Both the position numbers and the translations under genes were made by a program. A stretch of DNA of 64,000 nucleotides. Origin: Sphaerisporangium krabiense. Lineage in GTDB: Bacteria > Actinomycetota > Actinomycetes > Streptosporangiales > Streptosporangiaceae. Within the stretch, counting starts at the first letter, position 1. Each line of letters starts with the position of its first letter. The notes under the pieces were generated by a model. The model ran no database searches. It worked only from the letters and a program-made list of their open reading frames with translations, and was not told where the DNA came from. The stretch covers positions 2,170,001-2,234,000 of the forward strand of contig NZ_JACHBR010000001.1 in the NCBI RefSeq assembly GCF_014200435.1. The letters are read 5' to 3'. Below, piece after piece: positions 1-64,000 of the stretch.

Positions 1-72
1 CCGATACCCGTCCAGGAGACCCGCGAGAACCCGCCCCGCGTCGCGCCGGTTCTGGAACAGACGGTTCGACAT
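1..72 (-). CDS. Phosphoribosyltransferase family protein, N-terminal fragment
   Basis: Only the first 24 codons are in the window and the frame runs off the left edge. The visible residues include NRRDAGRVLAGLL, which is the usual opening of actinobacterial phosphoribosyltransferases of the erythromycin-esterase/PRTase neighbourhood type; that match is from memory. The ATG at 70-72 is preceded by AGGAGG, which overlaps the stop codon of the upstream DUF1931 gene, so the two are almost certainly co-transcribed. The catalytic PRPP loop lies outside the window, so the substrate cannot be judged. Confidence 0.55.
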   Translation of the reverse strand, partial: MSNRLFQNRRDAGRVLAGLLDGYR

Positions 73-84
73 GGCGGCGGCCTC

Positions 85-534
85 CTAGAGCAGGAGCTCG
101 AAGACGGAGATGACGCGGTCCCATTCCTCGGTGGTGGGGTTCTTCCGGCCGGGGTCGAGGATCTTGAAGGTGCGGGCCAGGGCGAGCGAGAGCCCGCCGA
201 CCACCTCCGGCAGCCGCTCCACCAGCTCCGTGCCGAGGCTGCCGTCCAGCGGCGGGAACGCGGCGAGCCGCTCCAGGACGGGCGTCAGCGCGATGTCGTG
301 GTCCAGTTCCCTGAACCGGTGGATGCTCTCCTGGAGGCCCTTGGTGACGGGCAGGTCCCACGGCTCCACGACGTCGCGGCCGTTGGCCTTGGCGTGGGCC
401 TCCGCGATCACCAGCAGGTCGTAGAGCTTGCCGTTGACGAAGTCGGTGTAGCGTCGCAGGTCCGCCTTGTCCACGTCCAGACCCGCCGCCGCGCGAAAGA
501 ACCGCTCGAATCGCGGCACCGCTGTGAGTACCAT
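85..534 (-). CDS. DUF1931 family histone-fold protein
   Basis: This 149-residue protein belongs by sequence pattern to the DUF1931 family, whose structurally known bacterial members have a tandem histone-like fold. Typical family segments are the N-terminal RFERFFRAAAGLDVDKADL, the KLYDLLVIAEAHAKANGRD helix and the WDLPVTKGLQ stretch. There is no signal peptide or membrane segment. Whether it compacts DNA is not established for this branch, so the role is left open. It is the first gene of a pair with the phosphoribosyltransferase downstream (12-base gap carrying the AGGAGG site). The promoter must lie in 535-648, which contains a short inverted repeat. Family assignment is fairly secure; function is not. 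Confidence 0.8.
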   Translation of the reverse strand: MVLTAVPRFERFFRAAAGLDVDKADLRRYTDFVNGKLYDLLVIAEAHAKANGRDVVEPWDLPVTKGLQESIHRFRELDHDIALTPVLERLAAFPPLDGSLGTELVERLPEVVGGLSLALARTFKILDPGRKNPTTEEWDRVISVFELLL

Positions 535-578
535 GCGAGTCCCTTCCGGCGTGGTTTCCCGAGCCTAAAAAGCACCCC

Positions 579-598
579 ATATCCATCAAATCGGATAT
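579..598. promoter_or_regulatory. Short inverted repeat upstream of the DUF1931 gene
   Basis: ATATCC (579-584) and GGATAT (593-598) are perfect 6-bp inverted repeats separated by 8 bases, about 45 bases upstream of the DUF1931 start. The surrounding 560-610 stretch is clearly AT-richer than its neighbours, as expected for a promoter. It could be a dimeric regulator site or part of the promoter. Confidence 0.3.
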
Positions 599-648
599 AG
601 CTCACCAAAACCGACACTACGCCCCTCTTCGCGGCACGGGGAAGGTGG

Positions 649-2544
649 TCAGAGCCTTCCGGGGAAGTCCCCCGCGCGCGCCGCGGGCTCGCCGCGCTCG
701 GCGCGGATGAGGTGGATCACCGCGTTGATCAGCGACAGGTGCGCGAACGCCTGGGGGAAGTTGCCCAGGTGCCGCCCGGTGAGCGGGTCGATCTCCTCGG
801 CGTAGAGGCCGAGGGGGCTCGCGAAGGACACGAGCTTCTCGCAGAGGCGGCGGGCCCGGCACAGCTCCCCGATCTCGGTCAACGCGGACACCAGCCAGAA
901 CGAGCAGATCGTGAAGGTGCCCTCCTCGCCGGACATGCCGTCGTCGGTGTGCTTGGCGGAGTAGCGCAGCACGAGGTCGTCCACGGTCAGCTCGCCGGCG
1001 ATGGCCAGCACGGTGTCCCTGACCCGCGCGTCCTGCGGGGGCAGGAAGCCGACCAGGGGGATGAGCAGGAGGGACGCGTCCAGCGCGTCGGTGTCGTAGT
1101 GCTGGGTGAACACGCCGCGCGCGCTGACCGCGCGGGAGCACACCTCGGCGTGGATCTCGTCGGCGACCGCCTGCCAGCGCGCGGCCAGCTCGAACTCCTC
1201 GCGCGTGCGCGCCAGGCGGGCGCCCCGGTCCAGCGCCACCCAGCACATGACCTTGGAGGAGGTGAAGTGCTTGGGTTCGCCGCGCACCTCCCAGATGCCC
1301 CGGTCGGGTTCCCGCCAGTGCTCGATGGCCGACTCGACCAGGCGCTTCAGGATGGGCCACATGCGCTGGTCCAGGCGGTCGCGGGACCGGGTGTGGATGT
1401 AGAACGACTCCAGCACCGTCCCCCACACGTCGTTCTGGCGGTGCCGGTAGGCGGCGTTGCCCACGCGCACCGGCCGCGCGCCGTCGTAGCCGTGGAGGTG
1501 GTCGAGCACCCGTTCCTCCAGGTCGCGCTCGCCGTCCACGCCGTACACGACCTGCAGGTCCCGGTCGCGCTCGGCGACGTCGGCGGTGAACCAGAAGAAG
1601 TCGTCGGCCTCCCAGTCGAGGCCGAGCGTGTAGAGGCCCCAGAGCGCGAAGGTGGAGTCGCGGATCCAGCTGTAGCGGTAGTCCCAGTTCCGCTCGCCGC
1701 CCGGCGTCTCCGGGAGCGAGGTGGTGGGGGCGGCGACCAGGGCGCCGCTCGGGGCGAAGGTCAGGCCCTTGAGGGTCAGCGCGCTGCGCTCCAGGCACCC
1801 GCGCCAGGGGTGGTCGGGGAAGCGGCCGCGGGCGAGCCAGTGCTGCCAGTGGTGCGCGGTCCACACCAGGCGCCGGTACGCCTCGTCGAAGGTGTACGGC
1901 GGCTCGTGCTCGGTCCACGACAGCGCGCAGAACCGTGTCTGCCCCTGCTTCAGCAAAGTACGGGCCACGGCCCGCCCCTTCTCGAACCCCAGCCGCATGT
2001 CGGTGGTCAGCTTCAGCTCGACGGGCGTCCCGTCGGCGCGGGCGAGGCCCTGGTGGTAGCCGTGGTCGGTGTAGCACCAGTCGGCCGCCAGGCGGCCGTA
2101 GTCGAAGACCGGCTCGCAGTCCAGCGTGATCTGCGCCTCGCCGCTGACGCAGCGGACGGTCCGCAGCAGGACGTGGTCGGCGTCGTAGTCGGTGGGCGCC
2201 CGCCGGTGGGTGCGGGACAGCTCCCTGTCGTGGTGCCAGGGGCCGATGAGCAGGAGGTCTCGGATGATGATCCAGCCGGTGGCCGTCCCCCAGCTCGTCT
2301 CCAGCACCATCGTGCCGGGCAGGTAGCGCCGCGCCGAGGGGACGGCGGTGTCGGCGGGGCCGAGGCGGAAGCCGCCCGCGCTCCGGTCCAATATGGCCCC
2401 GAACACGCTCGGGGAGTCCAGCCGGGGCAGGCACAGCCACTCGATGTTCCCGCTCGGCGCGACCAGGGCCGTGGCCTCGCAGTCGGAGAGGAAGCCGTAC
2501 TCGGCGATCGGAGGGAAAGCCGACTCTCCACGTGACGTGTCCAT
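649..2544 (-). CDS. Glycoside hydrolase family 15 protein (glucoamylase/trehalase-like)
   Basis: The product is 631 residues from the ATG at 2544; an upstream in-frame extension lacks family similarity, and GGGGGTG precedes the chosen ATG. The family N-terminal domain is recognised by GNIEWLCLPRLDSPSVFG near residues 30-50. The (alpha/alpha)6 barrel domain shows ERNWDYRYSWIRDSTFALW in the middle and EEGTFTICSFWLV, YAEEIDP and LGNFPQAFAHLSLINA in the C-terminal part, all typical of bacterial GH15 enzymes that hydrolyse alpha-glucosides or trehalose. There is no signal peptide, so it is cytoplasmic and may turn over glycogen or trehalose. It is transcribed away from the SRPBCC gene, and the promoters share 2545-2762. 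Confidence 0.88.
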   Translation of the reverse strand: MDTSRGESAFPPIAEYGFLSDCEATALVAPSGNIEWLCLPRLDSPSVFGAILDRSAGGFRLGPADTAVPSARRYLPGTMVLETSWGTATGWIIIRDLLLIGPWHHDRELSRTHRRAPTDYDADHVLLRTVRCVSGEAQITLDCEPVFDYGRLAADWCYTDHGYHQGLARADGTPVELKLTTDMRLGFEKGRAVARTLLKQGQTRFCALSWTEHEPPYTFDEAYRRLVWTAHHWQHWLARGRFPDHPWRGCLERSALTLKGLTFAPSGALVAAPTTSLPETPGGERNWDYRYSWIRDSTFALWGLYTLGLDWEADDFFWFTADVAERDRDLQVVYGVDGERDLEERVLDHLHGYDGARPVRVGNAAYRHRQNDVWGTVLESFYIHTRSRDRLDQRMWPILKRLVESAIEHWREPDRGIWEVRGEPKHFTSSKVMCWVALDRGARLARTREEFELAARWQAVADEIHAEVCSRAVSARGVFTQHYDTDALDASLLLIPLVGFLPPQDARVRDTVLAIAGELTVDDLVLRYSAKHTDDGMSGEEGTFTICSFWLVSALTEIGELCRARRLCEKLVSFASPLGLYAEEIDPLTGRHLGNFPQAFAHLSLINAVIHLIRAERGEPAARAGDFPGRL

Positions 2545-2762
2545 CCAGAAGCACCCCCGTGCGCCGGCGGGCGGCCCCGGCAGGTCTCCCCTAGCCCCCA
2601 AATCCGGCTAAATCAGCATATATACCACCAAACCACCTACCCCGATCAGTGTCGCCCCGGAACAGAGGGGTACGGCTTAGCGGTACACGAAGGATCCGCC
2701 GCGGGCGCGAAGGCGGCGCCCGGCGGATCGCATCGAGAACCACCCGGCCATGTGAGGTTCAC

Positions 2763-3680
2763 ATGAGCGAAGCAGAACACCACAACGCCCACCGCTGGGC
2801 CGGCGTCCTCGGATGGGTCAGCGCCGGCCTGGGCGTCCTGCAGGTCGCCGCGCCCGACACCGTCGTCCGGGTGATCGGCGCCGGGGACAGGCCGTGGGCC
2901 CGCCGCGTGGTGCGGCTGATCGGCCTGCGGGAGCTGTTCCATGCGGCCGTCCTGCTCGGGAGCCGCAGACCGGCCCCCCTGGTGTGGACCCGCGTGGCGG
3001 GCGACGCCATGGACCTGGCCCTGCTGGGCCGCCTGATGGCCGAGCGCGAGGACGGCGGACGGCGGCGCCTCGCCGCGAGCACCGCCGCCGTAACCGGCAT
3101 CACCTTCGCCGACATCGTCACCGCGGTGCGCGGCGGCCACGAGCCGGGCCTTCCGCCGCACCGCCTCACCAACCTGCGCGCGGCCATCACCGTCAACCGG
3201 CCGCGCCGGGAGGTCTACCGGTTCTGGCGCGACATCGAGAACCTTCCGCGCTTCATGATCCACCTGGAGTCGGTGGAGCCGATCGCGGGCGGATACTCGC
3301 ACTGGAGGGCCAAGGGCCCCGCCCACAAGAGCGTCGAGTGGGACGCCGAGATCATCGAGGACCAGACCGAGCAGCTGATCGCCTGGCGGTCGGTCGAGGG
3401 CGCCACCGTGCGCAACCGGGGCTCGGTGCGCTTCACCGACGCCCCCGGCGGGCGCGGCACCGAGGTCCGGGTGGACATCGACTACGACCCGCCCGCGGGC
3501 AAGGTCGGCCTCGCCTTCGCCCGGCTGCTCGGCGAGCACCCCCAGCAGCAGGTGTGCGACGACCTGCGCCGGTTCAAGCAGGTCATGGAGACCGGCGAGG
3601 TGGCCCGCTCGGAAGGCAGCCCCGAGGGCACCCGCGCCCGGCGGCAGCTCTTCCAGCGCCCCGCGCAGCCGGTCAGGTGA
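2763..3680 (+). CDS. SRPBCC (COQ10/START-type) protein with N-terminal membrane-like segment
   Basis: This is a 305-residue protein. The first ~135 residues are rich in hydrophobic helices (for example [20 protein letters not shown] and a second stretch around [17 protein letters not shown]) and resemble small membrane modules. The rest is a polyketide-cyclase/COQ10-type SRPBCC domain, with the family's [21 protein letters not shown]-like segment followed by [18 protein letters not shown] and a C-terminal [14 protein letters not shown] helix. Such domains bind lipids or other hydrophobic ligands. It lies 11 bases upstream of the alcohol dehydrogenase, so they form an operon. The ligand is unknown. 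Confidence 0.8.
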
Positions 3681-3691
3681 GGGAGGGAACC

Positions 3692-4864
3692 ATGAAAGCC
3701 AACTGCTGGATGGGGCGCAACACGGTCGAGGTCCAGGACGTCCCCGACCCCGGAATTCTCAACCCGAGGGATGCCGTCGTCCGCATCACCTCCAGCGCGA
3801 TCTGCGGCTCCGACCTGCACCTGTACGACGGCTTCGTCCCGACCATGAAGAAGGGCGACGTCCTCGGCCACGAGTTCATGGGCGAGGTCGTCGAGGTCGG
3901 CCCCGGGGTCACCACCCTGCGGGTGGGCGACCGGGTCGTGGTGCCGTTCCCGATCTCCTGCGGCGGGTGCCTGGCCTGCGAGAACGGGCTGTTCTCCGTG
4001 TGCGAGAACTCCAACCCGAACGCGGGCATGGCCGAGAAGCTCCTCGGCCACTCCCCGGCGGGCATCTTCGGCTACTCCCACATGCTCGGCGGCTACCCCG
4101 GAGGCCAGGCGCAGTACGCCCGGGTGCCGTTCGCCGACGTCGGGCCGATCGTGGTCGACGACGACCTGCCCGATGAAAAGGTGCTGTTCCTGTCCGACAT
4201 CCTCCCGACCGGCTGGATGGGCGCCGAGATGTGCGAGATCAAGCCGGGCGACGTGATCGCCGTGTGGGGCGCGGGCCCCGTGGGGCAGTTCGCGGTCGCG
4301 AGCGCCCTGCTCATGGGCGCCGAACGGGTGATCTGCATCGACCGCTTCTCCTACCGGCTCCAGATCGCCGCGCGCGCGGGCGCGGAGACGATCAACTACG
4401 AGCAGACCGACGTCTTGGACGCGCTGCGCGACATGACCGCGGGCCGGGGGCCGGACGCGTGCATCGACGCCGTGGGCATGGAGGCGCACTACCCCGTCCC
4501 GGCCGTCCACGCCTACGACCGGGCCAAGCAGGCGACCCGGGCCGAGACCGACCGGCCGTACGCGCTGCGGGAGGCGATCCTGGCCTGCCGCAACGGCGGC
4601 GTCGTCTCGGTGATCGGCGTCTACGCGGGGCTGATCGACAAGTTCCCGATGGGGTCGTTCATGAACCGGTCCCTGACGCTGCGGACGGGCCAGTGCCACG
4701 TCCAGCGGTACATGGAGCCGCTGCTGGCGAGGATCAGGGAGGGGGCGCTCGACCCCAGCTTCGTGATCACCCACCACCTGGACCTGGAGGACGCCCCGCG
4801 CGGATACGAGATGTTCAAGCACAAGGAGAACGAGTGCAACAAGGTCGTCCTGCACCCCTGGTGA
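3692..4864 (+). CDS. Zinc-dependent alcohol dehydrogenase, formaldehyde dehydrogenase-like
   Basis: The 390-residue product is a medium-chain zinc alcohol dehydrogenase close to the glutathione-independent formaldehyde dehydrogenase (FdhA/PFDH) subgroup. Catalytic zinc ligands are visible in [12 protein letters not shown] and GHEFMGEVV; the structural zinc site is the Cys cluster in [15 protein letters not shown]. The NAD-binding motif is [10 protein letters not shown] near residue 190. The length fits the family. The start follows GGGAGG by a short spacer and lies just after the SRPBCC stop. The natural substrate (formaldehyde, alcohols or other aldehydes) cannot be told from sequence. Confidence 0.9.
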
Positions 4865-4920
4865 CCGGGACGCTGCGGCCCGCCGCCGGGTGAGGCGCGG
4901 GCATGGACATGGGCACAGGC

Positions 4921-4959
4921 ACGGTGGAATCGACTTTCCCGTCGGTTCCACCGTCTTTT
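4921..4959 (+). terminator. Rho-independent terminator after the alcohol dehydrogenase
   Basis: ACGGTGGAA (4921-4929) and TTCCACCGT (4946-4954) pair perfectly, and the stem extends inward by five more pairs (one G-T) to a 6-base loop at 4935-4940. It is followed by CTTTT. This closes the SRPBCC-dehydrogenase transcript before the GntR operon. Confidence 0.85.
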
Positions 4960-5018
4960 CGATCCCACCTCCCGTGGTCGCATGACGGCGGCGCGTGGCC
5001 GTCGTCGCGGACACGACC

Positions 5019-5100
5019 TTAGACCACAGGTCGGAGATCCACCGTCCGATCACCCTGATGACCAGGGGCTATGCAAAGCCATCGTCAGGCTCTGGTCTAA
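5019..5100. promoter_or_regulatory. Candidate GntR operator region upstream of the amino-sugar operon
   Basis: TTAGACCA (5019-5026) and TGGTCTAA (5093-5100) are exact inverted copies 66 bases apart. The first is embedded in the small palindrome GACCACAGGTC (5022-5032). GntR/HutC regulators such as DasR bind TGGTCTAGACCA-type sites, so these half-site-like elements are plausible operators for the adjacent regulator. The pairing is seen in the sequence; the link to the regulator is inferred. Confidence 0.45.
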
Positions 5101-5183
5101 AAGAATCTTCGTTCTGGTATGGCCACAGCCCCCTTTGGACACCTAGCGTTCAGACACGGCACCACGAGCGGGAGGTGAGGGCC

Positions 5184-5930
5184 TTGTCCATCGAAGGATC
5201 CACCGACAGGACCGCCGAGACCCGTGCCCGCCTCCTCGACCTCATCGACTCGCTCCCGGCCGGGGAGCGCATTCCCTCCGAGCGCGAACTGGCGGAACGC
5301 TGGGGCGTCGCCCGGATGACCCTCCGCAAGGCGATCGACCGCCTCGTCCTGGACAGCCTGCTGGAGCGCAGGCACCGGCGGGGCACCTACACCTGCAGGC
5401 CCCGGGTGCCGCGGCACCTGACCATCTCCTCGTTCACCGAGGAGATGACCCGTCGCGGCGTCCAGGCGAGCAGCCGCATGCTGGCACTGAAGCGCACTCG
5501 CGCGAGCGTCGAGGTGTCCAGGCGGCTCCGCGTCCCCGAAGGGGAGCCGGTGATCCGTTTCACCCGATTACGGCTCGGTGACGGCGAACCGGTGGCGATC
5601 GAGACCAACTACGTGCCGGCGGTCCTGTTCCCCGGCCTGACCGAGGCGGACCTGGACGGGTCGTGGTACGCGGTGATGTCGCGCAGGTACGGCATCGACA
5701 TCATCGCCGGAACCGCGCAGGTCCAACCGGCGCTCCCCGACGAGCGCACCGCCGAACTGCTCGGCATCCCGCCGGGCCAGCCCTGCTTCAGCATCCTCAC
5801 CGTGGTCCGGGACCGCAACGGACGGGTCGTCGAGTACGGCGACTCCGTCTACCGCGGCGATTACTACACCATCACGGTCGAGCTCCTCCCTACGGTCGAG
5901 GCGCGAGGCGCCCCCCGTCCCCCCCACTGA
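5184..5930 (+). CDS. GntR/HutC-family transcriptional regulator
   Basis: The 248-residue regulator starts at the TTG at 5184, eight bases after the strong site GGAGG (5171-5175); an in-frame GTG at 5175 overlaps that site and is less likely. An N-terminal winged helix-turn-helix (PSERELAERWGVARMTLRKA, about residues 30-55) is followed by a UTRA ligand domain from about residue 80 (RLRVPEGEPVIRFTRLRL ... GDYYTITVEL). UTRA regulators typically sense phosphorylated sugars. Its position 27 bases upstream of the solute-binding protein gene makes it the likely local repressor, with the amino-sugar phosphate as probable effector. Candidate operators are at 5019-5100. Confidence 0.85.
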   Translation: MSIEGSTDRTAETRARLLDLIDSLPAGERIPSERELAERWGVARMTLRKAIDRLVLDSLLERRHRRGTYTCRPRVPRHLTISSFTEEMTRRGVQASSRMLALKRTRASVEVSRRLRVPEGEPVIRFTRLRLGDGEPVAIETNYVPAVLFPGLTEADLDGSWYAVMSRRYGIDIIAGTAQVQPALPDERTAELLGIPPGQPCFSILTVVRDRNGRVVEYGDSVYRGDYYTITVELLPTVEARGAPRPPH

Positions 5931-5957
5931 ACCTCATAGCAAGACCTGGAGGGATCC

Positions 5958-7271
5958 ATGCCCAGGTATCGCCATTACCGGCGTCTCTCGGTGATCGCCG
6001 CCACCCTCGTCGTCGGAGCCGGGATGACCGCCGCGTGCGGCGGCGGCGACGGCGGCGGCGGCGACGGCGCCTCGACCGGCACGGTGAAGCTCAGCTTCTG
6101 GACCCACACCCACCCGCCGATGATCGACCTCAACAAGAAGCTCATCGCCGAGTACGAGAAGAGCCACCCGAACGTCAAGATCGAGTACCAGACGATCCCG
6201 AACACCGAGTTCGGCACCAAGATGCTCACCTCGCTCAGCACGGGAGCGGGGCCGGACATCATCAACATGGACGACAACGCGCTGCGCGGCGAGTACATCC
6301 CCAAGAACCTGCTCGCGCCGGTCGACCCGGCCGGGTTCGGCAAGTCGTCGGCCGCCGAGATCGAGGGCGGCTACGTGCCCGGCACGCTGGACGGGGCCAA
6401 GGACGCCAAGGGCACGCTGTACGGGGTGCCGAGCGAGTTCAACGGCACGGCGTTCGCGATCAACAAGAAGCACTTCAAGGACGCCGGGCTCGACCCGTCC
6501 AAGCCCCCGAAGACCTGGCGTGAGGTCGTCGAGTACGGCAAGGCGCTCAACAAGGCCGGGCACAAGCAGGCGTTCAACTTCCTCTACCTGCACTCCGGCT
6601 GGTACAGCCAGTGGTTCCAGACCCTGGCCAACCAGACCGGCGGGTCGATCCTGTCGGAGGACGGCAAGACCCCCGCGCTGCAATCGCCCGGCACCAAGGC
6701 GGCGATGAACCTGTGGGTCGAGCTGGCCCGCACCTCCGGCATCGCCGACCCCAAGACCTCCTCGCGGGACGCGACGGCGCCGTACCAGGACCTGGCGAGC
6801 GGCACGCAATCCATGGCGATCGTCTACCCGTGGGCGATGGAGCAGATCCAGCAGTCCAACCCCGACACCTACGCCGACCTGGCCGTGGTGCCGCTCCCCC
6901 AGGCCGACCCGGCCAAGCCGGTCAGCCGCGTGTACGGCTACTTCTGGGCGGTGAACAACGCGAGCAAGCAGAAGACCGAGGCGTGGAAGTTCATCTCCTA
7001 CCTGGCGAGCCAGCACGACCGGTGGCTGAGCGACGTGAGCTTCGTCCAGCCGGTGACCGACTGGCAGTCCAGTGAGCCGGCCAAGAAGACGCCGTTCATC
7101 GACGTGATCGCGGCCGCCTACGCGCAGGGCCGCTACGACCAGGTCGGCCCGCACTGGAACGAGGTCCAGGACGTCATCCGCAAGGCGGTGGACGAGGCCG
7201 TGTTCGACGGCAGGCCGGTGGACGACGTGCTCAAGGAGGCCGACGAGTCGGTCCGGCGGAGCATCGGCTGA
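5958..7271 (+). CDS. Sugar ABC transporter substrate-binding lipoprotein
   Basis: The product is 437 residues with an arginine-rich n-region, a hydrophobic stretch and a lipobox-like GMTAAC, with the lipidated Cys at residue 27, followed by a Gly/Asp linker. The mature part shows the family 1 extracellular solute-binding pattern: KLSFWTHTHPPMIDLNKKLI at the start, TGAGPDIINMDD, and GTLYGVPSEFNGTAFAINKKHF. GGAGGG precedes the ATG. It should present a sugar to the two permeases encoded directly downstream; the associated kinase and NanE suggest an N-acetylated amino sugar. Confidence 0.9.
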   Translation: MPRYRHYRRLSVIAATLVVGAGMTAACGGGDGGGGDGASTGTVKLSFWTHTHPPMIDLNKKLIAEYEKSHPNVKIEYQTIPNTEFGTKMLTSLSTGAGPDIINMDDNALRGEYIPKNLLAPVDPAGFGKSSAAEIEGGYVPGTLDGAKDAKGTLYGVPSEFNGTAFAINKKHFKDAGLDPSKPPKTWREVVEYGKALNKAGHKQAFNFLYLHSGWYSQWFQTLANQTGGSILSEDGKTPALQSPGTKAAMNLWVELARTSGIADPKTSSRDATAPYQDLASGTQSMAIVYPWAMEQIQQSNPDTYADLAVVPLPQADPAKPVSRVYGYFWAVNNASKQKTEAWKFISYLASQHDRWLSDVSFVQPVTDWQSSEPAKKTPFIDVIAAAYAQGRYDQVGPHWNEVQDVIRKAVDEAVFDGRPVDDVLKEADESVRRSIG

Positions 7272-7272
7272 C

Positions 7273-8214
7273 ATGCCCACGATGACGCGGACCCCTTCGG
7301 GAACTTCGGGCACGGACGGCCGGGCCGCCCGCCGCCGGTTCCCGAAGGGCCCGGTCCGGGGCCGGGGGCGCCGGGTGAGCCGCAGGGACCTGGTCGGGGC
7401 GACGCTCTCCTTCCCCGCGCTGGCGCTCTTCGCGCTCTTCGCGATCTATCCGGGCCTGCGGGTGTTCTACCTCAGCCTGTTCGACTACAGCCTGACCAGC
7501 CCCGCGACGTTCGTCGGGCTGGAGAACTTCCGTTTCCTGGCCACGGACCCCCGCTTCCACGAGGCCCTGCTGAACTCGTTGTTCTACACGGTGGGGACCT
7601 ACCTTCCCGCGCTGGTCCTGGCGCTCATGCTGGCCATGGCGCTGCACCGGCGCATGGCGGGCGGCGGCTGGATCCGCCTGCTGTACTTCCTGCCGGTGGC
7701 GACGAGCTGGGTGGCCATCTCAGTGGTCTGGCGTCTGGTCCTGCACCCGCACGGGCTGCTGAACCAGACGCTCGGCCTGGACGTGACGTGGCTGACCAGC
7801 TCGGCGGCGGCCCCGTGGGCGCTGGTGATCATGAGCGTCTGGAAGGAGACCGGCTTCTTCCTCATCCTGTTCCTCGCCGGGCTCTCCCGCCTGCCCCGCG
7901 AGGTCTTCGAGGCCGCCCAGGTGGACGGCGCGGGGGCCTGGCGGCGGTTCTGGCACATCACCTTCCCGCTGCTCAAGCCCGTCACGGCGATCTGCTCCGT
8001 CATGGCGATCATCCGCGGGCTCCAGGCGTTCAGCCCCCAGGTCGTGCTGACCGACGGCGGGTTCGGCACCGAGGTGGTCAACCTGTTCGTCTACAAGACC
8101 GCGTTCGAGAACGCCCGCATGGGCCGGGCCAGTGCGGTGGCGGTGTTCATGTTCTTCGTCCTGATCTGCGTGACCCTGGCCCAGCTCCGCCTCTTCCGCA
8201 GGGAGGACGCGTGA
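7273..8214 (+). CDS. Sugar ABC transporter permease (MalF-type)
   Basis: This 313-residue integral membrane protein has about six transmembrane segments after a basic N-terminus (RRRFPKGPVRGRGRRVSRRD). The inner-membrane ATPase contact loop is visible as FEAAQVDGAGAWRRFWHITF, which is the EAA motif of binding-protein-dependent permeases. It starts two bases after the binding-protein stop and overlaps the next permease by four bases. It pairs with the 8211-9044 product to form the transport channel. Confidence 0.9.
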   Translation: MPTMTRTPSGTSGTDGRAARRRFPKGPVRGRGRRVSRRDLVGATLSFPALALFALFAIYPGLRVFYLSLFDYSLTSPATFVGLENFRFLATDPRFHEALLNSLFYTVGTYLPALVLALMLAMALHRRMAGGGWIRLLYFLPVATSWVAISVVWRLVLHPHGLLNQTLGLDVTWLTSSAAAPWALVIMSVWKETGFFLILFLAGLSRLPREVFEAAQVDGAGAWRRFWHITFPLLKPVTAICSVMAIIRGLQAFSPQVVLTDGGFGTEVVNLFVYKTAFENARMGRASAVAVFMFFVLICVTLAQLRLFRREDA

Positions 8215-9044
8215 CCGCCCTCGCCCGGACCGGCCGGGTGCTGCGCTGGGCGGCGGTGACCGCGGGCGGCCTCGCGTTCGCGGCGGTCCTGGCCTACGCG
8301 GCGGTGTCGGCGGTCAAGCCGGCGGGCGAGGTGCTCGCCGTGCCGTTGAGCTGGCTGCCGAGCAGCGTCGAGTGGCACAACATCGTGCTGCCCTTCACCG
8401 AGACGCCGTTCGCCCGCTACTTCGGCAACAGCGTGTTCGTCGGCGTCACGGTGACGCTGCTGAACGTCGTCACCTGCACGCTCGCCGGGTACAGCTTCTC
8501 GAAGTTCAGCTACCCCGGCCGCAACGTCGCGTTCGTCGTCGTGCTCGCCACGCTGATGGTGCCGCTCGAGGTCATCTACGTGCCCCTGTACGCGCTGATC
8601 TACGACCTCGGATGGGTCAACAGCTTCGCCGGGCTGATCGTCCCCGCGGGCACCAGCGCGTTCGGCATCTTCCTGATGCGGCAGAGCATCGACACCATCC
8701 CCGACGAACTGCTGGAGGCGGCACGGATCGACGGCGCGGGGGTGCTGCGCAGCCTCGCGCGGATCGTCGTCCCGCTCGTGCGCGGCCCCATGGCGGCCCT
8801 GGCGCTGTTCATCTTCATGATGAACTGGGACAGCCACCTGTGGCCGCTGCTGGTCGCGGGCGACGACGACCACCGCACGCTGCCTGTCGGCCTCGCCGCC
8901 ATGCAGGCCAACAACCTGGGCGCGAGCGGCGTGCCGATGATGATGGCCGCGGCGGTGCTGGCCATGCTGCCCACGGTGCTGCTGTTCCTGTCCCTGCAGC
9001 GGCGGTTCGTCGAGGGCGTGGCGATGAGCGCGGGCCTTCGATGA
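8211..9044 (+). CDS. Sugar ABC transporter permease (MalG-type)
   Basis: The 277-residue product starts at a GTG overlapping the stop of the first permease. It has about six transmembrane helices and the EAA loop LEAARIDGAGVLRSLARIV. It ends in the QRRFVEGVAMSAGLR pattern, with 'FVEG..' followed by a small basic tail that is typical of MalG-type permeases. No ATP-binding subunit follows, so the transporter must borrow an ATPase encoded elsewhere. In actinomycetes MsiK commonly does this. Confidence 0.9.
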   Translation: MTALARTGRVLRWAAVTAGGLAFAAVLAYAAVSAVKPAGEVLAVPLSWLPSSVEWHNIVLPFTETPFARYFGNSVFVGVTVTLLNVVTCTLAGYSFSKFSYPGRNVAFVVVLATLMVPLEVIYVPLYALIYDLGWVNSFAGLIVPAGTSAFGIFLMRQSIDTIPDELLEAARIDGAGVLRSLARIVVPLVRGPMAALALFIFMMNWDSHLWPLLVAGDDDHRTLPVGLAAMQANNLGASGVPMMMAAAVLAMLPTVLLFLSLQRRFVEGVAMSAGLR

Positions 9045-10000
9045 CCGGCGGCTCCTCGCCCGGGGGGCCGGGCGTGCTGGTGGCCGTGGACAGCGGCCAG
9101 TCCAGCCTGCGGCTGGCCGTCCTCGGCTCGGGCGCGGTCCACGAGGCGCCCGGCTTCAGCTACTCGGCCGGCGATCCGGTCGCCGCGCTGACGCGGACCA
9201 TCGGCGCGGCGTGGGAGGCCGCGGGCTCCCCCGGCCCCGTGGCCCGCGCCGTGCTCGGCCTGACCGGCCTGCCGTCCCGCCCCGAGGTGCGCGCCCGCCT
9301 CGCCGCGGCGATCGCGGCGCTGCTGGACGCCCGTGAGATCGTGCTGGCCGCCGACAACGTCACCGCGCACGCCGGGGGGCTGCCCGGCGGGCACGGCGTG
9401 GTGATGACGATCGGCACCGGGGTCGGCTGCCTCGCGGTCGACGCGGCCACGCGCACCGCGCGCCGCGTCGACGGGTGGGGCCACCTGTTCGGCGACGACG
9501 GCAGCGCCTTCGCCGTCGGCCGCGCGGGGATCGCCGCGGTGCTGCGCGCGGTGGACGGCCGCGGCCCGCGCACCGCGCTCGCCGGACCCGCCGGGCGGCG
9601 CTACGGCTCGGTCCACGAGATGACGTTCGCCCTCTACACCTCGCGCAACACCGTCGACGACACCGCCAGGTTCGCCCCCGAAGTGGTCGCGGCGGCCGAG
9701 GCGGGGGACGAGGTGGCCGACGGCATCGTCCGCGCGGCCGGGCACGCGCTGGCCCACACGGCCACGGCGGCGGTCGCCACGATCTCCGGCGACGACCCGG
9801 TCCCGCTGGCGCGCACGGGGCGGCTCGTCGAAGGGGACAGCCTGCTCGTCCGCACCTTCCTGACCGGCCTCGCCGCCGCCTGCCCGCGCGCGCGGCCCGT
9901 GCCCGCCGAGGGCACGTCCCTGGACGGCGCGCGCAGGCTCGCCACCGCGCCGGACCCCGGCGCCCAGGGTCTGCCCGTTCATATCTACCGAGGTTCGTGA
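9041..10000 (+). CDS. BadF/BadG/BcrA/BcrD-type ATPase, N-acetyl amino sugar kinase-like
   Basis: This 319-residue protein starts at an ATGA overlap with the permease gene. It is an ASKHA-fold kinase: the phosphate-1 motif VAVDSGQSSLRLAV is near residue 13, a second glycine-rich motif is MTIGTGVGCLAV, and GWGHLFGDDGSAFAVG is characteristic of N-acetylglucosamine kinase-like members of the BadF family. The expected reaction is ATP-dependent 6-phosphorylation of the imported amino sugar, feeding NanE encoded next. The exact epimer cannot be settled from sequence. Confidence 0.82.
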   Translation: MTGGSSPGGPGVLVAVDSGQSSLRLAVLGSGAVHEAPGFSYSAGDPVAALTRTIGAAWEAAGSPGPVARAVLGLTGLPSRPEVRARLAAAIAALLDAREIVLAADNVTAHAGGLPGGHGVVMTIGTGVGCLAVDAATRTARRVDGWGHLFGDDGSAFAVGRAGIAAVLRAVDGRGPRTALAGPAGRRYGSVHEMTFALYTSRNTVDDTARFAPEVVAAAEAGDEVADGIVRAAGHALAHTATAAVATISGDDPVPLARTGRLVEGDSLLVRTFLTGLAAACPRARPVPAEGTSLDGARRLATAPDPGAQGLPVHIYRGS

Positions 10001-10003
10001 ATC

Positions 10004-10669
10004 ATGCTGCCATTCCCATCGCGTTCGCTGGTCGTCTCCTGCCAGGCGACGGCGTCCAGTCCGCTGCGGGACCCCGACCCCATGGCCAGGATGGCCCGCG
10101 CCGCCGAGGAGGGCGGAGCCGTCGCGATCCGCGCCAACGGCCCCGCCGACGTGGCGGCGATCGCGCGCGCGGTCGCGATCCCGATCATCGGCATCAACAA
10201 GACCGGCGATCCGCGTGGCGTCTACATCACGCCCACCGCCGACGCCGCGGGCGAGGTCGTCGCCGCCGGGGCCAGGCTGGTGGCCGTCGACGGCACGACC
10301 CGGCCCCGGCCGGACGGCGCCACGCTCGCCGAGCAGATCGCGCGGATCCACGACGAGTACGGCGTGCCGGTCATGGCGGACGTGGACCACCACGAGGCGG
10401 GGCTCGCCGCCCGCGAGGCGGGCGCGGACATCGTCGCGACCACGCTGTCCGGCTACACGGGCCCTGGGCCCGTGCCCGAGGGCCCCGACCTGGAACTGGT
10501 CGCCTCGCTGGTCGCCGCGCTGGACTGCCCCGTGATCGCGGAGGGCCGGTACTGGACGCCCGAGCAGGCGCGCGAGGCCGTCGAGGCGGGCGCCTACGCG
10601 GTCGTCGTCGGCACGGCGATCACCAACCCCGGCGCGCTCACCGGCCGCTTCCGGCGGGCCCTTTCATGA
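10004..10669 (+). CDS. nanE: N-acetylmannosamine-6-phosphate 2-epimerase
   Basis: The 221-residue TIM-barrel protein carries the NanE signatures LVVSCQA near the start, IGINKTGDP, ADVDHHEAGLAAREAGADIV, and the C-terminal AEGRYWTPEQAREAVEAGAYAVVVGTAIT. The enzyme interconverts ManNAc-6-P and GlcNAc-6-P. It begins three bases after the kinase stop and overlaps the next gene. With the kinase it defines a ManNAc/GlcNAc route, although deacetylase and deaminase genes (nagA, nagB) are not in this operon and must be elsewhere. Confidence 0.9.
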   Translation: MLPFPSRSLVVSCQATASSPLRDPDPMARMARAAEEGGAVAIRANGPADVAAIARAVAIPIIGINKTGDPRGVYITPTADAAGEVVAAGARLVAVDGTTRPRPDGATLAEQIARIHDEYGVPVMADVDHHEAGLAAREAGADIVATTLSGYTGPGPVPEGPDLELVASLVAALDCPVIAEGRYWTPEQAREAVEAGAYAVVVGTAITNPGALTGRFRRALS

Positions 10670-11955
10670 GGGCGGGCCACGGACGGAGCCCGCTGCCGGT
10701 CCCGCCGGGCACGCCGCTCGGCGGGTACGCGGCCAGGACCGGGGTCTCCACCGGGGTGCTCGACGAGCTGGAGGTCGCCGCGGTCACCGTCGAGACCGGC
10801 GGCACGCGGCTGGTCTGGGTGGTCGCGGACCTGCCGTTCGTCAACGTCGACCTGGCCGACCGGGTGCGGCGGGCGGTGCGCGACGCGATCCCCGGGGTGC
10901 GGCCGGAGGACGTGTGGGTCTCGGCGACCCACACCCACTCCGGGCCGGACAGCTCCTGCCCCGCCGAGCCCTCGCGCACGCCGGACCGGTGGCTGGAGGA
11001 CGTCCCGGCCGCCGCGGTCGCCGCCGCGCGCGCCGCGGTCGCCACCGAGCGCGAGTCCCTCCTGAGCGTGCGGCGCGGACGGCTGGCCGGGGTGGGCGGG
11101 CAGCGCTCCGGCGCGCGGCCGCGGCGCACGGTGCCGATCGACGTCCTGTCCTTCGAGGCCCCGGACGGCGGCACGCGCGGCCTGATCGTCGTGGCGCCCG
11201 TGCACCCGACCGTACTGGGCGCGGACAACCTGCTGGTCAGCGCGGACCTCACCGGCGCCGCACGCCGGGCGCTCGCCGCCCACCCGGCGCTCGCCCGCGA
11301 CGGCGCGCGCCCCTGGGCGGTGGTCGCGACCGGCGCGGCGGGCGACGTGAGCACCCGGCCGCACCGCCACGCGCAGACGCCGCGGGAGTGCGACCGTCTG
11401 GGCGCGCTGGTCGCGGACCGCGTCGTCCGGGCGCTGCGCGAGCCCGCCCGCGCGGTCGTCCCGATCGGCGCGCCCGCCGAGGCGCGCCTGGAGCACGTCC
11501 CCGTCCCGCCGAGGCCGCGCGACGCGCCCGCGCTCGCCGGCCGGCTGGAGGAGGAGCTGCGGCGGGTGGAACGGCGCGGCGACCCGGTCGCGACGCGTAC
11601 CGCCTGGACGGCGCTCCAGGCGGCGCGGCTCGCCGCCGACGGCCCCCCGCCCCCGGAGCGGCCGTCCTGCGCGGTGTCGGTCATCAGGCTCGGCACGGTC
11701 GCGCTGGTGGCCCTGGGCGGCGAGCCCTACCTGGACCTGGCGGCACGGCTGGAGGAGTCCGTCGGCGGGACCACCGTCCTCGTCGGCTACACCAACGGCT
11801 ATTTGGGCTACCTGCCCGTGCGCGCCGCCTACCGCCGGCCGGTCTACGAGGTTCTTCGCTCGCCGGTCGCCGAGGGCGGCGCCGAGCGGGTGATCGCCCG
11901 CGCCGCCGCCCTCGTCCCGTCCCCCACAGCACCATCATCGGAGGAACACCCGTGA
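10666..11955 (+). CDS. Neutral/alkaline non-lysosomal ceramidase-like metallohydrolase
   Basis: The product is 429 residues from the ATG overlapping the nanE stop. VSATHTHSGPDSS near residue 85 gives the His-x-His zinc site typical of the neutral ceramidase N-terminal domain, and ATGAAGDVSTRPH further on is another conserved block. The C-terminal YTNGYLGYLPVRAAYRRPVYEV also matches the family. There is no signal peptide, unlike secreted ceramidases, so it is cytoplasmic and probably acts on an amide of an imported amino sugar rather than on ceramide. Close relatives recur in operons of this type; the substrate is an inference. Confidence 0.75.
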   Translation: MRAGHGRSPLPVPPGTPLGGYAARTGVSTGVLDELEVAAVTVETGGTRLVWVVADLPFVNVDLADRVRRAVRDAIPGVRPEDVWVSATHTHSGPDSSCPAEPSRTPDRWLEDVPAAAVAAARAAVATERESLLSVRRGRLAGVGGQRSGARPRRTVPIDVLSFEAPDGGTRGLIVVAPVHPTVLGADNLLVSADLTGAARRALAAHPALARDGARPWAVVATGAAGDVSTRPHRHAQTPRECDRLGALVADRVVRALREPARAVVPIGAPAEARLEHVPVPPRPRDAPALAGRLEEELRRVERRGDPVATRTAWTALQAARLAADGPPPPERPSCAVSVIRLGTVALVALGGEPYLDLAARLEESVGGTTVLVGYTNGYLGYLPVRAAYRRPVYEVLRSPVAEGGAERVIARAAALVPSPTAPSSEEHP

Positions 11956-12716
11956 CCAATCCGACCCTCGACCGCCCGCCCGCCGTGCAGGTGCTGCAGG
12001 ACGCGATGGACCGCGTCCTCACCACCCAGCGCCCGGCGATCGCGCAGGCGGCGCGCCTGTGCGCCGACGCGCTCGCCGGTTCCGGCATCATCCAGGCGTT
12101 CGGCACCGGGCACTCCCGCTCGTTCACCATGGAGATCGCCGGCCGCGCGGGCGGGCTGGTGCCCGCGAACCAGATCGCGATCAAGGATCTCGTCATGCAC
12201 GGCGGCGCCGCCCCCGCCGAGATCCTCGATCCCACCAGCGAGCGGGACCCCTCGCTCGCGCGGCGCATCTGGTCGCTGCACGACATCCGCGCGGACGACG
12301 TCTTCCTGATCGCCTCCAACTCCGGCATCAACGGCACGATCGTCGAGATGGCCAAGCTCGCGCGGGAGAACGGCAACGCCGTCGTCGCGGTCACCTCCGT
12401 GGCGCACAGCAGGAACACGCCCTCCCGGCACCCGTCGGGGCGGCGGCTGCTCGACGAGGCGGACGTCGTGATCGACAACTGCGGCGTGCCCGGCGACGCG
12501 GCCTACACGCTCGCCAACGGCGCCAAGATCGTCCCGACCTCGACCATGACGAGCGTGCTCATCGCCCAGCTCATCACCGCCGAGATCTGCGCGGACCTGC
12601 TCGCGCGCGGCATCGCCCCGCCGGTCTACCTGTCCGCCAACATCCCGGCCGGGGACGACCACAACGAGCGGGTCCTGGCCAAGTACGCCGCCCGGATCCG
12701 CAAGAGCGAGCCCTGA
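11952..12716 (+). CDS. SIS-domain sugar-phosphate protein
   Basis: The 254-residue protein starts with a GTG that overlaps the previous stop and is preceded by GGAGGAACACCC. It is a single SIS (sugar isomerase) domain, with GSGIIQAFGTGHSRSFTMEI and DVFLIASNSGINGTIVEMA as phosphosugar-binding segments, and AKIVPTSTMTSVLIAQ near the C-terminus. It is shorter than a GlmS or a MurQ etherase and resembles the uncharacterised UPF0309-type SIS proteins. As the last gene of the operon it should bind or transform the phosphorylated amino sugar. Confidence 0.82.
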   Translation: MTNPTLDRPPAVQVLQDAMDRVLTTQRPAIAQAARLCADALAGSGIIQAFGTGHSRSFTMEIAGRAGGLVPANQIAIKDLVMHGGAAPAEILDPTSERDPSLARRIWSLHDIRADDVFLIASNSGINGTIVEMAKLARENGNAVVAVTSVAHSRNTPSRHPSGRRLLDEADVVIDNCGVPGDAAYTLANGAKIVPTSTMTSVLIAQLITAEICADLLARGIAPPVYLSANIPAGDDHNERVLAKYAARIRKSEP

Positions 12717-13122
12717 GGTGTCGCAACCGCCGTCGCGCGCGGCGATCCGTGAAACGCACCGCGAATATGGATTTATCATACGGCCGTAATTCCGGAATCC
12801 CTCCCGTGCCGTGAACGAGCACGAGCCCCCCAGGTCACGGTGCCGCGCGCCCGCGCGGCACCCGGCCGGGGAGCAGGTGACCGAATTCGCGATTCGGCCG
12901 GATCCCCGGTCCGTATAGCGCCGCGTGGGCGGGACGGGCGGCGCCACCGGCCGCTCCGCTGAATACGAATCGCATTCGGCATAACATTCGCCACACCCCC
13001 GCTCCCCTTTCCGCGTTACCGATGAATGGCGACAAATCAGGATCTGTAACTAGTAACTGTTGATTTCCTGAAACATCCCGTTAACGTGGATCTGCACCAC
13101 CAGGTCGCGAAAGGAGTCAGGA
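12717..13122. other. Intergenic region between the amino-sugar operon and the lanthipeptide locus
   Basis: No convincing gene is visible in these 406 bases. The left half has a GC-rich hairpin (12839-12862) and an inverted repeat CCGAAT/ATTCGG (12881-12897). The right half (about 12940-13085) is AT-richer and holds a direct repeat GTAACTA/GTAACTG (13046-13059), likely within the promoter of the precursor genes. Confidence 0.5.
12839..12862 (+). terminator. Strong GC hairpin, probable end of the amino-sugar operon transcript
   Basis: GGTGCCGCGCG (12839-12849) and CGCGCGGCACC (12852-12862) are perfectly complementary 11-mers. No T-run follows, so it may act as a Rho-assisted or transcript-stabilising hairpin rather than a classical terminator. 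Confidence 0.45.
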
Positions 13123-13314
13123 ATGCCGGTCCCCCTGGAACGCTCCGAGCAGATCATCGCCGCGTGGCGCAGCGGCGCGGCGGACGCCGACGGCTGGGAG
13201 AACCCCGCCGGTCCGCCGCTAGCCCGGTACGCCGAGTCGGAGATCACAGCGGCCTTCGCCGAGACGCGCAGACCCACCGCGTGCACCGGCGCCAACACCA
13301 TCCCGTGCTGCTGA
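13123..13314 (+). CDS. Class II lanthipeptide precursor 1
   Basis: This 63-residue peptide has a mersacidin-like leader: SEQIIAAWRSG (residues 8-18) and WENPAGPPLARYAESE (25-40), compared from memory with the IIRSW...NPAGNPFSEL pattern of the mersacidin leader. The C-terminal end PTACTGANTIPCC has Thr at 52, 55 and 59 and Cys at 54, 62 and 63, enough for three thioether rings. No double-Gly or Gly-Ala cleavage site precedes the core; an RR pair is at 49-50. AAAGGAG precedes the ATG. It is followed 23 bases later by a paralogue and then LanM, which fixes its role as the substrate of that enzyme. Confidence 0.88.
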   Translation: MPVPLERSEQIIAAWRSGAADADGWENPAGPPLARYAESEITAAFAETRRPTACTGANTIPCC

Positions 13315-13337
13315 CCAAAAGCCAGAGGGAGCAACAG

Positions 13338-13529
13338 ATGCCAGTGACAACGGAACGCTCCGAAGAGATCATCGCCGCGTGGCGCAGCGGCGCTGCGGAC
13401 ATCGACGGCTGGGAGAACCCGGCCGGTCCGCTGCTGAGCCGGTACGCCGAGTCGGAGCTCACGACCGCCTTCATCGAGACGCGCAGGGCCAGCGCGTGCA
13501 CCGGCTCCTTCACCCACCAGTGCTGCTGA
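13338..13529 (+). CDS. Class II lanthipeptide precursor 2
   Basis: This 63-residue paralogue of the preceding peptide is identical at 48 of 63 positions by hand count, with no gaps. The leader is nearly unchanged (IIAAWRSGAADIDGWENPAG). The core ASACTGSFTHQCC keeps the hydroxyl residue at 52, Cys54, Thr55, Thr59, Cys62 and Cys63, while 57, 58, 60 and 61 differ, so ring-forming positions are conserved and loop residues vary. GAGGGAG precedes its ATG. LanM begins 19 bases downstream. It is either a two-component partner or a diversified second product. Confidence 0.88.
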   Translation: MPVTTERSEEIIAAWRSGAADIDGWENPAGPLLSRYAESELTTAFIETRRASACTGSFTHQCC

Positions 13530-13548
13530 CCGACGAAGGGTGAGAAGC

Positions 13549-16422
13549 ATGGCCGGGGACTTCGACCCGTCGCTCGACCACCTGACCGCCCCGGCGCTGC
13601 GCAGGCTGTCGGCCGTACTGGCTTCGGTCCCCGGCCTCACGGCGGCGGAGGCCCGTGTGATCCACCGGGGCGCGGCGGAGGCACTGGAGGAGACCGTCCG
13701 CCGCAAGGTGAACCGGGTCCTGCTGCTGGAGCTCAACGCGGCCAGGATCAGCGGCCGGCTGACGGGCGCGACCCCGGAGGACCGGTGGCGTGAGTGGAAG
13801 GCGACGGCCGCGACCCCGGAGTTCTGGCGCTCGCTGACCCCGCACTACCCGACGATGCGCTCCCGGCTCGCCGTGATCGTGGCCAACCGGTGCGCCGCGG
13901 CCGAGGAGCTGGCCCGCAGGTTCGCCGCCGACCGGGCCGACCTCGCCGCGCTGCCCGGCGCCCCGGGCGGCGACCTGACCCAGGTCCGGTTCGGCGCGGG
14001 CGACAGCCACCGCGGCGGGCGCGCGGTCGCCGTCCTGCACGGCTCCGACGGGCGGGTCGTCTACAAGCCGCGGTCCCTCGCCGTGGACCGCGAGCTGGCA
14101 CGCCTGATCGCCCGCCTGGCGCCCGCGCTGCCCCACGGCACGGTGATCCGCGTTCCCGAGGTGCTCAGCCGCCTGGAGTACGGCTGGGCGGAGCACATCG
14201 CGCACCGCTACTGCGCCGGCGACGCCGAGCTGCGCGCCTTCTACCGGGGCATCGGGCACTGGCTCGCGCTGATGCGCCTGGTCGGCGGCAGCGACCTGCA
14301 CGCGGAGAACCTGATCGCGGCCGGGCCCGCGCCGGTCGTCGTCGACTGCGAGACGCTGTTCACCCCGCACGCCGCCCTCAAGCCGTCCGGCCACGGCGCG
14401 GCGGTCGACCGCGCGTCCGAGCTGCTCATGGGGTCAGTGCTGCGCATCGGCCTGCTGCCCGGCCGTGGCGCCGCGCTCGGCTGGCGGGGCGTGGACGTCT
14501 CCGCCCTCGGCGCGCTGCCCGGCCAGCAGCCGCACGTGCGGGTGCCCGTCGTCGTCGACGCGGGCACGGACACGGCCAGGGTGGGCGTCCAGCGCGTGGA
14601 GATGGAGGCGGTGGGCAACCACCCGAGCCCCGACCCCGTTCTCGCCCGCTACTGGGACCTGGTGCTGGACGGGTTCGCCGAGCTGTCCCGCCACCTGGAC
14701 GCGCTGGACCGGCGCGGCGACCTCGGCGGGATGCTGGCCGGCTTCGCCGACCTGCCCGTCCGCGTGGTGCCGCGCGCCACCGAGGCGTACGCCGAGCTGG
14801 CCCGCATGCTGTGGCATCCCGGTTCGCTGCACGACGAGGCCGCCGCGTGCCGCGAGGCCGCGCGCCTGCTGACCGAGCACGCCGGCAACCAGCCGGGCGC
14901 GCCGCCGGACCCCAAGGTCATCGACGCCGAGGTGACCGAGTTGCTGAACGGCGACATCCCCTTCTTCGCCACGACCCCGGCCCGCGGCCGCATGGACGGC
15001 CCCGGCGGCACCGCCTTCGGAGAAGAACAGGACCTCATCGCGGACGCGCTGCGGCGCTGGCGCGAGCGCGAGTCGGCCCTGGACCGCGACGTGATCCGGG
15101 CCGCCCTCGTCAGCGCCTACCTCAACGAGGGCTGGCTGCCCCGGACCGCGCGGATGGCCGCCCCCCTGATCCGGCACGACGACCTGGACCCGCGCCGCCG
15201 CCGGCTGGCGGCCGGCATGGCGCGCCGCCTGCTGGACGCGGCGGTGCGCGGCGACGACGGCACGGTGACCTGGATCGCCCCGGTGCTGACCTCCTCCGGC
15301 TGGTCGGTGCAGTCGCTGACCGCCGACGTGTACGGCGGGGCGCACGGGGTCGCGATCACGCTGGCCGCCTACGCGGCCGAGACCGCGCGGGGCGAGGCCG
15401 ACGAGGTGCCGGGTCTCGACCGGCTGCTGGCCGACCTGCTCCACACGATCAGGCTGGCCGAGGATGACGACGCCGCCCTGCGCCGCTCGGCGACGCCCCG
15501 TCGGCCCGACCCGCCGGGAGGGTACGTCGGCATCGGCTCGTGGATCTGGAGCTGGCTTCTGCTCGGCCGGCTCGGCGCCGTGGCGGACCACGAGGCCCTG
15601 ACCCGGGCGTGCGCGCTGGCCGGGGAGCTGCCCGCGGCGGTGGCGGCGGACGAGGTCTACGACCTGCTCGGCGGGATGGCGGGCGCCGTGGTGCCGCTGC
15701 TGCGCCTGGCGGGGCGCGCCGGCGACGCGCGGTACGCGGCACAGGCCGGCGAGATCGGCGAGCGGCTCGTCACGCTGGCCGCCGACGACGGCCGGGGGGC
15801 GCGCTGGCCCAACGCCGACAACCGGACCGGGCTCGGCGGCATGGCGCACGGCTCCACCGGCATCGGCTGGGCGCTCGCCCGGCTGTCCGACGCCGGGGTG
15901 CCCGGGGCCGAACGGTTCGCCGCCCTGGCCGACCGGGCCTTCCTGTTCGAGGAGTCCCTGTACGACGCGGACGGGGACGGCTGGCTGGACCTGCGCGAGA
16001 CCGAGCCGCAGGTGACGGCGAGCGCGTGGTGCCACGGGGCCGGCGGCATCGGCGTCGTCGCGGCCGACCTACTGGCCCGCCGCGCCTCCCCCCGGTGGCA
16101 GGACGTGCTGCGCCGCGCGGCCGCGTCCTGCTGGAAACTCGGCATGGGCTGGAACCACACGCTGTGCCACGGCGATCTCGGCAACTGGGAGGTGCTGGAT
16201 CGGGCGGTCGAGGCCGGGCTCGGCCCCGGGGGACTGACCCGCGAGCACCTGTACGCGTACATGATCGGCACCGTCGAGGAGCACGGCCCGATCACCGGCC
16301 TGGCCCGCGACGCCTTCGCCCCCGGCCTGCTCCCGGGCATGTGCGGCATCCTCTACCAACTCCTCCGCGCCCGCCCCGGCACGCCCCTGCCCTCGGTGCT
16401 GCTCCCCGACCCGGGGGCGTGA
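13549..16422 (+). CDS. lanM: Class II lanthipeptide synthetase LanM
   Basis: The 957-residue enzyme starts at the ATG at 13549, eight bases after AAGGG; a GTG three codons upstream is less well placed. The N-terminal DUF4135 dehydratase half shows VVYKPRSLAVD (about residue 168) and SDLHAENLIAAGPAPVVVDCETLF (about 250-270). The C-terminal LanC-like cyclase half has the active-site His segment LGGMAHGSTGIGWAL and zinc ligands in WCHGAGGIG (about residue 827) and LCHGDLGN (about 872). It phosphorylates and eliminates Ser/Thr hydroxyls and then adds Cys thiols to form (methyl)lanthionine. All catalytic motifs are intact. The genes before and after are unrelated, so it works with the two precursors only. 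Confidence 0.95.
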   Translation: MAGDFDPSLDHLTAPALRRLSAVLASVPGLTAAEARVIHRGAAEALEETVRRKVNRVLLLELNAARISGRLTGATPEDRWREWKATAATPEFWRSLTPHYPTMRSRLAVIVANRCAAAEELARRFAADRADLAALPGAPGGDLTQVRFGAGDSHRGGRAVAVLHGSDGRVVYKPRSLAVDRELARLIARLAPALPHGTVIRVPEVLSRLEYGWAEHIAHRYCAGDAELRAFYRGIGHWLALMRLVGGSDLHAENLIAAGPAPVVVDCETLFTPHAALKPSGHGAAVDRASELLMGSVLRIGLLPGRGAALGWRGVDVSALGALPGQQPHVRVPVVVDAGTDTARVGVQRVEMEAVGNHPSPDPVLARYWDLVLDGFAELSRHLDALDRRGDLGGMLAGFADLPVRVVPRATEAYAELARMLWHPGSLHDEAAACREAARLLTEHAGNQPGAPPDPKVIDAEVTELLNGDIPFFATTPARGRMDGPGGTAFGEEQDLIADALRRWRERESALDRDVIRAALVSAYLNEGWLPRTARMAAPLIRHDDLDPRRRRLAAGMARRLLDAAVRGDDGTVTWIAPVLTSSGWSVQSLTADVYGGAHGVAITLAAYAAETARGEADEVPGLDRLLADLLHTIRLAEDDDAALRRSATPRRPDPPGGYVGIGSWIWSWLLLGRLGAVADHEALTRACALAGELPAAVAADEVYDLLGGMAGAVVPLLRLAGRAGDARYAAQAGEIGERLVTLAADDGRGARWPNADNRTGLGGMAHGSTGIGWALARLSDAGVPGAERFAALADRAFLFEESLYDADGDGWLDLRETEPQVTASAWCHGAGGIGVVAADLLARRASPRWQDVLRRAAASCWKLGMGWNHTLCHGDLGNWEVLDRAVEAGLGPGGLTREHLYAYMIGTVEEHGPITGLARDAFAPGLLPGMCGILYQLLRARPGTPLPSVLLPDPGA

Positions 16423-16469
16423 CCCGGCGGCACGGACGGGGAGCGCGATCGAGGCTCGGCCGGGGCCCG

Positions 16470-16510
16470 CTGGGGGCTCGCTGGGGGCTCGGTGGGGGCT
16501 CGGTGGGGCG
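16470..16510 (+). repeat. 11-bp tandem repeat downstream of lanM
   Basis: Units CTGGGGGCTCG (16470-16480), CTGGGGGCTCG (16481-16491), GTGGGGGCTCG (16492-16502) and a partial GTGGGGCG (16503-16510) follow one another without gaps, between the lanM stop and the convergent universal stress gene. It could be slippage-generated, G-quadruplex-forming on one strand, or part of a transcription end. Confidence 0.7.
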
Positions 16511-16547
16511 CCGTCCCTCGCCGTCCGGCGGCGGGGCGGCGCGGGCG

Positions 16548-17405
16548 TCATTCCCGGCGGCGGTCCTCCTTCGAGGCGCCGCGGACCACGGCCACCGGGC
16601 AGGACGCGTGGTGCAGCACGGCGTGGCTCGTGGACCCCAGGAGCAGCCCGGCGAAGCCGCCGCGCCCGCGTGAGCCCACGACCAGCAGGTCCGCCTCTGC
16701 CGACGCCTCGGTCAGCACGCGGGCCGGATGCCCGTCCTCCACCTGCGCGACCACCTCGACGCCGGGGTGGCGCTCGCGGTGCGCCGCCAGCGACTCCCCC
16801 AGCCGGCGCGTCTCGTCCGCGGCCTCGCCCGGATCGGACGGCAGGACGCGTTCCTGACCGGAACGCACCCGGACGACCCGCAGCCGCGCCCCGCGCGCCG
16901 CCGCCTCCGCGAAGGCGAACCCGACCGCGGCGTCGCTCGCCACCGACCCGTCCATGCCCACCACGACCTCTCCGGAGGTGACCGCCGCCGGGCCGCGCAC
17001 CACGACGACCGGGCATCGGGCGTACCCGGCCACCCCGAGGGCGACCGAGCCGAGCAGCAGGCCGCGGAACCCGCCGAGGCCGTGGTTGCCCACCACGAGC
17101 ATGCCCGCGTCGGCGGCCAGGCCGAGCAGTGTGGTCCGCGGATCACCGGCGGCGGGCTCGGCGGTCACCCGGGCCTCGACCGGCTCGGCGGCGGCCCGTT
17201 CCGTCGCCTCCTTCAGCACCGTGGCGGCGTTGCCGCGCATCCACCGCCCGACCTCGGCGTGCGGCGCGTCCTCGGGCATCTCGGCGGCCCACTTCGGCAT
17301 GACGTGCACGATCCGCACCGGACGGCCCAGCAGCGCGCCCTCCCGCACGGCCCATCCGACCGCGTCCAGCCCCGCAGGCGAGCCGTCCACCCCGACGATG
17401 ATCAT
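16548..17405 (-). CDS. Tandem-domain universal stress protein
   Basis: The product is 285 residues from the ATG at 17405, preceded by GGGGAGA. Two UspA domains are visible: residues 1-145 beginning IIVGVDGSPAGLDAVGWAV and ending VGNHGLGGFRGLLLGSVALGVAGYARCPVVVV, and residues 150-285 beginning EVVVGMDGSVASDAA and ending VGSRGRGGFAGLLLGSTSHAVLHHASCPVAVV. Both retain the ATP-binding G-x2-G-x9-G(S/T) pattern. Such proteins are classic members of the mycobacterial dormancy regulon. Two DosR-box-like sites lie upstream at 17504-17539, shared with the divergent small membrane proteins. Confidence 0.93.
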   Translation of the reverse strand: MIIVGVDGSPAGLDAVGWAVREGALLGRPVRIVHVMPKWAAEMPEDAPHAEVGRWMRGNAATVLKEATERAAAEPVEARVTAEPAAGDPRTTLLGLAADAGMLVVGNHGLGGFRGLLLGSVALGVAGYARCPVVVVRGPAAVTSGEVVVGMDGSVASDAAVGFAFAEAAARGARLRVVRVRSGQERVLPSDPGEAADETRRLGESLAAHRERHPGVEVVAQVEDGHPARVLTEASAEADLLVVGSRGRGGFAGLLLGSTSHAVLHHASCPVAVVRGASKEDRRRE

Positions 17406-17503
17406 GGTGTCTCCCCGTTCCCCGCGCGGCCGCCGGCGTCCGCGCCACCGACGGGCGGAGTCCCCCCAGACCACACGATGCCCCCCGCCGCACGCCGGGG
17501 TCA

Positions 17504-17539
17504 GGGCCGAAGGTCACCGCGGCGACGGACCTCCGGCCG
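17504..17539. promoter_or_regulatory. Paired DosR-box-like sites, universal stress / DUF3147 divergent promoter
   Basis: GGGCCGAAGGTCAC (17504-17517) and CGGACCTCCGGCCG (17526-17539) resemble the dormancy box (published mycobacterial core GGGACTWWAGTCCC, recalled). Their starts are exactly 22 bp apart, as in two other pairs in this window. The proximal box ends about 99 bases from the universal stress start and 90 from the DUF3147 start. The second copy is degenerate. Confidence 0.55.
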
Positions 17540-17628
17540 GCGCTGGTAGGGCGGGGGGATACGGGGCAGGATCACATGATCCCCGTTCTGCGGCGACGGC
17601 CGGCGGCGGGGACCTCGTGGGGGGCGTC

Positions 17629-17970
17629 ATGAGCCAGGTGTGGTTGGTCGCGCTGCGCGGGCTGTTCGGCGGCCTGCTGGTGATGGCTTTCGCCCTGCTC
17701 GGCGAGATGGTGTCCCCCAAGAAGTTCGCCGGCATCTTCGCCGCGGGCCCCGCCGTGGCGCTGGCCGGGATGAGCATCACGGTCCTGCACGCGGGGAGCC
17801 GTCCGCTCGCCGAGTCCGCGCTCGGCATGATCGTCGGGTCGGTGGCGCTGGTGGTCTACTGCGCGCTGGCGGTCCCCGTGGTGCGGCGTCTCGGCGCGGT
17901 CACCGGGTCGGCGGCGGCGGTCGCGGTGTGGCTGGCCGTCGCGGGCCTCGGATGGTGGCTGATGGCGTGA
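17629..17970 (+). CDS. Small membrane protein, DUF3147-like (first of a pair)
   Basis: The product is 113 residues from the ATG at 17629 with four predicted transmembrane segments: VWLVALRGLFGGLLVMAFALL, KFAGIFAAGPAVALAGMSI, ALGMIVGSVALVVYCALAV and AAAVAVWLAVAGLGWWLMA. The MVSPKKFAGIFAAGPAVALA loop is the conserved part of DUF3147-type proteins. No catalytic motif is visible. Its stop overlaps the start of the second membrane gene, so the two products probably form one complex. Function is unknown; the shared promoter with the stress protein suggests stress-linked expression. Confidence 0.65.
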   Translation: MSQVWLVALRGLFGGLLVMAFALLGEMVSPKKFAGIFAAGPAVALAGMSITVLHAGSRPLAESALGMIVGSVALVVYCALAVPVVRRLGAVTGSAAAVAVWLAVAGLGWWLMA

Positions 17971-18371
17971 GCGGGCGGGAGAGGATCCGGCTGCGCCCGT
18001 CCAGGGCGCGGTGCGCGCACCCGGCCGGCATGGCGCTGCGCTTCGCCTTCGGCGCGGCGATCTCGGTGGTCGCGGCGCTGGTCACGGACCGGTGGGGCCC
18101 CGTCACGGGCGGGATCTTCCTGGCCTTTCCCGCCACCCTCGCCGCCACGCTGACCCTCATCGAGCACGAGGAGCACAGGCGCCTCCCGGTCGAGCAGGAC
18201 GCCCGCGGCGCGGTGCTCGGCGCGGCGGGCATGATCGTCTTCGCCGTGTGCGTGTGGGCGCTCGCCCCCTGGCTGCCCGCCGCGCTGGTCCTGGTGACCT
18301 CGACCGCGGCGTGGGCGCTGGTCGCCGTCGCCCTCTACCTGCTCCTCCAGGGGCGGCGCGACGCCGGGTGA
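17967..18371 (+). CDS. Small membrane protein, DUF3147-like (second of a pair)
   Basis: The product is 134 residues from a GTG that overlaps the preceding TGA; a later ATG in the same frame (Met22) is an alternative start. After a basic N-terminal stretch it has about four hydrophobic segments, including FAFGAAISVVAALV, GGIFLAFPATLAATLTLI, AAGMIVFAVCVWALAPWL and a C-terminal helix. The GxIFxAxPA segment parallels the one in the upstream protein, so the pair looks like an ancient duplication forming a heteromeric membrane unit. Function is unknown. Confidence 0.6.
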   Translation: MSGRERIRLRPSRARCAHPAGMALRFAFGAAISVVAALVTDRWGPVTGGIFLAFPATLAATLTLIEHEEHRRLPVEQDARGAVLGAAGMIVFAVCVWALAPWLPAALVLVTSTAAWALVAVALYLLLQGRRDAG

Positions 18372-18380
18372 CGCCAGGGC

Positions 18381-19439
18381 TCAGCGGGCCGTTCCTGGGC
18401 GCAGGACCTGGCCAGGGTGTTCGGCCGCCGCGAGCGGCAGGTGGATGGTCGCGGTGAGCCCGCCGGACGGCGCGGGGGTCAGGGTGACGTGCCCGCTGTG
18501 GGACTCCACGATGCCGCGGACGATCATCAACCCGAGGCCGGAGCTGGACGAATAGGACCAGTCCGCGCGGCGCGCGAGCTCCTCGGCGCGTTCGGGCGGG
18601 ATGCCCCGTCCGTGGTCCTCCACCTCCGCGACGACCGTCGCCGCGCCCTGCCGCACCCGCAGGACGACCGGGGCCCGGCCGTGCCGCGTGGCGTTCTCCA
18701 CGAGGCAGTCGAGCGCGGTCTCCAGCCGCTCCTCGTCGCCCGTGACCGGGGCGGCGACGGTGTCCACGCGGATCGCGCCGTTCAGCAGGGGCGCCCAGCG
18801 CCGGCCGACCCGCTGGACGAGCGCGCCCAGGTCCAGGACGCGGGCGCCCGCGCCGGGATCCTGGTGCGCCCAGGCCAGGGCGGACAGGCGGCCGGTGATC
18901 CGGGACAGCTTGTCCAGTTCCTCCACGACGACGCCCAGGTCCGCGGCCGGGTCGGAGTCGGCGCCCTCCACCAGGAGCATCTCGGCGTACCCCCGGGCGA
19001 CGGTGAGCGGGGTGCGCAGCTCGTGGGTGGCGACCCGCACGAACCTCTCCGTCATCTCGTGCGCCAGGCGCTCGCGCGCGGCGGACAGCCGGGCCTCGGC
19101 CGCCGCGGCCGTCCGCCACCGCACGTGCCAGACCATGACGAGGAACAGCAGGCACATCAGCGGGATCTCCGCCGTCTCCTCGAAGGCGATGACCTCGGAA
19201 CTGGCGTGCCAGTACAGCGGCACCCCGGTCGCCGCGGCCACGGCGAGGCACACGGCGAGGGTGGCGGGCATCGGCCACGGCCGCACGCCGTACACCAGCG
19301 CGAACGAGATCCAGACCAGGTGGAAGGGGATGGTCTCGGCGCCGGGGAGCATCCACATGACCGTGGCGTTGACGGTGGCGAAGACCGCCCAGAGCGGGAC
19401 CGCCCAGCGCGCCGCCCGCGACAGGTCAGCCCGCGACAA
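18381..19439 (-). CDS. Sensor histidine kinase
   Basis: This is a 352-residue kinase. The N-terminal third is a compact membrane region with about four hydrophobic helices and no large extracytoplasmic domain, so the signal is probably sensed within or at the membrane. The HisKA helix is VATHELRTPLTVARGYAEML with the phospho-acceptor His. HATPase boxes follow: LVENATRHG (N box), VEDHGRGIP (G1) and SSGLGLMIVRGIVESHSGH (G2). It overlaps the response regulator gene by 14 bases and is its partner. No cognate target is obvious apart from neighbouring genes. Confidence 0.9.
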   Translation of the reverse strand: MSRADLSRAARWAVPLWAVFATVNATVMWMLPGAETIPFHLVWISFALVYGVRPWPMPATLAVCLAVAAATGVPLYWHASSEVIAFEETAEIPLMCLLFLVMVWHVRWRTAAAAEARLSAARERLAHEMTERFVRVATHELRTPLTVARGYAEMLLVEGADSDPAADLGVVVEELDKLSRITGRLSALAWAHQDPGAGARVLDLGALVQRVGRRWAPLLNGAIRVDTVAAPVTGDEERLETALDCLVENATRHGRAPVVLRVRQGAATVVAEVEDHGRGIPPERAEELARRADWSYSSSSGLGLMIVRGIVESHSGHVTLTPAPSGGLTATIHLPLAAAEHPGQVLRPGTAR

Positions 19440-20091
19440 AGCTGTAGCCCACGTTGCGGATGGTCTCGATGGAGTCGGCGCCGAGCTTGGCGCGCAGCCG
19501 CCGCACGTAGACGTCCACCACGTTGCTGGCCGCGTCGAAGGCGTGCCCCCACACGTCGGTGAGCAGCTCCTCGCGCCCGCACACGTGCCCGGCGCGGCCC
19601 ATGAGGTGGCTGAGCAGCACGAACTCCCGTTGCGTGAGCTGGACGCTGCGGCCGGGGAGCTCGGCGGTGCGGCGGTGCGGGTCGAGGGCGACCTGCCCGG
19701 CCCTGATGCAGCGCCGGGCCGCCGCGGGCGCGGGTTCGGCGGCCCTGATCCGCACCCGGGCCACGAGCTCGGCGAGCGCGAACGGCTTGGCGAGGTAGTC
19801 GACGGCGCCGTGGGCGAAGCACTCGACCTTGGCGGCGACGTCGCCGATGGCGGAAAGGACGAGGACGCGCTGGTCGGGGCGCCGGGCGAGCATCTGCCGC
19901 AGCACGTCCACCCCGCCGAGCCGCGGCAGCATCAGGTCCAGCACGACCAGCGCGAACTCCTCGGCGTCGGCGAGCAGCAGTGCCTGCTCGCCGGTTCCGA
20001 CCGTGCGGACGACGTGGCCGTCGCGTTCCAGGGCGCGCGAGACGAACCTGCAGATCCTCGGCTCGTCGTCCACGACCATGATCCGGGGCAT
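19426..20091 (-). CDS. OmpR/PhoB-family response regulator
   Basis: This 221-residue regulator has a receiver domain (IMVVDDEPRICRFVSRAL at the N-terminus, phospho-Asp in LVVLDLMLPRLGG near residue 51, Lys in YLAKPFALAELVARV) and a C-terminal winged helix with LTQREFVLLSHLM and VVDVYVRRLRAKLGADSIETIRNVGYSF. It is the first gene of the two-component operon with the kinase at 18381-19439. The gene-free stretch 20092-20391 upstream carries a hairpin that may be its control site. Confidence 0.92.
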   Translation of the reverse strand: MPRIMVVDDEPRICRFVSRALERDGHVVRTVGTGEQALLLADAEEFALVVLDLMLPRLGGVDVLRQMLARRPDQRVLVLSAIGDVAAKVECFAHGAVDYLAKPFALAELVARVRIRAAEPAPAAARRCIRAGQVALDPHRRTAELPGRSVQLTQREFVLLSHLMGRAGHVCGREELLTDVWGHAFDAASNVVDVYVRRLRAKLGADSIETIRNVGYSFVAG

Positions 20092-20248
20092 CCAAGCTCC
20101 ACGAGACTCAGCGGCGCCCTGGCCATCAACGCCGTCCGCTCCCTACGTCTCGTGTGTACCGCCCCTGATCAAGACGGGCAAGCATCCGGCTATGCCCCAT
20201 ATGGACGAGGTGTCTGACCTGGGGTGAAATGAGGTCAATCTGATAGTC

Positions 20249-20268
20249 AGATGACGGACTCGTCATCT
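20249..20268. promoter_or_regulatory. Perfect inverted repeat upstream of the response regulator gene
   Basis: AGATGACG (20249-20256) and CGTCATCT (20261-20268) form a perfect 8-bp stem with a 4-base loop, about 160 bases upstream of the response regulator start. No T-run follows. It may be an autoregulatory operator or a leader hairpin. Confidence 0.4.
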
Positions 20269-20321
20269 CCCCCCGTACGTCAGCCGCCCCAGCCTGATAC
20301 AGGGGCAACCCGGACATGCGA

Positions 20322-20351
20322 AAACGCCCGGATATCGATATCCGGGCGTTT
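20322..20351. terminator. Perfect 30-bp palindrome, bidirectional terminator
   Basis: AAACGCCCGGATATC (20322-20336) is followed immediately by its exact reverse complement GATATCCGGGCGTTT (20337-20351). Read on the minus strand it gives a GC stem ending in TTTT, 40 bases after the stop of the small secreted peptide gene, so it should terminate that transcript. The opposite strand ends in TTTC and could also work. Confidence 0.8.
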
Positions 20352-20391
20352 CTCGTTTGCCGTGCTGGGGGACCGGGTCCGCCCGGACGGA

Positions 20392-20553
20392 TCACACGTC
20401 CATGCACCACATCCAGCCGTAGCCGCTGATCCAGCAGCGGTAGTAGTCGTTGTTGGGCATGGCGTTGGCCGGGGCGCTCGCGGCGGCGAAGGCGGCGCCG
20501 GCGAGGGCGACGGTGGCGGTCAGCGTGGCGACGCGGCGGGTGATCTTGCGCAT
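20392..20553 (-). CDS. Small secreted peptide with two cysteines
   Basis: This 53-residue gene product has a Sec signal peptide: basic MRKITRRVATL, a hydrophobic Ala/Val core and an AxA-type site in SAPANA at residue 31. The predicted mature part is only 22 residues (32-53) with Tyr at 37, 38 and 46, Trp at 41, 47 and 49, and Cys at 40 and 50, ending WCMDV. GGAG is well placed before the ATG, and a dedicated terminator follows, so this looks like a real single-gene transcript. I do not recognise a family. A disulfide-closed ten-residue loop is possible. Confidence 0.7.
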   Translation of the reverse strand: MRKITRRVATLTATVALAGAAFAAASAPANAMPNNDYYRCWISGYGWMWCMDV

Positions 20554-20635
20554 CAGATCTCCAAAGATCTCGTGTGGCGGACATCTGAAGTCAACCAACG
20601 AGGTCTTGGACCGCTCTTGGAGATCACTGCAGCGC

Positions 20636-22960
20636 TCAGCTCCGCCGTTCCGGCCAGGTCCAGTCGCGGACCTCCGGGGCGTCCTCGCCGTGGTCGCGGG
20701 TGTGGGCGCGGGCCCGCAGGCGGGCGTCCGCCATGCGCTGCCGCAGGTGGGCGGCGGTGACGCGCAGGCCGGGGACGCGGTCGATGACGTCCATGACCAG
20801 GTGGTAGCGGTCGATGTCGTTGAGCATCGCCATGTCGAAGGGGGTGGTCGTGGTGCCCTCCTCCTTGTAGCCGCGGACGTGCAGGTTGGCGTGGCCGTTC
20901 CTGCGGTAGGTGAGCCGGTGGATCAGCCACGGGTAGCCGTGGAAGTTGAAGATCACCGGCTTGTTCGTGGTGAACAGGGCGTCGAACTCGGCGTCGGGCA
21001 TGCCGTGCGGGTGCTCGGCCGGCGGCTGGAGGCGCATCAGGTCCACGACGTTGATCACCCGGACCCGCAGCCACGGCAGGTGCTCGCGCAGCAGCGCCGC
21101 GGCGGCCAGGGTCTCCAGCGTGGGCACGTCCCCGGCGCAGGCCAGCACGACGTCCGGCTCCTGCCCCGCGTCGTTGCTCGCCCAGTCGATGATGCCGAGG
21201 CCGCGGGCGCAGTGCGTGACCGCCTCCTCCTCGCCGAACAGGTCGAGCACGGGCTGCTTGCCCGCCACGACCACGTTGACGTAGTCGCGGGAGCGCAGGC
21301 AGTGGTCGGCCACCGACAGCAGCGTGTTGGCGTCCGGCGGCAGGTACACGCGCACGACACCGGCCTTCTTGTTGACCACGACGTCGAGGAATCCGGGGTC
21401 CTGGTGGCTGAAGCCGTTGTGGTCCTGCCGCCAGACGTGCGAGGACAGCAGGTAGTTGAGCGAGGCGACCGGCCGCCGCCAGGGGATGCGCCGGCTCGCG
21501 TCCAGCCACTTGGCGTGCTGGTTGAACATGGCGTCGACGATGTGGATGAACGCCTCGTAGCAGGTGAACAGGCCGTGCCTGCCGGTCAGCAGGTAGCCCT
21601 CCAGCCAGCCCTGGCACAGGTGCTCGCTCAGCACCTCCATGACCCGCCCGCCCTCGGCCAGGCGCGCGTCGGTGGGCAGGGTGCCCGCGTGCCAGGCCCG
21701 GCCGGTGACCTCGAAGACGGCCGACAGGCGGTTGGAGTCGGTCTCGTCCGGCCCCATGAGGCGGAACGTCCGCGGGTTGGCGGCGATCACGTCGCGCAGG
21801 AACCGGCCGAGGACGCGGGTCGGCTCGGTGAGCGCGGTGCCGGGCACGGGCACCGCGACGGCGTGGTCGCGGAAATCGGGCAGGACGAGGGGACGGAGGA
21901 TCTCGCCGCCGTTGGCGTGCGGGCTGGCGCTCATGCGGCGGGGACCCTCGGGGACGGTCTCCAGGATCTCGGCGACCGGGCGGCCGTCGGCGTCGAAGAG
22001 CTCGCCCGGCCGGTAGGACCGCATCCACTCCTCCAGCATGGCCAGGTGGCCGGGGTTCTCCCGGACGGCGGCCAGCGGGACCTGGTGGGCGCGCCAGGTG
22101 CCCTCCACGGGCACGCCGTCGACCTCGCGGGGGCCGGTCCAGCCCTTCGGGGTGCGCAGCACGATCATCGGGAGCCGGTCGGCGCGGCCGTCCTTGTAGG
22201 CGGCGATCTCGTCGAAGACCTCGTCCAGCGTCCGCGCCATCAGCGCGTGCATGGCCGTGGGGTCGTCTCCTTCGACCAGGTACGGCCGGTAGCCGTACCC
22301 CTCCATGAGCTTGACCAGGTCCTCGGAGGGGATCCGGGACAGCACCGTCGGGTTGGCGATCTTGTAGCCGTTGAGGTGCAGGATCGGCAGGACCACCCCG
22401 TCGCGGCGCGGGTCGAGGAACTTGTTGGAGTGCCAGCTCGCCGCCAGCGGGCCCGTCTCGGCCTCCCCGTCCCCGATCACGCACGCGACCACGAGGTCCG
22501 GGTTGTCGAACGCGGCGCCGTAGGCGTGGGCCAGCGAGTAGCCGAGTTCGCCGCCCTCGTGGATCGACCCGGGCGTCTCCGGGGCCACGTGGCTCGGGAT
22601 GCCGCCGGGGAAGGAGAACTGGCGGAACAGGCGGCGCATGCCCTCGGCGTCCTGCGAGACGTCGGGGTACCGGTCGGAGTAGGAGCCCTCGAGCCAGGCG
22701 TGCGCCACCGCGGCGGGGCCGCCGTGACCGGGCCCGGCGACGTAGATCATGTCCTGGTCGCGCTCGGCGATGACCCGGTTGAGGTGGGCGAAGCAGAAGT
22801 TCAGCCCGGGCGTCGTGCCCCAGTGACCGAGCAGGCGCGGCTTGATGTGCTCCGGCTTCAGCGGCTCGGTCAGCAGCGGGTTGTCCAGCAGGTAGATCTG
22901 GCCCACGGCGAGGTAGTTGGCGGCGCGCCAGAAGGCGTCGATTCTCTCAAGGGCGTCCAT
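20636..22960 (-). CDS. xfp: Phosphoketolase (xylulose-5-phosphate/fructose-6-phosphate)
   Basis: This 774-residue thiamine diphosphate enzyme has the usual family length. Conserved segments include [18 protein letters not shown] near the N-terminus, [21 protein letters not shown], the ThDP/Mg motif [20 protein letters not shown], and [21 protein letters not shown] in the C-terminal half. It cleaves xylulose-5-P or fructose-6-P with phosphate to acetyl-phosphate plus glyceraldehyde-3-P or erythrose-4-P, giving ATP-yielding carbon flow without oxygen. A near-perfect DosR box lies about 35 bases upstream of the start, shared with the divergent dosR-like gene. Confidence 0.95.
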
Positions 22961-22995
22961 GAGAAGATCGTCGCCTGAGCCGAACGCCGAGGTAA

Positions 22996-23009
22996 GGGAC
23001 CTTGGTCCC
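22996..23009. promoter_or_regulatory. DosR-box-like site, phosphoketolase / dosR divergent promoter
   Basis: GGGACCTTGGTCCC is a 14-mer with perfect outer arms, centred about 42 bases from the phosphoketolase start and 45 from the dosR-like start. It is the best match in the window to the mycobacterial dormancy box core GGGACTWWAGTCCC (recalled). It implies autoregulation of the regulator and hypoxic control of phosphoketolase. Confidence 0.75.
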
Positions 23010-23046
23010 TACCCGTCAGAGGCCATCGCGACATAAATTCTGGTAC

Positions 23047-23688
23047 ATGATTCGCGTTTTTCTACTCGATGACCACGAGGTCGTCCGGCGGGGCGTCGCC
23101 GCCCTGCTGAACACCGAGGACGACATCGAGGTGGTCGGCGAGGCCGGCACGGCCGAGTCGGCCATCGCGCGCATCCCCGCGCTGCGGCCCGACGTGGCCG
23201 TCCTCGACGTACGGCTGCCCGACGGCAGCGGCGTCGACGTGTGCCGCGAGGTGCGCTCACGGCTGCCAGGGCTGGCGTGCCTGATGCTCACCTCCTTCGC
23301 CGACGACGACGCCCTGTTCGACGCCGTCATGGCCGGGGCCTCGGGGTACGTGCTCAAGCAGATCCACGGCTCCGACCTGGTCGGCGCGGTCCGCACGGTC
23401 GCGGCCGGCCAGTCGCTGCTCGACCCGCAGACCACCGCCGCGATGCTGCAGCGGCTGCGCGACCAGGCCGCCAAGAAGGACCCCCTCGCCGCGCTGTCGG
23501 AGCAGGAGCGCCACATCCTCGAACTCATCGGCGAGGGGCTGACCAACCGGCAGATCGGCGAGCGGCTGTTCCTCGCCGAGAAGACCGTGAAGAACTACGT
23601 GTCGAACCTGCTGGGCAAGCTCAGCATGCAGCGCCGCACCCAGGCCGCCGCGCTGGCGGCGCGGATGAAGGCGGAACGGCACGAGTGA
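23047..23688 (+). CDS. dosR: NarL/LuxR-family response regulator, DosR/DevR-like
   Basis: The product is 213 residues from the ATG at 23047, where the MIRVFLLDDHEVVRRGV opening starts. The receiver has Asp7/8, phospho-Asp54 in VAVLDVRLPDGSG and the Lys of YVLKQIHG. The C-terminal LuxR helix-turn-helix is LSEQERHILELIGEGLTNRQIGERLFLAEKTV (split here: recognition helix LAEKTVKNYVSNLLGKL). Asp54 is the same position as in mycobacterial DosR. Its own promoter has a DosR-type box, and it sits among a GAF kinase, stress protein, Acg-type nitroreductase and cytochrome bd genes, which is the expected company of a dormancy regulator. Confidence 0.9.
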   Translation: MIRVFLLDDHEVVRRGVAALLNTEDDIEVVGEAGTAESAIARIPALRPDVAVLDVRLPDGSGVDVCREVRSRLPGLACLMLTSFADDDALFDAVMAGASGYVLKQIHGSDLVGAVRTVAAGQSLLDPQTTAAMLQRLRDQAAKKDPLAALSEQERHILELIGEGLTNRQIGERLFLAEKTVKNYVSNLLGKLSMQRRTQAAALAARMKAERHE

Positions 23689-23689
23689 A

Positions 23690-23703
23690 GTGACTTTCGT
23701 CCC
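23690..23703. promoter_or_regulatory. DosR-box-like site upstream of the first PPOX gene
   Basis: GTGACTTTCGTCCC begins two bases after the dosR stop, centred about 44 bases before the PPOX start, the same distance as the box before dosR. Its reverse complement GGGACGAAAGTCAC aligns with the other sites in the window. Confidence 0.6.
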
Positions 23704-23740
23704 TGAACGCGAGACCACCAGGCGGAAGACCCTTGATGTC

Positions 23741-24145
23741 ATGAAACTCGATACGGCCGGGCTGCGGGTCCTGACCCGTGAGGAGTGCCTGCACCTGTTC
23801 ACGCTGACGCCCGTCGGGCGCATCGTCTTCACCGACCGCGCCCTGCCGAGCGTCCAGCCCGTCAACTTCCTCCTGAACGGCGAGGACATCGTGATCCGCA
23901 CGTCGACCGGGTCCAAGCTCGCCGCCGCCACCCGCAACGCCGTGGTGGCCTTCGAGGCCGACGAGATCGACGTGACGACGCGCACGGGCTGGTCGGTCAC
24001 CGCCGTCGGGCACGCCCGCGCGGTGACCGACCCGGCCGAGATCGAACTCCTCTCGGCGCTGCCGCTGGTGCGGTGGCTGCCGGGCGACCAGGACCATTTC
24101 ATCGTGGTGCGCGCCGAGCAGGTCTCCGGGCGCCGGATCGTCTGA
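23741..24145 (+). CDS. Pyridoxamine 5'-phosphate oxidase family flavin-binding protein
   Basis: The 134-residue protein starts at the ATG at 23741 (MKLDTAGLRVLTREEC); a GTG-initiated extension would start inside the DosR-like box and lacks family similarity. The split beta-barrel pattern LLTPVGRIVFTDRALPSVQPVNFLLNGEDI (as FTLTPVGRIVFT and PSVQPVNFLLNGEDIVIRT) and the C-terminal FIVVRAEQVSGRRI fit the short PPOX/F420-flavin proteins abundant in dormancy regulons. Such proteins bind FMN, haem or F420; the true cofactor and substrate are unknown. It converges on the GAF kinase gene with a 3-base gap. Confidence 0.85.
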   Translation: MKLDTAGLRVLTREECLHLFTLTPVGRIVFTDRALPSVQPVNFLLNGEDIVIRTSTGSKLAAATRNAVVAFEADEIDVTTRTGWSVTAVGHARAVTDPAEIELLSALPLVRWLPGDQDHFIVVRAEQVSGRRIV

Positions 24146-24148
24146 GGA

Positions 24149-25837
24149 TCAGCCGAGGGGGACGTCCCAGACGAGCCGCGTCCCGCCCTCGGCCGGGGAC
24201 TCGGCGACGAACGTCCCGCCGAGCCGCTCCGCCCGCTCCTGCAGGTTGCGCAGGCCGCTGCGGCGCCCCTCCGCGGGCAGGCCGACCCCGTTGTCCTGGA
24301 CGACGAGCACGACGCGTCCCGCCTCCACCCGCGCGGCGACGTCCGCCTTCGACGCCTTGGCGTGCCGCACCAGGTTCGACAGCGCCTCCCGCAGGACGGC
24401 GAGAAGCTGGTCGGCGATCGGCGCGGGCACGTCGTTGTCGAGCCGGCCCTCCATCTGCAGCCCCGGCATGAAGCCCAGGTGACCCCGCGCGCCCTCCACG
24501 AGCGCCACGACCTGGGCCCGCAGACCGGGATCGGCGAGGTCCGGGGGCGTCTGGAGCGCGAAGATCGTGGAACGGATCTGGCGGATCGTCTCGTCCAGCT
24601 CGTCGACGGCGTGCCGCAGGCGGGTGGACGCCTCGGGCCGCTCGACCAGCCGCACCGCGCTCATCAGCGTCATCGCGACCGCGAACAGGCGCTGGATCAC
24701 GACGTCGTGCAGGTCCTTGGCGATCCGGTCGCGGTCCTCCAGCAGGCCCAGGCGCTCGGCGTCCTTGCGCGCCGTCGCCAGCTCCAGCGCGATGGCGGCC
24801 TGACCCGCGAACGCGTGCAGCATGCGCAGCATCGACGGCGTGAACGGCAGCCGGCCCGGCCGCTTGGCCAGCGCGAGCACGCCGCGCACCGACCCGGCGG
24901 TGCCGAGCGGCACCGCCGCCGCGGGCCCTGACTCCACCTCGTCCGACATGTGGAAGCCCACCGTGCCCACGTCACCGGCCGTGTACGGCTCCCCCGCCGC
25001 GTACGCCGCGCCCGGGAGCGAGCCCTCGACCGGGACCTCGGCGCCCACCAGGTCGTCGGCGCCCTCGGCGATCCTGACGTGCAGCGTCCGGCCGTCCGCG
25101 GACGGGAACAGGATCGTGGTGACGTCGGCGTCGGCCATCTGCTGGACGTGGCGGGCGACCTGGCTCAGCACCTCGTCCACCCCCGCGCCGGTGAGCAGGG
25201 TGGTGGTGACCTCGGAGGACGCCTGGAGCCAGATCTCCCTGCGGCGCGTCTCCTCGTACAGGCGGGCGTTCTCGATCGCGACGCCGGCGGCGGTGGCCAG
25301 GGCGGTGACGACGGCCTGGTCCTCCTCGTCGAACTCCGCCCCGCCGCGCTTCTCGGTGAGGTAGAGGTTGCCGAAGACCTCGTCGCGCACCCGGATCGGC
25401 ACCCCGAGGAAGGACCCCATCGGCGGGTGGCCGGGCGGGAAGCCGTAGGACTCGGGGTGGTCGGAGATGGAGGCGAGCCGCAGCGGGACCGGCTCCTTGA
25501 TCAGCAGGCCGAGCAGGCCGAGGCCGTGCGGCCAGTGCTCGATGCGGGCGATCTCCTCTTCCGAGAGCCCGACCGGGATGAACTCCAGCAGCGTGCTCTC
25601 TTCGCCGATCACGCCGAGCGCGCCGTAGCCGGCGTCGACCAGGCGGGTCGCGGTCTCGACGATGCGGCGCAGCACCGTCTCCAGTTGCAGGTCGCTGCCG
25701 ACGGAGACGACGGCCTCCAGAAGCGCGTGCACCCGGTCACGGGTGGCGAGGACGGCCTCCAGCCTGGTCTGGAGTTCGGCCAGCAGCTCGTCCAGCCGCA
25801 TGCTGGGGACGAGGGAACTCGGCTCACCACTGCTCAT
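24149..25837 (-). CDS. GAF-domain sensor histidine kinase, DosS/DevS-like
   Basis: This 562-residue soluble kinase has an N-terminal coiled stretch (residues 13-45), GAF-A (about 50-200), GAF-B (about 215-370), and a HisKA_3/HATPase core. GAF-A contains YGFPPGHPPMGSFLGVPIRV with His137; the corresponding motif carries the haem-ligating His in mycobacterial DosS/DosT as I recall, so oxygen or NO sensing is plausible. The phospho-His is in DRIAKDLHDVVIQRLFAVAM, and the ATP site shows NLVRHAKASKADV and DNGVGLPAE. It is the likely partner of the DosR-like regulator encoded by the neighbouring divergent gene set. No transmembrane segment is present. Confidence 0.9.
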   Translation of the reverse strand: MSSGEPSSLVPSMRLDELLAELQTRLEAVLATRDRVHALLEAVVSVGSDLQLETVLRRIVETATRLVDAGYGALGVIGEESTLLEFIPVGLSEEEIARIEHWPHGLGLLGLLIKEPVPLRLASISDHPESYGFPPGHPPMGSFLGVPIRVRDEVFGNLYLTEKRGGAEFDEEDQAVVTALATAAGVAIENARLYEETRRREIWLQASSEVTTTLLTGAGVDEVLSQVARHVQQMADADVTTILFPSADGRTLHVRIAEGADDLVGAEVPVEGSLPGAAYAAGEPYTAGDVGTVGFHMSDEVESGPAAAVPLGTAGSVRGVLALAKRPGRLPFTPSMLRMLHAFAGQAAIALELATARKDAERLGLLEDRDRIAKDLHDVVIQRLFAVAMTLMSAVRLVERPEASTRLRHAVDELDETIRQIRSTIFALQTPPDLADPGLRAQVVALVEGARGHLGFMPGLQMEGRLDNDVPAPIADQLLAVLREALSNLVRHAKASKADVAARVEAGRVVLVVQDNGVGLPAEGRRSGLRNLQERAERLGGTFVAESPAEGGTRLVWDVPLG

Positions 25838-25862
25838 AGCGGGATTCTTACATCAACGCGCA

Positions 25863-25894
25863 CAGGAGCCCATCCGGACCCGGACGGGCTCCTG
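25863..25894 (-). terminator. Hairpin between the DoxX-like gene and the GAF kinase gene
   Basis: CAGGAGCCCATCCGG (25863-25877) pairs with CCGGACGGGCTCCTG (25880-25894) at 14 of 15 positions. It lies just after the DoxX-like stop on the minus strand, so it probably ends that transcript before the kinase gene. No T-run is present. Confidence 0.6.
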
Positions 25895-25906
25895 AGGGGA
25901 GTGCGC

Positions 25907-26455
25907 TCACTTGAGGACGGGGTACTTGCGGACCAGCGGGGTGGCGCCCCACCACCGGCCGATGCCGAGGGTGTCGCCGGCCGAGACCAGGGCCAGGCCG
26001 GCCAGCACGATCGCGTAGACGAGGTGCTCGTCCATGAAGGGGTTGGTGGTGAGGGGAAGCTCGGCCGCCCACATCAGCACCAGCATGAGCCCGCCGGCGA
26101 CCGCGGCGATCCGCAGCCCGGCGCCGAGGATCAGCGCGACGCCGACGCCGAGCAGGCCGATCATGAACAGCCAGTCGACCCACGCCTGCCCGGCGAGGCC
26201 GGAGAAGAAGCCGCCGAGCGCGTTCTCGCCGGTGCCCTTGAGGAATCCGGCGGTCGGGCTGCCGCCCTCGATCCAGGCGCGGCCGGCGGGGGTCGAGAAG
26301 CCGAGGCCGAAGGTCTTGTCGAGGAAGGCCCAGAGGAAGACCCAGCCGAGGGCGATGCGGGCGAGGGCCCAGACGTATCCGGCGCCGCGGGAAGAGGAGG
26401 CGTCCATGACGGGAAGGTCGGAGAGGGAGTGCCGTCCGTTGATGGTGGCCATCAT
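25907..26455 (-). CDS. DoxX/TQO-type membrane protein
   Basis: The product is 182 residues with about four transmembrane helices: YVWALARIALGWVFLWAFLD, WVDWLFMIGLLGVGVALIL, RIAAVAGGLMLVLMWAAEL and HLVYAIVLAGLALVSAG. The pattern LARIALGWVFLWAFLDKTFGLGF and the ending GDTLGIGRWWG fit the DoxX/thiosulfate:quinone oxidoreductase-like family. GAAAGGGG precedes the tandem ATG codons. The role is probably in redox defence or quinone chemistry; the family is broad and the reaction is not defined here. It is flanked by a hairpin and its own upstream spacer. Confidence 0.75.
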   Translation of the reverse strand: MMATINGRHSLSDLPVMDASSSRGAGYVWALARIALGWVFLWAFLDKTFGLGFSTPAGRAWIEGGSPTAGFLKGTGENALGGFFSGLAGQAWVDWLFMIGLLGVGVALILGAGLRIAAVAGGLMLVLMWAAELPLTTNPFMDEHLVYAIVLAGLALVSAGDTLGIGRWWGATPLVRKYPVLK

Positions 26456-26549
26456 CGACCCCTTTCGTAGAGCCGGTCCGTGAACCTTTGCCGTTTGTTT
26501 ACGGCTTGATCACACCGTTTCGCGGGTCCGGATCCGAGTGCCGGACGAC

Positions 26550-27563
26550 TCACCCCCGCGGCCCCGAAGTCCCGTCATCCTCGGGACCTTCGGACTCTTG
26601 CAGAACCTCGCCCAGTGGGCGCCGCACGCCGCGGATGCGGCAGGGCGCGTGGCCGAGACGCAGGATCATCTGCGGATACTCCCCCGAGCACAGTTCCTGC
26701 CTGACGAACTCCCGCAGGTGGTGGACCTCCAGCGGCTGGGTGTGGAACGCGGCCGTCACGTCGTGGGCGGAGGCGCGCAGCAGCACGCGCTGCAATGCCT
26801 GCCCGGCCGCGATCCAGTCCTCCGGCCGGTCGCCGGGCGTGGTGAGCAGCGCGACGACGCCCGTCTCCCGCGCCTCCGGCCGGTCCTCGCCGGTGCCCCA
26901 GGCGCGCCCGGCCGTGTAGTCGCGCTGGGCGAAGTGCGGCCACGTGCGCCCCGGCTCACCGGGGTAGGCGTCGGCGGGCACCCCGTCCATGTGGCGGCTG
27001 CCCGGCGGGCGGCCCCAGCGGACGATCTCCAGGGTGAACGCGCGGTCCCGCGCCTGGACCTCCTGGGCCGCGGCGGTCACGGCGGCCAGGATCCGCGCCG
27101 CGGCCTCCGAGCCCACCGGGGTCAGCCGCGCGCCCTCGGCCCGCGCCTCGCCGACCAGGACGTCCAGCAGCTCGTCGGGGACCGGCTCGGGGAGGAACCC
27201 CGCCCGGTGCGTGCGGCGGCGCGGGATCTCGGCGTTCATCACGCGCACGTCCTCGTCGGCCTCCTCGTCGGGCCCGAGCCGCACGGTCGCCAGCAGGCCC
27301 GGACGGTCGGGGTCGGGCAGCACGCGGACGACCGGCCGGTGCCCCATCCCCCGCAGGGCCGTGCGGATGTTGAACAGCGCCGCGCCGCAGCCGAGCAGCA
27401 GCTCCCTGCCTTCGGCGTCGGCGACGCGCAGCAGGCGGTCGGTGTCGGACCGCAGGCTGATCTCGCCCTCCTCAAGCGCGAAGCTCCACGGCTGCGTGTT
27501 GTGCGGCGACGGGGCCCAGACCGCGGCCTCCACCGCGGCGCGCAGCTCCTGTTTCGTACGCAT
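26550..27563 (-). CDS. Acg-type nitroreductase family protein
   Basis: This 337-residue protein of the Acg group (FMN-binding nitroreductase-like) resembles mycobacterial dormancy proteins such as Rv2032/Rv3131. The N-terminus has AVEAAVWAPSPHNTQPWSFAL, the typical nitroreductase entry. Other blocks are RRRTHRAGFLPEPVPDELL, WIAAGQALQRVLLRASA and the tail RLGHAPCRIRGVRRPLGEVL. Related proteins have unusual, occluded flavin sites and may store FMN. Two DosR-box-like sites 22 bp apart lie upstream (27615-27650), closest about 52 bases from the start. Confidence 0.88.
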   Translation of the reverse strand: MRTKQELRAAVEAAVWAPSPHNTQPWSFALEEGEISLRSDTDRLLRVADAEGRELLLGCGAALFNIRTALRGMGHRPVVRVLPDPDRPGLLATVRLGPDEEADEDVRVMNAEIPRRRTHRAGFLPEPVPDELLDVLVGEARAEGARLTPVGSEAAARILAAVTAAAQEVQARDRAFTLEIVRWGRPPGSRHMDGVPADAYPGEPGRTWPHFAQRDYTAGRAWGTGEDRPEARETGVVALLTTPGDRPEDWIAAGQALQRVLLRASAHDVTAAFHTQPLEVHHLREFVRQELCSGEYPQMILRLGHAPCRIRGVRRPLGEVLQESEGPEDDGTSGPRG

Positions 27564-27614
27564 GAGCGATGCACCTCCAGGCTCCAGTCCACCGCCGCGG
27601 GCCCCGCGAGGGCA

Positions 27615-27650
27615 GGGACGAAGGGCACCGCCGGGCGGGACGTTGGTCGG
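27615..27650. promoter_or_regulatory. Paired DosR-box-like sites upstream of the Acg-type gene
   Basis: GGGACGAAGGGCAC (27615-27628) and GGGACGTTGGTCGG (27637-27650) start exactly 22 bp apart in the short gap between cydB and the nitroreductase gene. The first, read on the minus strand as GTGCCCTTCGTCCC, closely resembles the box at 23690. Confidence 0.6.
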
Positions 27651-27651
27651 G

Positions 27652-28623
<972 letters not shown>

Positions 28624-28635
28624 GATCGCGGTTCC

Positions 28636-30015
28636 TCAGTACGAGAGCGCGGGGACGGGCTCGGCGGGGCCGGCCTCGGAGTCCAGGCCGGCGCGGACGA
28701 ACTTCAGCAGCAGCCTCACCTCGACGACGGCGAGCACCGCGTAGACCAGGGTGAAGCCCACCAGCGTGAGCGCGACCTCGGGGACGTCGGCGCCGGGCGA
28801 GACGGCGGCGGCCGTGCGCATGACGCCGAAGACGGTCCAGGGCTGGCGGCCCATCTCGGTGAAGATCCAGCCCAGGGAGTTGGCCAGGAACGGCAGGCCG
28901 ATGCCGAGCACGGCCACGCGGGTGAACCACGGGCTCGCGGGCAGGCGTCCCCGCCGGGTCAGCCACAGTCCGGCGAGCGCGAGCAGCCCCGCCAGCGCCC
29001 CGAAGCCGATCATCAGGCGGAACGACCAGTACGCCAGGCCCACCACGGGACGGTAGTCGCCGGGGCCGTAGAGGGCCTGGTAGCGGGCCTGGATGTCGTT
29101 GATCCCCTCCACCTCGCCGTCGAGGGTGTCGGTGGCGAGCAGGCTCAGGCCGTTCGGGATCTGGACGTTGACGCGGTTGCGGCCGCGCTCGACGTCGCCG
29201 ACGGCGAACAGCGAGAACCCGGCGGAGGTCTCGTCCTCCCACAGCGCCTCGGCGGCGGCCATCTTCATGGGCTGCTGCTCGGTCATGATCTGCGCCTGCC
29301 AGTGGCCGGTGAACGCCACCCCGGCCGCGGCGACCAGGCTGATCGCCATCGCGACCCGGGCCGACACGCGGAACAGCGGCACGTCCTTCCCGCGGGCGAG
29401 CCGCCAGACGCTGATCCCGGCGACGAACGCCCCGGCGGTCACGAACGCGCCGAAGATCACGTGCGGGAAGGTGACGAGCGTGGTGGAGTTGGTCAGCACG
29501 GCCCAGATGTCGGTCAGTTCGGCGCGCCCGCTCACCGGGTCGAGCCGGTAGCCGACGGGGTGCTGCATCCAGGAGTTGGCGGCCAGGATGAAGTACGCGG
29601 AGATCGCCGTCCCGGTCGCGGCCAGCCAGATCGTCGCCAGGTGCAGCCGGCGCGGCAGCCTGTCCCAGCCGAAGATCCACAGGCCGAGGAACGTTGACTC
29701 CATGAAGAAGGCGATCAGCCCCTCCATGGCCAGCGGCGCGCCGAAGACGTCGCCCACGAAGCGCGAGTAGGCGCTCCAGTTCATGCCGAACTGGAACTCC
29801 TGCACGATGCCCGTGACCACGCCCATCGCGAAGTTGATCAGGAACAACCGTCCCCAGAAGCGGGTCAGCCGCAGGTAGCCGGGGTCGTCGGTGCGATGCC
29901 AGGCGGTCTGCAGGCCGGCCACCACGAAGGACAGCCCGATCGTCAGCGGGACGAACAGGAAGTGGTAGACGGTCGTGATGCCGAACTGCCATCGCGACAG
30001 GTCGAGGACGTCCAT
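28636..30015 (-). CDS. cydA: Cytochrome bd ubiquinol/menaquinol oxidase subunit I
   Basis: The product is 459 residues from the ATG at 30015 (MDVLDLSRWQFGITTVYHFL); the longer upstream frame is GC-rich spacer. His18 is the expected axial haem ligand, and GWIFTEMGRQPWTVFGVMRT contains the diagnostic GRQPW quinol-oxidase block. The Q-loop is of the short type by overall length. The oxidase reduces oxygen to water with very high affinity and supports respiration at low oxygen. A DosR-like box at 30101-30114 is 86 bases upstream. Confidence 0.95.
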   Translation of the reverse strand: MDVLDLSRWQFGITTVYHFLFVPLTIGLSFVVAGLQTAWHRTDDPGYLRLTRFWGRLFLINFAMGVVTGIVQEFQFGMNWSAYSRFVGDVFGAPLAMEGLIAFFMESTFLGLWIFGWDRLPRRLHLATIWLAATGTAISAYFILAANSWMQHPVGYRLDPVSGRAELTDIWAVLTNSTTLVTFPHVIFGAFVTAGAFVAGISVWRLARGKDVPLFRVSARVAMAISLVAAAGVAFTGHWQAQIMTEQQPMKMAAAEALWEDETSAGFSLFAVGDVERGRNRVNVQIPNGLSLLATDTLDGEVEGINDIQARYQALYGPGDYRPVVGLAYWSFRLMIGFGALAGLLALAGLWLTRRGRLPASPWFTRVAVLGIGLPFLANSLGWIFTEMGRQPWTVFGVMRTAAAVSPGADVPEVALTLVGFTLVYAVLAVVEVRLLLKFVRAGLDSEAGPAEPVPALSY

Positions 30016-30100
30016 CGGTGCTCCAGGTATCGGTGGTTCGCTTCCGGAAGGGTCCGGCACCCGGCGCCGCCCGTCCCAGGGCCGCCCGGCCTCCCGCGGC

Positions 30101-30114
30101 GGGACCTTGGTCAC
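30101..30114. promoter_or_regulatory. DosR-box-like site nearest cydA
   Basis: GGGACCTTGGTCAC differs at one position from the site at 22996-23009. It lies 86 bases upstream of the cydA start, on the side of the divergent gap nearer cydA. Confidence 0.6.
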
Positions 30115-30164
30115 ATCCGGGACGGCGGGCCGGGGACGCCGAGCCCCTGGTGGAACCGGGGGAA

Positions 30165-30178
30165 AGGACCGAAGTCCC
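30165..30178. promoter_or_regulatory. DosR-box-like site nearest the acyl-CoA synthetase fusion gene
   Basis: AGGACCGAAGTCCC keeps both arms of the box except for the first base. It lies about 133 bases upstream of the GNAT/acyl-CoA synthetase start. Confidence 0.5.
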
Positions 30179-30310
30179 TCGCGCGCGGGCCGTCCGGCAC
30201 TGCCGCGCGGGCGCCGCGCGGCGGGACCGTGGCGGTGGACTTCCGATGACGGCGCGCCGGCGGGCCTGACCCCCGCCGGTCCCGCCCGGCCGGCGAATTG
30301 GAGAACTTTC

Positions 30311-32938
30311 ATGTCCGAGGAATGCGACGTCCTGCTCAGAGACGGCGGCATCGCCCACGTGCGCCCGCTGGCGCCGGGCGACCGCGCCGCCCTCCACGAC
30401 CTCGTCGACCGGACCTCGGAAGGCTCTGCCTACCTGCGCTTCTTCACCGGCGGCCGGGGAACCGCGCACGCCCACATGGACCGGATCACCGGCCCCGGCC
30501 ACGAGGGCCGGGTGCTGCTGGCGACCGTCCGCGACCGCCCGGCCGCCATCGCCGAGTACACCCCCGCCGCCGACCCGTCGGTCGCGGAGATGGCGATCCT
30601 GATCGACGACGCCGCCCAGGGGCAAGGGCTCGGCACGCTGCTGCTGGAACACCTGGCCGTGCGTGCCGCGGAGGCCGGGGTGCGGGAGCTGGTCGGCGAG
30701 GTGCTCGCCGAGAACCGCGCGATGCTCGGCGTGCTGCGCGACCTCGGCCTGCCGGTGGACCTCCATTTCGACGGCGGCCTGGTACACCTGCGGATCGGGC
30801 TGGACCCCGATGACCGGTTGCTGGACCGCGTGGCGGCCCGCGACCACGAGGCCGAGCGGGCGTCGCTGGCCCGCGTGCTCGCCCCCGCGTCCATCGCCGT
30901 GGTCGGCGCGGGCCGCGACCCGTCCGGCGCCGGGCACAAGGTGCTGCGCAACCTGCTCGACGGAGGCTTCCCCGGCCCGGTCTACCCGGTGAACCCGAAG
31001 GCGGCGCGGGTGGCCGGGGTCACGGCGTACCCGGACCTGGGCGCGGTGCCCGGGCCGGTGGACCTGGCCGTGATCGCCGTGCCCGCGCCCGCCGTGCTGG
31101 ACGTGGCGAGGGACTGCGCGGCGGCCGGGGTCAAGGGCCTCGTCGTGCTGACGGCCGGGTTCGCCGAGAACGGCGGGCGCGCCGCCGAGCGCGCGCTGGT
31201 GGCGATCTGCCGGTCGGCGGGCATGCGGATGATCGGCCCGAACTGCCTGGGGATCGTCAACACCGCCGCCCGGATGAACGCGACCTTCCTCACCGCGCCC
31301 GTGACCGAGGGGAGCGTGGCGGTGCTGTCGCAGTCCGGCGCGGTGGGCGCGGCGCTGCTGGACCGGCTGCCGGTGTCCTCGTTCGTCTCGGTCGGCAACA
31401 AGGCCGACGTGAGCGGCAACGACCTGCTCGACCACTGGGAGGACGACGAGGCGACCCGCGTCATCGCGCTCTACCTGGAGTCGTTCGGCAACCCGCGCAA
31501 GTTCGCCAGGATCGCCGCGCGCGTCGGCCGCCGCAAGCCGGTCCTGCTCGTCAAGAGCGGCAGGTCCGGGGCCGGCGACCGCGCGGTGGCCTCGCACACC
31601 GCGGCCGCCGCCACGCCCGACGTCGCCGTGGACGCGCTGGTGCGCGCGGCCGGGGTGATCCGCCTGGACAGCGTGCGCGACATGCTGGACACCGCGCGGC
31701 TCCTGACCGCCCAGCCGCTGCCCGCCGGGCGCAGGGTCGCCATCGTCGGCAACTCGGGCGGCCCCGAGGCCATGACCGCGGACGCCTGCGAGCGCGAAGG
31801 GCTGGTCGTGCCCGAACTGGCCCTCTCCGGGAGCCTCGCCGGGCGGGTGCCCGCCGCGGCGGCGCTCGGCAACCCGGTGGACCTGACCGCCGACGCCTCG
31901 GCGGAGGAGATCGGGCTGGCCGTCGAGAGCGCGCTGGCCCGGCCGGACGTCGACGCCGTGCTGATCGTCTACACCCCGCCCTTCGGGTCCGGGCTGGAGG
32001 CGACGGCCAAGGCGATCGCCGAGGCCGCCCGCGCCAGTGGCAAGACCGTGGTCGCCTGCGTGATGGGCCAGGACGGCGCGATCGAGGACAGCGCCCCCGC
32101 CATCCCCGTCTACGCCTTCCCCGAGCAGGCCGTCCAGGCGCTGGCCCGCGCCGCCGCGTACGCCGAGTGGCTGCGCACCCCGCCCGACCGGGTCGAGCGC
32201 GCCTCCGTCGAGGCGGACTGGGCGGCCAAGGACATCGTGCGCGCCGAGCTCGCCGCCCGCCCCGAGGGCGGCTGGCTGGACCCGGACGCCACGGAGCGGC
32301 TGCTGCGCGCGTTCGGCGTGACCGTCGCCGAGTCGATCATCGTGGAGGGCCCGTGGGCGGCGGGCGAGGCCGCGGCGGCGTTCGGGACGCCCGTCGTGCT
32401 CAAGGCGACGGGGCTCGTGCACAAGAGCGACGTCGGCGGCGTGCGGGTGGGTCTGGCCACGCCCGGCGAGGTGCGGCAGGCGTACCGCGAGATGGCGGCG
32501 GAGATCGGGCCGGTGATGACCGGCGCGATCGTGCAGCGCATGGTCCCGCCGGGCGTCGAGATCATCGTCGGCGGCGTCAACTACCCGGCGTTCGGCCCGC
32601 TGCTCATGACCGGCATGGGCGGCGTCACCGCCGACCTGCTCGCCGACCGCGCCTTCCGCGTCCCGCCGGTCAGCGCCGACACCGCGGCCGAGATGATCGC
32701 CGACCTGCGCTGCTCCCCGCTCCTGTACGGCTACCGCGGCGGCCCGCGGTGCGACACCGCCGCCCTCGCCGACCAGATCACCCGGGTCGGCCGGCTCCTC
32801 GACGCGCTGCCCGAGGTCGCCGAGCTGGACCTCAACCCCGTCATCGTCACCCCCGGCGGCGCCGTCGCCGTGGACGCCCGCGTCCGGCTCGCCCCCTGCG
32901 CCCCCGCGCCGTCCCCCTACGCCCGCCGCCTCCGCTGA
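30311..32938 (+). CDS. GNAT acetyltransferase fused to ADP-forming acyl-CoA synthetase (Pat-like)
   Basis: The product is 875 residues from the ATG at 30311, which follows GGAG. Residues 1-170 are a GNAT domain (VRPLAPGDRAALHDLV, then AQGQGLGTLLLEHLA as the acetyl-CoA loop). From about 190 there is a CoA-binding domain (PASIAVVGAGRDPSGAGHKV), then a succinyl-CoA-ligase-like part (VLSQSGAVGAALLDRL). An ATP-grasp domain follows from about 650 (KATGLVHKSDVGGVRVGL). The same parts occur in protein lysine acetyltransferase Pat, but here GNAT is N-terminal, as in several actinobacterial enzymes. It probably acetylates acyl-CoA synthetases or other enzymes; active acetate:CoA ligase activity is possible. 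Confidence 0.9.
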   Translation: MSEECDVLLRDGGIAHVRPLAPGDRAALHDLVDRTSEGSAYLRFFTGGRGTAHAHMDRITGPGHEGRVLLATVRDRPAAIAEYTPAADPSVAEMAILIDDAAQGQGLGTLLLEHLAVRAAEAGVRELVGEVLAENRAMLGVLRDLGLPVDLHFDGGLVHLRIGLDPDDRLLDRVAARDHEAERASLARVLAPASIAVVGAGRDPSGAGHKVLRNLLDGGFPGPVYPVNPKAARVAGVTAYPDLGAVPGPVDLAVIAVPAPAVLDVARDCAAAGVKGLVVLTAGFAENGGRAAERALVAICRSAGMRMIGPNCLGIVNTAARMNATFLTAPVTEGSVAVLSQSGAVGAALLDRLPVSSFVSVGNKADVSGNDLLDHWEDDEATRVIALYLESFGNPRKFARIAARVGRRKPVLLVKSGRSGAGDRAVASHTAAAATPDVAVDALVRAAGVIRLDSVRDMLDTARLLTAQPLPAGRRVAIVGNSGGPEAMTADACEREGLVVPELALSGSLAGRVPAAAALGNPVDLTADASAEEIGLAVESALARPDVDAVLIVYTPPFGSGLEATAKAIAEAARASGKTVVACVMGQDGAIEDSAPAIPVYAFPEQAVQALARAAAYAEWLRTPPDRVERASVEADWAAKDIVRAELAARPEGGWLDPDATERLLRAFGVTVAESIIVEGPWAAGEAAAAFGTPVVLKATGLVHKSDVGGVRVGLATPGEVRQAYREMAAEIGPVMTGAIVQRMVPPGVEIIVGGVNYPAFGPLLMTGMGGVTADLLADRAFRVPPVSADTAAEMIADLRCSPLLYGYRGGPRCDTAALADQITRVGRLLDALPEVAELDLNPVIVTPGGAVAVDARVRLAPCAPAPSPYARRLR

Positions 32939-32954
32939 CCCTCGGCCGCGACGA

Positions 32955-32987
32955 TCCGGCCCGGCCTCCCGAGGGAGCCGGGCCGGA
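32955..32987. terminator. Hairpin between convergent genes
   Basis: TCCGGCCCGGC (32955-32965) and GCCGGGCCGGA (32977-32987) are perfectly complementary, with an 11-base loop that itself can pair. It lies between the acyl-CoA synthetase stop and the CBS protein stop and can serve both transcripts. Confidence 0.75.
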
Positions 32988-32998
32988 CGCGTGAGGGG

Positions 32999-33673
32999 TC
33001 ACAGGAGCGGGAGGCGTACGGCCTCCTCCTGCCAGGGCGGGCAGGTCAGCCGGGAGACCACCGCGACGACGCCGTCCACGTGCCGCACCGCGTACAGCAG
33101 CGCGGAGATCTGGGACGGGCGCTCGGCCTCGCCGGCGATGGTCACGACGCCGTCGGCGACGCCGATCTCCAGGGGGGCGGGGTCGAGCCCGATCTCGTCG
33201 CGGACGACCGAGACGATGTCGTCGCGCAGCTCGGCCTCCGGGCGCTCGAAGACCCGCAGCAGGTCGGCCTGGTGGACGGTGCCGGCGATCCTGCCGGTCA
33301 CGGGGTCGATGACCGGGAGCTGCTTGACGTGCCGGTCGTGCATCAGGCGGGCGGCGTCCCTGACCGGCGTCCCTGGGGTCACCGTGACGGCGGGGGCGGT
33401 CATCAGCTCGCCCGCGCGCACGCCCGCGGCCTTGCGCCGGTCGAGCCGCCGCGTGCGCGTCAGGAAGGCCGCGGGGAACGCGTTCCCCGGCTCGATCTCC
33501 TTGAGCAGCAGGTCGTCCTGGGACACCACGCCCACCGGACGACGGTCCCGGTCGATGACCGTGACGGCCCCGACGGCGTACTTCCTCATCGTGGCCACGA
33601 TCTCGGAGAACGGCGCGTCCTGGTGGACGGCGATCGCCACGCGTCCCATCACGTTCCTGACTTCGATCGTCAT
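32999..33673 (-). CDS. CBS-domain pair with C-terminal BON domain
   Basis: This 224-residue protein has two CBS motifs (residues about 10-60, VMGRVAIAVHQDAPFSEIVATM ... GVVSQDDLL, and about 90-145, LMTAPAVTVTPGTPVRDAARLM ... GTVHQADLLRVF). They are followed by a BON-like module (VRDEIGLDPAPLEIGVADGVVTIAGEAERPS, given in parts: LEIGVADGVVTIAGEA). CBS pairs bind adenine nucleotides and act as energy sensors. Relatives are induced in dormancy regulons of mycobacteria. Two DosR-like sites lie upstream at 33771-33806, shared with the divergent PPOX gene. No enzymatic domain is present. Confidence 0.9.
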   Translation of the reverse strand: MTIEVRNVMGRVAIAVHQDAPFSEIVATMRKYAVGAVTVIDRDRRPVGVVSQDDLLLKEIEPGNAFPAAFLTRTRRLDRRKAAGVRAGELMTAPAVTVTPGTPVRDAARLMHDRHVKQLPVIDPVTGRIAGTVHQADLLRVFERPEAELRDDIVSVVRDEIGLDPAPLEIGVADGVVTIAGEAERPSQISALLYAVRHVDGVVAVVSRLTCPPWQEEAVRLPLL

Positions 33674-33770
33674 GATGTCTCCTCCTTCGCGCTCCAGCCT
33701 CCTCCGGCGCCCGCCGCGGCGGCAGCGGCGAACGTCCCCGGGCGGAGAGGCTTACGGCTCGGGCCGGGGC

Positions 33771-33806
33771 GGGACCTCGTCGGCGCGCGGCGGTGCCGAA
33801 GGTCCT
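33771..33806. promoter_or_regulatory. Paired DosR-box-like sites, CBS / PPOX divergent promoter
   Basis: GGGACCTCGTCGGC (33771-33784) and GTGCCGAAGGTCCT (33793-33806) start exactly 22 bp apart. They lie about 98 bases from the CBS protein start and 84 from the PPOX start, almost the same geometry as the pair at 17504-17539. Confidence 0.55.
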
Positions 33807-33889
33807 TCCCGGAGGAGCCGATCGGCGGTGCCGCTCCGGATCCGGGCTCACGACACTGGGAGGCACCGACGACAGGAGAGGACGCCCCG

Positions 33890-34360
33890 ATGTCACAGAC
33901 CCCGCACGGCCTGGAGGAGCACGGCCTGGAGGAGCACGGCCTGGAAGAGCACGGCCTGGAAGAGCTCGGCCAGGAGGAGTGCATGCGGCTCATCTCGCCC
34001 GGCGGCATCGGCCGGGTGGCGTTCGACGGCGCGCCGGGGCCGACCGTGCTGCCGGTGAACTACCGGGTCGCCGGCGGCGACATCGTGTTCCGCACCCGCG
34101 AGGGCGGCATCCTGGACCTGGACCTGCGCTCGGGCCTGCGCGGCCTGGACATCAAGATCGCGTTTCAGGTGGACCGCGTCGACGAGATCCGGCACGAGGG
34201 GTGGAGCGTGCTCATCCAGGGCGCGGCCCACCACGTGCCCGAGGAGGAGGAGGCCGCCGTCCTGTACACGGACCTGCGGTCCTGGGCCGGAGACGACCGG
34301 CGGCACTACGTCCGCGTCATCCCGACGCGCGTCACCGGACGCCGTATCCACAGCCTGTGA
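33890..34360 (+). CDS. PPOX-family flavin-binding protein with repetitive N-terminus
   Basis: The product is 156 residues from the ATG at 33890, with GACAGGAGAGG upstream. Residues 6-30 are a pentapeptide repeat (HGLEE four times, then LGQEE), encoded by a 15-bp minisatellite. The rest is a pyridoxamine 5'-phosphate oxidase-like barrel: LISPGGIGRVAFDGAPGPTV, VNYRVAGGDIVFRTREGG and the C-terminal HYVRVIPTRVTGRRI. It is a paralogue of the 23741-24145 product. Its TGA overlaps the GTG of the adhE remnant. The cofactor is unknown. Confidence 0.85.
   Translation: MSQTPHGLEEHGLEEHGLEEHGLEELGQEECMRLISPGGIGRVAFDGAPGPTVLPVNYRVAGGDIVFRTREGGILDLDLRSGLRGLDIKIAFQVDRVDEIRHEGWSVLIQGAAHHVPEEEEAAVLYTDLRSWAGDDRRHYVRVIPTRVTGRRIHSL
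33905..33979 (+). repeat. In-frame 15-bp minisatellite at the start of the PPOX gene
   Basis: Four copies of CACGGCCTGGARGAG (33905-33964) and a diverged fifth (33965-33979) encode the pentapeptide HGLEE. Unit length is a multiple of three, so copy-number change would keep the frame. Confidence 0.9.
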
Positions 34361-36304
34361 ACGACTCCCGCCGCCGGACGGGCCTGCGCAGGGCCGTCAA
34401 CGACATCGTCCTGTCCAAGGCGTTCGACAACGGCATGATCTGCGCCTCCGAGCAGGCGGTGATCATCGACGCGGAGGTGTACGACGCGGCGCTGGCCGAG
34501 TTCGGCCGGCTGCACGCCTACCTGGCCACCGAGGAGGAGAAGGGCAGGCTGGAGGAGCTTGTTCGGCGGCGCCGCCACGGGCGAGTCGTGCGCGGAGGCC
34601 AGGATCAATCCCGAGGTGGTGGGCCGTCCGGCCGCGTGGATCGCCGAGCGCGCCGGGTTCACCGTGCCCGAGGGCACCTCGGTCATCCTCGCCGAGGTCG
34701 GCGCGGTCGGGCCGGCCGAGCCGTTGACCAGGGAGAAGCTCTGCCCGGTGCTCGCGGTGCTGCGCGCGGGCGGCGCCGAGGAGGGCATCGTGCTCGCCGA
34801 GCGCATGGTGGAGTTCGGCGGCCTCGGCCACAGCGCCGCCGTCCACACCCGCGACGAGGAACTGGTGGAGCGGTTCGGGCGGCGGGTGAAGGCGGTCCGG
34901 GTCATCTGGAACGCCCCGGCGTCGCAGGGCGGCATCGGCGACATCTACAACGCGTTCGTCCCGTCCCTGACGCTGGGCTGCGGCAGCTACGGCCGCAACT
35001 CGGTCTCCCACAACGTCTCGGCGGTGGACCTGCTGAACATCAAGCGGATCGGGCGGCGGACGAACAACCTCCAGTGGTTCAAGGTGCCCGCGAAGATCTA
35101 CTTCGAGCCGCACGCTATCAGGTACTTAGCCGACATGCCGGACATGCACCGGGTGACGATCGTGACCGACGCCACCATGACCCGGCTCGGGTACGTCGAC
35201 CGGATCCTCACCGTGCTCGGCCGCCGCCCCGAACGGGTCGCGCTGCAGATCATCGACGACGTCGAGCCCGAGCCCAGCGTCGCCACCGTCGACCGCGGCG
35301 CCGCGCTGATGCGCGCCTTCCACCCCGACACCATCATCGCGCTCGGCGGCGGCTCGGCCATGGACGCGGCCAAGGTCATGTGGCTGCGCTACGAGCACCC
35401 CGAGGTCGTGTTCGCCGACCTGCGGGAGAAGTTCTTCGACATCCGCAAGCGCGCGTTCCGGTTCCCCCCGCTCGGCGACCTCGCCCGGCTCGTCTGCGTG
35501 CCCACCACGTCGGGCACCGGCGCCGAGGTCACGCCGTTCGCGGTGATCACCGACACCGCCACCGGCGAGAAGTACCCGCTGGCCGACTACGCGCTCACCC
35601 CGAGCGTCGCCATCGTCGACCCGGTGCTCGCCGCCGACCTGCCGCCGGTCGTCACCGCCGACAGCGGCTTCGACGCCCTCACCCACGCCATCGAGGCGTA
35701 CGTGTCGGTCTACGCCGGCGACTTCACCGACGGGCCCGCCCTGCACGCGATCAAGCTGATCGCCGCCAACCTGGAGAACGCGGTGCGGCACGGCGCGGCC
35801 GACCCGCGGGCCCGCGAGCACATGCACAACGCCGGGACCATCGCCGGCATGGCCTTCGGCAACGCCTTCCTCGGCATCGTCCACGCCATGTCCCACACGC
35901 TCGGCGCCACCTTCCACATCGCCCACGGCCGCACCAACGCCGTCCTGCTCCCGCACGTCATCCGCTACAACGGCACGGTGCCCGCCAAGCCGACCGGCTG
36001 GCCCAAGTACGAGCACTACCGCGCGCCCGAGCGCTTCCAGGACATCGCCCACGCCCTCGGGCTGCCCGCCGCGACCCCTGAGGAGGGCGTGGAATCCCTG
36101 GCCGCCGCGATCGAACGGCTGCGCGACGCCGTGGGAATCGAGCCGTCCTTCCAGGCCCTCGGCGTGGACGAGGAGACCTTCATGGCCGCGCTCCCCCAGC
36201 AGGCCCGCAACGCCTACGAGGACCAGTGCGCCCCGGCCAACCCCCGCATGCCGATGCTCGACGACATGCGCGCGCTGATGCGCGCCGCGTACTACGGCCG
36301 CTGA
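34357..36304 (+). pseudogene. adhE: Truncated, frameshifted aldehyde-alcohol dehydrogenase (adhE remnant)
   Basis: From a GTG overlapping the PPOX stop, the frame reads VNDIVLSKAFDNGMICASEQAVI, which is the catalytic-Cys segment of the AdhE aldehyde dehydrogenase half (Cys246 in E. coli, recalled). The ~225 residues normally before it, including most of the NAD-binding fold, are missing. At CTTG (34558-34561) the frame breaks; removing one T continues it as EELFGGAATGE and then through the rest of AdhE. From about 35080 the iron-dependent alcohol dehydrogenase half is intact (GGGSAMDAAKVMW, PTTSGTGAEVTPFAV, GFDALTHAIEAYVS, HAMSHTLGATFHIAHG). An internal start could still yield a working alcohol dehydrogenase. 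A sequencing error would explain the shift but not the missing N-terminus. Confidence 0.8.
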
Positions 36305-36447
36305 ACCCCCGAGCCCGGAACACCGGGGCCCGCGTCGGCGCCCCCGCCGCCGACGCGACGACGCGGCACGTGATATGCACGGGAACGCACGATTCGGCGG
36401 GCCGGTGCGCGCCGACGTACGTGGAAGCGAATGGGAGGTCGCCGGCG

Positions 36448-37095
36448 GTGAAGGTGCAGATCTGGGCGGACGTCATCTGCCCGTGGTGCGGCATCGGCCG
36501 GCACCGGCTCAAGGCGGCGCTGGAGCGGTTCGAGCACGCGGACGAGGTCGAGGTGGTCCACCGCTCCTTCCAGCTCGACCCCGGCGCGCCCGCCGGCGTC
36601 GCACGGCCGGTGGCCGAGATGCTCACCGCCAAGTACGGCATGGACCCGGCCCAGGTGGCCGCGATGAACGCGCGCGTGGAGGAGCTGGCCCACGCCGAGG
36701 GCCTCAAGCCGTACATCGTCGCCGACAACGTGGTGGGGAGCACCGCGCTCGCCCACGAGTTCCTCGCGCACGCCACCGCGCAGGGCATGCACACCCGGGC
36801 GTGGGACCACGTCCTCACCGCCTACTGGGGCGAGGCCCGCCCGGTGTTCACCGTCGACGCGCTGGTCTCGCTCGGTGAGGAGATCGGCCTCGACCCGGCG
36901 GGCACCCGCGAGGCCCTCACCGACCGCCGCCACCGCTCGGAGGTCGAGCGGGAGGCCGCCCGCGCCCGGGCCCTCGGCGCGACCGGAGTCCCCTTCACCG
37001 TCGTCGGCGACCGCTACGGCCTCGCCGGCGCCCAGGACCCCGAAACCGTCCTCGACGTCCTGCGACGGGCCTGGGACGACGCCCACCGGCCATGA
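36448..37095 (+). CDS. DsbA-family oxidoreductase (FrnE-like)
   Basis: The product is 215 residues from the GTG at 36448, about nine bases after GGGAGG. It lacks a signal peptide and begins VKVQIWADVICPWCGIGRHRL, with the CPWC redox pair at Cys11/Cys14. The helical insertion and the C-terminal GVPFTVVGDRYGLAGAQDPETVL fit the cytoplasmic FrnE/2-hydroxychromene isomerase-like branch of thioredoxin-fold proteins. It probably acts as a cytoplasmic disulfide oxidoreductase or isomerase; no partner gene is obvious. Confidence 0.88.
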   Translation: MKVQIWADVICPWCGIGRHRLKAALERFEHADEVEVVHRSFQLDPGAPAGVARPVAEMLTAKYGMDPAQVAAMNARVEELAHAEGLKPYIVADNVVGSTALAHEFLAHATAQGMHTRAWDHVLTAYWGEARPVFTVDALVSLGEEIGLDPAGTREALTDRRHRSEVEREAARARALGATGVPFTVVGDRYGLAGAQDPETVLDVLRRAWDDAHRP

Positions 37096-37117
37096 CGGCG
37101 GGCGCGTAAGGTACAGG

Positions 37118-37783
37118 GTGACCTCCATCCTGCTCGTCGAGGACGACGACGTGATCCGCAAGACCGTCGCGATGGCCCTTGAGCGGTACGGCTACCGTCT
37201 CGCCACCGCCGCCGACGGTCTGAGCGGCCTGGAGGCCTTCCTCGCAGGCGGCCACGACCTGCTCCTGCTCGACGTGATGCTGCCCGGGCTGGACGGCATC
37301 GGCCTGTGCCGCAGGATCAGGGAGTCCAGTCAGGCGCCGATCCTGATGATGTCGGCGCGCGGCGACTCGCTCGACGTGGTGTCGGGGCTGGAGGCCGGGG
37401 CCGACGACTATGTCGTCAAGCCCGTCGACATCCCGGTGCTGGTCGCCCGGATCAGGTCGCTGCTGCGCCGCGCCACCACGCCCGCCCCCCTGTCCGGCGT
37501 GCTCACGTTCGGTGAGCTGACCGTGGACCCGGCCGCGCTGGAGGTGCGGCTCGGCGGACGGCCGGTCGAGCTGGCGCCGACCGAGCTGCGGCTGCTCCTG
37601 GAGTTCGCGGCCAACCCCGGGATCGTGCTGGAGCGCGCCACTCTGCTCCGCAACGTGTGGGACTACGGGTGGGACGGCGACAGCCGCGTCGTCGACCTGT
37701 GCGTGCAGCGGCTGCGCAAGAAGATCGGCGCCGACCGTATCGAGACCGTGCGCGGATTCGGCTACAAACTGCGCCGGTCATGA
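37118..37783 (+). CDS. OmpR-family response regulator (cell-envelope type)
   Basis: The product is 221 residues from the GTG at 37118; the ribosome site is weak (TAAGG). The receiver has VEDDDVIRKTVAMAL, phospho-Asp in LLLLDVMLPGLDG (about residue 51) and YVVKPVDIPVLVARI. The C-terminal winged helix shows LAPTELRLLLEFAANPG and VVDLCVQRLRKKIGADRIETVRGFGYKL. The stop overlaps the start of the kinase. The DD-carboxypeptidase gene just downstream of the kinase, with an 11-bp direct repeat in its promoter, is the natural candidate target. Confidence 0.92.
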   Translation: MTSILLVEDDDVIRKTVAMALERYGYRLATAADGLSGLEAFLAGGHDLLLLDVMLPGLDGIGLCRRIRESSQAPILMMSARGDSLDVVSGLEAGADDYVVKPVDIPVLVARIRSLLRRATTPAPLSGVLTFGELTVDPAALEVRLGGRPVELAPTELRLLLEFAANPGIVLERATLLRNVWDYGWDGDSRVVDLCVQRLRKKIGADRIETVRGFGYKLRRS

Positions 37784-39081
37784 GGTCGGTCTCGCTGCGC
37801 TGGAAGGTCGCGGCACTGATCACGCTGGCCTGCTGCGCGGTCGCGGCCGTGGTGGGCGCTCTCGTCCACCGCACGACCCTTGAGCGCGCGATGTGGCTGG
37901 GCGAGGGGCGGGCCCTGGAGTCGGCCGTGGCCGTCGCCGAGAACCACCGCGCGGGCGCGCCCGCCGAGCCGTCTTCCTCGTGGACCGAATGGATCAGGTC
38001 GCCGGACGACCTGCCCCCGCCCCTGCGCGAGCGGCTCGCCGCGGCGTCGTCCACGCCCTGGCCGTCGTCCGCCACCTGGTACGACGACCGGAAGCCCGAA
38101 CAGCCGTGGATGTGGGCGGCGCAGTGGGTGGACGGCGGCCGCGTCGCCATCTCCCAGATCGAGATGGGCTCGGAGCTGCTCAGGCTGCGCGCCCTCGACC
38201 GTGCCATGGTCCAGGCCGCGCTGACCGCGCTCGTCGTCGTGGTGCCCGTCTCCGTGGGCCTGGCCGAGCTCGCCAACCGGCGGCTGCGGCGCGTCGCCGT
38301 CACCGCCCGCAGGATCGCGGACGGCGACCTGGACGCACGCGTCGGCGGCAAGGGGGACGTCGCGGACCCGCGCGGCCTGGCGCGCTGGGCCGGGTCCGAC
38401 GAGATCGCCGGCATCTCCGCCGCCGTGGACTCCATGGCGGCGAGCCTTCAGTACCGGTTGCTGGCCGAGCAGCGGTTCACCGCCGACGTCGCCCATGACC
38501 TGCGCACCCCGCTGATGGGCATGCTCGCCGCGGCCGAGCTGCTGGAGGACGGCGAGGCCGCCGATCTGGTGCGCGACCGGCTGCGCGTGCTGCGCGCGCT
38601 GGTCGAGGACCTGCTGGAGGTGTCCCGGCTGGACGCGGGCGCCGAGGCGGCCGAGCGGATCCGGGTGCCGCTGGCCGAGCTGGCCGAACGGTCCGCGGCC
38701 CGCGTGGGGGTGGAGGCGCGCGTGGTGGCCTCGGGCGACCCGGTGGCCGAGACCGACCCGCGCCGTCTGGACAGAATCGTCGCCAACCTCGTCCTCAACG
38801 CCCACCGCCACGGCGAGCCGCCCGTGGAGATCACGGTGGGCGACCACGTGATCGAGGTGCGCGACCACGGGCCGGGTTTCCCCCCGGAGCTGCTGAGCGA
38901 CGGGCCGAGACGCTTTCGCACCGGCGCCGCCGAACGCGGCCGCGGCCACGGCCTCGGGCTCACGATCGCACTGGGCCAGGCCCGCGTCATAGGCGCCGGC
39001 CTCACCTTCGCCAACGCCCCCGACGGCGGCGCCGCCGCCACCCTCCGCCTCCCCCGCCAGGCGCCGGGCCCGTCACGCTGA
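37780..39081 (+). CDS. Membrane sensor histidine kinase
   Basis: The product is 433 residues. Transmembrane helix 1 is VAALITLACCAVAAVVGALV, an extracytoplasmic sensor region spans about residues 35-145, and helix 2 is near ALTALVVVVPVSVGLAEL. A HAMP linker (RRVAVTARRIADGDLDARV) leads to the HisKA helix DVAHDLRTPLMGMLAAAELL. ATPase boxes are LVLNAHRHG, VRDHGPGFPPELL and RGHGLGLTIALGQ. It pairs with the overlapping response regulator gene. The sensor region has no family I can name, but the neighbouring gene suggests a cell-wall signal. Confidence 0.9.
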   Translation: MRSVSLRWKVAALITLACCAVAAVVGALVHRTTLERAMWLGEGRALESAVAVAENHRAGAPAEPSSSWTEWIRSPDDLPPPLRERLAAASSTPWPSSATWYDDRKPEQPWMWAAQWVDGGRVAISQIEMGSELLRLRALDRAMVQAALTALVVVVPVSVGLAELANRRLRRVAVTARRIADGDLDARVGGKGDVADPRGLARWAGSDEIAGISAAVDSMAASLQYRLLAEQRFTADVAHDLRTPLMGMLAAAELLEDGEAADLVRDRLRVLRALVEDLLEVSRLDAGAEAAERIRVPLAELAERSAARVGVEARVVASGDPVAETDPRRLDRIVANLVLNAHRHGEPPVEITVGDHVIEVRDHGPGFPPELLSDGPRRFRTGAAERGRGHGLGLTIALGQARVIGAGLTFANAPDGGAAATLRLPRQAPGPSR

Positions 39082-39097
39082 CCTAGGCGCCGACCCG

Positions 39098-39119
39098 GGC
39101 TGATACACGGCTGATACAC
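39098..39119 (+). promoter_or_regulatory. 11-bp direct repeat upstream of the DD-carboxypeptidase gene
   Basis: GGCTGATACAC occurs twice without a gap (39098-39108 and 39109-39119), about 66 bases before the carboxypeptidase ATG. Head-to-tail repeats with an 11-bp period are the usual footprint of OmpR/PhoB-type regulators such as the one encoded at 37118-37783. Confidence 0.55.
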
Positions 39120-39184
39120 GGTCAAGCCCGGGCGGAGACACGGGCACGGCCGTACGGACACACGAGCGGCACAAGCTGTCCGCT

Positions 39185-40075
39185 ATGCGACGTTCCTTGA
39201 TGTTCCTCCTGCTGGCGAGCGTCCTTGCCGGATGCGGAAGCGCGCCGTCCGTCTTCGGAGCCGCCGTGCCCGGCGTACCGCTGCCATGGCCGGCGGAAGG
39301 CCAGGCGGCCGTCGAGGTGGAGGGCGTGGGCAGCCTGGGCGTCAGCGGCGACCCGCGCCCCGTCCCCATCGCCAGCGTGGCGAAGGTCATGACCGCCTAC
39401 GTGATCCTGCGCCGCCACCCGCTCAGGCCCGGGGACGACGGCCCGGCGATCACGGTGGACCACACGGCCGCCGACGAGTCCTACGCGCCGCAGGAGTCCA
39501 CCGTCCCGGTCAGGGAGGGCGCGCGGATACGGCTGCGCCCCCTGCTGGAACTGATGATGGTGCCGTCCGGCAACAACGTGGCCCGCCTCCTGGCCCGCTG
39601 GGACGCCGGTTCGCAGCCGCGCTTCGTCGCGCGGATGAACGCCGCCGCCCACCGCCTGGGCATGGACGACACCAGGTACACGGGAGCGAGCGGCAACGAG
39701 GACAGCACCGTCAGCACCGCGACCGACCAGCTCAAACTCGCCGCGCGGGCGATGCGCGACCCCGTCTTCCGCCAGGTGGTGGCACAGGCCGACACCGCCG
39801 TCCCCGGCGAGGCGAGAAGGCTGCCCAACACCAACACGCTGCTGAACAGGCACGGCGTCATCGGCATCAAGACCGGCTCGGGCACCGCCGCGGGCGGCAA
39901 CCTGATGTGGGCCTCCCACGTGCGGAGCCGCCTGGTGCTCGGCGTGATCCTCGGCCAGGCGACCGGCGTCACCCCGGCCGCCGCCAAGGCGGCGGCCCTG
40001 GAGGCCGGCGAGAAGATGAGCGCCGCGGTCGAACAGTGGCTCCAGGAATCCCCTCTCGTCAGCCGCGGCGCGTGA
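39185..40075 (+). CDS. D-alanyl-D-alanine carboxypeptidase-like lipoprotein
   Basis: The 296-residue product has a lipoprotein signal (MRRSLMFLLLASVLAGC, lipid-Cys at 17), so it is anchored outside the membrane. Penicillin-binding motifs are all present: SVAK (S-x-x-K) in IASVAKVMTAYVIL, SGN in VPSGNNVARLL, and KTG in IGIKTGSGTAAGG. This fits the S11-type serine D,D-carboxypeptidases that trim peptidoglycan stem peptides. The location next to a two-component system with an 11-bp repeat in its promoter suggests envelope-stress control. Confidence 0.9.
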   Translation: MRRSLMFLLLASVLAGCGSAPSVFGAAVPGVPLPWPAEGQAAVEVEGVGSLGVSGDPRPVPIASVAKVMTAYVILRRHPLRPGDDGPAITVDHTAADESYAPQESTVPVREGARIRLRPLLELMMVPSGNNVARLLARWDAGSQPRFVARMNAAAHRLGMDDTRYTGASGNEDSTVSTATDQLKLAARAMRDPVFRQVVAQADTAVPGEARRLPNTNTLLNRHGVIGIKTGSGTAAGGNLMWASHVRSRLVLGVILGQATGVTPAAAKAAALEAGEKMSAAVEQWLQESPLVSRGA

Positions 40076-40116
40076 GCGGCGCGGCCGGGTCATCTCGCCC
40101 GGCGGGCGCCGGGGTG

Positions 40117-40827
40117 TCAGCCCAGCGGCGCGGTCAGCTCCTCGGCCGGTTCGCCGGGGCGGGACAGGTAGAAGTAGTGGCCGCCCGGCACCAGGCGGAA
40201 CCGGAAGGCGGAGGTGGTGTGGGCGCGCCAGTCGTCCATGTGCGCCGCCTCCAGCTCGGGATCGTCGGCGCCGTGGAGGGCGACGACCGGGACCGGCAGC
40301 GGGCCGCGCGGCCGGTGGGCGTAGCCGAGGCCGAGCGCGTTGTCGCGGCGGATCTGCCGCAGCATGAGGGCCTGCAGCTGAGGGGCCATGTCCCGCATCC
40401 CCGGCGGCCAGGCCCGCCCCATACGGTCGAGGATCTCCGCGTCGGACCTGCGGTCCAAGGGCTCGAAGCCGGGGGCGGTGTCGGGAGGCCGCCTCCCGGA
40501 CACCACGAGCACCCGCGGGGCGGGCAGCCCGCGTTCCAGCGCCTGCCAGACCACCTCCAGGCCGACGATGGTGCCGAAGCACGTGGCGAACACCGCGTAC
40601 GGGCGCTCGGCGATCGTGGGCTCCAGCTCGGTGACGATCTCGGCGGCCAGGCCGGCCACGGTCAGGGCCTCGGGGGCGCGCGTCCTGCGGCCCCGGCCGG
40701 GCAGGTCGGGGACGGTCAGCCCCACGCCATCGGGCAGAGCCTTGCGCAGCGCGGCGAACATGCCGGCCCCGCCGCCTCCGGGAGGGAAGGCCACGACCGC
40801 CGCCGTGCGGTTCGCCCGCGCGCTCAC
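40117..40827 (-). CDS. Type II thioesterase of the NRPS cluster, Cys nucleophile variant
   Basis: The product is 236 residues from a GTG that overlaps the methyltransferase stop. It is an alpha/beta hydrolase of the GrsT/TEII type: VVAFPPGGGGAGMFAALRKAL at the start, VPDLPGRGRR, Asp in VVALHGADDPELEA and His in LVPGGHYFYL. The nucleophile elbow, normally GHSxG, reads FATCFGTIVG, so Ser is replaced by Cys and the first Gly by Ala. Type II thioesterases clear misprimed carrier proteins. With no cis thioesterase in the assembly line, this enzyme could also act in product release. Confidence 0.85.
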   Translation of the reverse strand: MSARANRTAAVVAFPPGGGGAGMFAALRKALPDGVGLTVPDLPGRGRRTRAPEALTVAGLAAEIVTELEPTIAERPYAVFATCFGTIVGLEVVWQALERGLPAPRVLVVSGRRPPDTAPGFEPLDRRSDAEILDRMGRAWPPGMRDMAPQLQALMLRQIRRDNALGLGYAHRPRGPLPVPVVALHGADDPELEAAHMDDWRAHTTSAFRFRLVPGGHYFYLSRPGEPAEELTAPLG

Positions 40828-41612
40828 CGATCGCCGGCCGTGGCCACCCAGACCAGGTGGCCGGAGTTGGGACCGAAGGGACGGCCGTCGTAGGCGCCGT
40901 GGACCCGCTCCAGCCGGAACCCGGCCTCGCGGATGAACCGCTGCAGCTCCGCCGGATGGCGGTAGTACAGCGTCTGCACCGAGTGCCGCCGCTCCAGCAC
41001 GAGACCGTCCTCGTCGAGGATCTCCGTGATCCGCCGGCGCGTGGCCACCTGGGTCACCTCGGTGACGGAGGTGTAGTCCCAGATGACGACCCGCTGCCCG
41101 GTGCGGGGGTGGCGGACCTCGCAGACGAACCGCATCTTGTCCTGCATGTCGAGCATGGCCGCGTGCGTCAGCACCGGAACCCCGGCCGCCCAGCGCCCGC
41201 CCGGCGCGAGGTGGGCCCGTACGGTGTCCAGCGCGGCCCGGAGCTGGTCGTCGGTGGAGAGGAAGAACAGCGGCTGCCCTGCCATGACGATCAGGGGGAA
41301 GGTCCGGTCCAGGCGGACGGTGCACATGTCGCCTTCGACGAAGGCGACGGCGCCGTCGAGGCCCTGCTCGACCGCCTTCGCGCGCGCACGCTCCAGCATC
41401 TCGGGCGCGAGGTCGACGCCGACCGCCTCTCCCGCCTCGCGGGCGCACGGCAGCGTGACCCTGCCCGTGCCGCAGGCGAGGTCGAGTACCGGCCCGCCGG
41501 ACGGCCCGGCCAGGCCGCGGTAGAACTCCACGTCGGGCTGGTTCCTGCGGAAGGGGAGCTCGTCGTACAGCTCCGCTTCGAGGGCGAACGCGCCGATCAT
41601 CTCCGAGGTCAC
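40824..41612 (-). CDS. Class I SAM-dependent methyltransferase
   Basis: The product is 262 residues from a GTG overlapping the MFS stop. Motif I is PVLDLACGTGRVTLPCA (about residue 45), followed by AVGVDLAPEMLERARAKA (motif II) and RTFPLIVMAGQPLFFL, with the LAPGGRWAAGV post-motif. It fits small-molecule O- or N-methyltransferases. Tight coupling with the exporter and thioesterase places it among the tailoring enzymes. The substrate is unknown. Confidence 0.88.
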   Translation of the reverse strand: MTSEMIGAFALEAELYDELPFRRNQPDVEFYRGLAGPSGGPVLDLACGTGRVTLPCAREAGEAVGVDLAPEMLERARAKAVEQGLDGAVAFVEGDMCTVRLDRTFPLIVMAGQPLFFLSTDDQLRAALDTVRAHLAPGGRWAAGVPVLTHAAMLDMQDKMRFVCEVRHPRTGQRVVIWDYTSVTEVTQVATRRRITEILDEDGLVLERRHSVQTLYYRHPAELQRFIREAGFRLERVHGAYDGRPFGPNSGHLVWVATAGDR

Positions 41613-42883
41613 CTGGCCTCCTCTACGGCCTGTGCTTGGCTTGGCATTTCCTTCAGGTGGCGCAGCGGCGAGACGAGGCTCCACGCGAACGCCGTCATCG
41701 CGCCGGCCGCCCCGGCGAGGAGGGTGACGCGCAGGCTCGTCGCCTGGCCGAGCAGGCCGCCCGCGAAGACGCCCACGGCGACGAGGCCGGAGCCGAGGAA
41801 GCGGTAGGTGGCGTTCACCCGGGCCAGGACGCCGTGCGGCGTGTGGGCCTGCCGGAGGCTGGTCATCATGATGCCGCCGACGGTCCAGCCGTACCCGGCG
41901 ACGGCGAAGGCGCCGATCAGCCAGGGCACGGCGAGCTCCGTACGCTCCGGGGTGAGCGCGACCAGCACGAACGGCACCGAGGCGACCGCCGTGGACAGGA
42001 CGACGACCCTCCCCGGGCCGAGCCTGGCGGTCAGCCGGGCCACGGTCATCGACCCGGCGAGGCCGCCGACCGCCGCCACCGAGACGATCAGCCCCATGAG
42101 CCCGGCGCTGAGGCCCAGGTCGCGCACGGCGAACAGGGGGAACATCGCGACGACCCACTGGCTGAACATGTTGAACAGCGCGCCGACGCCGACCAGCGAC
42201 CGCAGCAGCGGGTCGCGGAACGACGCCGCGAGCCCTTCCCTGACGGCGGCGACGGCGCCCGGGCCGCCCGCGGGCGCGGGATCCACCCGCTCCTCGACGC
42301 GGGTGGCGCTGAGGAACCCGGCCGAAACCAGGAAGGCGCCGGCCTGCGCCAGCAGCGTGACGGGGGCCGTCACCCACTGGACGAGCAGGCCGCCGAGCCC
42401 GGGCCCGCCGACCTGGGCGACCGAGCCGGACGCCTGCAGCCGGCCGTTGGCCTCCACCAACTGCTCACGGGGGACGACGCTGACCAGCACGGTGGTGTGG
42501 CCGACGTCGAAGAACACGGTCATCACGCCGAGCAGGAACACCGCGGCGACCAGCACCGGCAGGTTCAGCACTCCGGCCAGCGCGAGGACGACCACGACGC
42601 CGAGCAGGGCCGCGCGTCCGAGATCCGCCGCGATCATGACGGGGATACGGCGGCGCCGCTCCACCCAGGCGCCCGCCCACAGCGACACGAGCACGAAAGG
42701 CAGCCAGCGCGCGGCGTTGAGAAGACCGAGGTCGGAGGCCCCCGCGTGCAGGACCAGGATCGCCAGCAGCGGCAGCGCCATCTCGCTGATCTCGAAGCCG
42801 AGCAGCGCGACGGACTGCCCGCCCCAGATCTTGAGGAAGTCGCCCCGCCGGCTCAGCGGGGGGTGGGACGTCCGGTCCCGCAT
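41609..42883 (-). CDS. MFS transporter, probable peptide product exporter
   Basis: The product is 424 residues from the ATG at 42883, eight bases after AGGAG; the GTG three codons upstream overlaps that site. About 12 transmembrane helices are visible, for example FEISEMALPLLAILVLHAG, LGVVVVLALAGVLNLPVLVA and ALFNMFSQWVVAMFPLF. The loop WAGAWVERRRRIPVMIAADL carries the conserved motif A-like Arg cluster of the MFS enterobactin-exporter/EntS-like group. It probably exports the NRPS product and may contribute to self-resistance. Confidence 0.9.
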   Translation of the reverse strand: MRDRTSHPPLSRRGDFLKIWGGQSVALLGFEISEMALPLLAILVLHAGASDLGLLNAARWLPFVLVSLWAGAWVERRRRIPVMIAADLGRAALLGVVVVLALAGVLNLPVLVAAVFLLGVMTVFFDVGHTTVLVSVVPREQLVEANGRLQASGSVAQVGGPGLGGLLVQWVTAPVTLLAQAGAFLVSAGFLSATRVEERVDPAPAGGPGAVAAVREGLAASFRDPLLRSLVGVGALFNMFSQWVVAMFPLFAVRDLGLSAGLMGLIVSVAAVGGLAGSMTVARLTARLGPGRVVVLSTAVASVPFVLVALTPERTELAVPWLIGAFAVAGYGWTVGGIMMTSLRQAHTPHGVLARVNATYRFLGSGLVAVGVFAGGLLGQATSLRVTLLAGAAGAMTAFAWSLVSPLRHLKEMPSQAQAVEEAR

Positions 42884-42908
42884 GGTCGTCACTCCTGGAA
42901 GGGGGGGT

Positions 42909-44729
42909 TCAGGCGGTCAGCGTGACGTCGTAGGCGCGGAGCCAGCGGTCCACCTCGATGAGCGGAAGCAGCAGATGGAGGTTGTCGGCCATGGTCATCA
43001 TCTCGGTGCGGCCCTCGGCGAGCGCGCGCACCTTGGGCACGTCCAGCAGGCCGTCCAGGGGAGAGGTCCTGTCGTCGAGGAGCGCGGTGAGCGCGCCGCG
43101 CACCGCCTCGGCGTGCGCCGGGGCGAAGGTCGCGGGGTAGCCGCTCTTGCGCCGCTCCAGCACCTCGCGCGGCAGCAGGTCGGCGACCGCGGAGCGCAGC
43201 AGGCTCTTCTCGCGCCCGTCGGCGACCTTCATCTTCCACGGGACGTTCCACACGTACTCCAGCAGTGTGTGGTCGCAGAACGGCACCCGCACCTCGAGGC
43301 CGAGCGCCATGCTCATGCGGTCCTTGCGGTCCAGCAGGTACAGCAGCGGCCCCTGCAGGCTGAGGTACAGCACCTCGCGCATCCGCGCCTGCAGCCCCGA
43401 CTCGCCGGGCAGGCGGGGCACCCGCGCCCGCAGGGTCTGGTACCTGTCGCGTTCGTCGTCGCCGGGGCGGACCCGGGCGCGCACGTCGGGGGCCAGGCAG
43501 TCGGTCAGGCGGGGCGCGTTGCCGAGCCAGGGGAAGGTGTCGCCGAAGACGGTCTCGCGGTCGAAGAACCACGGGTAGCCGCCGAACACCTCGTCCCCGG
43601 CCTCGCCGGACAGGGCGACCGTGGAATGCCGCCTGATCTCCTGGAACAGCAGGTACATGGAGGTGTCGAACTGGCCGAGCGTGGGCATGTCGCGCGCCGC
43701 CAGCGCGGCGGGGATCGCCTCGGGCAGCCTCCCGGGGTCGAGGGTGACGGTCGTGTGGTCGACGCGCAGGTGGCGGGCGGCGGCCAGGGCGAAGGGCGTG
43801 TCGCGTTCCGGGCGCAGCGGCGTGGCGCGGAAGTCGGCGTCGGCGCCCGTGAAGTCGACCGCGTAGGTGCGCAGGCCCCCCGGCTTGTGCGCGGCGGCGA
43901 ACGCCGCGAGGGCGCTGGAGTCCAGGCCGCCCGACAGCAGCGCGCACAGCGGCACGTCGGCGACGAGCTGGTGGACGACGACGTCCTCCAGGATCTCCCT
44001 GACGGTGCGCACGGTGGTGGGGTGGTCGTCGCGGTGCTCCCTGCTGACCAGCCGCCAGTACGGGGTCTCGTGCGCGCCCGAGCGGTCCACCCGCACCAGG
44101 TGGCCGGGCTGCACCTGGTTCATGCCGAGGAACGGCGTCTCCCACGGCATCGCCAGCCGCGGGTTGAACAGGATGGGCAGCTTCTCCTCGCTGGTCCGCG
44201 CGGTGAACAGGGGGTTGGCGAGGATGGCCTTGGGCTCGGAGCCGAACAGCAGCCCTCCGGGGTAGGCGTGGTAGTACAGCGGCTTCACGCCGAGCCTGTC
44301 CCGGACGAGCAGCAGTTCCTCGCGCCGGCCGTCCCAGATCGCGAACGCGTACATCCCCGCGAGCCGGTCCACGAACGCCGCGCCCCATTCCAGGTAGGCG
44401 CGCAGCACGACCTCGGTGTCGGAGCAGGTGCGGAAGCGGTGGCCGAGCCCGGCGAGCTGGGAGCGCAGCTCGCGGAAGTTGTACAGCTCGCCGCTATAGG
44501 TGAGCACGACGGGCGCGTCCTCCCCCTGCCCGCGCGCCTCCATGGGCTGGGCGCCGCCCTCGATGTCGACGACGGCGAGGCGGCGGTGCCCGAGCGCGGC
44601 GTGCGGGCCGATCCAGACGCCTTCCGCGTCCGGGCCGCGCCGGTGCAGCGAGCGGGTCATGGCCTCGACCGTGGGCCGCTCGAGGGCGAGGTCGCGGGAG
44701 AAGTCGATCCAGCCGGTGACGCCGCACAT
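42909..44729 (-). CDS. Asparagine synthase (glutamine-hydrolysing) family protein
   Basis: The product is 606 residues. The class II amidotransferase domain begins with catalytic Cys2 (MCGVTGWIDFSRD) and shows RRGPDAEGVW and YSGELYNFRELR. The synthetase domain has the ATP pyrophosphatase loop LLSGGLDSSALAAF and EAGDEVFGGYPWF. These features are those of true AsnB rather than of beta-lactam synthetases, which lack Cys2. In this cluster it could make asparagine for an adenylation domain or amidate the peptide or a carboxylate intermediate. It sits between the exporter and the FemAB-like gene in the same operon. Confidence 0.88.
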   Translation of the reverse strand: MCGVTGWIDFSRDLALERPTVEAMTRSLHRRGPDAEGVWIGPHAALGHRRLAVVDIEGGAQPMEARGQGEDAPVVLTYSGELYNFRELRSQLAGLGHRFRTCSDTEVVLRAYLEWGAAFVDRLAGMYAFAIWDGRREELLLVRDRLGVKPLYYHAYPGGLLFGSEPKAILANPLFTARTSEEKLPILFNPRLAMPWETPFLGMNQVQPGHLVRVDRSGAHETPYWRLVSREHRDDHPTTVRTVREILEDVVVHQLVADVPLCALLSGGLDSSALAAFAAAHKPGGLRTYAVDFTGADADFRATPLRPERDTPFALAAARHLRVDHTTVTLDPGRLPEAIPAALAARDMPTLGQFDTSMYLLFQEIRRHSTVALSGEAGDEVFGGYPWFFDRETVFGDTFPWLGNAPRLTDCLAPDVRARVRPGDDERDRYQTLRARVPRLPGESGLQARMREVLYLSLQGPLLYLLDRKDRMSMALGLEVRVPFCDHTLLEYVWNVPWKMKVADGREKSLLRSAVADLLPREVLERRKSGYPATFAPAHAEAVRGALTALLDDRTSPLDGLLDVPKVRALAEGRTEMMTMADNLHLLLPLIEVDRWLRAYDVTLTA

Positions 44730-44754
44730 CGTGATTTCCTTTGCCGCTCGGGGA

Positions 44755-45897
44755 TCAGTGGGAGACGCGCTCCGGGCGCAGGCCGGCGGAGTCGCCGCGG
44801 GGCAGTCCTGCCAGGAACGGGTCCAGGTGGACGAGGCGGTGGCGGTCCACGCCCGGGCTCTCCCAGCGCAGGTCGAGCCGGGGCGGGCGCTCGTCGTCGT
44901 GGAAGTAGACGGCTTCGAGGCCGCCGGCCTCGCGCAGCGCGAGCACCGGGTTGGCGACGAGGAGGTCCCGGACGCCGGCGCCGTCGCGCAGGACGCGCAC
45001 GAGCAGCCGCTTGTCGCGGAAGTGGTTGGGCGGCAGGCCGACCTCCGGGTGCATCTTGCGCTTGAACTGGAAGGTCCCCTTGCTCAGGAACGGCTCGCCG
45101 CCGGACAGGTCGACGCGGGCGAAGCCGTGCTCCGCGGCCCATTGAAGGATCAGGATGAACAGCGCCATGTAGGTGCCCGACCGGTAGGCGCGCGCGCCGC
45201 CGCCGTCCACCCCGGCCAGCCGGACGACCAGCGTGCGGCCCTCCACGCGGCAGAGCATGCCGGCCACCCGCGTGCCGGACTCGCGCAGGAAGAACAGCAC
45301 GCCGTGCCGCAGGATGCACGCGCGGGCGTCCTCCTTGGCCTCCGAGCGTGCGGACTCGCCGTGCCGGGCGTCCATGGTCGGCCGGTGCATGCCCTCGTAG
45401 AAGCGGTCGAAGTCGGCGTCGCCGGTCGTCGTCTCCAGGGTGCGGGCGTGGGAGACCAGCTCGCGGGCGTGCTGCTGCCGGGCCTTGCGCGAGAGCCTGC
45501 GCAGCACGTCGGCGGGGTCGGGGGCGAGCGGCACGGTCAGCGTGACCCGGAACGGCAGCAGGACGCCGTGCGGGGGAGGCACGGCCGGGGCCCGCCGCCG
45601 CGGGTAGGCGACGGCGAGCACGTCGGCCCCGGGGACGGCGCCGCCGAGCTCGGCCCAGGAGATACGGCGCCCGTGGCGCTCGGCGGGCAGGCCGCGCCGC
45701 TGTTCCAGGAACGGCAGCACGTGGGTGAGGGCCTGCGGCAGGCCCCCGCAGGCCAGCACCGGGCCGCCGCCCACCGGGACCGACCAGGTCACCCGCGGGC
45801 GGGACGCGGCGTCGGCCAGGGTCCTCGCCCGCAGCAGCCACGGGCCGCCGCCGTTGTGCCAGGCGTACCGCCAGGCGCGCGGGACCGGCGGCGTCAC
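44755..45897 (-). CDS. FemAB-like GNAT acyl/aminoacyltransferase
   Basis: The product is 380 residues from a GTG overlapping the panD stop. The central part [20 protein letters not shown] followed by [20 protein letters not shown] and the C-terminal [33 protein letters not shown] (in parts: [15 protein letters not shown]) match the GNAT fold of FemAB/BioF2-like proteins. Such enzymes transfer acetyl groups or amino acids from aminoacyl-tRNA; FemXAB homologues in other peptide pathways add a residue this way. It could extend the peptide independently of an NRPS module. No signal peptide is seen. Confidence 0.7.
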
Positions 45898-46324
45898 CCG
45901 GCCTCCATGGCGCCGACCGGCAGGTCCCCCGGCAGCAGGCCGTAGCCGCTCGGCACGTCCGACAGGGCGGCGTCCAGGCTGACGATCCGGTTGCCCGCGT
46001 CCACGAACACGACGCTCGGCTTCAGCGCGCGGGCCTCGGCGTCGGTCACCATCGCGTAGCCGATGACGATGACCAGGTCGCCCTTGTGGACGAGGCGGGC
46101 CGCGGCGCCGTTGACGCCGACGATCCCGCTGCCGCGCTCCCCCTCGATGACGTAGGTCTCCAGGCGGTTGCCGTTGTCGATGTCCACGATGTGGACGAGC
46201 TCGCCGGGCAGCAGGTCGGCGGCCTCCATGAGGTCGGCGTCGATGGTGAGCGACCCCACATAGTGCAGGTCGCACTGGGTGACGGTCGCCCGGTGGATCT
46301 TGGACTTGAGCATCGTGCGGTACA

Positions 46325-46325
<1 letters not shown>
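45894..46325 (-). CDS. panD: Aspartate 1-decarboxylase
   Basis: The 143-residue pyruvoyl enzyme makes beta-alanine from L-aspartate. All key residues are visible: Lys9, His11, Tyr22, the Gly24-Ser25 self-cleavage site (YVGSLTID), Arg54, Thr57 and Tyr58. Its ATG shares one base with the TGA of the NRPS gene upstream, and its stop overlaps the FemAB-like start, so it is locked inside the NRPS operon. Here it probably supplies beta-alanine as a building block, or supports phosphopantetheine supply, rather than serving only vitamin synthesis. Confidence 0.95.
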
Positions 46326-51303
<4,978 letters not shown>

Positions 51304-51307
<4 letters not shown>

Positions 51308-54300
51308 GCGGAGGTCCCGCCCAGCCGGGAGATCGGGGCGTCCGGCGTGCGCGCCATCCCGGTGACGATGGCCCGGTAGTCGGCGAGGATCCGGCGCGCG
51401 GTGTCCTGGTCGAACAGGTCCACGCAGTACTCGAGCGCGACCGCGATGCCGTCGTCGCGCTCCTTGACGAGCAGCGACAGGTCGAACCTGGCCACGCCCT
51501 GCTCGACGTCCACGGGCTCGACGGTCAGCCCGGGGAACTCGGGCTCGTGTTCAGGGGTGTTGGCCAGCGCGAACATGACCTGCACGAGCGGGGAGCGGCT
51601 CGGGTCGCGCGGCGGGCGCAGGGCCTTGACCAGCTCCGCGTACGGGATGTCCTGGTTGGCGTAGGCGCCGAGCGCGGTGTCGCGGACGCGGTCGAGCAGC
51701 TCGGTGGCCGTGGGGTCGCCGCTCAGGTCGGTCCTGAGGACCAGGGTGTTGACGAAGAAGCCGATCAGCGGCTCCACCTCGACCCGGTTGCGGTTGGCGG
51801 CCGGGGTGCCGACGACCACGTCGGTCTGGCCGCTGTAGCGGGCGAGCAGCACCGTGAAGGCGGCGAGCAGCACCATGAACATGGTGACCTCCTCGCGCCC
51901 GCACAGCTCGCGCAGGTCCCGCAGCACCTCGGCGGGGACGGCCAGCGACTCGTGCGTGCCCCGGTGGGACTGGACCGCGGGGCGCGGCCGGTCGGCCGGC
52001 AGCTCCAGCACCGGCGGCGCGCCGGCGAGCCGGTCGCGCCAGTAGTCCAGCAGGTCGTCGAGCACGCCGTCGCCCAGCCATTCGCGCTGCCACACGGCGA
52101 AGTCGCCGTACTGGATCGGCAGGCCGGGCAGGTCGGCGGCGCGCCCGGAGCGGCGGGCGGCGTAGAACTCGCCGAGCTCGCGCATGAACACCCCGAGGGA
52201 CCAGCCGTCGAACACGATGTGGTGGACCGTGACGACCAGCAGGTGGTCGGTGGCGGACAGCCGCAGCAGGCGCGCCCTGATCAACGGGCCCGTGGCCAGG
52301 TCGAGCGGCGCCCGCGTCTCCTCCTCCGCGCGCGCGACCACCTCGGGCCAGGACAGGCCGGCCACATCGGTGACCGACCACGGCACGGCGAGCTCGTCCT
52401 TCACGACCTGGCGCGGGCGCCCGCCCACCGAGGGGAACACCGTGCGCAGGGCCTCGTGCCGGGCCACGACGTCGCCGAGCGCGTCGCGCAGCGCGCCGGC
52501 GTCCAGGCGCCCGCCGAGCCGGAACGCCAGGGGCTCGTTGTAGGCGGGCGTGCCCGGGCGCAGCTTCTCGAAGAACCACAGCCGTTCCTGGGCGGGCGCC
52601 AGGGCCAAGGCCTCGTCGCGGGGGGCGCGCGGGATCGTGAAGAAGTCCTGATCATCGGCCGCGGCCTCGGCGGGACGGCTCTCCCGGATCATGGGCAGGA
52701 GCGCGGCGGCGGTCCTGGCGGTGAACAGGGCGCTCAGCGGCAGGTCCACGTCGAAGGCGGCGCAGACGCGGGCGACCAGCGCGACCGCGAGCAGCGACTG
52801 CCCGCCGAGCACGAAGAAGTCGTCCTCGGCGCCGACCTCGCCGGCGGGCAGGTCCAGGACGTCGGCGAACAGCTCGACCAGCCGTCGCTCCTCCTCGGAG
52901 CGGGGCGCGACGTAGGCGCCGCCGAGCTGTTCCGGGCGCACCCGTCCCGGCGCGGGCAGCGTCCTTCTGTCGATCTTGCCGTTGGCGGTCATCGGCAGCG
53001 CGTCCAGCTCGACGAGGATCGCCGGGACCATGTACTCGGGCAGCCGCTCGCCGAGCCACTGCCGCAGCTCGGCCGTCGGTGTCCCGGAGCCCGCGGTCGT
53101 GAAGTAGCCCACCAGCCTCTGCTCCCCTGGGCGGTCCTCGCGCAGCGTCACCGCGGCGGCGCCGATCTTCGGGTGCAGGAGCAGGACGTTCTCGATCTCG
53201 CCGGGCTCGATCCTGTGTCCGCGCAGCTTGACCTGGTGGTCGAGGCGCCCGAGGAACTCCAGCGAACCGTCGGGGCGGTGGCGGGCCAGGTCGCCGGTCC
53301 GGTACAGGCGCCCGCCGGGCTCGTCACCGAACGGGTCGGGGACGAAGCGTTCCGCGGTCAGCCCGGGGAGGTTCACGTACCCGCGCGCCACGCCGTGCCC
53401 GCCGATCAGCAGCTCGCCGGGCACGCCGAGCGGGACCGGCTCCAGGTCGGCGTCGACCACGTAGAGGCGGGTGTTGGCGATGGGCCCGCCGATCGGCACC
53501 GGCCCGGACACCGCCGAGGACTCCAGGACCGCCGTCAGCGACCACACCGTCGTCTCGGTCGGGCCGTACACGTTCCAGACCCGGCCGACGACGGGGAGCA
53601 GGCGGCCGAGCAGCTCCGGCGGCAGGGCCTCGCCGCCGCACAGCACGCGCAGGCCGGGGTCGCCCGGCCAGCCGCCGTCGAGCAGCATGCGCCACAGCGA
53701 CGGCGTGGCCTGCATGACCGTCGCGCCCGACCGCTCCAGCAGGCGGGTGAGCGCGCGGCCGTCGGTCACCGCGCTCCCGTCGGCGAGCACCACGCACGCG
53801 CCGCACGACAGCGGGCCGAGCAGTTCCAGGACCGCGATGTCGAAGGCCAGGGTGGTCACCGCCAGCAGACGGTCCTCCGCCGTCAGGCCGGCCTCTTCGG
53901 TGAGCGCGCGGATCAGGTTGACGACCGACCGGTGCTCGATCATCACGCCCTTCGGCGTCCCCGTCGAGCCGGAGGTGTAGATCACGTAGGCGAGGTCGCG
54001 CGGGGACACCGCGGGCCGGGGGGCCGGGGCGTCCGGCAGGTCCTCGCGGTCGACGGCGAAGGCACGGACCTCGGCGGGCAGCCGCCCGGCCAGGTGACCC
54101 TGGGTGAGCACGAGGCGCGCGCCCGCGTCGTCCAGCATGTACGCCAGCCGCGCGGACGGCTGGGCCGGGTCCAGGGGCAGGTAGGCCGCGCCCGCCTTGA
54201 GCACCGCGAGCAGCGCGGCGACCATCTCGGGCGAGCGCTCGAAGTACAGCCCGACGACGACGCCCGGCCCCGCCCCGAGCTCGGCCAGCCGGGCGGCCAG

Positions 54301-55896
54301 CCGGTCCGCCGAGGCGTCGAGCTCGCGGTAGGTGAGCGTGCGCTCGCCGAAGACGACGGCGGCCGCCTCGGGCGTGCGGGCGGCCCGCGCCTCGACCAGC
54401 TCGTGCAGGCACCGCTCGCCCGGCCAGTCCCTGCCGGTCGCGTTCCGGTCCCGCAGCAGCGTGCGGCGCTCCGCGTCCGGGATGACGCCGAGCCGCGAGC
54501 AGCGGGTGCCGGGCGTGGCGGCGACCAGGGACCTGAGCAGCGTCAGATAGTGCTCCCAGAACCGCAGGACGGTGCCACGGTCGAACAGGTCGGTGGAGTA
54601 CTCGAGGCCGCCGTCGATCTCGTCCCCCGACTCCCTGAGGAAGGCGGACAGGTCGAACTTGGCCACGCCCGGCTCGACGTCGAGGGGCTCGACGGTCAGC
54701 CCGGCCAGCTCCGGCTTCTGGTCGGGGGTGTTGGCCAGCGCGAACATGACCTGCACCAGCGGCGACCTGCTCAGATCGCGCTCGGGGCGCAGTTCCTCGA
54801 CCAGCCGGGCGAACGGAAGATCCTGGTCGGCGTAGGCGGCGAGCGCGGTGTCGCGGACGCGGGCCAGCAGTTCGGCGACGGTCGGGTCCCCGCCCAGGTC
54901 CGTGCGCATGACCAGGGTGTTGACGAAGAAGCCGATCAGCGGCTCGATCTCCGCGCGGTTGCGGTTGGCGATGGGCGTGCCGACCACCACGTCGTCCCGG
55001 ACGCAGTACTTCGCGAGCAGCAGCTTGAAGGCGGCGAGCAGCACCATGAACATGGTGACCTCCTCGCGCGCGCACACCTCGCGCAGCCCCCGCACCACGT
55101 CCGCGGGGATCCTCACCGGCTCGTGCGTGCCGCGGTGGGTCTCCACCGCCGGGCGCGGCCGGTCGGCGGGCAGCTCCAGCACCGGCGGCGCGCCCGCGAG
55201 GCGGTCCCGCCAGCGGTCCAGCAGGCCCGACAGCTCCTCGCCGCCCAGCCGGCCGTGCTGCCACTCGGCGAAGTCGCCGAACTGGATCGGCAGCTCGGGC
55301 AGCACGGCGGGGCGCCCGGACGTCCTGGCCGCGAAGAACTCGGCCAGCTCGCGGGTGAGGACGCCGAGGGACCAGCCGTCGAACACGATGTGGTGGACGG
55401 TGAGCACCACGACGTGGGCCTCGGGCGACACGCGCAGCAGGCGGACGCGGATCAGCGGCCCCGCCGTCAGGTCGAACGGCGCCCGCGTCTCCTCCTGCGC
55501 CGCCTGGAGAACCTCCGGCCAGGAGAGGCCGCTCACGTCGGTCTCCGCCCAGGGCACCACGGCCTCCTCCTGGACGACCTGGCGCGAGCGCCCGTCCACC
55601 GACGGGAAGACCGAGCGCAGCACCTCGTGCCGCGCGACCACGTCGCCGAGGGCGGCGCGCAGGGCGCCGCGGTCGAGCGGGCCGTCCAGCCGGAAGACCA
55701 GGGGCATGTGGTAGGTGGCCTGGCCGGGCTGGAGCTGCTCCAGGAACCACATGCGTTCCTGGGCGAGCGAGAGCCTGCTCTCCTTCCGCCCGGACCTGGC
55801 GATCGGCGCGTCGCTCGGCCGCTCGAGGCCCCGGCTGCGCAGCAGGTGGAGGAAGAGCGCGTCGCGGTCCAGGGCCTCCTGGGACTCGTGGGTCAC
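51304..55896 (-). CDS. NRPS, C-A-T-C
   Basis: The product is 1530 residues from a GTG that overlaps the preceding stop and follows AGAGGAG. Layout: C1 40-480 with active HHIVFDGWS near 169; A 495-975 with YTSGSTGTPKG near 642 and NGKIDRRTLP near 973; T with LGGQSLLAV near 1032; C2 1100-1530 with HHIVFDGWS near 1230. The pocket code by hand alignment is D-I-L-Q-L-G-V-V-W-K, two changes from the glycine code D-I-L-Q-L-G-L-I-W-K (recalled), so glycine is predicted. No epimerisation domain is present. The protein ends in a condensation domain that must act on the first A-T of the next protein. Confidence 0.93.
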
Positions 55897-57698
55897 GCCC
55901 GGGACTCCTCTCGCGCGTCTCGCACGTCTCGCACGGCGGAGGTCGCCAGGCGCACCATGGTCGCCACGGTCGGCTCCTCGAAGAACTCCGCCAGGGACAC
56001 CTCGGAGCCGAGGTGCTCGCCGACCGCGCTGACCATCTCGACGGCCAGCAGCGAGTGGCCTCCGAGCTCGAAGAAGCTCTCGTCCGTGCCGAACTCCTCC
56101 AGCTCCAGGTACTCCTTCCACAGGCCCACGACGAACGGCTCGACGCCCTCCCCCGGACCCGTGCCCTCGCCGCGCCGGCCACGGCCCGCGCGGCGCGTCT
56201 CCAGGATCAGCGCGCGCACGGCGGCGCGGTCGACCTTCCCGGTGGGCAGCAGTGGCGGCCTGTCGCCGAGCAACACTTGGTCGGGCACGAACGCGGCGGG
56301 AAGTCGCCGCCGGGCGGCCTCGCGCACCTTCGCCGTCTCGACCACGGCCCCGTCCGCGGGGAACACCATCGCGACGAGCGACGGGCTGCCGTCGTCGGTG
56401 ACGACCGCGACGGCGCGCTCGACGTCGTCGTCCAGCGCGAGCACGCTCTCGACCTCTTCCAGCTCGACGCGGACGCCGCGCAGGTTGACCTGCAGGTCCG
56501 CGCGCCCCCTGAACTCCAGCCTGCCGCGCCCGTCCCTGACGACCAGGTCGCCGGTGCGGTACATGCGCGTGCCGGGGGCGCCGTACGGGTCGGGCAGGAA
56601 GCGCTCGGCGGTGAGGCCGGGCCTGCCGAGGTAGCCGGTCGCCAGGCCGGCGCCCGCGACGAACAGCTCGCCCTCGGTCCCGTCGGGCACGGGTTCGAGG
56701 CGCTCGTCGAGCACGTGCAGACGGGTGCGGTCGATGGCCGTGCCGATCGGCACCGCCCCCTCGGCGTCCCCGTCGCCGGGCTCGTAGCGGTGGAAGGTCG
56801 AGTCGACGCACGTCTCGGTGGGGCCGTACTGGTTGAACAGCGTGGCGGCGGACCGCGCCCGGAAGCGCCGCGCCAGGTCCTTGGTCAGGGTCTCTCCGCC
56901 CGAGAAGACCAGGGACAGCTTCGCGCAGCGGGCGAACGCCTCCCGGTTGATCACCCCGGACAGCACCGAGGGGACGAAGTGCGCGGTGGTGACCGCGTGC
57001 CTCTCCATCGCCTCGGCCAACTCGTTGAAGTCGGGATAGTTCGCGAGCTCCGGGGCCACCAGGGTCGCGCCGAAGGACAGCGTCGCGAAGACCTCCCAGG
57101 CGGAGAAGTCGTAGATGTAGCGGGTGTGCTGCAGGACGCGGTCGTGCGGGGCCAGCGGATAGACGCTCTGACCCCACAGCACGCGGTTGGCCAGCGCGCG
57201 GTGCGGGACGATCACACCCTTGGGCGTCCCGGAGGAGCCGGAGGTGTAGATGACCGAGACCGGGGACTCGGGATCGATCTCCACAGGGGCGTCCTGGCCG
57301 GCCGCGTCCCCGTCCGTGATCGGGAGCGCGGTGACGCCCAGCGCCGCCTGCCCGGCCGCGGCCTCGGCGTGCAGCACGAGCGACGCGCCGGAGTCCTCGG
57401 CGAGCGCGCGCAGGCGGGCGCTCGGCAGCGACGGGCACAGCGGGACGTACGCGGCCCCGGCCATCGCCACGCCGAGCAGGCCGACGACGCCCTCCGCCGA
57501 CGGGCTCGCCAGGACCCCGACCCGCCGCCCGGCGCCCACGCCGAGGGCGCGCAGCCGTGCGGCGACGGCGCCCGCACGTGACCCCAGCTCTCCGTAGGTG
57601 ACAGGCCCGGCCGGGGTGACGATCGCCGTGTGCTCGGGCAGCGCGCGCACCGTCCGGCGGACCAGTTCGACGACCGAGCCGGGCTCGACATCGCTCAT
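55893..57698 (-). CDS. NRPS loading protein, A-T
   Basis: The product is 601 residues from an ATGA overlap with the SufS-like gene. The adenylation domain occupies 10-500 (YTSGSSGTPKGVI near 154, YGPTETCVDS near 315, PTGKVDR near 486) and the carrier domain 525-595 (FFELGGHSLLAVEMV). With no condensation domain it should start the chain. The hand-read code is D-F-W-H-F-G-Q-V-D-K; Trp239, His278 and Asp331 recall serine-type pockets (D-V-W-H-L-S-L-I-D-K) but Phe236, Phe299 and Gln322 do not. A small hydroxylated or otherwise modified amino acid is a weak guess. Confidence 0.92.
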   Translation of the reverse strand: MSDVEPGSVVELVRRTVRALPEHTAIVTPAGPVTYGELGSRAGAVAARLRALGVGAGRRVGVLASPSAEGVVGLLGVAMAGAAYVPLCPSLPSARLRALAEDSGASLVLHAEAAAGQAALGVTALPITDGDAAGQDAPVEIDPESPVSVIYTSGSSGTPKGVIVPHRALANRVLWGQSVYPLAPHDRVLQHTRYIYDFSAWEVFATLSFGATLVAPELANYPDFNELAEAMERHAVTTAHFVPSVLSGVINREAFARCAKLSLVFSGGETLTKDLARRFRARSAATLFNQYGPTETCVDSTFHRYEPGDGDAEGAVPIGTAIDRTRLHVLDERLEPVPDGTEGELFVAGAGLATGYLGRPGLTAERFLPDPYGAPGTRMYRTGDLVVRDGRGRLEFRGRADLQVNLRGVRVELEEVESVLALDDDVERAVAVVTDDGSPSLVAMVFPADGAVVETAKVREAARRRLPAAFVPDQVLLGDRPPLLPTGKVDRAAVRALILETRRAGRGRRGEGTGPGEGVEPFVVGLWKEYLELEEFGTDESFFELGGHSLLAVEMVSAVGEHLGSEVSLAEFFEEPTVATMVRLATSAVRDVRDAREESRA

Positions 57699-58906
57699 CG
57701 ACGGCCCCGCACGAAGTCGAGCACCGAGTCCAGGGCAGAGAACAGCACGTCGAGATCCTCCCTGTCGTTGTAGAGGTAGCCGGAGACCCGTAGGACCTCG
57801 TCGTCGGTGAAGCGGTCGACGAACGGCTGGGCGCACATGTGCCCGGTCCTGCACAGCACGCCGTAGGAGTCGCTGAGGATCTTCGCGATCTCCTTCAGGT
57901 TGTGGACGCCGTCGATCGCGAAGCTCGCGATCGCCGCGCGGTCGGTGCCGTCCGCGGGGCCGAGCAGGCGCAGGCGCGGCCGGGCGAGGGTCTCCTCGAC
58001 CATGGCCCCCGCCAGCTCCCTGTCGTGCTCGCCCAGCTCGTCGAAGCCGATCGCCTGCAGGTAGTCGATCGCGGCGGCGAGCCCGTAGACGCCGGCGATC
58101 GGCGGCGTGCCCGCCTCCAGCGCGTGCGGCACCTTGCGGACGTCGTAGCGCTCGGTGTCCACCCAGTCCACGACGCCGCCGCCGAGGAACGGCGGTGCCA
58201 GGCGCCGCAGCAGCTCGTGGCGCCCGCACAGGACGCCGACGCCCGTCGGGCCGAGCATCTTGTGCGCGGAGAAGGCCAGGAAGTCGACGTTCTCGCCGCC
58301 GACGCGCCGGTGCCCCGCGGACTGCGCCGCGTCCACCACCGTGACGGCGCCCGCCTCTTTGGCCATCGCGGCCATCCGCTCCACGGGGGCGTACACGCCC
58401 GAGACGTTCGAGCAGTGGGTGAGGACGACCACGGCCGGGCGGGCGCGCAGCAGCGCGGCGTACGCGTCGAGGTCGGCGACGCCGGTGTCGCTCACCGGGA
58501 TGTAGCGCACGCCGGCGGCGCGGCGCCAGGGCAGCATGGCCGAGTGGTGGGCGTCGAACGGGACGAGCACCACGTCGTCCCCGGTCAGGCCGAGGCCGGA
58601 CGCGACCATGTTGAGCGAGGCGGTGGTGTTGGCCGTGAAGACCACCTCGCTGCTCAGGAAGCCGGTGAACCGCGCGACCCGCGTCCTGGCCTCCTCGTAG
58701 TCGTCGGAGGCCTGCTCGGACAGGAAGTGCTTGCCCCGGTGGATGTTGGCGCCGACCTCGGTGTAGTACCTGCAGATCGCGTCGATGACCGGCTGGGGCT
58801 TCAGGCTGGTCGCCGCGCTGTCGAGGTAGACGATCCTGCGGCCGTCGATGGAGGTGCGCAGCAGCGGGAAGTCGCCTCTGACGCGCTTGGCCAGGTCACT
58901 CTTCAT
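57695..58906 (-). CDS. Class V aminotransferase / cysteine desulfurase-like PLP enzyme (SufS-type)
   Basis: This 403-residue fold-type I PLP enzyme shows YLDSAATSLKPQPVIDA at the start, THCSNVSGVYAP, and the PLP-Lys in DFLAFSAHKMLGPTGVG. The SufS catalytic Cys segment is present as RTGHMCAQP near residue 360. No SufU, SufE or Fe-S assembly genes are adjacent, so it is likely recruited to the peptide pathway: it could deliver sulfur, act as a Cys/selenocysteine-type lyase, or make an unusual amino acid for the loading module. It overlaps the AMP-ligase gene by 11 bases and the loading NRPS gene by four. Confidence 0.88.
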   Translation of the reverse strand: MKSDLAKRVRGDFPLLRTSIDGRRIVYLDSAATSLKPQPVIDAICRYYTEVGANIHRGKHFLSEQASDDYEEARTRVARFTGFLSSEVVFTANTTASLNMVASGLGLTGDDVVLVPFDAHHSAMLPWRRAAGVRYIPVSDTGVADLDAYAALLRARPAVVVLTHCSNVSGVYAPVERMAAMAKEAGAVTVVDAAQSAGHRRVGGENVDFLAFSAHKMLGPTGVGVLCGRHELLRRLAPPFLGGGVVDWVDTERYDVRKVPHALEAGTPPIAGVYGLAAAIDYLQAIGFDELGEHDRELAGAMVEETLARPRLRLLGPADGTDRAAIASFAIDGVHNLKEIAKILSDSYGVLCRTGHMCAQPFVDRFTDDEVLRVSGYLYNDREDLDVLFSALDSVLDFVRGRR

Positions 58907-60212
58907 GGCTCGCCTCCGCGGAGACCTCGGAGGTGCAGGACGCGAACTTGCCCGAGCGCCCGGCCGGGATGTACGAGACCGCCTCGATCGTCAGCCGCGG
59001 GCCGTCGCCGCACAGCTCCGTCAGCCGCTCGCGCAGCGCGCCTTCCCTCACGCGCGCGCCCGGGCTCGGGATGTAGCGGAACTCCAGGTCGCCGCCGCGA
59101 AGCTGGTGGAGCTGGTAGACGTCGACGGGAAGGTCGTCTCCCACGGCGTCGTCCACGTCCCTGGGACTGACCCAGGCGGGCTCGCCGTCCCTCGCCAGCT
59201 TGATCATGGTCTGGTGACGCCCCTCGTGCCGGGCCAGGGGAAGGTCGCTGCCGCATGGGCAGGGGCCCTCGCCGAGCGTGTAGATGTCCCCGGTGCGGTA
59301 CCTCAGGTGCGGCGAGAGGCGGTCGCCGAGGCTCGTGGCGACCAGCTCGCCGCGCTCGCCCGGGCGGGCCGGGCGGGATCCGACGAGGAACTCGGTGTAG
59401 AACCTCAGGTTGTTGACGTGCATGCGCCGGTGCGGGCATTCGATGGCCACCCAGCCCAGCTCGGTCATCGACACGATCTCCGCCATGGGCAGGCCCGAGC
59501 CGAAGTACTCCAGGAGCTGCCGGCGCGCGACACCCGTGACCAGCGTGTAGGTCAGGGCGATGGCGACGACGGGCGGGGGCTTCTCCTCGCGGAGCCTGAG
59601 TTGCCGCACCAGGAACGCCAGGTGGGTGGCGTCGGCGTAGAACCAGTGCGGCTCGAACTCCTTGACCTCGTCGATCGCCTGCCGGATCAGTTGGTCGGGT
59701 GTGGCGAGCACGTCGTGGGAGACCGGGAGCACCAGCGTGCCGTCCGGCAGGGTGCGGTCGCGCACGGTGGTGAACGGGGTGGCGCACTCGACGTCCGAGC
59801 AGTTCGGCGCCGCGTACCGGATCGGGCGGTGCGACCGGCAGCCCGCCAGCGCCTCCCGCAGGACCGGGTTGGCGGCGAGCGTCGCGCGCATCCGGTCGGC
59901 CAGGGCGTAGGTGTTGGCGATGGTGGTGAGCCGCTCGCCTCCGGTGCCCGAGCTCTGGCTGATGAGCGTCAGCGGCTCCGACAGCGTCTTTCCCCTGGCC
60001 AGGACGCCGAGGGGGAAGTTTCGCCGGTAGTCCACCTTCCGGGTCGCGGGGAGGCGGCGGAAGTCCTCGGGGGTCCGCACCTCCTCGGGGCGGATGCCGG
60101 CGGCGTCCAGATGGCCGCCGTAGAAGGGGACGTTCTCGTAGGCGAAGGCGACCTCAGAAAGCGCCCCCTCGAAACTGCTCTTCCGAAATCCGATGTCCTG
60201 CGCGTGTACCAA
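58896..60212 (-). CDS. PaaK-like AMP-dependent ligase
   Basis: The product is 438 residues from the TTG at 60212, which follows GGGAG by seven bases; a longer frame upstream has no family similarity. It resembles phenylacetate-CoA ligases: FAYENVPFYGGHLDAAGI in the N-terminal region, the P-loop-like ISQSSGTGGERLTT, ALTYTLVTGVARRQLLEYFGS, SMTELGWVAIECPH and YRTGDIYTLGEGPCPCGSDLP. It should activate a carboxylic acid as acyl-AMP for CoA or carrier loading. Candidates are an aryl or amino acid made by the flanking enzymes, or beta-alanine. No dedicated carrier protein is adjacent. Confidence 0.85.
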   Translation of the reverse strand: MVHAQDIGFRKSSFEGALSEVAFAYENVPFYGGHLDAAGIRPEEVRTPEDFRRLPATRKVDYRRNFPLGVLARGKTLSEPLTLISQSSGTGGERLTTIANTYALADRMRATLAANPVLREALAGCRSHRPIRYAAPNCSDVECATPFTTVRDRTLPDGTLVLPVSHDVLATPDQLIRQAIDEVKEFEPHWFYADATHLAFLVRQLRLREEKPPPVVAIALTYTLVTGVARRQLLEYFGSGLPMAEIVSMTELGWVAIECPHRRMHVNNLRFYTEFLVGSRPARPGERGELVATSLGDRLSPHLRYRTGDIYTLGEGPCPCGSDLPLARHEGRHQTMIKLARDGEPAWVSPRDVDDAVGDDLPVDVYQLHQLRGGDLEFRYIPSPGARVREGALRERLTELCGDGPRLTIEAVSYIPAGRSGKFASCTSEVSAEASHEE

Positions 60213-60259
60213 GGTGCTGCTCCCATCGCGGAAAGCGCTCGGGTACCGGGTCGGGCGGT

Positions 60260-60460
60260 TCAGGCCTCCAGCCGCTGCCGCAGGCTCCACGGGCGCATGT
60301 CGGTCCAGACCTCGTCGATGTGCCGCAGGCACTCCTCTTTGGTGCCGCGCACGCCCTGGTCCGTCCAGCCGGGCGCGAGGACGCGGTGGACGGGCCAGAT
60401 GCTGTACTGCCGTTCGTGGTTCATGACCACGCGGTACGCGGCGGCTTCGGGCTCGCTCAT
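60260..60460 (-). CDS. MbtH-family NRPS accessory protein
   Basis: This 66-residue protein shows the MbtH signature: NHERQYSIWPVHRVLAPGW, then GVRGTKEECLRHIDEVW and the DMRPWSLRQRL tail. MbtH proteins bind adenylation domains and are needed for their folding or activity. Its ATG overlaps the stop of the methyltransferase gene, so it is translated early in the operon, ahead of all three NRPS proteins. Confidence 0.95.
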   Translation of the reverse strand: MSEPEAAAYRVVMNHERQYSIWPVHRVLAPGWTDQGVRGTKEECLRHIDEVWTDMRPWSLRQRLEA

Positions 60461-61971
60461 GAGGGCGGTTCCTCCGTTGTCACGAATGTGATCGCAGGCA
60501 GGGGAATGTTCTCGAAAACGCGGGCCAGATGGGCTCGCAATGATTTCTCGAAGGCCGCGGTCCCCTCTCCGCCGAGGGGCGCGGCCTCGCGTGCGGGCGA
60601 TGTTCCGGGGGCGGGCGGCGGCGGGCTCAGCACGAACGGCGCGTCGCCGGCCAGGCCGGTGGCGAATACCACGTCGAAGTCCCCGTCGGGGCTTTCCGCC
60701 GACCATGTCGCCCGCACCTCGTATCCCAGGCGCGCGCCGATCGCGTGGCATGTCTCGGGATCCAGTGCGGAATTCACGGCTGTACCGGCCAGCTTTTCGA
60801 CGGCCGATTCCACCGGTTCGCCTCGGTCGAGCGCGCGGAGCGCGGCCATCTCGCCCGCGAGCCTTTTGTTGGGAATGTTCGCCAATCGCATCGCCGCGGG
60901 ACGCCGGGCCGAAAGATATTCTTCCAGGGACGCCGCGTCGGCGATCTCCGTTCCCCAGCGAGGCCGCTCCACTCCGTCCGGTGATTTCGCCTCGGCGGGA
61001 CGCCGATAAAGCAGCACATCGTATCGGTGCCGGGTGAGCTCGTTGTGGTGTTCGCCGCGTTTCAGGCGGACGTCCACCGCGGCGATCTCGCCGAGCGCGG
61101 CGGGCAGCGCGGCGAAGAACTCCGGGTCGAACAGCAATTCGCGCTCTTCGAGCTCCCGCCGGCCGATTCTCTCGCGCACCGATTCCGCGCGCGGATTCCC
61201 GCCCGCGTCGAGCAGTTCGGCCGCCGCGTACAGGCCGCGCCGCAGCCGCCGGTTGCGGATGTCGCCGAGCACGACGACGCCGCCCGGCGCGAGCGCCTTG
61301 AGCGCCCCGTCCAGGACGTCGAGAAGGTAGCCGGCGTCGGGGAAGTACTGGACGACCGAGTTGAGCACCACCGTGTCGAAACGGCCCGCGGGCAGGCCGC
61401 CGAAGTCGTGGGCGGGCTGGTGGCGGACCTCGACGACCTCGGCGAGCCGCGGGTCGCGCGCGACGGCCCGCGACACAAGTCGCACCGCGTCGCCGCTGAG
61501 GTCGGTGGCCCAGTAGCTCTCACAGCGCGGCGCGACCCGGGACAGGATGAGCCCGGAGCCCGCGCCGATCTCCAGCACGCGGCGCGGGCGCAGCGCGAGC
61601 ACGGTGTCCACCGTGCGCGCCCGCCACTCCTCCATCTGCGCGCGGTCGATGGGCAGGCGATCGTAGCCGCTCTTCCATTCGGCGAAGTTCTCACCGAACT
61701 CCGGGTCGCCGGCCTGCGCTTCGTAGACGGATCCGTAAATCGCGCGCCATTCGTCGAGCCGACGTTCTCTCGCCATTTCGCGGATGGTGCGCAGAACGCG
61801 TTCTCTGGGAACGACGAAGGCCACCAGATGACGATCGCCCGCGCCGTCCGCGCGTTCTTCCACGGTCACCCCGGCGACGTCCATATGTCGCGCCAGCGCG
61901 GATCTGATGTTCTTCGGATCAAATCTTCCCCGGGACGAGGATGACCCCCCGTCATGACGTACGCCCCCCAA
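60457..61971 (-). CDS. Stand-alone NRPS-type methyltransferase flanked by adenylation-domain remnants
   Basis: The product is 504 residues from a TTG at 61971; no ATG or GTG lies further upstream before a stop, and Met30 lacks a ribosome site. The core (about 80-390) is an NRPS-type methyltransferase: EWRAIYGSVYEAQAG, FAEWKSGYDRLPI, MEEWRARTVDTVLAL and the SAM loop VLEIGAGSGLILSRVAPRC. The N-terminal IRSALARHMDVAGVTVEE...DRHLVAFVVP resembles the A8 side, and the C-terminal LRAHLARVFENIPLPAITFV the A9 side, of the adenylation C-terminal subdomain where such methyltransferases are normally inserted. It therefore looks like a domain excised from an interrupted A domain and now acting in trans, probably N- or C-methylating a carrier-bound residue. 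Confidence 0.85.
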   Translation of the reverse strand: MGGVRHDGGSSSSRGRFDPKNIRSALARHMDVAGVTVEERADGAGDRHLVAFVVPRERVLRTIREMARERRLDEWRAIYGSVYEAQAGDPEFGENFAEWKSGYDRLPIDRAQMEEWRARTVDTVLALRPRRVLEIGAGSGLILSRVAPRCESYWATDLSGDAVRLVSRAVARDPRLAEVVEVRHQPAHDFGGLPAGRFDTVVLNSVVQYFPDAGYLLDVLDGALKALAPGGVVVLGDIRNRRLRRGLYAAAELLDAGGNPRAESVRERIGRRELEERELLFDPEFFAALPAALGEIAAVDVRLKRGEHHNELTRHRYDVLLYRRPAEAKSPDGVERPRWGTEIADAASLEEYLSARRPAAMRLANIPNKRLAGEMAALRALDRGEPVESAVEKLAGTAVNSALDPETCHAIGARLGYEVRATWSAESPDGDFDVVFATGLAGDAPFVLSPPPPAPGTSPAREAAPLGGEGTAAFEKSLRAHLARVFENIPLPAITFVTTEEPPS

Positions 61972-62369
61972 AGCGGACCCCCGTCGCCTCAGACATTTCA
62001 GACACTTCGGACATCTTGCTCAATATCTTGACACCATCTGAAATGCAACGTTGGCCATTATTACGACCCGCCGGCCGGGCCGTCAAGGATTCAACTCTCC
62101 ACGGGACCGTTCCAAATCCTGGCGACCGCGACGCCAACCCTATTCAACAAGTAGGTTTTGTGGAATTAACCATTCTTGCATCGCGTACAATGCTCGGCAT
62201 CCCTTAGTCGACGGCGCGTGATAATCCACGGACACAGCGTTGCCATACCGCTTCCCGGGGATGAACGCTTGACAGTCCGATCAATGATGGGAGAGTGTCT
62301 TTCCCGATCCCGATTACATCCGACATCCACCGCTATGCCCGGCGGAGCGGTCGCAAGGGACGGGTTAAA
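61972..62369. promoter_or_regulatory. Divergent promoter region of the NRPS operon and the monooxygenase operon
   Basis: No gene is supportable in these 398 bases, which are markedly AT-richer than the rest of the window. Features include an imperfect 9-bp triple repeat (61989-62015), TTGACA-like hexamers at 62028-62033 and 62269-62274, and an AT-rich centre around 62140-62190. A 20-codon frame starting at the ATG at 62014 (minus strand) overlaps the methyltransferase start but has no further support. No pathway-specific regulator gene is in the window. Confidence 0.5.
61989..62015. repeat. Imperfect 9-bp triple repeat upstream of the NRPS operon
   Basis: TCAGACATT, TCAGACACT and TCGGACATC follow without gaps, 18 bases upstream of the first gene of the minus-strand operon. 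Repeats of this kind can be activator sites. Confidence 0.5.
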
Positions 62370-63416
62370 TTGGACTTCAGTCTGTTCTATTTCTCCGCCG
62401 ACAGCACCGGGAACGAGCGGAACCGCTACGAGCTCCTGATGGAGGGCGCGCGATTCGCCGACACCCACGACTTCCGCGCGGTGTGGACGCCCGAGCGCCA
62501 CTTCCACCCCTTCGGGGGGCTGTACCCGAACCCCGCGGTGACCGGCGCCGCCGTCGCGGCCGTCACCGAGCGGGTCGGCATCCGCGCCGGCAGCGTCGTC
62601 GCCCCGACCCACCACCCGGCGCGCGTCGCCGAGGAATGGGCCGTGGTCGACAACCTGTCCCGCGGCAGGGTCGGCGTCTCGTTCGCCTCCGGCTGGAGCG
62701 CGATCGACTTCTCCTTCACCCCCGAGAACTACGCCCGGCGCCGCGAACTGCTCTTCGAGCACACCGAGGAGATACGCCGCCTCTGGCGTGGCGAGAGCCT
62801 CGACGTCGTCGACGGCGCCGGCGCCCCCACCCGCGTCCGGATCTTTCCGCCGCCGGTGCAGGCCGAGCTGCCGGTCTGGATCACCAGCGGCGGCGACATC
62901 GGAACGTTCCGCGGCGCCGGCCGCATCGGCGCCGGGCTGCTCACCCATCTGCTGGGGCAGGACATCGACGACCTCGGCAAGAAGATCGAGGAGTACCGCG
63001 CCGAGTACCGCGCGGCGACGAACGGGGGGCGCGGGCACGTCGCGCTGATGGTCCACACCTACCTCGGCGAGGACGACGACGAGATCCGCGAGATCGTCCG
63101 CGAGCCCCTCTACGAGTACCTGCGCAGCTCGATCAACCTGCTCGTGGGCTCGCGCAGCGTCGACGCCCGCAAGATCGACCCGGCGTCCCTGCGGCCCGCC
63201 GACGTCGACTTCCTCGTCCAGCGCTCCTTCGACCGGTACTTCGACGAGAGCGGCCTCCTCGGCGGCCTGGACAAGGGACGGCGGATCGTCGAGCGCCTGC
63301 GCGGCATCCAGGTCGACGAGATCGCGTGCCTGATCGACTTCGGGCTGCCCACCGCCGACGTGCTCAACGGCCTCAAGTATCTGGACCAGCTCCGCCAGTA
63401 CTGTCAGTCCCCATGA
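62370..63416 (+). CDS. Luciferase-like flavin monooxygenase, MupA/Atu3640 type
   Basis: The product is 348 residues from the TTG at 62370, nine bases after AAGGGA; it then begins (M)DFSLFYFSADS, the standard opening of this family, whereas a GTG at 62295 would add an unrelated leader. Typical blocks are FRAVWTPERHFHPFGGLYPNPAV, APTHHPARVAEEWAVVDNLS and RVGVSFASGWSAIDF. These FMN-dependent enzymes occur repeatedly in NRPS/PKS clusters, sometimes as integrated domains, and hydroxylate carrier-bound or free intermediates. It forms an ATGA-coupled pair with the dehydrogenase gene that runs off the window. Confidence 0.9.
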   Translation: MDFSLFYFSADSTGNERNRYELLMEGARFADTHDFRAVWTPERHFHPFGGLYPNPAVTGAAVAAVTERVGIRAGSVVAPTHHPARVAEEWAVVDNLSRGRVGVSFASGWSAIDFSFTPENYARRRELLFEHTEEIRRLWRGESLDVVDGAGAPTRVRIFPPPVQAELPVWITSGGDIGTFRGAGRIGAGLLTHLLGQDIDDLGKKIEEYRAEYRAATNGGRGHVALMVHTYLGEDDDEIREIVREPLYEYLRSSINLLVGSRSVDARKIDPASLRPADVDFLVQRSFDRYFDESGLLGGLDKGRRIVERLRGIQVDEIACLIDFGLPTADVLNGLKYLDQLRQYCQSP

Positions 63417-64000
63417 CCACCCGAATGGCGATCGACGAGAACGACGGCCGGGCGACGCTGGCGGTCATCGGGACCGGCGGCCTCGCCCGCGCCGTCTGCT
63501 ACGCGCTCGCGGAGGGCGGGAGGCCCCTCCGGGTACTGGTGATCGGCAGGGATCCGCGCAGGACCGCCGAGGTGAGCTACATCGGCTCGGTGAAGACGCT
63601 CGGCACGCCTGTGACGTTCGAGCCGGTCACCGTGGACCTCGCCGCCGACGGCGCCCTTGCCGAGGTGCTCGCCGCGGCCCGGCCCACCGGCGTGCTGGTG
63701 CTCGCCTCGCCCCAGTCGCCGTGGGAACGTCTGAACGCCCCCTCGGACTGGACCCGCCTGGTCCAGCGCGCCGGATTCGGCCTCACCCTTCCCTTCCAGG
63801 CGCGCTTCGCCCGCCAGGCGGCCGAGGCGCTCGCCCGGTTCCGTCCCTCGGCCTGGCTCGTCAACGGCTGCCTTCCCGACGCGGTCAACCCGGTGCTGGC
63901 CGGCCTCGGCGTGCCCCCGCTGTGCGGGATCGGCAACGTCGCGCTGGTCGCCTCCGCCCTGCAGGCCGCGCTCGGCGTCCCCGAGCGTGCCCGACTGAAG
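63413..64000 (+). CDS. Rossmann-fold dehydrogenase-like protein, 3' end outside the window
   Basis: The visible 196 residues from the ATG overlapping the monooxygenase stop show an NAD(P)-binding N-terminus, ATLAVIGTGGLARAVCYALAEGG, then VLVIGRDPRRTAEVSYIGSVK, and later VNGCLPDAVNPVLAGLGVPP with CGIGNVALVASALQAAL. It has the shape of a malate/lactate- or opine-dehydrogenase-like oxidoreductase, but I do not recognise the family. Coupling to the monooxygenase suggests sequential oxidation and reduction of the same intermediate. It is truncated by the window end. Confidence 0.65.
   Translation, partial: MTTRMAIDENDGRATLAVIGTGGLARAVCYALAEGGRPLRVLVIGRDPRRTAEVSYIGSVKTLGTPVTFEPVTVDLAADGALAEVLAAARPTGVLVLASPQSPWERLNAPSDWTRLVQRAGFGLTLPFQARFARQAAEALARFRPSAWLVNGCLPDAVNPVLAGLGVPPLCGIGNVALVASALQAALGVPERARLK

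Follow-up and report, generated by a model that had tools for sequence, protein, structure and literature searches.

DUF6229 is an established class II lanthipeptide precursor family (PMC9576775). One member, rhodanocin (LanII of Dyella sp. 333MFSha), has been produced by expression of its precursor and modification by LanM, and NMR resolved three rings in its 23-residue core, which holds Cys8, Cys11 and Cys23: Thr6-Cys11, Cys8-Ser14 and Thr12-Cys23 (PMC9576775). In Lysobacter, DUF6229 precursors are likewise assigned to class II, with several topologies predicted (21 of 27 unique precursors; PMC11451712). For Planobispora rosea, antiSMASH lanthipeptide clusters are listed, one of them with a counterpart in another tabulated genome (PMC4514598). 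No actinobacterial DUF6229 peptide was found among the listed titles and abstract openings of the open-access lanthipeptide literature on Planomonospora, Nonomuraea, Lysobacter and Streptosporangiaceae, nor seen in passages from a review on lanthipeptides of actinobacteria (PMC10676316). An open-access search for PF19740, the Pfam model of the family, returned no paper, and no mass or NMR data on an actinobacterial member were found. The DUF6229 peptides of this actinobacterial group appear to be chemically unstudied.

The locus described here lies in a 64,000-nucleotide stretch of the Sphaerisporangium krabiense genome (the window) and comprises twin precursor genes, lanA1 and lanA2, beside a gene for a LanM synthetase (Table 1). 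The products A1 and A2 are of a known kind, because DUF6229 proteins are already established as lanthipeptide precursors (PMC9576775). They share with rhodanocin the precursor family, the LanM partner and a Thr-x-Cys motif, and three rings are possible in A1/A2 as in rhodanocin. By published description, rhodanocin is a gammaproteobacterial 23-mer, whereas the proposed actinobacterial cores are 13-mers ending in CC. The initial annotation knew of no characterised compound with such a core, and five core strings were indeed without a match in the open-access literature. The locus is very probably a small DUF6229-family operon for class II lanthipeptides, its products processed as proposed below.

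Table 1 Features of the lanthipeptide locus (positions in the window).
Feature	Position	Strand	Details
Upstream intergenic region	12717..13122	+	alignable with its G582 counterpart over most of its length
Shine-Dalgarno-like sequence of lanA1	13110..13116	+	AAAGGAG; sequence
lanA1, DUF6229 class II lanthipeptide precursor	13123..13314	+	63 aa; PF19740, E 6.8e-17
Shine-Dalgarno-like sequence of lanA2	13325..13331	+	GAGGGAG; sequence
lanA2, paralogue of lanA1	13338..13529	+	63 aa; PF19740, E 9.4e-19
LanM, class II lanthionine synthetase	13549..16422	+	957 aa; TIGR03897, E 3.2e-159

The twin precursors

The translations of lanA1 (MPVPLERSEQIIAAWRSGAADADGWENPAGPPLARYAESEITAAFAETRRPTACTGANTIPCC) and lanA2 (MPVTTERSEEIIAAWRSGAADIDGWENPAGPLLSRYAESELTTAFIETRRASACTGSFTHQCC) share 48 of 63 residues, and the genes 161 of 192 nucleotides, stop codon counted. 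The core is proposed to start at Pro51 in A1 (PTACTGANTIPCC) and at Ala51 in A2 (ASACTGSFTHQCC). Comparison of the translations reproduced both the overall identity and the pattern first described for the cores, in which position 52 is Thr or Ser, Cys54, Thr55, Thr59, Cys62 and Cys63 are identical, and the loop positions 57, 58, 60 and 61 all differ. Position 51 also differs (Pro/Ala), and Ala53 and Gly56 are identical; the two cores agree at 7 of 13 residues. Codon differences between the genes comprise eight synonymous and nine non-synonymous changes in the leader and none and six, respectively, in the core (Fisher p 0.058), a contrast to which we attach no weight.

Both precursors score above the PF19740 gathering cut-off of 25 bits (61.6 and 67.5 bits), covering model positions 2–62 of 62, and are thus members of DUF6229. 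The pattern [ST]xC[ST]x(3-8)CC terminates only 2 of the 790 stop-to-stop frames of at least 30 aa in the window, namely A1 and A2; because of the profile matches and this uniqueness, the pair represents more than chance. Across the whole genome, A1 and A2 alone exceed the cut-off. A third, weak match (E 0.69) lies below it and contains three stops; under so loose a limit, matches also turn up in 4 of 14 control genomes, with 0 of 14 above the cut-off. Searches with tblastn found no plasmid copies. An assignment to the mersacidin/lichenicidin type 2 lantibiotics was rejected, no NCBIfam precursor model matching A1 or A2 at E ≤ 1.

The synthetase and its flanks

The LanM combines a DUF4135 dehydratase with a LanC-like cyclase (PF13575 and PF05147) in one bifunctional protein, and matches TIGR03897 with 531.6 bits (cut-off 304). 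Translation is best started at ATG 13549 rather than at the mechanically called in-frame GTG 13540, which is possible; family and structure searches were run on 13540–16419. The protein aligns over residues 43–956 with LicM2, the lichenicidin synthetase (PDB entry 6st5, E 1.4e-59), an enzyme of the same class, and shares its dehydratase and zinc motifs. The dehydratase motifs VYKPRS, SDLHAEN and VDCETLF are present, as are the zinc motifs WCHG and LCHG of the cyclase. A1 and A2, with their C-terminal Ser/Thr and Cys residues, adjoin this gene as class II lanthipeptide precursors do, which together with the PF19740 and TIGR03897 matches bears out the class proposed in the initial annotation.

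The upstream intergenic region, most alike to its G582 counterpart immediately 5′ of A1, is probably the promoter region on sequence grounds. A consensus scan placed no site within it; the sole consensus site falls within A2. No relative of the exporter adjoining LanM at other loci was found near the window's LanM, and no protease was recognised among its neighbours, inspected by eye.

DUF6229 loci across the family

DUF6229 precursors are present in 36 of 341 genomes of Streptosporangiaceae, the family of the window's host; an order-level search of 345 genomes gave the same 36. A LanM adjoins the precursor at 37 of 38 loci, the exception being a precursor (G427) on a 5.7-kb contig without LanM. 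The C-terminal motif [S/T]-x-C-[S/T]-x(n)-CC recurs in 46 of 47 called precursors, so that the Cys/hydroxyl frame of the twins extends to their relatives. By a lenient count, in which one row (G575) included much of the leader, all 39 unique post-leader stretches hold at least as many Ser/Thr as Cys; in the last 14 residues alone, Ser/Thr are fewer than Cys in 7 of the 39. One genome (G570) carries an array of seven DUF6229 precursors.

Both zinc-motif Cys residues are kept in 35 of 35 LanMs paired with Cys-containing precursors. They are changed in both LanMs paired with Cys-free precursors (G511 and G512), a side branch in which zinc-site residues are lost and NTR-repeat precursors occur; the G511 LanM is visible only up to WAYG. 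The NTR repeats of this branch number about 20. That the Cys residues of A1 and A2 form disulfides or bind metal instead of forming thioethers, with the LanM acting on another target, is compatible with the C-terminal CC and the small size. This is very improbable given the adjoining LanM, the hydroxyl residues conserved next to Cys, the joint loss of core Cys and zinc-site residues in G512, and the rhodanocin precedent (PMC9576775).

The LanM of the window belongs to a clade of 12 loci without the upstream core Cys found in most other loci. Read against the LanM tree, an ABC exporter related to those elsewhere lies 3′ of LanM at 1 of these 12 loci versus 18 of 37 overall (the G511 contig ends inside LanM, and the position beyond it is not judgeable), and a divergent response regulator at 0 of 12 versus 14 of 37. 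A LanT with a C39 peptidase was rejected for relatives on a Pfam scan (E ≤ 0.001) of 4 of the 18 downstream transporters: all four carry an ABC domain, and none matches C39. The locus could be read as a remnant that has lost its exporter and regulators and whose peptides, modified or not, are neither exported nor matured. We regard this as quite improbable, since lanA1, lanA2 and the LanM gene are all open, the LanM motifs are kept, and a near relative (G582) retains both precursors and a 93% identical LanM.

Conservation of cores, loops and leaders

Thr59 was claimed to be invariant, which holds between A1 and A2 but not in the wider family: taking the commonest core length, 21 of the 28 unique sequences have it and seven lack it. 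Comparison with orthologues qualifies the idea of diversified loops: the loops of A1 and A2 differ from each other, yet are mostly conserved within each line. Against G582, the four loop positions show one change in A1 (position 60) and one in A2 (position 61), and the cores are identical at 12 of 13 (A1) and 10 of 13 (A2) residues; the A1 core agrees at 11 of 13 with that of G463, from another genus. From these sequences, A1 and A2 look like two maintained products rather than freely diversifying ones.

Six paired loci in three genera have the same order, with a P51-type precursor first (6 of 6) and an A51-type precursor beside LanM, and the two core types stay distinct. In a three-genus comparison, leaders are closer within a genome and A1 cores closer between genomes (column permutation p 0.005–0.029, from six overlapping, non-independent comparisons of three pairs), as though leaders were homogenised per genome. 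The contrast is confined to across-genus comparisons and is not seen among near relatives: A2 leaders of G000 and G582 are 92% alike, exceeding the 82% between G000's own two leaders, and A1 leaders of G463 and G578 are 90% alike, against within-genome values of 94% and 86%. Fixed order, distinct cores and the leader-core contrast would suit two halves of a two-peptide lantibiotic acting together and hence kept adjacent. This is nevertheless rather unlikely, as 6 of the 12 loci in the window's LanM clade have a single precursor (four A51-type, two P51-type), and the window cores share one ring frame, unlike the dissimilar cores of the two-component pair LanII-2D/roseocin (PMC9576775).

Proposed maturation

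In the operon reading, LanM would bind the conserved leader (about residues 1–50), phosphorylate the core Ser/Thr and eliminate the phosphate, and couple the thiols of the core Cys to the dehydro residues so formed. The A1 core has exactly three hydroxyl residues (Thr52, Thr55 and Thr59) and three Cys (Cys54, Cys62 and Cys63); full cyclisation would therefore give three methyllanthionines in 12 residues, a count consistent with the three rings first predicted. The A2 core has one additional Ser (Ser57). Some rings may overlap, because Thr52, Cys54 and Thr55 are crowded and both terminal Cys need partners. In the lacticin 481 group, a C-terminal CC is engaged in overlapping rings, and A1 and A2 likewise end in CC; that group differs from them in its longer core, in a leader of another type that carries a double-Gly site, and in its dedicated peptidase transporter. 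By analogy with rhodanocin (Thr6-Cys11, Cys8-Ser14, Thr12-Cys23), which spans phyla and differing cores, we favour a pairing in which Cys54 would join forward to Thr59, and Thr52 and Thr55 to Cys62 and Cys63. The rhodanocin ring pattern itself was rejected, as the Cys/hydroxyl spacing of the 13-residue cores forbids it and the Pfam family alone is shared.

All 18 precursors in the window's LanM clade carry Arg or Lys at residue 49 or 50, and where the upstream Cys is present, only 18 of 28 precursors have a basic residue directly before it. The cores may be released by a host protease, perhaps after Arg50, and the products exported in trans. Among relatives, all 20 unique cores that have the upstream Cys also have Ser57, against 5 of the 13 that lack it (Fisher p 9e-5). 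This is only suggestive of a Cys50-Ser57 ring there, because the loci without that Cys form one LanM clade and the contrast amounts to about one event.

Significance

A1, A2 and LanM most likely yield a pair of compact, ring-bearing peptides of a known family, in which one NMR-solved member was found. Their own branch of it is actinobacterial and apparently uncharacterised. A broader reading is unlikely, in which the DUF6229 LanMs of Streptosporangiaceae are one leader and enzyme frame put to very different chemistries. Its members would be single peptides that have an additional upstream Cys and are often accompanied by an exporter and a two-component system; the exporter-less twins of the window, a maintained two-product system with cores held apart, leaders homogenised and overlapping rings knotted within 12 residues, for which we know no parallel; the seven-precursor array; and the G511/G512 branch, dehydration-only, its cyclase without the zinc site. 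The very short cores (13 residues proposed) should be easy to produce, and mapping them should be easy too. How a single LanM imposes ring patterns on differing cores becomes directly testable with the twins and related loci, and the Cys-free sister branch allows a natural comparison between LanMs with and without the cyclase zinc site.

A probable class II lanthipeptide operon with twin precursors

The window carries two precursor genes, lanA1 (A1) and lanA2 (A2), and, 19 nt after A2, a LanM-type synthetase gene. Its preferred start is the ATG at 13549, giving a protein of 957 residues, because an MAGDFDPSLD-like N-terminus opens the LanMs of several relatives. Both precursors match the Pfam family DUF6229 (PF19740) over model positions 2–62 of 62 (61.6 bits for A1 and 67.5 bits for A2). 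LanM scores 531.6 bits against TIGR03897 (cut-off 304), comprises PF13575 and PF05147 domains, and aligns with LicM2 (PDB entry 6st5) over residues 43–956. Genome-wide, A1 and A2 are the only DUF6229 matches above cut-off, and LanM is the only such synthetase match, with three more below cut-off. The twin open reading frames, core frame and variable loops of the initial annotation are present as described: A1 and A2 are identical at 48 of 63 residues, including C54, T55, T59, C62 and C63, with T or S at position 52, and differ at all four loop positions (57, 58, 60 and 61). The pattern [ST]xC[ST]x(3-8)CC at the frame end is found in two of 790 window frames (stop-to-stop, at least 30 aa), namely A1 and A2, and in 46 of 8386 frames across 37 relative loci, one of these 46 being judged a non-precursor by reading. 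The assignment of A1–A2–LanM as a class II lanthipeptide operon within a known precursor family is well supported.

Just upstream lie genes that by eye resemble a sugar ABC transporter and a SIS-domain protein, two of which also have relatives near the DUF6229 locus of genome G575 (L055). Further downstream, large multi-domain frames resemble, also by eye, a nonribosomal peptide synthetase cluster.

Coordinates of precursors, synthetases and neighbouring features
Feature	Location	Strand	Size
A1 precursor	window 13123-13314		63 residues
A2 precursor	window 13338-13529		63 residues
Transporter and SIS-domain lookalikes	window 5958-12716
Peptide synthetase-like frames	window 42909-58906
G512 precursor	L064:9305-9826	-	173 aa
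G512 LanM	L064:6214-9255	-
G511 precursor	L072:7136-7678	+	180 aa
G511 LanM	L072:7728-10224	+
G427 precursor	L057:4177-4392	-
G570 precursor array	L051:8031-9775

Distribution and the LanM tree

Counting the window's genome, DUF6229 is present in 36 of 341 genomes of its family, Streptosporangiaceae, and in 6 of 394 genomes sampled at class level; at phylum level, the only genome of the 396 sampled with a match above cut-off is the window's own, with two further below. In the set of 38 loci studied, every one of the 36 Streptosporangiaceae genomes supplies one, G510 supplies another, and the last is that of G317, a genome of a different family. The precursor has an adjoining LanM at 37 of them; the exception is G427, with no LanM on the 5.7-kb contig carrying the precursor. 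This single DUF6229 precursor has five Cys and the C-terminal motif. It was not among the 47 precursors called by script, nor were the Cys-free precursors of G511 and G512. All called precursors except that of G317 bear the motif (46 of 47), and in 36 of the 46 exactly six residues separate the second hydroxyl residue from CC. Among the 39 unique sequences that follow the leader, Ser/Thr are never outnumbered by Cys, a generous tally, as it also includes residues close to the leader and, for G575, much of the leader itself; over the last 14 residues alone, Ser/Thr are fewer than Cys in 7 of the 39. In G570, seven tandem precursors with different four-Cys cores precede one LanM and an ABC exporter, an array that is a natural combinatorial set.

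In the midpoint-rooted LanM tree (37 rows), the window's group comprises 12 loci on one side of a fully supported branch. Its cores are without the upstream Cys that the other motif-bearing loci have, mostly as CG[TS]xC; long cores in this clade contain three Cys, and the short SSCTCSRFCC type, present at seven of the 12 loci, contains four. A related ABC exporter lies directly 3' of LanM at 18 of 37 loci overall and at one of 12 in the clade (G510a, one of the two G510 loci), and a divergent response regulator at 14 of 37 and none of 12, respectively; both were identified through their resemblance to proteins from two loci, a search that would miss unrelated ones, and the G511 contig ends inside LanM. 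Most simply, the neighbouring exporter and regulator were lost from the window's operon, a direction that depends on the root, and leader removal would depend on something else. Four exporters were scanned, each having an ABC domain and none a C39 peptidase. Every one of the clade's 18 precursors has Arg or Lys at position 49 or 50, which would be compatible with cleavage by a trypsin-like protease. Where an upstream Cys is present, the residue preceding it is basic in 18 of 28 precursors.

Leaders and cores of the twins

Two-precursor loci occur in six genomes of three genera (the window's, G582, G578, G463, G016 and G510, at G510a); the remaining six loci of the clade have one precursor each. 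In all six pairs, the precursor with P51 at the proposed core start comes first, as in A1, and that with A51 adjoins LanM, as in A2. Within genomes, the twins share 80–94% of leader residues and 54–64% of core residues, whereas A1 across the lineages of the window's genome, G463 and G510a shares 60–75% and 69–85%, respectively. The A2 cores show this contrast weakly (62–64% across lineages, in two comparisons, versus 54–55% within those genomes). Six non-independent column permutation tests of the leader–core contrast gave p values of 0.005–0.029; between near relatives (the window's genome and G582, G463 and G578) it is unclear. The simplest reading is that the twins are old paralogues, with leaders probably homogenised or co-adapted to one LanM and cores kept distinct.

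Between the window's genome and G582, 12 of 13 core and 42 of 49 leader residues are identical in A1, and 10 of 13 and 45 of 49 in A2, a mixed picture of rates. The proposed loop diversification holds between A1 and A2 but hardly between these relatives: each twin shows one loop change (position 60 in A1, 61 in A2), and of the three substitutions in the A2 core, two interchange Ser and Thr, which argues that the loops are not freely diversifying.

Ring pattern

The DUF6229 precursor of Dyella sp. 333MFSha, co-expressed with its own LanM, is described as giving a product with four dehydrations and three rings, named rhodanocin, for which NMR defined Thr6–Cys11, Cys8–Ser14 and Thr12–Cys23 (PMC9576775). 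With hydroxyl residues and Cys equal in number in the A1 core, at three apiece, T52, T55 and T59 would all be needed if every Cys is bridged without the leader. Six pairings are possible; the favoured one would join C54 to T59, and T52 and T55 to C62/C63, because the T-x-C cysteine bonds forward in rhodanocin. This assignment is tentative and somewhat doubtful. T59, invariant between A1 and A2, is present in 21 of the 28 unique cores that share the most frequent length, and the frame is therefore not rigid in all relatives. S57 is found in 20 of 20 cores with an upstream Cys versus 5 of 13 without, which hints at an S57 bridge in the former, but the contrast amounts to about one evolutionary change.

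A Cys-free sister branch

G511 and G512, sisters in the LanM tree, encode precursors with a DUF6229 leader and no Cys, carrying 23 and 19 NTR repeats, respectively. The G512 LanM retains VYKPRP, SDLHAEN and VDCETLF, with its zinc motifs, WCHG and [LI]CHG in other loci, altered to WAYG and LAHG; in G511, WAYG is seen before the contig ends. Both motifs retain their Cys in the remaining 35 LanMs. This correlation, a single event since the two are sisters, ties core Cys to the cyclase zinc site in the DUF6229 family, and G511 and G512 likely represent a dehydration-only peptide system. Such precursors beside LanM have precedent: Cys-free precursors in LanM/LanKC clusters are mentioned in one report, in which cyanotins include core peptides without Cys (PMC7268733).

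Relation to described DUF6229 peptides

In Lysobacter, 21 of 27 unique class II precursors are reported as DUF6229, and the precursor similarity network has six families (PMC11451712). Neither five core strings of this family nor PF19740 was mentioned in the open-access literature searched, a scope outside which most subscription journals fall; within it, the actinobacterial branch seems undescribed. The lanthipeptide clusters that antiSMASH recorded for one Streptosporangiaceae genome (PMC4514598) could include relatives of the window's system. The operon appears to be a new actinobacterial variant of this family with very short twin cores.
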